Virus record (IMG/VR): IMGVR_UViG_3300050821_000967
Span: 1 to 24,316 of that record
Reading direction: 5' to 3' (one strand)
DNA length: 24,316 bases
DNA from: a virus
The notes below the pieces were generated by a model, which had not been told where the DNA came from, did no database searches, and saw only the letters and a list, made by a program, of their open reading frames with translations. A program made the translations under genes and the position numbers. Of the stretch, positions 1 through 24,316 are shown piece after piece. Each line of letters opens with the position of its first letter. Within the stretch, counting starts at the first letter, position 1.

Positions 1-2
1 TG

Positions 3-1076
3 CGCGACGGCGGCGACAATCCGAGGCTGCGCGCGCTGGAAAAGGACATTGCCGATGGCCGAGTACGGGAGAGGGAAGACGGCGAAGGTTCATCACGATC
101 CCGCCGCGCGCCCGCCGAAGATGGGAGGTCGAGTGGCGAACGACGTCGCGCCAATGAAGCGGAGCGCGATGATGCCGCCGCCGACGACCGACACTCAGGA
201 GCCGATGATGAGCCGGAAGACTTCTGGGCCATCGCCGCCGAAACCGACGACCTTCCACGGTCAGACGAGCGCGGGGAGACCGAGACACGACGGGACGTCG
301 CCGAAAGGGACTCCGAGCGCGACTCCGAGGCCGAAAAGTTCGAAGTAACCGCGGACGGCGAGACTTTTCACGTCACCGTCGAAGAGGCTTTGCGGGGTTA
401 CAGCCGCGAGCAGACATTCCACAAGCGCCTGGCTCAACTCAATCAGTTCAGCCAGGAGTTGCAGCAGCGCCAGGGTTATGTTCAGCAGACCTTCGCTCAG
501 TTGCAGAAGGCCAAGCAGGACTACGAGGAGGATGTCGTCAACATGCTCCCGGCCGAGCCCAATTGGGACCAGTTGTTCGCAGTGGACCCCGCCGGCGCGC
601 ATGCTCAGCAAAAGATCTTTCAGACAATCTACAGCAAGCTTGCGGCCTCTCGCCAAGCACGGGCTGAGAGGGAGGGCCAGGCTCAGCAGGAGCGTGATCG
701 ACAGGTCCAAGACTACGCGGTAAAAGGCTTTTCGAAATTCGTTCTGGACAACAAAATCCCGGACGAGCCAACGCTGAAGAAGCACTTGCAATCGATGCGG
801 CGCACCGCGGCGAATGCTGGTTTCAGCGAGTATGAAGTCGCCACAGTATACGATCCACGTATGTTGACCGTATTACTAAAGGCGAGCAGGTATGATCGGA
901 TGATGGCGGCCAGACCAAGGGCTGTCATCCCAGGCAAAGGTCGAACGCTTACTCCCGGTGCCGCTACACCCCTCAATGGGAATGGGCAGCGAAGAGGGCT
1001 CGACGAAGCATTACGCCGACAGGCGAGCAGTGGATCGCTAGACGCGACCGCCGAAGTGTTTCGTAGGCTACTCTAA
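3..1076 (+). CDS. Phage scaffolding-like protein, 5' end cut by the window edge
   Basis: The frame is open from base 3 to the TAA at 1074-1076 (about 357 codons), so the ATG-like start at 390 is internal and the true start lies left of the window. The N-terminal part (about residues 1-110 of the visible protein) is highly charged, with Arg/Asp/Glu-rich low complexity. It is followed by a FEVTADGETFHVTVEEAL segment and then GYSREQTFHKR, a pattern I know from capsid scaffolding proteins (EALRGYSR-type motif). The next segment is Gln/Lys-rich and probably coiled coil. Helical structure with charged termini fits a scaffold that co-assembles with the capsid protein encoded 12 nt downstream, and scaffold-then-capsid is the usual order. 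The role is inferred from position, motif and composition. A minor head protein is the alternative. Confidence 0.7.
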   Translation, partial: RDGGDNPRLRALEKDIADGRVREREDGEGSSRSRRAPAEDGRSSGERRRANEAERDDAAADDRHSGADDEPEDFWAIAAETDDLPRSDERGETETRRDVAERDSERDSEAEKFEVTADGETFHVTVEEALRGYSREQTFHKRLAQLNQFSQELQQRQGYVQQTFAQLQKAKQDYEEDVVNMLPAEPNWDQLFAVDPAGAHAQQKIFQTIYSKLAASRQARAEREGQAQQERDRQVQDYAVKGFSKFVLDNKIPDEPTLKKHLQSMRRTAANAGFSEYEVATVYDPRMLTVLLKASRYDRMMAARPRAVIPGKGRTLTPGAATPLNGNGQRRGLDEALRRQASSGSLDATAEVFRRLL

Positions 1077-1088
1077 CGGGAGTTCCCC

Positions 1089-2078
1089 ATGGCAAAAGTT
1101 ACTAATGCCTTCACCACCTATATGGCGGTGGGCAATAGAGAAGACTTGTCGAACGCGATCTATAACATCGACCCCTTCGACACGCCGGTGATGTCGGCGA
1201 TTCGCAGGCGCAACGTCAAGAACAGGTTCTTCGACTGGCAAACTGAACACTTGCCCGTTGTTAACCCGACCAATGCGCAAGTTGAAGGTTTTGTTCTCGC
1301 CAACTCGCCGGCCCAGCCGACTATTCGGATGCAGAACGCGACCCAGATCTCCGAGCGCGACGCCACTGTGTCAGGTTCGCAAGAGGAATCGGACGCCGCG
1401 GGCAAATCTTCGGAAATGGCGCATCAGATGGCCATGGCTTCGAAGGTTTTGAAAAGCGACATGGAGACGGCATTGTGCTCGCGCCAGGCGCGCAATGATG
1501 GCGTCGACGGCACCACGGCGCGGGTCACCGAATCTCTGACCCACGCGATTGCGACCGCGGTGTCGAAGACGGGAGGCGCGGGGGGCGCGGTTTCGCCCGA
1601 CACCCCCGGCACTCTGCCGGCGACTCAGTACGCCGCCTTCCCTGCGCCTGGCACCCCGGTTGCCTTGACCGAGGACATGTTGGGCAATGCGATGCAGCTC
1701 GCCTACGTGAATGGCGCGTCGCCGTCGCTGTGGGTGGTGCCGCCCGGGCCCAAAAGGACGGTTTCGACCTTCGTTGGTCGCTCGACCACCCAAGTCCTGG
1801 TGGGCAAGACTGAGGTCGTCTCGACGGTCGACGTGATCGCTACCGACTTCGGCCGGGTGAAGTGCATTCCTTCCCGATGGGTGCCGCCCGACGTCGGGCT
1901 CTTGCTCGACCCGGATTACGCGGCTTTAGGGTTCTTCCGAGCGTTTCGGCAGTACCTGATGGCGAGGACGGGCGACGCGGAGACCCGTATGATCGTCGTC
2001 GAGTGGGGGGTGGAAACTCGGAATGGACTAGCTCACGTTCTGTTTAACGGAATTGCCCAGGCTCCTCCGGCTCCGTGA
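1089..2078 (+). CDS. Major capsid protein, SU10 type (HK97-like fold family, DUF5309)
   Basis: This 329-aa protein would form the icosahedral or elongated head shell. The N-terminus has the hallmark of the SU10-type capsid family (Pfam SU10 major capsid, formerly DUF5309): GNREDLSNAIYNIDPFDTPV at about residues 15-34, then an E-loop-like region with an Asn/Gln/Glu-rich stretch, an ISERD motif near residue 87, and a C-terminal R-x-Y-L-M-A-R-T-G-D segment typical of the family. Length fits (usually 300-350 aa). A GGGAG Shine-Dalgarno (SD) sequence lies 5 nt or so upstream of the ATG. It directly follows the scaffold-like gene and is followed by the small protein usually seen after this capsid type. 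The family assignment rests on remembered motifs, not a search. Confidence 0.85.
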   Translation: MAKVTNAFTTYMAVGNREDLSNAIYNIDPFDTPVMSAIRRRNVKNRFFDWQTEHLPVVNPTNAQVEGFVLANSPAQPTIRMQNATQISERDATVSGSQEESDAAGKSSEMAHQMAMASKVLKSDMETALCSRQARNDGVDGTTARVTESLTHAIATAVSKTGGAGGAVSPDTPGTLPATQYAAFPAPGTPVALTEDMLGNAMQLAYVNGASPSLWVVPPGPKRTVSTFVGRSTTQVLVGKTEVVSTVDVIATDFGRVKCIPSRWVPPDVGLLLDPDYAALGFFRAFRQYLMARTGDAETRMIVVEWGVETRNGLAHVLFNGIAQAPPAP

Positions 2079-2079
2079 C

Positions 2080-2382
2080 ATGGGCGAGGCGCGGCGAAAA
2101 TATGAGGCGCGCGACGGTGTTGCGCGCACTCTAATCTACAACACGGATCAGCCTGATCGGTTCCATGTCCTTACGCAAACGGACATCGAGCCGATCCTCG
2201 AAGGCATCGCGCGCGACCGGGAAACGATGCGCCACGGCGTCAACAAGGTCGTGGCGCGCCTGCCGAAGTTCATTGTCGAAGATCTGATCCATCGCGGCGT
2301 CTATCACGACGAAGACGCCTTCAAGATCTGGCTCAACGGTCCAGAGGCGACGCCCTGGCGGATCTGGCAGGGGAGGGTCTAA
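2080..2382 (+). CDS. Small conserved head-associated protein, function unknown
   Basis: The protein has 100 aa. I chose the ATG at 2080, one base after the capsid TGA, over an upstream in-frame start at 2053 that would overlap the capsid gene by 26 nt. It resembles a small family often found just downstream of SU10-type capsid genes. It has an N-terminal basic segment, a central TQTDIEPILE stretch, then an IVEDLIHRG helix and a C-terminal WLNGPEATPWRIWQGR segment. In relatives the equivalent segment reads like 'LNDPENRxFRTxxGRx'. Its role is unknown; a head-completion or capsid-associated function is only inferred from position. The stop overlaps the next start (TAATG), so translation is coupled. 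Confidence 0.7.
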   Translation: MGEARRKYEARDGVARTLIYNTDQPDRFHVLTQTDIEPILEGIARDRETMRHGVNKVVARLPKFIVEDLIHRGVYHDEDAFKIWLNGPEATPWRIWQGRV

Positions 2383-3047
2383 TGCCTTACGAGCGCAAAT
2401 TCTTCTTCGACACGGTCCGTAAAGACCTGTTCAACGGCACGCTGACCCAATCTCAGGTCGACGGCATGAACTATCTGCTCGAGGTCTGGGAGCAGCATTT
2501 CGAGGCCGCCAATCCGAACGACGGCACGATGTGGCTCGCCTATGCGCTGGCGACATTTTACCATGAAACTGCGTACACCATGCAGCCGATCGAGGAATAC
2601 GGCAAAGGCGCAGGTAAGTCCTACGGCAAGCCGGTCGCGCCGCACAATGTGGCTTACTATGGCCGTGGCCATGTCCAATTGACTTGGGATACGAATTACA
2701 AAAACGGCCAGCAATACCTCAAGGATCGCTACGGCGTCCACGCCAACATCTATCCTGAACCGCATTTGATGCTGCACGCCTCGACTTCGGCCTTGGTCAG
2801 CTACGACGGCATGATCCACGGCTGGTTCACCGGCGTTGGCCTGCCGAAATATCTCTCGAAATCGAAGAATATCGAGGATCCGGTTAACGCGCGCCGAATC
2901 GTCAACGGCACTGACAAAGCCAGCACGATTGCGGAGTATTACTGGAAGTTCAAGAAAGCCCTCAAACAGATTCCGGCCGCCGCCCCGATGGTGGAGGCCG
3001 AGCTCCCCGGCCTGCCTGCTGGGTCCGCCATGCCGGAGCCGAGCTGA
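2382..3047 (+). CDS. Endolysin, glycoside hydrolase family 19 (chitinase-like)
   Basis: This 221-aa enzyme should cleave the glycan strands of host peptidoglycan at the end of infection. The GH19 fold is shown by FYHETAYTM (59-67), in which Glu62 is the expected general acid. EEYGKG (71-76) follows with a second candidate acid, and YGRGHVQLTW (93-102) is the diagnostic GH19 substrate-cleft motif. The length is typical of single-domain phage GH19 lysins. There is no signal peptide, so it needs a holin, and two small membrane-protein genes follow. A strong GGGAGG SD precedes the start. The C-terminal 20 residues are Pro/Ala/Glu-rich and probably disordered. A virion-associated role is less likely because a separate transglycosylase exists at 12873-13706. 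Confidence 0.9.
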   Translation: MPYERKFFFDTVRKDLFNGTLTQSQVDGMNYLLEVWEQHFEAANPNDGTMWLAYALATFYHETAYTMQPIEEYGKGAGKSYGKPVAPHNVAYYGRGHVQLTWDTNYKNGQQYLKDRYGVHANIYPEPHLMLHASTSALVSYDGMIHGWFTGVGLPKYLSKSKNIEDPVNARRIVNGTDKASTIAEYYWKFKKALKQIPAAAPMVEAELPGLPAGSAMPEPS

Positions 3048-3050
3048 TGA

Positions 3051-3365
3051 ATGGCCGCCAACGACCTTGTCGTGCCGCCCCCGACGCCGCGGATCATGGA
3101 CTATCCGGCGTCTATAGGATTGGCGATCGCCGTCGCGTTGACCATCATTCTAGTCATCGTGGCCAGCAAATTCGACCGCACCGGCGGCACGCTGACGATT
3201 TCGCTTTTAGTGATCCTGGCCTTTCTCGGGTTGGTCACCTTCTGCGCCCTGTTCACCATTCCGACCGACGAGATCACCTCGGGCGCGATCGGCGGCTTGG
3301 TCGCCGCTTTTGGCGCGGTGGTGGCATTTTGGCTCAGTCGAACTCCTCCGAGGCCGCCTGAATGA
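3051..3365 (+). CDS. Three-transmembrane holin candidate
   Basis: The 104-aa protein has three hydrophobic segments, at about 21-39, 48-69 and 78-95, and a short Pro-rich charged C-terminus (SRTPPRPPE). This is the layout of a class I holin, which forms holes in the inner membrane and releases endolysin. It begins 3 nt after the endolysin stop and overlaps the next small membrane gene by 4 nt (ATGA). An overlapping frame (3047-3361) is Arg/His-rich without membrane character and was treated as a shadow. The holin function is inferred from topology and position. A spanin subunit is unlikely, since there is neither a lipobox nor a long periplasmic coil. Confidence 0.7.
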   Translation: MAANDLVVPPPTPRIMDYPASIGLAIAVALTIILVIVASKFDRTGGTLTISLLVILAFLGLVTFCALFTIPTDEITSGAIGGLVAAFGAVVAFWLSRTPPRPPE

Positions 3366-3544
3366 GTCCGCTCGCCCTTGTCCTTATCATCATCCTGATC
3401 GTCGTTCTGCTCGGCGGCGTCGGGCCGATGTTTTATCAGGGCGCGCCGTGGCGGCCCGGTTATGGGTTTGGCGGCAGCGTCAACGGGCTGGTCGTCTTGA
3501 TCCTGATCGTCGTCATCATCTTGTGGGCGATGGGTAGGATGTGA
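3362..3544 (+). CDS. DUF3309-like small hydrophobic membrane protein
   Basis: This 60-aa protein has two hydrophobic helices (about 4-20 and 42-57) joined by an aromatic, Gly/Pro-rich loop (YQGAPWRPGYGFGG). That is the pattern of the short DUF3309 family of proteobacterial chromosomes and phages: an L/I/V-only helix, a W-P-x-x-x-x-W-G-Y-G-type loop and a second helix. No biochemical role is established that I know of. It sits in the lysis cassette with an ATGA overlap to the holin candidate and a TGATG overlap to the next gene, so a holin partner or antiholin role is plausible but inferred. Confidence 0.7.
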   Translation: MSPLALVLIIILIVVLLGGVGPMFYQGAPWRPGYGFGGSVNGLVVLILIVVIILWAMGRM

Positions 3545-4110
3545 TGGCGGGCTGGCAGGATTGGATCTTTGGCAATCTGCCGCCGCAGCCGGTGCAGCAC
3601 CCGGCCTCGCATGGGTCGGCGTTTGGGATGAATTACCAGCCGCTGCCGACCTCGCGGAATATCGAAGATCGGCGGACGGGCGCTCCCGCTTTTGATCCTG
3701 AAGAGATGGCGCCTTTCATCGATCCTTTTGGGCCCGACCCGGTCAGCAATTCTATGAACAGGGCGGGTAATTTGGTCGACGCGGGCGCGGCCGCTAACCC
3801 GGCCAACCCCAACACAGGGGCTTATTCCGCATCGTTTAATCGTTACTTTGCCCCGCCGCCCCAGCAGGGCTGGCGGCAGATGCCGGCTAGGCCGGGTCCG
3901 CCGCCTGCGCTCACCTTGCCGTACATCGATCCTCACCAGCCGATTGCGCCGAGTCCGGTCGGCTGGAGTCCGCACAACGACAGTCCGTCGATCGGAACGC
4001 CGTTCACGCCTCAGCAAATGTACGCGGCCCAACAAAATCGGCAGCAAGCAGGGATCACGCCGGATCAGATGCAGGGCGCCCTTCAATATTGGCAGGGAGG
4101 GGCGCAATGA
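3544..4110 (+). CDS. Proline-rich protein of unknown function, virion region
   Basis: The protein has 188 aa. The ATG at 3544 overlaps the previous TGA by one base and has a GGGTAGGA SD; an in-frame GTG one codon earlier is less well placed. The sequence is rich in Pro, Gln, Asn and Gly (for example APPPQQGWRQMPARPGPPPA near residue 100-120), with no predicted membrane segment or catalytic motif. I do not recognise the family. It lies between the lysis genes and the adaptor and overlaps the adaptor start (ATGA). Similar low-complexity proteins recur at 13699-14463 and 14566-15936, so it may be a minor virion component. Confidence 0.65.
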   Translation: MAGWQDWIFGNLPPQPVQHPASHGSAFGMNYQPLPTSRNIEDRRTGAPAFDPEEMAPFIDPFGPDPVSNSMNRAGNLVDAGAAANPANPNTGAYSASFNRYFAPPPQQGWRQMPARPGPPPALTLPYIDPHQPIAPSPVGWSPHNDSPSIGTPFTPQQMYAAQQNRQQAGITPDQMQGALQYWQGGAQ

Positions 4111-4763
4111 CCGACTTCGCCGATTTCTGCGCTCAGATCGCGGATTACGCGAACCGTGAGGACTGGAGCCAATCGCTTCTTACGAGCTTCGTCCGCGACG
4201 CTGAGCAAAAGCTCAATTCTGAGCTCCGCATTGATCGGATGATTAACACCGATGACGCGATCATCGCTTCGTGCTGCGCGCCGATCCCCGATGATTGGCT
4301 GGAGATGACCTTCCTCAAGATGGCCGCCAACACGCCGAGCGGCTGGTTGCCGCTGCGCTATCGGCCGCGCGACGAGTTCTTTCGCCTGCCCAACAACGCC
4401 TACGCGTTCGGCTATGGCACCCAGATCCAGAGCACTTATGGCTCCTACACCATCGAGGGTCGGCAGATCTATTTCGGCGGCATTCCTGACGAGGTGAACG
4501 GCCGCACTTTCCGCATGAGCTATTTCGCCGAAGTGCCGGTGTTCAGCGACGACCAAGACAGCTGGGTCTACGACAAATATCCGTCATTGTACCGCTACGC
4601 CGCGTTGATGCACGCCGATCTGCATGCGGTCGGCGAGGAGGACAAGGCGGGGGCGATGAAGCAATTGACCGAGGACATGATCGGCAAGCTCAATTCTGAC
4701 TTTCAGCGAGCGCGCGCGAGCGGCTCGCGGCTGGCGCGCTCGAGGACAAGGAGTTTCGGCTGA
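4107..4763 (+). CDS. Head-to-tail adaptor protein (SU10 adaptor / T7 gp11-like)
   Basis: The protein has 218 aa. The ATG at 4107 overlaps the preceding stop (ATGA) and follows a GGGAGGGG SD; a TTG at 4089 is an unlikely start. The N-terminal helical segment with SFVRDAEQKLNSELRIDRM (about residues 26-44) matches the opening helix of phage adaptor proteins of the SU10/T7 gp11 type. It is followed by a 'lPDDWLEM' strand, a TIEGRQIYFGGIP beta region, and a C-terminal helical bundle carrying the YPSLYRYAALMHADLHAVG motif. Such proteins form a 12-mer ring under the portal. With the SU10-type capsid this supports a short-tailed virion. The assignment comes from motif memory and context. Confidence 0.8.
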   Translation: MTDFADFCAQIADYANREDWSQSLLTSFVRDAEQKLNSELRIDRMINTDDAIIASCCAPIPDDWLEMTFLKMAANTPSGWLPLRYRPRDEFFRLPNNAYAFGYGTQIQSTYGSYTIEGRQIYFGGIPDEVNGRTFRMSYFAEVPVFSDDQDSWVYDKYPSLYRYAALMHADLHAVGEEDKAGAMKQLTEDMIGKLNSDFQRARASGSRLARSRTRSFG

Positions 4764-5131
4764 TGTCTGGTCTTTCTTCAATCGGCGAAGCGGACGTCAT
4801 TGCCGCGCTCACCACCAATGTCTGGGTGTCGTTGCACACTGCTGATCCTGGCAACACCGGCGCGAACGAGGTCGTCGGCGGCGCTTATGCGCGCCAGGGG
4901 CCGGTGGCGTTCGCCAATTCCGGTTTCAATCCGACCGTGGCCGCCAACACGTCGATCATCACTTATCCGGTGGCGACGGCGAACTATGGCACAATTAACT
5001 TCTTCAGTCTGTGGACGGCGGCGGCGGGCGGCAATTTTATTGGCTCCGGCCCGGTGCCATTTCCGATCCCAATCAATACCCAGGATAGCGCGCGGTTCTA
5101 TGCCCAGACGCTGACGGTGACGGTCGACTGA
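4763..5131 (+). CDS. Small beta-rich virion protein of the 'LHTADPG' tail-fibre-associated family
   Basis: This 122-aa protein carries a recognisable signature: VSLHTADPGNTGANEVVGG then AYARQ at about residues 22-45, a central ITYPVATANYGTINFF segment and a C-terminal SARFYAQTLTVTV strand. Proteins with this arrangement are widespread in tailed phages and are usually annotated as tail fibre or minor structural proteins; the exact role is unsettled. It is followed one base after its stop by the next structural gene and leads into the fibre/adhesin block. It overlaps the adaptor stop (TGATG). Confidence 0.75.
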   Translation: MSGLSSIGEADVIAALTTNVWVSLHTADPGNTGANEVVGGAYARQGPVAFANSGFNPTVAANTSIITYPVATANYGTINFFSLWTAAAGGNFIGSGPVPFPIPINTQDSARFYAQTLTVTVD

Positions 5132-5132
5132 G

Positions 5133-5942
5133 ATGTCCAACGGCGCGCCTACTGGGCCATCGCTACGGCCCCCGAGCACGACCAATTTAATCACGGACAC
5201 GTCGCTGCCGATTAATGCTTATGCTTATGGCGCCGGTGAACTGACTGCAATTGGGTTTACCCTTGGTAATAGTCAAATAGTTGGTCCAGATCCTTCGACC
5301 GGCCCGATGTGGTTTAACCAATTGGGTTGCATGGCCGGCCCTTCTACAAGGATAAACACCCCGACGAACGATGACGTTATTCCCAATCCTGGCGGGCCGG
5401 TCACGGTAACGCTCTATTCGCTCTATACTACAATCGCAGGAACTAACACGGTGGCGCAAGCCACCGTTGATCTAACCAACGCGACCGATGGTCAGTTCTG
5501 CTGGAGCGATGTGATTGAACCGTTCCAACTTTACGGCAGCGATTATTATGGACAACTTAATTTCACTATAACAATACAAACCAACGACCCTAATTATTGG
5601 TTCTATGGAAATCGCCCCTGTGTGGTGCGGAATGGCGTCAATTGGGGATATCAGGGTGGACCTACGGGTGATTGGATACGCGCCCAAGGCCCGGGCGTCG
5701 ACTGCAACTACGTCACCTACGCCGATGTTTCCGGCAATCTCGGGCCGAGCGTCGCGCTCAATGCCGATGTGCGCCGTCGCGGCGAGCTGCGCAAAAGCGC
5801 GCTCGTCCCGCAGGTGACGCTCGGTGGCGCGATCCGGCGCGCGGGCGAACTGAGGGGCGGTCTTGTCGTGCCGGCTATCGAATTGTCGGGCAATCTATCG
5901 GGCGGCCCGCTGTGGAAGCCTGCGCCGCTTTGCACGGGGTGA
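5133..5942 (+). CDS. Mosaic virion protein with C-terminal GELR repeats
   Basis: The protein has 269 aa. Residues 1 to about 190 form a Thr/Asn/Gly-rich beta-like region with several Cys and Trp residues that I do not recognise. Residues 211-254 hold two copies of a short repeat of the form (R)RxGELRxxLVxPxxxLxG. This repeat is common in phage structural proteins but has no assigned function known to me. The DNA of the first two thirds (about 5180-5680) is visibly richer in A/T, with more A/T wobble codons and weakly favoured codons, than the last third or the neighbours, which suggests an exchanged module. It sits just before the main tail fibre gene, the usual place for host-range exchange. 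A receptor-binding or decoration role is inferred. Confidence 0.65.
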   Translation: MSNGAPTGPSLRPPSTTNLITDTSLPINAYAYGAGELTAIGFTLGNSQIVGPDPSTGPMWFNQLGCMAGPSTRINTPTNDDVIPNPGGPVTVTLYSLYTTIAGTNTVAQATVDLTNATDGQFCWSDVIEPFQLYGSDYYGQLNFTITIQTNDPNYWFYGNRPCVVRNGVNWGYQGGPTGDWIRAQGPGVDCNYVTYADVSGNLGPSVALNADVRRRGELRKSALVPQVTLGGAIRRAGELRGGLVVPAIELSGNLSGGPLWKPAPLCTG

Positions 5943-5945
5943 GAG

Positions 5946-7994
5946 ATGGCTGACACGACCACTACCCATTACGGCTGGGTCAAGCCGGAAGTCGGGGCCA
6001 GCCCGACCACCTGGGGCGCGAAGCTCAACGCCGATCTCGACGCTATCGACGCCCAGGTCGCCTTCGCCTCCGCGAATACCGGCGGTATTGGCGACGCGCC
6101 CGCGGACGGCAACCTCTATGCGCGCGAGAACAACGCCTGGGCTGTGGTGCCGCCGCCGACTGGCGTTCCCGAAGCGCCGACCACCGGGCAGACTTTTGGC
6201 CGCAACAACGCCCAATGGGTGCAGATCCAGCCGAGCATAGTCAGCGAAGCGCCGCTTGATGGATTGCAATATGCCCGGCAGAGCGGGGCTTGGGCGGCGA
6301 TCGGGGCGGCTGAAGCCACCGGCGTCGAGGAAGCTCCGAACAACGGCGTTTCTTACGTTCGCAACAGCGAGGCGTGGACGCCGCTCGGCGGCCCTTATTT
6401 GCCGACAACGGGCGGCACCGTCACCGGGCCAGTCTTCATTCAAGGCAGCAATATGCTGGCTCTGACCGGCGCTGTTGGCGCTATTCGGTCCGTTCTCGGT
6501 GGGACCGGGGTGGGGACGATCAGTTATCGTTGGTCGCTAACGCTCGGCGATCAGACTGCCGAGAGCGGTTCGAACGCCGGGTCGAATTTCAGCCTTACGC
6601 CAATTTCTGATGCGGGCTCGTTTCTTCCGGTCGCCCTTTCGATCAATCGGGCGACCGGCGCGGCGACGTTCGGCAATCAGGTGACGATCAACAGCCCGAT
6701 CGGCAACACGCCTAATCTTCTGCTCAACAAGCCTTCGGCTGGCAGCGCCGCGATCATGGCGCAGACTTCCGCTGGGGTGCCGCGCTGGCAAATGCAGCTC
6801 GCCAACGTCAATGCCGAACTCGGGAACGATCTCGGCTCGAATTTCGAGCTCGATTTCTTCAGTGACGCCGGGACGAATAAGGGCGCGGCGCTCACCATCG
6901 CGCGTAACACTGGCGTGGCGACTTTCAGTTATGGCGTGACCGTCACTGGCTCCCTCAACGCCAATGGCGGGCTGGCGGTCAACGGCACGTTCGCCATCAG
7001 CATCGGCAATTTCATTCTGCTCGGCGGATCGAACGGGCAATTTCTGCAGACCAACGGCTCAGGCGTTCTGACCTGGGCCACGCCGGCCGGTGGTGGCGGC
7101 GGGATCCCGGAAGCGCCGACTGATGGGCAATTGTACGGTCGCGAGAACGCTGCTTGGGTGGTGGTTCCGACCGGCGGCGGGGGCGGTATCGCCGACGCGC
7201 CCAACGATGGCACGGCCTATGCGCGCAAGAGCGCGGCGTGGGCGCACCTCGCCCACACGGACATCACCGACTGGACAGCGACGCTCGCCAATTATTACCC
7301 GACCAGCAATCCGAGCGGCTACCAGACAGCGGCGCAAGTCACGGCGGTCCTTCCGGTCGCTTCGTCGACCACGCCTTCGATGGACGGAACGGCGGCGGTC
7401 GGAACCGGGACCACCTGGGCGCGCGCCGATCACGTCCATCCGAGCGACACGACGCGCTACGCGGCAAGCAACCCATCCGGCTATCAGACGGCGGCGCAAG
7501 TCACAGCGGCGGTTCCGGTCGCTTCTACCACGACGCCAGCGGCATTAGGCACGGCGGCGGTCGGCGTCGGAACGACTTGGGCGCGCGCCGATCACGTTCA
7601 CCCGTTGCCGACCTTGGCTTACGCCAATCTGCCGGCGGCGGTGCAGCAATTGCCGATCGCCTTTCCGTTTTCTGGTCAGCCAAGCGCGGGGCAGATCGTC
7701 ATTGTGCCGATGGCGATCGCCTGCACGGTCGCCGCCAATCTCGTTAACTCGCGCGGCTTCGCGGCGACGACCGCCACGTCGTCAGCGGCGTTCACGCTGG
7801 CCAGAATTCCACTCGGTTCGACCACCCCGACAACTATCGGCACGATCACTTTCGCCGCCGGGGCTTCGACGTCGACTTTCACCGGAGCCGGAGCCAGCTT
7901 TGCTGCCGGCGACGTGATGCGGCTTGTCGCCCCGGCGACGCAGGACGCCACTTTGGCCAACCTCGGGATTACCATTCTGGCGATGAGGACTTGA
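5946..7994 (+). CDS. Tail fibre with repeat modules
   Basis: This 682-aa protein is the main receptor-binding fibre candidate. The N-terminus ([20 protein letters not shown], 8-27, then NADLDAIDA) is a typical virion-attachment segment of phage fibres. Six copies of a repeat of about 20 residues, E/D-A-P-x-x-G-x-x-Y/F-x-R-x-x-x-A-x/Q-W, start near residues 50, 76, 101, 129, 389 and 417. A '[12 protein letters not shown]' fibre motif is at about 152. A tandem 54-aa repeat begins at residues 455 and 509, each copy ending in [11 protein letters not shown], a motif typical of fibre shafts. The C-terminal 110 residues are a beta-rich Thr/Ala-rich tip. There is no S74 chaperone here, but one is encoded at the end of the 11477-12880 gene. 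The SD is GGGGTGAGAG. Confidence 0.85.
7308..7631 (+). repeat. Tandem 162-nt repeat inside the tail fibre gene (two copies)
   Basis: Copy one begins at 7308 and copy two at 7470. Each is about 162 nt (54 codons) and in frame, and the spacing is visible from the paired segments encoding [13 protein letters not shown] and [11 protein letters not shown]. The copies differ at scattered, mostly synonymous or conservative positions, so the duplication is not recent. It lengthens the fibre shaft and could change by recombination. Confidence 0.8.
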
Positions 7995-7995
7995 G

Positions 7996-8274
7996 ATGCC
8001 TAGGGATTACATCGGCATCGTTATGCACGCCGCGAGCGGGCAGGTCGTCGTAGTGATCGACCCCGATGATGACAGCGAACTGGATGATCCGTGCTGGCAG
8101 GCGATAACTTGCACACTGCCTGAAGATCCTGTCGATCCCGAAGTTACGCCTTTGGCCGAAACGCTGCCGGTCGATGACGGGTCAACCTACATCGTCAAAG
8201 CGCCGCGCAGCAATTACGAAGATCCGTTGACCTTAGAGGATGTGGCGTATCTGGCTGAGTATTATTCATCGTGA
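7996..8274 (+). CDS. Small acidic protein, unknown
   Basis: The protein has 92 aa and is strongly acidic (IDPDDDSELDDP around residues 21-32), with a Pro/Glu/Asp-rich middle and a C-terminal LTLEDVAYLAEYYSS helix. I do not recognise the family. It starts one base after the tail-fibre stop and overlaps the next GTG start (GTGA), between two receptor-binding candidates. A fibre chaperone or assembly factor is possible from position and acidity, as with small genes next to other phage fibres, but nothing in the sequence proves it. Confidence 0.65.
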   Translation: MPRDYIGIVMHAASGQVVVVIDPDDDSELDDPCWQAITCTLPEDPVDPEVTPLAETLPVDDGSTYIVKAPRSNYEDPLTLEDVAYLAEYYSS

Positions 8275-9011
8275 CCCAGGTCTTTTTCACCTTCATTGGC
8301 AACACAAGTTGGCCCGCGCCTGCCGGGTGGCAAGACAGTGTTGCCGCCACCTATGAGGCTGTTGGGGCGGGCGGAAATGGCGGCCCTTTTTATTCCAATT
8401 TTCCCGGCCCCGGCGGCGGAGGTGGACAGTACGCGGCGGGTAGCGGGGCAATTCAGGCTGGTGGCAATTTTCCCCTTACGATTACCGTTGCGGCGGGCGG
8501 CTCGGGCAATCCAACGCGCATCGCGCTTTGGGGTGGAAGCTTTATGGCGAGCGCTCTCGCCGGGCAGAATGGCCTTACTTATACCGGAGGAGTGGGCGGC
8601 GGTGGTGGCGCCGGGTCGGGTGGCAATGGCGGCTCGACGAGCAGCGGCTTTACCGGCGGCGCCGGCGGCGGCGGCGCGGCTGGGCCCTCCGGCGCTGGCG
8701 GCACTGCTTTGGATGGTGGATTGAGTGCAAGCGCGGGCGGCAGGGCGAACGGCTCTGCTGGCGTTGCTGGCGGGGCCGTAGGGGCCGTAGGCGGCAATGG
8801 GACGGAATGGAATGCGAGTTTCGGTTGCGGCAGCGGTGGCGGCGGCGCAACTGGCAACAGTAATGGCGGCGCGGGCGGACGATACGGCGGTGGCGGTGGC
8901 GGCGCCGGTCCCACCAATAACAACTCTGCGCCCGGAGGCCAAGGCCTCGCTGTCATTACTTACACTCCGCTTGTTCCCGCCGTGGCTGGCGCAATCATCA
9001 TGGCGGAATGA
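8271..9011 (+). CDS. Glycine-rich adhesin-like tail protein
   Basis: The protein has 246 aa and a GTG start overlapping the previous stop (GTGA). The N-terminus (FFTFIGNTSWPAPAGWQDSV, 5-24) followed by 'YEAVGAGGNGG' is the pattern of the Gly-rich domain family (Gly_rich_2): a 'tfxaPaG' strand then a GxGGGG sheet-forming region. About residues 100-225 are dominated by GG/GGG/GGGG runs separated by short variable segments. By analogy with the polyglycine-II sandwich of T-even gp38 adhesins, this part could display variable receptor-binding loops. The C-terminus (GLAVITYTPLVP) closes the domain. The analogy with gp38 is inference. A 538-aa open frame on the opposite strand is a by-product of this composition. 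Confidence 0.75.
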   Translation: MTQVFFTFIGNTSWPAPAGWQDSVAATYEAVGAGGNGGPFYSNFPGPGGGGGQYAAGSGAIQAGGNFPLTITVAAGGSGNPTRIALWGGSFMASALAGQNGLTYTGGVGGGGGAGSGGNGGSTSSGFTGGAGGGGAAGPSGAGGTALDGGLSASAGGRANGSAGVAGGAVGAVGGNGTEWNASFGCGSGGGGATGNSNGGAGGRYGGGGGGAGPTNNNSAPGGQGLAVITYTPLVPAVAGAIIMAE

Positions 9012-10847
9012 ATGAGCACGCAATTCAGACCGCTTGAAATCCCGCCCGGCGTCCAATCGAAGCCGACGAAACAAATGCGCTCTTCGGCCTGGTCCGAGGT
9101 CAACCTGATGCGCTGGGTCGAGGGAGAGCTGCAGCCAGTCGGCGGCCAGTCGCAATACGACTACAGCGCCAGCAATGTAGCTTTCGCTTCGCCGATCCGC
9201 GCCATCCATTCTTGGTACGACCTTAACGGCGTTTTCTACATCGCTTATTTGTGCGAGAGCAATCTCTACATCGACATCGCCGGAACGTTGACCGACATCA
9301 CGCCGGTCGGCGGCATGACCCCGCCGCCACCCAATGTCGACAGCAATTATTCGGATGGCCTGTACAGCGCCGACGACTACAGCACCAACAATCCGATTCC
9401 GCCGATCAACAATCTGCCGAACGTGTGGAGCCTCGACAATTTCGGCCAGATTTTGTTGGCGATGACCTCGTCGGACGGGCGGCTTTTGCAATGGGATCCG
9501 GCGAGCGCCGTCGTCAACGTCTATCAGGACAGCATCTACAACGCGGCTGGCGTTGGCGCTCCCAGTCTCGATATGACCAGCGCGGTCCCGTCCACCGTGG
9601 TGCCGGGCCTGACCATCTTCAATCAGTCGGGCAATGTGGCGGTCGGCACGGTGGCGAGCGTCACCACCCCGGCGACGATCGTTTTGACCGGGCCTTCGAC
9701 CGGCGCTTGTCAGGCTGGCGACCTCTTGATTTTCAATTCCGAGAACGCCGCCAACGCGCAGGCGATTCCGGTCACCAGCAGCGACACCGGCACGGGTTTC
9801 GCCCCCAACGCGCGGATGTTCGTGGTGACGCAAGAACGTTTCGTGATGCTGTTCGCGACTTCGGGCGACGGCACGCAAAGCGGCGGCTCGTTCCGGCGCT
9901 TTTGCTGGTGCGATCAGGAGAATTTCAACGCCTGGGATTTCACCGACGTCGTTTCGCAGGCCGGCTATCTCGACATCGAGCCGGCGAGCCCGATCGTCTC
10001 TGCCAAGGCGACGCCGCAGGGCATTTTGTTCTGGACCGCGACGCGGACCTACATGTCCTCGTTTCTCGGCCTGCCCTACATCTACAATTACGTCGAGATC
10101 GCCAAGGCCTGCACGCCTTGGTCGCCGATGAGCGTCGCCTCGACCACAGTCTTGACGCTATGGATGAGCCAGCAAGGGATGTTCAGCTACAATGGCGCTT
10201 GGGTCGCCCCGATCCCGTGCTTAGTGCGCAATTGGATCAATGACGATATCGACGACAACATTGTCAGGCAGAAAGCGTTTGCCTGCAACGTCGCCAACTT
10301 CAACGAATTCTGGTGGTTTTTCCCGCAGGAAGGTCAATCCGCCAACACCCGGGTGGTGATCTACAATTACAAAGAGAATTGGTGGTCGATGGGCGCGATG
10401 TCCCGTTCGGCCGGCGTCACGGCGTCCTACACCACTCAGACGATCATGGCCGATGGGACAAACGTTTATCAGCACGAGCTCGGCAACGTCTATCCTAACA
10501 ACACGCCGTTGCCGTGGGCCGAGACGTTCGATCTCAATCTGAATTCCGGCTCGCGCTTGACCACGCTCAAGCAGATGATTCCGGACATCAATGGCGATGT
10601 GAACAATCTGCGTTATTCGGTCTTCTACCGCATGAGCCGCTCGGTGATGCCGGATCCGAACGGTTTTCCAACCTTAGTGGTCGAGCAGCAGACGGCGCCG
10701 CGCAAGGTCAACACCAATAACGGCTTCGTCGACTTCCGCACCACTGGCCGCGACATGCGGCTCAGGATTGCGCTCGCCGGTCCGCAGGTGAACTTCGTCA
10801 GCGTCGGCCAGCATCTGGTCGACAGCGTTGCGAGAGGAGATCGGTAG
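9012..10847 (+). CDS. Large tail hub / nozzle-like protein
   Basis: The 611-aa protein starts directly after the adhesin stop, opening with RPLEIPPGVQSKPTKQMRSS and then WSEVNLMRWVEGELQPVGG. I know this N-terminal signature from the large tail proteins of short-tailed phages with P22 gp10/T7 gp12-like roles. The repeated WDFTDV, FWTATRTYMSSF, WWFFPQEGQ and YNYKENWW segments look like blades of a beta-propeller. The length lies between P22 gp10 (472) and T7 gp12 (794). It would sit below the adaptor ring and hold the fibres, consistent with its place after them. The fold and role are inferred from pattern and context; no search was run. Confidence 0.7.
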   Translation: MSTQFRPLEIPPGVQSKPTKQMRSSAWSEVNLMRWVEGELQPVGGQSQYDYSASNVAFASPIRAIHSWYDLNGVFYIAYLCESNLYIDIAGTLTDITPVGGMTPPPPNVDSNYSDGLYSADDYSTNNPIPPINNLPNVWSLDNFGQILLAMTSSDGRLLQWDPASAVVNVYQDSIYNAAGVGAPSLDMTSAVPSTVVPGLTIFNQSGNVAVGTVASVTTPATIVLTGPSTGACQAGDLLIFNSENAANAQAIPVTSSDTGTGFAPNARMFVVTQERFVMLFATSGDGTQSGGSFRRFCWCDQENFNAWDFTDVVSQAGYLDIEPASPIVSAKATPQGILFWTATRTYMSSFLGLPYIYNYVEIAKACTPWSPMSVASTTVLTLWMSQQGMFSYNGAWVAPIPCLVRNWINDDIDDNIVRQKAFACNVANFNEFWWFFPQEGQSANTRVVIYNYKENWWSMGAMSRSAGVTASYTTQTIMADGTNVYQHELGNVYPNNTPLPWAETFDLNLNSGSRLTTLKQMIPDINGDVNNLRYSVFYRMSRSVMPDPNGFPTLVVEQQTAPRKVNTNNGFVDFRTTGRDMRLRIALAGPQVNFVSVGQHLVDSVARGDR

Positions 10848-11119
10848 TGGCCGCGCTCAACCCGACTCCGCAGACCGTTCAGCCGCCGCCATTGCCGCCG
10901 GGCATCGATCCCGCTACCGCGCTCTACCTGCAGCAATTCACCATGTGGTGTACGCGGCAGTTCAACAGCCGATTAAGTTCTAATACGGCGCTTCCAGGCG
11001 TCATGTTACAGGCCAATGATGCGCCCGCAGGCGCGACGCCGAAAGTTTTTCATGTTCAGGTCAAGAGCGACGGGACGGTAGTCGCCAATCCGATTGCGAT
11101 CGGGAGCGGCAGTCCGTGA
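10847..11119 (+). CDS. Small virion-module protein, unknown
   Basis: The protein has 90 aa and a GTG start sharing its first base with the TAG of the nozzle gene, with a strong GAGAGGAG SD. A Pro-rich N-terminus (TVQPPPLPPGIDP) leads to a helix (ATALYLQQFTMWCTRQF, 23-39), then a predicted beta segment containing LPGVMLQANDAPAG and KVFHVQVKSDGTV. I have seen similar short proteins in this position in alphaproteobacterial podophages, always unnamed. The function is unknown, possibly a minor tail component. It overlaps the next GTG start by 4 nt. Confidence 0.65.
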   Translation: MAALNPTPQTVQPPPLPPGIDPATALYLQQFTMWCTRQFNSRLSSNTALPGVMLQANDAPAGATPKVFHVQVKSDGTVVANPIAIGSGSP

Positions 11120-11475
11120 GCGCGCATCCCTACCACGCCAAGCTCGCGCGCCTGCTCGACCGGATGGGCGGCCTCTACCATGTGTCAGACATCTTGGCGG
11201 CGATCGCCGAGGGCCGGATGCAGAGCTTCGCCGAGGGTGACAGCTGGGCGATCACGCAGACGGTCCAGTTTCCCCGCGCCCGTCTGCTCGAAATTCTGAT
11301 TGCGCTTGGCGACATCGACGAGTGCCGTCGTTTGCATGATCGCATTTTACAATATGCCAACGCCAATGACATCGGCCTGGTTCAGGCTTACGGTCGGCGC
11401 GGGTGGCTCGATCACCCTTTGACCGAAGGCTGGAAGATTCGGACCAAGAGTTTCCTCTATCAACGCGAGCTCTAA
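11116..11475 (+). CDS. Small protein of probable GNAT-like fold, T7 gp13-like position
   Basis: The protein has 119 aa with a GTG start (GTGA overlap). It has a helical N-terminus (LDRMGGLYHVSDILAAIAEG, 14-33), then MQSFAEGDSWAITQT, FPRARLLEILIALGDID, a long helix (RRLHDRILQYANANDIGLVQ) and a C-terminal GRRGWLDHPLTEGWKIRTKS segment. This alternation, ending in a 'GRxGWxxxxxxxGWK' motif, resembles degenerate GNAT folds found among phage internal virion proteins such as T7 gp13. No clear acetyl-CoA-binding R/Q-x-x-G-x-G/A loop is visible, so enzymatic activity is doubtful. Its place before the internal-protein block supports a virion-assembly role. The assignment is tentative. Confidence 0.6.
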   Translation: MSAHPYHAKLARLLDRMGGLYHVSDILAAIAEGRMQSFAEGDSWAITQTVQFPRARLLEILIALGDIDECRRLHDRILQYANANDIGLVQAYGRRGWLDHPLTEGWKIRTKSFLYQREL

Positions 11476-11476
11476 G

Positions 11477-12880
11477 ATGGGCGGCTCAAGCACGACGGTT
11501 CAGCAGGGGTCTTCCCAGAGCACTAACGAGATCCCTCAATGGGTCCAAAACGCTGGGCAGCAGAATTATGGCTTAGCCCAACAAGTCGCCTCGCAGCCGT
11601 TGCAGCAATACCAGGGCCAGATGGTCGCGGATGTTTCTCCGCAAACACAACAAGCGTGGAACCTCGCCGCTAATTCAGGCAACGTAGGCCAGGACGCGCA
11701 GAACGCCGCGCAGGCGGGTTATCTCAATACGCTCGGCCAGACGCCGGCCCAGGTTAACGCCAGCACCTACAACCCGGCGCAATTGTCGAACACCAATCTT
11801 TCGCCGTACATGAACCCATACACCCAGAGCGTGATCAACGCGACGCTGCCGATCATGCAACAAAACTTAGGGTTGTCGCAGGACCAGAACCAGGACGCCG
11901 CGGCCTCGGCTAACGCCTATGGCGGCTCGAGACAGGCGATGCAGCAGGGCGTCACCCAAGCGCAGGGCGCGCTCGGCATGGGCCAGATGGCGGCGCAGTT
12001 GAACCAGGCCAACTACGGTCAGGCGCAGCAGGGGGCGCTCAGCGACGTCGCGGCGCAGAATGCGGCCAGCCAGTTCAACGCCGGGGCGCAAAACACCGCG
12101 CAGGCGCAAAACCAAGCTGCAGGATTGAGTCAGGAGCAATTGGTCAATCAGGCGTCGCAGGGGCTGGGCACGCTCGGCACTCAGCAAATGCAAAACAACA
12201 TCGCCAATTACGGCATGCTGACCTCGGCCGGCGGCTTCGAGCAGCAGCAGGCGCAGAACGACATCAATGCTCAGATGGCTAAGTTCCAGCAGGCTTTTCA
12301 ATACCCGCAGCAGCAGCTCGGGATGATGGAGAGCGCGCTCGGCATGACCCCTTACGACACCGGGACGTCGGGCACCTCGTCCTCGACTACCACTCAGACC
12401 CAGTCGAATCCGATGGCCGCGGCGCTCGGCGGCATGCAGACGCTTGGCGGGCTGTTTTCGGGCGGCAGCGGCGCCGGCGCGCTTACCGGCCTGCTCGGCC
12501 TCTCCGATCGCCGATTGAAGACCGACGTCGTCAAGATCGGCAAGCACCCGACCGGCATCGACATGTACGCCTATCGGTACAAGGGCGACCCCAAGCACTA
12601 CCCGAAAGTGGTAGGCCCGATGGCCGAGGACGTGAAGAAGATCGCGCCGCACGCGGTGCGCCAGGTGACTTCGAAGGGGCACATGGCCGTGCACATGGAC
12701 ATGCTGAACGCGCTCGCCCCTTCGTCGCCAGGGGTGGCGAAGGCGATCGGGATACTCAAACAGAGCCCCCAGCCCGGAGGAGCCCTGTCGCCTGACGCCA
12801 CCCCGCCGTCGCGCGGGATTCTTTCGAGTGGGAAACTGCGCGCGCCGGGAGCTCCAATCATAGGGGCCCTCGGTGGCTGA
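11477..12880 (+). CDS. Gln/Ala/Asn-rich virion protein with C-terminal S74 intramolecular chaperone domain
   Basis: The protein has 467 aa. Residues 1 to about 300 are unusually rich in Gln, Asn and Ala, with helical heptad-like stretches and no fibre repeats. A Gly-rich linker (about 315-340) leads to LSDRRLKTDV, where Ser343 begins the Peptidase_S74 / endosialidase-type chaperone signature. MYAYRYKGD and VVGPMAEDVKKIAPHAV follow. In characterised S74 proteins the Ser of this motif is where the trimerisation chaperone cleaves itself off. The remaining 125 residues match a complete small S74 domain plus a tail. S74 domains normally cap fibres, so a long internal-protein-like body is unusual. 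It may be a trimeric needle or an ejected rod. The S74 call is strong; the body's role is unknown. Confidence 0.75.
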   Translation: MGGSSTTVQQGSSQSTNEIPQWVQNAGQQNYGLAQQVASQPLQQYQGQMVADVSPQTQQAWNLAANSGNVGQDAQNAAQAGYLNTLGQTPAQVNASTYNPAQLSNTNLSPYMNPYTQSVINATLPIMQQNLGLSQDQNQDAAASANAYGGSRQAMQQGVTQAQGALGMGQMAAQLNQANYGQAQQGALSDVAAQNAASQFNAGAQNTAQAQNQAAGLSQEQLVNQASQGLGTLGTQQMQNNIANYGMLTSAGGFEQQQAQNDINAQMAKFQQAFQYPQQQLGMMESALGMTPYDTGTSGTSSSTTTQTQSNPMAAALGGMQTLGGLFSGGSGAGALTGLLGLSDRRLKTDVVKIGKHPTGIDMYAYRYKGDPKHYPKVVGPMAEDVKKIAPHAVRQVTSKGHMAVHMDMLNALAPSSPGVAKAIGILKQSPQPGGALSPDATPPSRGILSSGKLRAPGAPIIGALGG

Positions 12881-13706
12881 CAACCCCTACGCGCCGTCGA
12901 ATCTCGCCGCCCCGCCGGCTCGCCCGGTCACGCCGACGCCGCCTGCGCCGGCGACTTCGACCACCTATGCGCCGTCGTTCAACATCAAGTCGGCTCTCGT
13001 CAATGCTGGCATGACGCCAGGCGACGCGACCACGCTGACTGCGGTCAGCGGCGCGGAGAGCAATTTTGGCAAGAACCCGGTCAGTCCTCCCAATAAGAAC
13101 GGGAGCCGTGACTACGGCGTCTTCCAGATCAACGACAAAGCCTGGCCTCAGTTCGGTGGTCCCAAGGTCGCCACGCTGCCGCTTGATCAGCAGGCGGCGT
13201 TCGCCGCCCACATCTGGAATACGCAGGGGCCGAAGGCCTGGTCGACTTACACCAGCGGAGCTTACAAGAAATTCCTCAATGGCGCAGACGCTGCGACAGC
13301 GACAGCTCCGAGCTCGCCGGCCGCCGTGGCCGCCGCCAATGCGCCGCCCGCGAACATCGGCACGGCGCTCGCGGCGCTAACCCAGCCGGGCGAGGGCGGA
13401 ACCAAGTCCACGATGGATAATCTACAGTCGACTTTCGCGGGTGGGGGAGAGTCGGCTCCGGCGCCGATGAACCTCGAGGGGCAGCAGGCGGCTTCCGCGA
13501 TGGGCAACGCGCGCCAGGCGCAGATCGCCGCCATGGCCCCGCAGTTGATGATGCAAGCGCGGCAGATGGGCGGGCTGCAGGGCGCTCGAGGCGCGCCGAG
13601 CCTGGGCTCGACTATGGGCTATCAGGGCGGCCAGATGATGCCGATGGCGACGGCGGCGCCGACGCCGGGCACAACATTGAATTCCACAGGAGCGTTATAT
13701 GGCTAG
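12873..13706 (+). CDS. Virion-associated lytic transglycosylase (SLT/lysozyme-like)
   Basis: The protein has 277 aa with a GTG start overlapping the previous gene by 8 nt. After a Pro/Thr-rich leader, residues 36-135 form a lysozyme-like transglycosylase domain. TTLTAVSGAESNFG (53-66) carries the catalytic Glu62, SRDYGVFQIN (78-87) is the G-x-x-Q-I-N motif, and the domain ends with the W-x-x-Y-x-x-G-A-Y-K-K-F-L pattern common to this phage enzyme family. About residues 140-277 are Ala/Gln/Met/Gly-rich and end in PGTTLNSTGALYG. Such enzymes are carried in the virion and open the peptidoglycan for DNA entry. Its place among internal proteins supports this over a lysis role, which the GH19 enzyme fills. 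Confidence 0.8.
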   Translation: MADNPYAPSNLAAPPARPVTPTPPAPATSTTYAPSFNIKSALVNAGMTPGDATTLTAVSGAESNFGKNPVSPPNKNGSRDYGVFQINDKAWPQFGGPKVATLPLDQQAAFAAHIWNTQGPKAWSTYTSGAYKKFLNGADAATATAPSSPAAVAAANAPPANIGTALAALTQPGEGGTKSTMDNLQSTFAGGGESAPAPMNLEGQQAASAMGNARQAQIAAMAPQLMMQARQMGGLQGARGAPSLGSTMGYQGGQMMPMATAAPTPGTTLNSTGALYG

Positions 13707-14463
13707 TGGCGACGATCCGCTTGCCGACTATCAGAACATGCTCGGCCTGCAAGGGCTCACGGGTCCGAACCCCTATCTTCAGTTCACCGGGCAGATCCCG
13801 ATGGCCGGCTTTATGGGCGCGCCGACCAACGCTTCGGGTCAGCCGATCCAGAGCTTCACGGACACCCAGAACGCTTCGAACGCCTGGAACGCCGCTAATC
13901 CCGCGCCTGGCACGACGTTAAACACCAGCGGCGCGGTCGCTTCGACCGCCAATCCGTTCGCCGGCATTCAAGAGCCGCAAGGCATGAACACCGCCTCGAC
14001 GGAGCCCCGCGGCGGTTTGAGCCTGGCGCAATGGAACGCGCTGTCGGGGCCGCAGAAGGCTTCCCTTTACGGCCCGCAAGGAATTGTCGGTTACAGCAAC
14101 CAGACCGACCAGGGTCACGGCTTTGGCTCGGACTACGAGCCGATTTACGGCTCGATGCAGCCACAGGCGCAGACCCAAGCTGCGCCGGCTGCGGCGCCGG
14201 CGCCCACCAATCCCTACAACATGCGCCAGGCTTATCTCGACGCCCTTTCCAACCCGGGCCATGTGGCCACGCCGGGGGCGCAGATGCTGCCCGGCACGTC
14301 GCCGACTGGGCCGATCGGGTCGAACCAGCAACCGAGCGTGCTGCAGGCCTTCCTGGCTCAGCATCCGTCCGGAGGGACGGCGATTCCCGGCGGATATTCC
14401 AACAAGAGCTTCTTTAATACTTTGAACCAGCTGCAATCGGCCAAGCCGGGGGCGACCACATGA
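13699..14463 (+). CDS. Low-complexity virion-module protein, unknown
   Basis: The protein has 254 aa. The ATG at 13699 overlaps the preceding gene by 8 nt and has a clear AGGAG SD. It is rich in Gly, Pro, Gln, Asn and Ser with no catalytic or membrane motif. Residues 68-77 (APGTTLNTSG) repeat the C-terminal motif of the transglycosylase just upstream (PGTTLNSTGA). A helical segment NMRQAYLDALSNPG (about 174-187) and a C-terminal FFNTLNQLQSAKPG segment are the most structured parts. It is probably a minor or internal virion protein by position. The shared motif suggests that the two coding regions once formed one gene or share a docking peptide. Confidence 0.6.
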   Translation: MASGDDPLADYQNMLGLQGLTGPNPYLQFTGQIPMAGFMGAPTNASGQPIQSFTDTQNASNAWNAANPAPGTTLNTSGAVASTANPFAGIQEPQGMNTASTEPRGGLSLAQWNALSGPQKASLYGPQGIVGYSNQTDQGHGFGSDYEPIYGSMQPQAQTQAAPAAAPAPTNPYNMRQAYLDALSNPGHVATPGAQMLPGTSPTGPIGSNQQPSVLQAFLAQHPSGGTAIPGGYSNKSFFNTLNQLQSAKPGATT

Positions 14464-14565
14464 TGATCACCCCCTCTTTGCTTTGCTGGGCTACGCTGAG
14501 CGTTGCTCTGCTAAGCACTGCAATGCTTAGCTGGGCTAAGCTCCGCTGTGCGGGAGCATCATAAC
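14464..14565 (+). other. Structured intergenic element with competing hairpins
   Basis: This is the only sizeable gap in the virion block. It contains the heptamer gctaagc at 14510-14516, its exact reverse complement gcttagc at 14525-14531, and gctaagc again at 14535-14541. The middle copy can pair with either neighbour, giving an 8-bp stem with a 6-nt loop (14510-14531) or a 7-bp stem with a 3-nt loop (14525-14541). A 13-nt near-direct repeat (gctgggctacgct 14485-14497; gctgggctaagct 14530-14542) brackets it. No U tract follows, so a classical terminator is unlikely. The SD of the next gene (GGGAG, 14552-14556) lies just downstream, so a translation or processing role is possible. Confidence 0.6.
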
Positions 14566-15936
14566 ATGATCGGTGCGGAACTGTTAAATCTTTTGTACGG
14601 TAATCCGTACTCGCAACTGGCTGGGGCGATGAACCCCGCGCCGCAGCCGGCGCCCAATCCCAATCCGAACGCGCCGCCCTCGCGCGCGCCGGCGCCCGCG
14701 GTGGTTGGCCCGAACGCTTTGGGCTCGAATGTTCCTCCGTCGATGCAGCGTCCTGTAGGGGGTCCGGTCCCAGCGCCTCCAGGAGCCCCGCAAACGCCCC
14801 CTGGAGCCCCGCCTTCTCCGGCAGGCCCTCCACCCCCTCCACCGATGCAGCAAGGCCTGCCGCCGACCGCGGCGACCCAATCGCCGCCGGATCTGGCGAA
14901 CCTGTACCTGCAGATGGAGCAGCGCAACCGCTCGGCGAACGAGATCGACCACGGGCTCAGCCTGATGGCGGCCTCGATGTCGACCCCCTCGATGGCCAAC
15001 GCGATCATGGGCTCGCAGCGCCAAGGGCAGGATCCCGGCGCGCAGCTGGGCAATCTGATCATGCTGCAGAACATGCAACGGATGCAGAGCATCCCGGCCC
15101 CGCAGGGGCTCGACCCGACCACTTGGGCTGCGCTACCGCCCGATGCAAAAACGAAGTACATCGAAGCGCAGGGCGCGGCGAATATTGACATCAGCAAAGA
15201 GGGCGCGCTCACCAAGCAGAAAGACCTGCAAGAGGCGCAGCAGAAAGCGCCAACCGCGCTCGCTCAGATGGGCGATATGGACAAGCTGGCCGGCTCGATC
15301 TCCTCAACCCAAAACGCCGATGGCTCGCCTGCACTGCAAAGTATTCTTGGCAGCGATCGGAAAATCGCGGCGGCTAGGGAGTTGATGCAGGACGATCCTG
15401 GCCTGATGGGAACTGGCAGAACGTTGCTCGCACAAGGTCAACTGAGCACCCAGGAACAGGCCGTGCTGCAGAACATCAAGCAACTTAAAGGCCAGGTCTA
15501 CGGTGATATTTTCACCGCGGCGGGTTCGAAGCGCACTGGGACGGAAATCAAGAATGTTCAGGAAGGCCTTAGCCCGCTGATGAATTTCAATCAGGGCTAC
15601 GACGCCTACATGAAGCAGTTCGGAACTTTCCAGAACACATTGCACAAGAGCATCGCCAACACTTACGGCGCGGCGGGGCGGGTGGACGAGATCCCCGACA
15701 GCATGAGATGGGACACCAGCGATCCCAATAATCCAAAGCCGTTGGTGGACTCGACTTATCTGCCGAACGGCAGTCTCTACGCGGGCGGCGGCCAATGGGC
15801 GAGCAACCCGCCGAAGGCGCAGGGCGGGGGCGCTCCGTCCTCCGCGGTCGCCTACCTGAAGGCTAACCCCAATCTGGCGGCGCAGTTCGACGCCAAATAT
15901 GGAGCAGGCGCGTCGAAGGCCGCCCTGGGGCAATAA
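14566..15936 (+). CDS. Probable internal virion protein, Pro-rich N-terminus
   Basis: The protein has 456 aa. I prefer the ATG at 14566, with a GGGAG SD 9 nt upstream, over an in-frame GTG at 14548. Residues about 22-105 are Pro/Ala-rich and disordered. The rest is mostly helical with Gln, Met and Ala (LYLQMEQRNRSANEI, then SMSTPSMANAIMGSQRQG). The C-terminus VAYLKANPNLAAQFDAKYGA is a short helical motif I know from the ends of large phage internal proteins. No enzyme motif is visible. Its position between the transglycosylase and the Gly/Ala-rich protein fits a set of proteins ejected with DNA. The role is inferred. Confidence 0.65.
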   Translation: MIGAELLNLLYGNPYSQLAGAMNPAPQPAPNPNPNAPPSRAPAPAVVGPNALGSNVPPSMQRPVGGPVPAPPGAPQTPPGAPPSPAGPPPPPPMQQGLPPTAATQSPPDLANLYLQMEQRNRSANEIDHGLSLMAASMSTPSMANAIMGSQRQGQDPGAQLGNLIMLQNMQRMQSIPAPQGLDPTTWAALPPDAKTKYIEAQGAANIDISKEGALTKQKDLQEAQQKAPTALAQMGDMDKLAGSISSTQNADGSPALQSILGSDRKIAAARELMQDDPGLMGTGRTLLAQGQLSTQEQAVLQNIKQLKGQVYGDIFTAAGSKRTGTEIKNVQEGLSPLMNFNQGYDAYMKQFGTFQNTLHKSIANTYGAAGRVDEIPDSMRWDTSDPNNPKPLVDSTYLPNGSLYAGGGQWASNPPKAQGGGAPSSAVAYLKANPNLAAQFDAKYGAGASKAALGQ

Positions 15937-17312
15937 TGGCCAACCCGTTCGACCAGTTCGACGCTACGGCTGCCCCGGCGGCAGGCAATCCGTTCGACCA
16001 GTTCGACGCTAAGGCTAAAACAGCGACCGCCAAGCCGGGGCCTGACTTCTCCGCTTCGAATCCAGCCACCTGGGCGCTCGCCGGTCTCGATTCGGCAGGC
16101 ATGGGGCTCGGGACCAAGAATCCGTTCATGACTATGCCGCCTCAACTGAGCCAGGACGTCGCCGCGGCGCATGAAGGGCTCGGTTGGATGGATTATCCGC
16201 TCTCTGCCGCGGCCTATGCTGTGGGGCCGGGCAAGGTCCTCGGACCTGCGGGCAAGATGATCGGCGGCGCCGGGATCGGCGGCACGGTGGCTGAGGGCGC
16301 GCTTGCGGGTGGAGCGAGCAGCGCCATAGCCGACCCGACTAATGTCGGCGGCATTGTAGGAGGCGCGGTGACCGGCGGCGCGCTGGGCGCGGCTGCGCAT
16401 GGCCTCACCAAAGGCGTGAATACCGGCTTGAGTAAGTTTTACGGCAAGGAAGGGAGCATCGACCCGCAGGCCGCGATCGCCGCCACCAAGGCGGCGCGCG
16501 ACGAGGCCTATGCGCCGCTGAAGGACATCGCCTTCAACCCCAGCGACGTGCTCAACGCCCACACCGGCGTGACGCTCACTCCTGGCATGGCGGCCGACGT
16601 CACCTCGGGCATGCAGAGCATGCTCGGCAAGCAGCGCGACGCGATCCAGAGCGGCGGTAATACAGCCAACGACATCGCCGACTATATGACCAATCTGAAG
16701 TCGGTCAGCGGCTCTCCGAGCGCGAGCAACGGCGACAAACTGCTCGCCGGGCAGACCGCCAGCAATCTGAGCGATCTACTCACCAACGCCAATCCGATCA
16801 CCGATCACGCGCCAGGCGAGGCGGCGCAGACGTTGCAGCAGGCTCAAGCTGCGCATCAGCAGTACATGATGGCGCAGAACCTGGCCGAGTGGCAGCGCAT
16901 GAATGCGGGTAGCGTTCCGCTTGGCCAAGCGCCCTTCACTGAGGCTGAGAAATATTACCAGGGCCAGAGCCCGGACGCCCTTCAGAACTACAAGGCCTTG
17001 ATTGATTTGTACAAGAAAAGCTCGAACCAAAACGATCCCAGTTGGGCGCTGGGGCACATGGCGTCCCATGCGGCTGGAATGGCTGGCGGAATGATGTTTG
17101 GCTTCCCAGGTGAATTTCTTGGGGAGGCGGCTGGCTATCTAGGGATTAAACCTGCCGTCAAAGGGGTGTTCAAAGGCATGAAACAGGACGCCGTGGGAAG
17201 GGCTCTTCAGCAGGCCTACCCACAATTGACCGGGCAGCAACTCACGGGCGCGCAGCCCGGCCCGCAGGTTGGCGATCTGATCAAGAATCTGACGCTGGGC
17301 AGCGCCTATTAA
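15936..17312 (+). CDS. Putative DNA-ejection / internal virion protein with duplicated NPFDQFDA motif
   Basis: The protein has 458 aa and shares the last base of the previous stop (TAATG). The N-terminus contains NPFDQFDA twice (3-10 and 18-25). This motif is frequent at the ends of phage ejection and large virion proteins and may be a docking peptide. Residues about 85-140 alternate Gly, Ala, Ile and Val (GKMIGGAGIGGTVAEGAL, GGIVGGAVTGGALGAAAHG) like membrane-inserting segments of ejection proteins. Helical Gln/Asn-rich segments follow, and a second Gly/Met-rich hydrophobic patch (MASHAAGMAGGMMFGFPGEF) lies near 375-395. It is the last gene of the block. A channel-forming role is inferred from composition. 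Confidence 0.7.
   Translation: MANPFDQFDATAAPAAGNPFDQFDAKAKTATAKPGPDFSASNPATWALAGLDSAGMGLGTKNPFMTMPPQLSQDVAAAHEGLGWMDYPLSAAAYAVGPGKVLGPAGKMIGGAGIGGTVAEGALAGGASSAIADPTNVGGIVGGAVTGGALGAAAHGLTKGVNTGLSKFYGKEGSIDPQAAIAATKAARDEAYAPLKDIAFNPSDVLNAHTGVTLTPGMAADVTSGMQSMLGKQRDAIQSGGNTANDIADYMTNLKSVSGSPSASNGDKLLAGQTASNLSDLLTNANPITDHAPGEAAQTLQQAQAAHQQYMMAQNLAEWQRMNAGSVPLGQAPFTEAEKYYQGQSPDALQNYKALIDLYKKSSNQNDPSWALGHMASHAAGMAGGMMFGFPGEFLGEAAGYLGIKPAVKGVFKGMKQDAVGRALQQAYPQLTGQQLTGAQPGPQVGDLIKNLTLGSAY
15945..16010 (+). repeat. 45-nt tandem repeat encoding NPFDQFDA twice
   Basis: A 22-nt segment starting at 15945 (ccgttcgaccagttcgacgc plus ta) recurs exactly at 15990, a 45-nt (15-codon) period. The identity extends through synonymous positions, so the duplication looks recent compared with the divergent fibre repeats. 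It doubles a short terminal motif of the ejection-protein candidate. Confidence 0.85.
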
Positions 17313-17455
17313 TCCAGGTCGCGGATCCAGTTTGGATTTACCAGCATAATCCCACCCCACAGAATGGCGACGAACAACATCGCGAGCGCCATGGGAGGGA
17401 AAAATACCAAACTAAACAGGAATAGTAGAGCAAAGTACGAAGCGATAAAGAGCAT
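17309..17455 (-). CDS. Small two-helix membrane protein, end of the minus-strand operon
   Basis: The protein has 48 aa. I chose the ATG at 17455 because it has a clear AAGGAA SD 8-9 nt upstream; a GTG at 17497 would give 62 aa but lacks a well-spaced SD. The sequence is almost entirely hydrophobic (FIASYFALLFLFSLVFF, then ALAMLFVAILWGGIMLV), giving two membrane helices and a short NPNWIRDLD tail. Its TAA overlaps the stop of the converging virion block. The family is not recognised. It might modify the host membrane, or help lysis or superinfection exclusion, but only its membrane nature is supported. Confidence 0.6.
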   Translation of the reverse strand: MLFIASYFALLFLFSLVFFPPMALAMLFVAILWGGIMLVNPNWIRDLD

Positions 17456-17606
17456 TGTGGCATTTCCTTTTTGGTGAACAGCGGAGGAGAGGGTCACGGG
17501 TTGTGCGGCCTGACCCTCCCCTCCTAACGCTCGCCTGATACGGTCCTTGAGTGGCGGGGGCCTAGCACAAGGAGCCTCTGGCGAGCATAGGGGGTTTCAA
17601 CTCGCC
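17456..17606 (-). other. Non-coding spacer with a weak inverted repeat after the PEP-CTERM gene
   Basis: No gene is seen in these 151 nt, the longest gap in the window. GGCGAG/CTCGCC arms (17580-17585 and 17601-17606) lie immediately after the PEP-CTERM stop on the transcribed strand. They could form a 6-bp hairpin with a 15-nt loop. There is no U run, so termination is not well supported. A purine-rich TTAGGAGGGGAGGG stretch on the minus strand near 17514-17527 looks like an SD but has no start at the right distance. No convincing -35/-10 pair was found. Confidence 0.4.
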
Positions 17607-18245
17607 TCAGACGAGCGCGTTCCTTCTTCGGAAGCCCATCAACCCCATGAGGCCGAAGCCTAGCGCCAACATCGCCCAAGTGGAAGGCTCGGGCACGTTG
17701 GTGGTCAGCTGGGTCGAGCCGCCGAACGACTGACGCGGCGCGGTGAAGTCGACGGCGAATTGGATCTCGTCATTGGTGAACGGGCCAGTTGCTGACGAAA
17801 CCGGACCAAAAGAGCCGTCAAGCAACGCAGCGGGGAACGTGTGCGTAGCGAGCAGGGCGCCATCGGCGAACGTGCTCTCCGTCGTCGGGCCGGGATCGTT
17901 GGTCAAACCATTGACCGTGAACGTGGAGAGCGTGTTGCCGAGCCCGCTGATGGCGCTTTGCAGCACGTCGATGGTTAGTGTGTGCGCGCCGGTAAAGCCC
18001 GCCGATGCGGTGGCGTCGAGCGTAACGGCTGACAGATCGGCATTCGGTAGGATGGGCGAGCCTTGCGCGTTGATGGTGATGTTGGCGAAGTTTGCGTCAT
18101 TGGCCGTGAGGCTCGCCGCGCCGGTGGTGATCCCGGTGACGTTGTCGATGAGCGCGCCATTGTCGAACACTTCGATCTGTAGCGTCGCCTTGGCCGGCAG
18201 CGTCAGCAGCGCGAGCGCGGCGGTCGTTAATAGCAATTTTCGCAT
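17607..18245 (-). CDS. Secreted PEP-CTERM (PEPxxWA type) sorting-signal protein
   Basis: The 212-aa protein has a classic Sec signal peptide (MRKLLLTTAALALLTLPAKA, with an A-x-A cleavage site at 18-20). The mature region is Thr/Ser/Asn/Ala-rich, has no Cys and is probably beta-sandwich. The C-terminus is a complete tripartite exosortase signal: VPEPSTWA (184-191), a hydrophobic helix (about 191-205) and RRR at 206-208. In bacteria this signal directs cleavage and transfer by exosortase/EpsH at the envelope, and carriers are often surface or biofilm proteins. The host would have to supply the exosortase. It sits in the middle of the phage operon with a GAGGG SD. The sorting call is strong; the biological role is unknown. 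A surface-modifying moron gene is one inference. Confidence 0.85.
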   Translation of the reverse strand: MRKLLLTTAALALLTLPAKATLQIEVFDNGALIDNVTGITTGAASLTANDANFANITINAQGSPILPNADLSAVTLDATASAGFTGAHTLTIDVLQSAISGLGNTLSTFTVNGLTNDPGPTTESTFADGALLATHTFPAALLDGSFGPVSSATGPFTNDEIQFAVDFTAPRQSFGGSTQLTTNVPEPSTWAMLALGFGLMGLMGFRRRNALV

Positions 18246-18263
18246 TTTTGAGTCCCTCTTCGA

Positions 18264-18506
18264 TTATGCGCCCAGAGCCTTCATCGCACGAACGAGCTCT
18301 GGGTGGCCAGCAAGTTCCACGATCTCTTCGTCAGTTGGGTTTCGTAGCTTCGTCTCCTCATCGTAGATCATCAAATGATGACAGTAGAGGCACACCGAGA
18401 CGTCGCCGGGCCCGGGCCCGCGGCCGCCATCGACCGGCGTCGCGGCGTCCGTGTCTTTACCGCAATTGGTGCAGCGCGAGTTCGGGGTGTGATAGGCGTC
18501 AGTCAC
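18264..18506 (-). CDS. Small zinc-ribbon protein
   Basis: The protein has 80 aa with a GTG start overlapping the upstream microprotein gene by 8 nt and a GAGGGA SD. The C12-x2-C15 (CTNCGK) and C39-x2-C42 (CLYCHH) pairs form a probable zinc ribbon around a Gly/Pro linker. The C-terminal NPTDEEIVELAGHPELVRAM helix is a recurring ending of small phage zinc-ribbon proteins (R-x-P-T-x-E-E-x-x-x-L). The function is unknown. Nucleic-acid or protein binding is suggested only by the fold. Confidence 0.7.
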   Translation of the reverse strand: MTDAYHTPNSRCTNCGKDTDAATPVDGGRGPGPGDVSVCLYCHHLMIYDEETKLRNPTDEEIVELAGHPELVRAMKALGA

Positions 18507-18666
18507 GTTTTCGATCCCTCAGAGCGTCCGCCACTTTCCTGGCCATATCGCCCAGCGGCTGCATCTGTCGCAGGCAATATTTGACCCCGTCCCGGTAGCC
18601 CCAGAAATACGAAGCGATCATCAAAACGCTGACGACCGCCGCGATGACGAGGTTCTCCCAGTTCAT
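18499..18666 (-). CDS. 55-aa single-pass membrane microprotein
   Basis: The minus strand reads ATG at 18666 to TGA at 18499-18501. The product has MNWENLV then a hydrophobic helix (about 6-22, IAAVVSVLMIASYFWGY), followed by a charged amphipathic C-terminus (PLGDMARKVADALRDRKRD). The start overlaps the helicase stop (ATGA) and the stop overlaps the next gene by 8 nt, so the frame closes the gap exactly in the operon style. This tiling is the main evidence that it is real. Its opening residues match those of the 43-aa protein at 20744-20875 (MNW plus a helix). The function is unknown. Confidence 0.7.
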   Translation of the reverse strand: MNWENLVIAAVVSVLMIASYFWGYRDGVKYCLRQMQPLGDMARKVADALRDRKRD

Positions 18667-20072
18667 GCGGGCGCCGCGGTCTTGAGATTGCGGAAAACCG
18701 ACTGGTAGAGGCGCTCTTTTCGTTGCAAAGCTTTGACGATGCGGCGATCGAGCGCCGAACCGGAAAGGTCAATGTACGAAACGTATTCGCCCGTCTGGCC
18801 GCGGCGATGGATGCGGTCTTCGACCTGGTCGCGGGTGTCGGCCGAGTAGGAATTCTCGAAGAAGATCATGGTGCGGCACTTGTCCTCCTCGACGTTGACG
18901 TCGCCAAGCAAGGTGTGGCCATATTTCGACGCCTCGGCTTGTAGGAGGATGATCCGGCAATGGGGGTCGTTGTTGAACCTGGCCTTTTGCTCCTCGACGT
19001 CGTCGGGATTCATTCGGCCGCGGATCCAGGCGGGATCGTATTTTGTCAACGCTTTCAGAAGCAGATCGAAGACCGGCCGATGGCGGTAAACGATACAGAC
19101 CTTGCCCTCGACCTCATCGTCAAGAATCTGTTTGAGCAGTTGGAGCCGGGGATTCTCGCTCGGCTTCACGAGCTCGTGAACATCACCGGATTCGTCATAT
19201 ACGAAGCCCGTCTGGATTTGGGCCAGTTTCTCATATTTGGCGATTGCGACGTCGACCGTGACGACCCCGCGTTCGATCTCGACTAGGAACTGATGTTCCA
19301 TTTGGCTGTACTGAGCGAGTTGCGCGGTCGACATCTGATAATCGCGAATGGTCGGGCTCTTGCGCGGCAGATCCGGGAGCCAATCTGCCTTCTTCGCCTG
19401 AAACACCGCCGGGGCCATGATGCGAGCGAGCACCTCGGCGTTCTTCTCCGCGATCACCTCTTTGTTTTGCCACCCGCCCATGATGCAGAACGCGCCGCGG
19501 AAGGCGTAGAAATTGCGATCGGTGAATAGATCGATAGCGCGCAATTGCCCCCACAAGTCTTGCGGGCCTTGGGTTTGCGGGCGTCCGGTGAGCAGGCGCT
19601 TCCAGTAGCAGACGGCCGCCAGGCGGTGGACCGCCTTGGTTTGGTTGGATCGGTGCCCCTTGATCTGAATCGATTCGTCGATCGCCAGATACGTCTTGCC
19701 GACCGCCGCCCACTTGACGATCGCAGTCAAGACGCCTGGCCTGCGCAAAGCCTCATAGTTCACGATCAGGATCGCCGGCGCATTGTGGCCCTGGCGAGCA
19801 AGAAACCGCTGCGCCTCCTCTTTTTTCGAGGATTGAAAGACGTGGAAACTGAAGCTGAAACCATGCTTTTCGATCTCGTCGACCCAGCCTTGCTTGAAGG
19901 TGTTGGGGGCGACGACGATCATCTTGTCGGCCTGGCCGAGGCCCTGGTACCACGAGTATTCGGTCAACGCGCACAGCGTCTTTCCCAAACCTTGTTGGAG
20001 AAACCAGCCGACACCTGGCTTGTCCCTGGCGAAATCCAGGGCCGCGATCTGGACCGGGTCAAGCGCGCTCAC
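18663..20072 (-). CDS. SNF2-type superfamily 2 helicase/ATPase
   Basis: This 469-aa ATP-dependent translocase is probably used in DNA replication, recombination or transcription-complex remodelling. The motifs are in order: Q-motif-like PVQIAALDF (6-14); Walker A GLGKT (28-32); motif Ia VVAPNTFKQGW (53-63); Walker B DES (132-134, where DEAH is common in SNF2 proteins); motif III LLTGRPQTQ (160-168), then DLWGQL; and a C-terminal RecA-like domain with VCIVYRHR, ILLQAEASKYGHTLLG and motif VI QVEDRIHRRGQ (416-426). The length equals the two-domain core without accessory domains, as in many phage SNF2 proteins. It starts with GTG overlapping the alpha-CTD-like gene (GTGA), so the two are coupled. 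An antidefence role cannot be excluded. Confidence 0.88.
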   Translation of the reverse strand: MSALDPVQIAALDFARDKPGVGWFLQQGLGKTLCALTEYSWYQGLGQADKMIVVAPNTFKQGWVDEIEKHGFSFSFHVFQSSKKEEAQRFLARQGHNAPAILIVNYEALRRPGVLTAIVKWAAVGKTYLAIDESIQIKGHRSNQTKAVHRLAAVCYWKRLLTGRPQTQGPQDLWGQLRAIDLFTDRNFYAFRGAFCIMGGWQNKEVIAEKNAEVLARIMAPAVFQAKKADWLPDLPRKSPTIRDYQMSTAQLAQYSQMEHQFLVEIERGVVTVDVAIAKYEKLAQIQTGFVYDESGDVHELVKPSENPRLQLLKQILDDEVEGKVCIVYRHRPVFDLLLKALTKYDPAWIRGRMNPDDVEEQKARFNNDPHCRIILLQAEASKYGHTLLGDVNVEEDKCRTMIFFENSYSADTRDQVEDRIHRRGQTGEYVSYIDLSGSALDRRIVKALQRKERLYQSVFRNLKTAAPA

Positions 20073-20368
20073 TTATCCGTTCTCGCTGTTTTGATTTCTT
20101 CGATGGCTTCCCGCACTTCAGCCAAAGAGCGTTTGCCAAAATTAGGTATTCTCAACAATTCCCTATCCGCGGCGTCGTCTATATCTCCAGCAGTTTCGTA
20201 ATCAAGCTTGAGACAATTTTCGGAGCGGACGCTGAGGTACATTTCCGACAGAGGCGTCAAGCGCCAGGAAGGCGATTCCTTGGCGGTGAACTCGCTCTGC
20301 TTGATTGCGCGCCACAGATACCGGAGCTCAAGGTCCGTTGAACAGTGCGGGCATCGGATGATGATCAC
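20069..20368 (-). CDS. Stand-alone RNA polymerase alpha C-terminal-domain-like protein
   Basis: The protein has about 99 aa. I prefer the GTG at 20368 because it overlaps the previous TGA (GTGA); a GTG at 20380 adds 4 residues. After a RCPHC knuckle (C6, C9), residues 44-93 align by eye with the E. coli RpoA CTD. LSVRSENCLK matches LTVRSANCLK, and LLRIPNFGKRSLAEVREAI matches LLKTPNLGKKSLTEIKDVL. Residues equivalent to R265, N268, C269, G296, S299 and E302, which contact DNA in the UP element, are all kept (R48, N51, C52, G78, S81, E84); K298 is Arg (R80). The alpha N-terminal assembly domain is absent. It could bind DNA or compete for alpha-CTD partners, altering host transcription, but this is inference. 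The helicase follows, translationally coupled. Confidence 0.82.
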   Translation of the reverse strand: MIIIRCPHCSTDLELRYLWRAIKQSEFTAKESPSWRLTPLSEMYLSVRSENCLKLDYETAGDIDDAADRELLRIPNFGKRSLAEVREAIEEIKTARTDK

Positions 20369-20754
20369 TTCTTCTTCCACTTGCCATCATTGGCGTGCTC
20401 GAGCACGCCATATTTGCGCAGTTCCTCGAGCCGCGAAGTAACGGAATTGCCGGAGTAACCGGCGGCCACAATTGCGGGCGCCATCTCGACCGCGCGCTTC
20501 GGCCCAGTGGAGAGCTCCGTCATAATGAGGCCGTTGATGCCCTTCTTCAGATTCGGGCCTGGCGAGGGGCGTTTGTTGATCTGGCGCTTGGGTTTGTCTG
20601 ATCCCAGCTTTCTGACTTGAGCTTCAAGATCAAAGCGCGGAGTTTTGTCGAGCACCTCTTCGACCGACAGGTTCTCGATCGGCAGCATCTTCGCCATCAG
20701 GCCGAACAGCGTCTCGCCATCGATGGTGAGGCCGATCCGGAATTTAACAGTCAT
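20365..20754 (-). CDS. Protein with N-terminal unknown domain and C-terminal winged helix
   Basis: The protein has 129 aa and an AAGGA SD upstream of the ATG. Residues 1-45 (MTVKFRIGLTIDGETLFGLM and on) look like a small alpha/beta unit. A basic linker with KPKRQINKRPSPGP follows. The C-terminal 60 residues (helix GINGLIMTEL, then VAAGYSGNSVTSRLEELRKYGVLEHAN) fit a winged helix whose recognition helix is NSVTSRLEELRKYG. The same overall layout appears in the 22360-22725 gene. It probably binds DNA or RNA and may regulate the operon. It directly precedes the alpha-CTD-like gene. Confidence 0.65.
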   Translation of the reverse strand: MTVKFRIGLTIDGETLFGLMAKMLPIENLSVEEVLDKTPRFDLEAQVRKLGSDKPKRQINKRPSPGPNLKKGINGLIMTELSTGPKRAVEMAPAIVAAGYSGNSVTSRLEELRKYGVLEHANDGKWKKK

Positions 20755-20875
20755 CGCCGGGTTCCTTATCCATGGCGTCGAGCCACTCTTTGATCCGGAT
20801 CGCCGGGTCGTAACGGCACGGTAGGCAGACGCAAACGATCGCGATGATCACGAGCACGAGGCTGAACCAGTTCAT
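20744..20875 (-). CDS. 43-aa membrane microprotein
   Basis: ATG at 20875 to TAA at 20744-20746, read on the minus strand. MNWFSLVLVIIAIVCVCLPC forms one membrane helix (about 4-18), followed by a short tail (RYDPAIRIKEWLDAMDKEPG, then DDC). The start overlaps the preceding TGA (ATGA) and the stop overlaps the winged-helix gene by 11 nt, so it fills the gap as expected for this operon. It shares the MNW-plus-helix opening with the 55-aa protein at 18499-18666. The function is unknown. Confidence 0.65.
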   Translation of the reverse strand: MNWFSLVLVIIAIVCVCLPCRYDPAIRIKEWLDAMDKEPGDDC

Positions 20876-21015
20876 TGGGATGCCGCTATAGCGTCGAGGC
20901 TCAGCAGGAAATCGGCGATGAGGATAACGAGAGCGTCTTTCGCTTGCTGGTTCAGATCAGGGAACAGCGCGAGAATCACGGTTCGCGCATGCCTCTCGTA
21001 TTCCGTCTTTGTCAT
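20872..21015 (-). CDS. Small helical protein, 47 aa
   Basis: The ATG at 21015 has a strong AGGAG SD 6 nt upstream; a longer upstream reading (to 21183) lies over the XRE gene and is a shadow. The sequence MTKTEYERHARTVILALFPD then NQQAKDALVILIADFLLSLDAI is helical and amphipathic without a clear membrane span. It overlaps both neighbours by 4 nt (ATGA on each side). The family and function are not recognised. Confidence 0.65.
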   Translation of the reverse strand: MTKTEYERHARTVILALFPDLNQQAKDALVILIADFLLSLDAIAASQ

Positions 21016-21329
21016 TTCGCTCTCCTGATCTTGGCCATGCGAATGACGTGGCCCATCGACTTCGGCGTCGGCTGAATCAGCGGCACTACCTCGTAAGGCA
21101 CGATGCCGAGCTTGTAGCCGAGCGCGCGCAGGACCGCGTTGACGGTCGCCGCCTGCGGCCGGCGGGTCGTGCCGGAGAACCACATCGCCAGCGTCTGCGT
21201 TGAGACGTTCGAATCATCGTGGATCTGTTTGTAGGTTCTGCCACTTAGCTGCACGACGGTGCGGATCTCGTCGATGATCGGATCCTTGTCGACGAAAACA
21301 TAGCTTTTGTAGGTGAAACCCTTAGTCAT
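21012..21329 (-). CDS. XRE-type helix-turn-helix DNA-binding protein
   Basis: The protein has 105 aa and a strong GGGGAG SD. Residues 20-75 form a Cro/CI-like domain. IIDEIRTVVQLSG, then TYKQIHDDSNVSTQTLAMWF (32-51), contains the helix-turn-helix, with the recognition helix around STQTLAMWFSG. A C-terminal helix follows (ATVNAVLRALGYKLGIVP). The tail PLIQPTPKSMGHVIRMAKIR is basic. No dimerisation or peptidase domain is present, so it is a Cro-like or accessory regulator rather than a LexA/CI-type repressor. It may regulate this operon, but no operator was recognised. Confidence 0.75.
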   Translation of the reverse strand: MTKGFTYKSYVFVDKDPIIDEIRTVVQLSGRTYKQIHDDSNVSTQTLAMWFSGTTRRPQAATVNAVLRALGYKLGIVPYEVVPLIQPTPKSMGHVIRMAKIRRAK

Positions 21330-21487
21330 CTTTTCTCCCCGAGAAATTCACGCAGATTTTCCCGCTCGACGGGATCGGGAATGTCAGCAAGCCACTGGCA
21401 GGTGAGGCAGCGTTCGCGCACTTCGCCCAGCGCGTCGTAGACGTCGCAGCCACAATCCTTGCAGACGTAGGTTGGCTCGTCAGGCAT
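21326..21487 (-). CDS. 53-aa zinc-ribbon microprotein
   Basis: ATG at 21487 to TGA at 21326-21328, read on the minus strand. The cysteine pairs C9-x2-C12 (CKDC, followed by C14) and C27-x2-C30 (CLTC) predict a zinc ribbon. The C-terminal VERENLREFLGEKR helix is charged. It overlaps the XRE gene by 4 nt (ATGA) and its upstream neighbour by 8 nt, closing a gap that would otherwise be empty. Small ribbons of this type are common in phage early operons and have no assigned role. Confidence 0.7.
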   Translation of the reverse strand: MPDEPTYVCKDCGCDVYDALGEVRERCLTCQWLADIPDPVERENLREFLGEKR

Positions 21488-21815
21488 CACCTAGCTCCTC
21501 GACTGCGCGCACCTGGGTGCGCTGACGAGCGGTCGCAGCGACGCTGTTTTCGAGCGTCTTCGCCTCGAGCGCCTTGTCACGCAGCCGGGCGTAGAGCGCG
21601 ATCCGGTTCCAGTGCTTCGGCTCGTTCGGATCACCGTTGAGGATCATCGCCAGGCGCGTCGCAATCTGCTCCAAAGCTTCCTTAGATTCTGGAGGCATCG
21701 GTTCCCAGTTGCGTCCCCGCCGGATGGCGAACTTGAGGGCTTGGGCGAGCTGGGCGGTGTCTTCAAAAGGACCATTGGTGATCTGCTTTTCACGTAGGCT
21801 GTCGTCGAGGTTCAT
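21480..21815 (-). CDS. Helical protein of unknown function
   Basis: The protein has 111 aa. The ATG at 21815 overlaps the nuclease stop (ATGA) and has an AAGGA SD; the longer frame up to 22106 runs across the nuclease gene and is a shadow. The sequence is mostly alpha-helical and charged, with FEDTAQLAQALKFAIRRGRN, then PMPPESKEALEQIATRLAMI and an ILNGDPNEPKHWNRIALYAR segment. I do not recognise it. It is encoded in the DNA-metabolism block, directly downstream of the nuclease. Confidence 0.65.
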   Translation of the reverse strand: MNLDDSLREKQITNGPFEDTAQLAQALKFAIRRGRNWEPMPPESKEALEQIATRLAMILNGDPNEPKHWNRIALYARLRDKALEAKTLENSVAATARQRTQVRAVEELGDA

Positions 21816-22177
21816 TTCGTTCCTTTGAGATATTCGAGCAGTACGGCGACCCACTGCCCATTGCCGTAAAAGCAGGTGCGGACGTCGGCCTCTTTCACCC
21901 ACGGACTCACGAACATGTTTCGCGCCTTCCAGCCGATCAGGACCGCGGTCATGCCGGCGGCCCGAATGCGGTTGCCTTCGTGCCATTGGCGTTCGGTAGG
22001 GGCGAAGAGGTTGCCGGTAATGATCTTGCCTTCGCCCCAGACGATGGGATGACCGGGCAGCTTGATCACGAGATCGAGCAACCCGGTCGCCCAGCGGTCC
22101 TCCCACCGCCGCGCGTACCCGCCAGAGAGGGCGTTGATCTCCCTGACGAGTTCGCGTTTTCGCGTGGCTTCGTCCAT
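21812..22177 (-). CDS. PD-(D/E)XK nuclease, VRR-NUC / resolvase-like
   Basis: This 121-aa protein has the compact layout of a VRR-NUC or Holliday-junction-resolvase-like nuclease. GLLDLVIKL (32-40) holds the first acidic metal ligand (D35), and VWGEGKII (46-53) has the E49-x-K51 pair. APTERQWHEGNRIRAAGM (59-76) has Gln64 in a conserved helix position, and AVLIGWK forms the last strand. It would cut branched or damaged DNA during phage replication or packaging. Position in the early block and coupling (TAATG upstream, ATGA downstream) support an infection-time DNA role. The exact substrate is unknown. Confidence 0.75.
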   Translation of the reverse strand: MDEATRKRELVREINALSGGYARRWEDRWATGLLDLVIKLPGHPIVWGEGKIITGNLFAPTERQWHEGNRIRAAGMTAVLIGWKARNMFVSPWVKEADVRTCFYGNGQWVAVLLEYLKGTK

Positions 22178-22356
22178 TACTCAGCCGCCTGCTTGAGCGG
22201 TATAGGCTCGACGAGAAAGGTAACGACGATGCGCCCGGTCACCGGATCGTAGGCGACCAGGAAATCATTGGGCACGACGATCAGACCATGCTTTTCGCCA
22301 TGAGGCTGAATCAGCGCAGGCAAAGTCTTGGTGAATTGCTTGGTCTGGTCGTTCAT
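22177..22356 (-). CDS. 59-aa protein of unknown function
   Basis: ATG at 22356 to TAA at 22177-22179, read on the minus strand. The sequence is MNDQTKQFTKTLPALIQPHG followed by a predicted beta region (HGLIVVPNDFLVAYD, RIVVTFLVEPIPL). It shares one base with the nuclease start (TAATG) and starts 4 nt after the upstream stop. It tiles exactly into the operon, which is the main support. It is possibly a small antiparallel-sheet protein; no family is recognised. Confidence 0.7.
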   Translation of the reverse strand: MNDQTKQFTKTLPALIQPHGEKHGLIVVPNDFLVAYDPVTGRIVVTFLVEPIPLKQAAE

Positions 22357-22359
22357 CGC

Positions 22360-22725
22360 TTACTCCGCTGCTCGCTGATAGCCGCTCGTCAGTCCGTAGA
22401 GGCCTTCGCCCACACGCTCGATGACGCGGCCCTTCTGCAGCGCCGCCAGGCCGGTCGACAGCGAGCCTGCCGCCAGCCCCTTAGCCTCGAGAGCCTCCTT
22501 AAGCTCCTTGGCGGTCAGAGGGCCGTTCTGCAGCGAGGCGAGAATGGTGTCGTTGACCTTTGAACCGCGCGCCGGGCGTCCCGGAGCGGCGACGCTCATC
22601 GGCTGACCGCCGACCGGCGTGGTGGTGATGACGACCGATTCGACCAGAGGGCCGATCTCCTCGATGAACCGAGCCAGCTGCTCGGCGTTCTGCATCTTGA
22701 TGGTCGCGCTATAGGTGTTCTTCAT
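22360..22725 (-). CDS. N-terminal alpha/beta domain plus C-terminal winged helix
   Basis: The protein has 121 aa. The ATG at 22725 overlaps the upstream TGA (ATGA) and is preceded by a weak GAAGTG SD; an upstream extension to 22761 is unlikely. Residues 1-45 (MKNTYSATIKMQNAEQLARF to the VESVVITTTPVGG region) form a small alpha/beta unit. A basic linker APGRPARG follows, then a winged helix (KVNDTILASLQNGPLTAKEL, RVIERVGEGLYGLT). The arrangement resembles the 20365-20754 protein. It is probably a nucleic-acid-binding regulator; the target is unknown. Confidence 0.7.
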   Translation of the reverse strand: MKNTYSATIKMQNAEQLARFIEEIGPLVESVVITTTPVGGQPMSVAAPGRPARGSKVNDTILASLQNGPLTAKELKEALEAKGLAAGSLSTGLAALQKGRVIERVGEGLYGLTSGYQRAAE

Positions 22726-22937
22726 TTCACTTCTCTGTTTGGCACCTTGGTACCGGACCAATCACCGTAGATTTCGAGCGCGCACCGCATGGCCCGGCTC
22801 GCCATCTTCAAATGAACCCCCTGCTTTAGTAGGTCATCTGTGTTTCTGACAATGTCCAAATGCTCGATCACGATCTCCAGCACCTCGTCCAGAGTGACCA
22901 TGTAGGGGTAGCTCAAACCGTCATCATCTTCGTCCAT
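22722..22937 (-). CDS. Small acidic helical protein
   Basis: The protein has 71 aa. The ATG at 22937 has an AAGGACGC SD context, lies inside the end of the upstream gene (25-nt overlap) and finishes in an ATGA overlap with the next gene. The acidic start (MDEDDDG) is followed by helices VTLDEVLEIVIEHLDIVRN and LKMASRAMRCALEIYGD. The family is unknown. An adaptor or inhibitor role cannot be judged from sequence. Confidence 0.65.
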   Translation of the reverse strand: MDEDDDGLSYPYMVTLDEVLEIVIEHLDIVRNTDDLLKQGVHLKMASRAMRCALEIYGDWSGTKVPNREVK

Positions 22938-23335
22938 GCGTCCTTGTGAGCCTCCTCTATGGTCGAAAACCGGCCCGACCATTCCTCGACCCCGCTGGTG
23001 ATGCCGACCCGCAGCCAGCCATAGGTCGGCGTCTTCTTGTGTTTGAACAGCACCACTCGATAGGCGCGGTTCTTGTAGGTGAAACTGTGGACGAAGTTGC
23101 CGTTGGCCGACTTGCCCCAGTTGCGCAGCGACATGAAGGTGTATTGTACGTACTGATCCGAATTCCGCATGCGCGGATTGGGTGGATTCTGCGGCTCGTC
23201 CGGGATGTCGTGGAACGTCGGCTCTTCGGTCTTCTCGTAGCGACGCAGGATCTCGAGCGCGATCATGCGCGTCGCCGGATCGCCGCGCGTGTCCGAGGCC
23301 AGCGCGCGAATCTTGGCGAGACGTTGCGGCGTCAT
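22913..23335 (-). CDS. Protein of unknown function, helical N-terminus and beta C-terminus
   Basis: The protein has 140 aa. The ATG at 23335 shares a base with the upstream TGA (TGATG). No strong SD is visible, so it probably depends on coupling; an upstream in-frame start (23365) overlaps the neighbour. The N-terminal helix (TPQRLAKIRALASD, then DPATRMIALEILRRYEK) resembles the helical start of DUF2786-like proteins. The rest is beta-rich with many aromatic residues (FTYKNRAYRVVLFKHKKT, YGWLRVG). No catalytic motif is recognised. Confidence 0.65.
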   Translation of the reverse strand: MTPQRLAKIRALASDTRGDPATRMIALEILRRYEKTEEPTFHDIPDEPQNPPNPRMRNSDQYVQYTFMSLRNWGKSANGNFVHSFTYKNRAYRVVLFKHKKTPTYGWLRVGITSGVEEWSGRFSTIEEAHKDAWTKMMTV

Positions 23336-23592
23336 CAAACAAGTCCGGCGCCTTTGAGCTGACAAATGCGTTGCAGCAAATAGAGCAGCGTCGTGGTTGG
23401 GTCAGGAGCCATCCATTTTTCGCTGAACATTCCGTGCGCTACGCGCGCGGCGATCGACAGACGCATGATGTTGCGACCGCGCTCGTCGTAATAGGGGCCA
23501 AGCGCGTTCGTGATCATCGCCTCGGCCTCGGCCCAAGTTTCTGGGACTTCGGCGACGAGCCGGTTTTTACCGCCGGTAATGACGAATTTCAT
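23335..23592 (-). CDS. Small protein of unknown function
   Basis: The protein has 85 aa and starts after a strong purine-rich SD (GGTGGATGGGGA). It overlaps the upstream stop (ATGA). A beta start (MKFVITGGKNRLVAEVP) and an amphipathic helix (TWAEAEAMITNALG) are followed by ARVAHGMFSEKWMAPDPTTT and a C-terminal helix LLYLLQRICQLK. The family is not recognised. It lies in the early block between two other small unknown genes. Confidence 0.65.
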   Translation of the reverse strand: MKFVITGGKNRLVAEVPETWAEAEAMITNALGPYYDERGRNIMRLSIAARVAHGMFSEKWMAPDPTTTLLYLLQRICQLKGAGLV

Positions 23593-23792
23593 TCCCCATC
23601 CACCTCTTCGAACCTAAGCCACCGGATCTCGCAGCCACATCGGCGCGCCATCAGACCGATGATCTCGATCATCATCTCTTCTTGCTCTTTACGTGAAAGC
23701 TCTGGGAAGGCGTCGAGCAGGGCGAGCTTGATCACCCCATGGTTAACGATCGCCGTAACCTTGACGTAGTTCTCTGGACTGAGCTGTGGCAT
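23589..23792 (-). CDS. Small helical protein, unknown
   Basis: The protein has 67 aa. The ATG at 23792 is preceded by AAGGCGCC at SD distance and by a 92-nt hairpin-rich leader (23793-23884). The sequence is mostly helical (VKVTAIVNHGVIKLALLDAF, then LSRKEQEEMMIEIIGLMARR) with two Cys near the C-terminus (RCGCEI). It is the first gene after the only gap in this part of the operon, and overlaps the next gene by 4 nt. The function is unknown. Confidence 0.65.
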   Translation of the reverse strand: MPQLSPENYVKVTAIVNHGVIKLALLDAFPELSRKEQEEMMIEIIGLMARRCGCEIRWLRFEEVDGE

Positions 23793-23884
23793 TTAGGCGC
23801 CTTGAATTTGCGGAGGAGCTCGCCCGCAATCGGGGGGCGAAAGGTGGGGCAAGCTCCTCCTACCCCTGCTCGCTTGCAGGGGGT
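23793..23884 (-). other. Structured leader: two strong hairpins and a possible 19-aa leader peptide
   Basis: Hairpin A (23863-23882) has a perfect 7-bp stem, CCCCTGC/GCAGGGG, with a 6-nt loop, beginning 2 nt after the upstream stop. Hairpin B has 9-bp arms at 23812-23820 and 23852-23860 (ggaggagct/agctcctcc) enclosing a nested 5-bp stem (23821-23825 with 23835-23839). No U run follows either, so simple intrinsic termination is unlikely. The transcribed strand carries TAGGAGG in the outer arm, and a TTG-initiated 19-codon frame (23852-23793, MPHLSPPDCGRAPPQIQGA) ends with TAA directly adjacent to the next gene's ATG. Whether the frame is translated is unknown. Confidence 0.55.
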
Positions 23885-24316
23885 TCAGAATGGGATTTCT
23901 TCCCCGTCCTCCATTTTGTCAGCGAAGTCGCGTTTGGAGCCTTCGGTGCGCCGCTCGGTGTTGATGTCGTCGGCCTCGCCCTCAAAGTCGGTGACGAAGC
24001 CAGACTTCGCATATTGGTCGTAGAGGGCGCGCGTGAACTTGCCCTCCTCTTCGTCCTGCAGGTTGCCAACATACTGATATTCATAGGTAAAATAGGGATC
24101 CCCGGTCGGCCCGGTCTTGCGCTGCACGACGATCCGGTACCGCTGGAAATACTGGTCGACGCCGACTGCGCGCGTGGTCGAAATGAAGTTCTGGGTCGGC
24201 GTCACGCCGGTGCGCGCGTTGGTGAACACGCACAATTGCTTCTGGCCGTTCGGTAGATCGATGAGCCAGAGCACATCGTAGGTCAAAGTGGCTGCGGGCT
24301 TCGAACTCGGATCATC
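23885..24316 (-). CDS. Probable single-stranded-DNA-binding-type protein, 5' end cut by the window edge
   Basis: The minus-strand frame is open to the last base (24316), so the start lies outside the window; the TTG at 24286 has no SD. The visible 143 residues have a beta-rich first two thirds (LTYDVLWLIDLPNG, YRIVVQRKTGPTGDPYFTYE) and an acidic C-terminal region. It ends in KMEDGEEIPF, very like the acidic tip of bacterial SSB proteins (DDDIPF). SSB tips recruit replication and repair partners. I do not recognise the body as a standard OB fold, so the binding role is inferred from the tail and from its place at the head of the replication-type block. Another protein using the same tip to dock on host SSB partners is possible. 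Confidence 0.55.
   Translation of the reverse strand, partial: DDPSSKPAATLTYDVLWLIDLPNGQKQLCVFTNARTGVTPTQNFISTTRAVGVDQYFQRYRIVVQRKTGPTGDPYFTYEYQYVGNLQDEEEGKFTRALYDQYAKSGFVTDFEGEADDINTERRTEGSKRDFADKMEDGEEIPF

Follow-up and report, generated by a model that had tools for sequence, protein, structure and literature searches.

Bacterial PEP-CTERM proteins combine an N-terminal signal peptide, a mature part low in Cys and high in Thr/Ser/Asn, and a C-terminal PEP motif followed by a hydrophobic helix and a basic end; they cross the inner membrane, with EpsH/exosortase as the presumed cleaving enzyme, and are associated with exopolysaccharide (Haft 2006, PMC1569441). Their cargo is diverse and without known homology, and phages are not mentioned in that description (PMC1569441). 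In Zoogloea, PEP-CTERM proteins keep exopolysaccharide on the cells, and loss of their expression releases it into the medium (PMC9012009). The GlyGly-CTERM/rhombosortase and MYXO-CTERM/myxosortase systems share the tripartite layout of motif, helix and basic end. Phage surface proteins for superinfection exclusion, Llp of T5 for example, are either lipoproteins or membrane proteins, and we know of none that uses a C-terminal sorting protease. Our full-text literature search returned no paper describing phage-encoded exosortase substrates.

Here, we analyzed one IMG/VR virus record of 24,316 bases (the window) and identify from its sequence a gene whose product is a PEP-CTERM cargo protein, a claim limited to the cargo and not extended to a sorting system. 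The first-pass annotation had placed a complete PEP-CTERM protein at this locus, which is confirmed by an exact minus-strand open reading frame, a signal peptide, a Cys-free Thr-rich part and a tail matching PF07589 (Table 1). Like its bacterial counterparts, the protein has a signal peptide, little Cys, abundant Thr/Ser/Asn, a PEP motif, a helix and a basic end, and its cargo lacks known homology. It differs from them in three respects: the phage carriers possess no exosortase, phage records hold one or two PEP-CTERM proteins where bacterial genomes hold many different ones, and no sigma-54 site of the kind seen with host PEP-CTERM genes lies upstream of the window gene (6.63 of 10 matches versus 6.78 in shuffled sequence).

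Table 1. Coordinates of the PEP-CTERM gene, its parts and the genes at the edges of its slot in the window.
Feature	Position	Strand	Basis
PEP-CTERM cargo gene, 212 aa plus stop, ATG start	17607..18245	-	Profile matches and homologues
Putative Sec signal peptide, residues 1-20, AKA cleavage site	18186..18245	-	Sequence
Mature domain, residues 21-183, Cys-free, Thr-rich, strongly conserved	17697..18185	-	Composition, selection, AlphaFold model
PEPSTWA motif, residues 185-191	17673..17693	-	Profile match; pN = 0
Hydrophobic C-terminal helix, residues 192-205	17631..17672	-	Sequence; model helix 187-211
Basic cluster RRR, residues 206-208, then NALV	17622..17630	-	Sequence; PF07589 match 17622-17696
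Ribosome-binding-site-like GAGGG, 8 nt 5' of ATG	18254..18258	-	Sequence
SNF2-type helicase, 5' edge of PEP slot	18663..20072	-	phrog_62, E 9e-89; slot survey
Convergent late gene (cluster c7), other edge of PEP slot	15936..17312	+	Neighbourhood and slot survey

The predicted signal peptide, MRKLLLTTAALALLTLPAKA, is followed by T, with AKA directly before TLQIEVFDNG, and no further membrane segment was found, the structural model having one N-terminal and one C-terminal helix. The tail, VPEPSTWAMLALGFGLMGLMGFRRRNALV, includes VPEPSTWA, the hydrophobic helix and RRR, and scored 35.0 bits against PF07589 (cut-off 20.7) and 24.3 against TIGR02595 (cut-off 16); a six-frame search gave 39.1 bits for PF07589 in the window (E 2.9e-11) and no match in 14 control genomes. 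The alphaproteobacterial PEPxxWA variant, NF035944, reached 32.2 against a cut-off of 35, and other PEP proteins in virus records reached 38.3 and 42.4. The best whole-protein NCBIfam match was the FxDxF family PEP-CTERM (NF038126; 39.3 bits, residues 43-207), which lies under its cut-off of 50 and owes much of its score to the tail, and the protein does not belong to that family by this measure. As in bacterial PEP-CTERM proteins (PMC1569441), mature residues 21-183 are poor in Cys (0%) and Lys+Arg (0.6%) and enriched in Thr (16.0%), Ser (8.0%) and Asn (7.4%), compared to 0.6% Cys, 8.6% Lys+Arg and 6.9% Thr in the other proteins of the window. No promoter or terminator of its own scored above chance for the gene; AGAGGGAC, resembling the GAGGG of the window, precedes the gene start in two relatives (L003 and L016).

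Plus-strand genes of the window (3-17312) encode structural and lysis functions, including a scaffold, major head protein, virion proteins, an ejection protein and a GH19-like lysin, and a minus-strand block running from 24316 to 17607 holds the SNF2-type helicase as well as small genes of a regulatory or nuclease-like kind. The PEP gene is the final gene of this block and converges with the late structural genes. The "early operon" of the first-pass annotation is thus a plausible reading for the minus block and holds for the clade of the window, but not elsewhere, where the gene sits among late genes (between TerL and portal, portal and capsid, or tail fibre and lysin). Being early in one clade and late in others, the position gives no clear hint of purpose. 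An origin from a host flank or mis-assembly was excluded, as phage genes lie on both sides in many independent contigs, and the PEP gene is phage DNA. The same block also encodes an RNA polymerase alpha C-terminal-like domain (20069-20380, minus strand; PF03118, E 1.8e-13), which perhaps redirects host transcription.

One scan of viral contigs recovered close relatives in ~66 IMG/VR contigs, mostly at 75-90% identity, including a tier at 54-58% (L061-L063), with more distant relatives at ~31%; the mature part alone recovered the same set. Genes in these contigs were called with a simple codon-usage caller. PE[PASTL]xTW is kept in 61 of the 62 members with a complete end (47 PEP and 14 PEA/PET/PES/PEL, all then followed by TW), the sole exception, L058, bearing another type of tail. 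Concern that relatives in other phages might lack the PEP motif therefore proved unfounded. All 62 ends have at least two basic residues, and A-x-A precedes [TG][LIV] in 60 of 62 family members. In pairwise counts, pN/pS was lowest in the motif (0) and the mature part (0.17) and higher in the signal peptide (0.48) and in the helix and end (0.65), with omega of 0.06-0.16 between unrelated phages. These ratios show strong purifying selection on the mature part and the motif, a pattern indicating that fold and motif are selected and that helix and tail need only keep their character. A chance motif is ruled out by the ~66 homologues, the mature pN/pS of 0.17 and the motif pN of 0. The family was absent from 50,697 phage records and from PHROGs, so the view of the first-pass annotation that phage use of this pathway would be unusual is correct for sequenced cultured phages (0 of 50,697 records), but not for soil virus contigs, in which it is common.

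We surveyed the slot behind the helicase in contigs with a related helicase, counting those where the helicase was at least 65% identical and enough sequence lay beyond it. One or two PEP-CTERM genes occupied the slot in 27 of 30 such contigs of the window's clade, and none in the other three (L247, L249, L254). Homologues with the mature domain of the window do sit in the same operon slot of other phages (17 of the 30), and in 10 the mature domain is distant or unrelated (L229, L232, L233, L236, L237, L238, L239, L246, L250, L262). The slot is therefore more conserved than its cargo, as would be expected if display by sorting signal matters and the displayed domain is exchangeable. No contig with a helicase at most 57% identical had a PEP-CTERM gene in the slot. 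Among cultured phages, the closest is Ochrobactrum phage vB_OspP_OH, at 65% for the major head protein and 43.5% for the helicase, and it too has no gene between helicase and convergent gene. Two PEP-CTERM genes with different mature parts, in tandem or close together, occur behind the helicase in five contigs of the window's clade (L075, L236, L238, L239, L262), and also in L077 and L078. In more diverged phages, two further mature families are represented by PEP-CTERM genes on the upstream side of the helicase (L294:1356 and L297:1153).

We propose that the protein is probably a phage cargo that is sorted to the outside of the infected cell by a C-terminal sorting enzyme of the host; host, processing, location and purpose are what we infer from the features above and from the bacterial systems. 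The signal peptide would direct export through Sec, and the C-terminal helix and RRR would anchor the protein in the inner membrane so that the PEP motif faces the periplasm, where host exosortase would cut at the motif and the mature domain would be released from or attached to the cell exterior, its destination being, by the PEP-CTERM/EpsH model, in or on the exopolysaccharide layer. The AlphaFold model of this domain is a 12-strand beta sandwich (mean pLDDT 79.7), whose closest folds are carbohydrate-binding and adhesin sandwiches at Z 7-9 (maximum 9.2), values that unrelated sandwiches also reach; the predicted likeness to glycan-binding or adhesin domains is weak and not specific. The part under selection is the cargo domain together with the address motif. 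Several extracellular domains would be interchangeable as cargo, this one among them, and the tail would suit the sorting enzyme that the host has. Altering or masking the surface or exopolysaccharide of the infected cell might block further adsorption or keep progeny from being trapped on debris. Superinfection-exclusion proteins are likewise small, envelope-exported phage proteins encoded apart from virion genes, a likeness that applies to the window's clade and to export as predicted here. We offer superinfection exclusion or exopolysaccharide masking as the likeliest specific purpose, a tentative suggestion that may well prove wrong.

The protein could alternatively act as a decoy that floods exosortase with substrate, so that host PEP-CTERM proteins and exopolysaccharide attachment fail and the matrix is loosened for phage release. 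PEPSTWA is indeed the most conserved piece, and the Zoogloea phenotype (PMC9012009) shows that exopolysaccharide is freed when PEP-CTERM expression is lost, but a decoy would not need a conserved cargo, yet mature omega is 0.06-0.16 across unrelated phages, and entire cargo domains replace one another in the slot. We therefore consider a decoy unlikely.

Close relatives of the gene occur in at least nine, about ten, genome backgrounds with few or no common neighbor genes, which we labeled A to J by shared neighbors. In A, the window type, the PEP gene lies behind the helicase; in B it lies between portal and capsid, in C between tail fibre and GH19-like lysin, in D between terminase (TerL) and portal, and in E it converges with a primase; F to J are smaller types. 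Mature parts are up to 97% identical across backgrounds, carrier G+C content ranges from 0.40 to 0.66, and PEP genes of 55% G+C occur inside phages of 40%. The gene tree has 17 background changes for the ten backgrounds against a minimum of 9, indicating repeated movement between phage lineages, with several of its forks weak. A mobile gene with conserved flanks was rejected, as flanking DNA differs across most backgrounds; the common stretch is thus the open reading frame only. Taken together, the many unrelated soil phages with the same tagged protein, and the swapping of protein or tag among related phages, suggest routine phage use of a host surface-sorting machine. Should this be true, a sorting system deemed a matter of bacterial exopolysaccharide also serves many phages that look lytic, and the tail on a phage's cargo protein gives a clue to the sorting enzyme, and hence the host, that the phage uses. 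Immediately 5' of the PEP gene, backgrounds A, C, D, H and J have a gene for a proline-rich protein that contains PGQGLPGQRPP repeats (cluster c37; no PHROG match; L027:2326-2604 and L046:4909-5415; also L013, L018, L024, L030, L034, L038, L039 and L045), a possible partner gene.

The positions in backgrounds B and C could also speak for a virion or lysis component, either a membrane-tethered lysis helper or a decoration acquired by the particle on release. This is quite improbable given that in the window's clade the gene is the final one of the early block and lies a long way from the lysin, that slots vary among backgrounds, and that virion parts are not known to end in a PEP-CTERM tail. 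Anti-defence or toxin loci likewise show exchange of cargo within a conserved slot, and the mature domain might be a secreted antagonist against neighbors or envelope defence proteins rather than a surface coat; NCBIfam, Pfam and PHROGs, however, returned no catalytic motif, toxin or defence family, and we give this reading very little weight. Passive hitch-hiking of a host PEP-CTERM gene occasionally acquired without benefit to the phage has in its favor how abundant such proteins are in likely hosts (one Bradyrhizobium genome has 28), but is scarcely credible given strong purifying selection, slot retention, neither many disrupted copies nor omega near 1, and no bacterial copy of the mature domain in 397 + 385 (782) sampled genomes, a search run without a positive bacterial control, or above 29% among the matches listed for genome_contigs, where a rare host copy could be missed.

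The L058 locus (L058:1339-1995) encodes the mature domain of the window but ends in VPGPVVGAGLPG, a helix and TRRK; its contig, the same as L393, is a type-B phage that shares 98% capsid protein identity with L037. A motif scan for VPGP[IV][VA]GAGLPG found at least 120 stretches, with dozens of virus contigs represented (L319-L398, e.g., L322, L326, L350 and L376). Tail statistics were read from virus contigs and seven bacterial sites, 81 matches among those listed: 80 lay at most 50 residues from the C terminus, nearly all with a hydrophobic stretch and arginines after them, and a signal-peptide-like start was present in 70 of the 81 open reading frames. At least five mature families carry both PEP and VPGPxxGAGLPG tails, namely those of the window, L297, L294, L246 and L075/L078, the families of L294 and L297 being mostly VPGP-tailed elsewhere. 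The layout parallels that of the GlyGly-CTERM and MYXO-CTERM tails, but the motif differs: no model in NCBIfam, Pfam or PHROGs exceeded its cut-off, the best NCBIfam scores being 12.8 against 27 for PVV-CTERM and 12.2 against 20 for MYXO-CTERM, and "GAGLPG" was absent from the relevant papers in the full-text search.

Within one alphaproteobacterial family, the VPGP motif occurred in 3 of 249 genomes (5, 1 and 1 copies), and those three, possibly incomplete, gave no exosortase or PEP-CTERM match, and a Bradyrhizobium genome with exosortase and its 28 PEP-CTERM matches had no VPGP tail. These three genomes hint, short of proof, that the VPGP tail may belong to another sorting enzyme. It is an even call, in our judgment, whether soil phages share an interchangeable surface-display cassette of unrelated cargo and a tag matched to the host protease, with at least two tags employed, PEP-CTERM for hosts that have exosortase and VPGP[IV][VA]GAGLPG for hosts that lack it, implying an undescribed sorting protease. 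That the same cargo occurs either with the PEP tail or with another conserved tail points to an additional sorting signal that has no name so far, and to a protease that acts on it.

No exosortase was found in 37 phage records, which are thus not self-contained PEP-CTERM/exosortase systems, and the host enzyme would be needed. The dependence on host exosortase that had been proposed at the outset is the only ready route, with cleavage itself a prediction from the motif. Exosortase was present in 8 of 10 alphaproteobacterial genomes holding similar tails, and the relatives of two background types are Rhizobium and Caulobacter phages; together with the Ochrobactrum phage, these relatives point to probable alphaproteobacterial hosts. 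Lysogenic conversion was rejected: integrase occurred in 2 of 31 records, one of which (L074) is probably bacterial DNA with several PEP genes. Given this near-absence of integrases, the protein should act within one lytic cycle. Homology searches with the lysin gave mostly 40-46% matches, which were not informative about the host. The GH19-like lysin itself (2382-3047, plus strand) is 73-82% identical to lysins of otherwise unrelated PEP-carrying phages (L004, L013, L030, L034 and L057), which suggests that these phages may have hosts in common.
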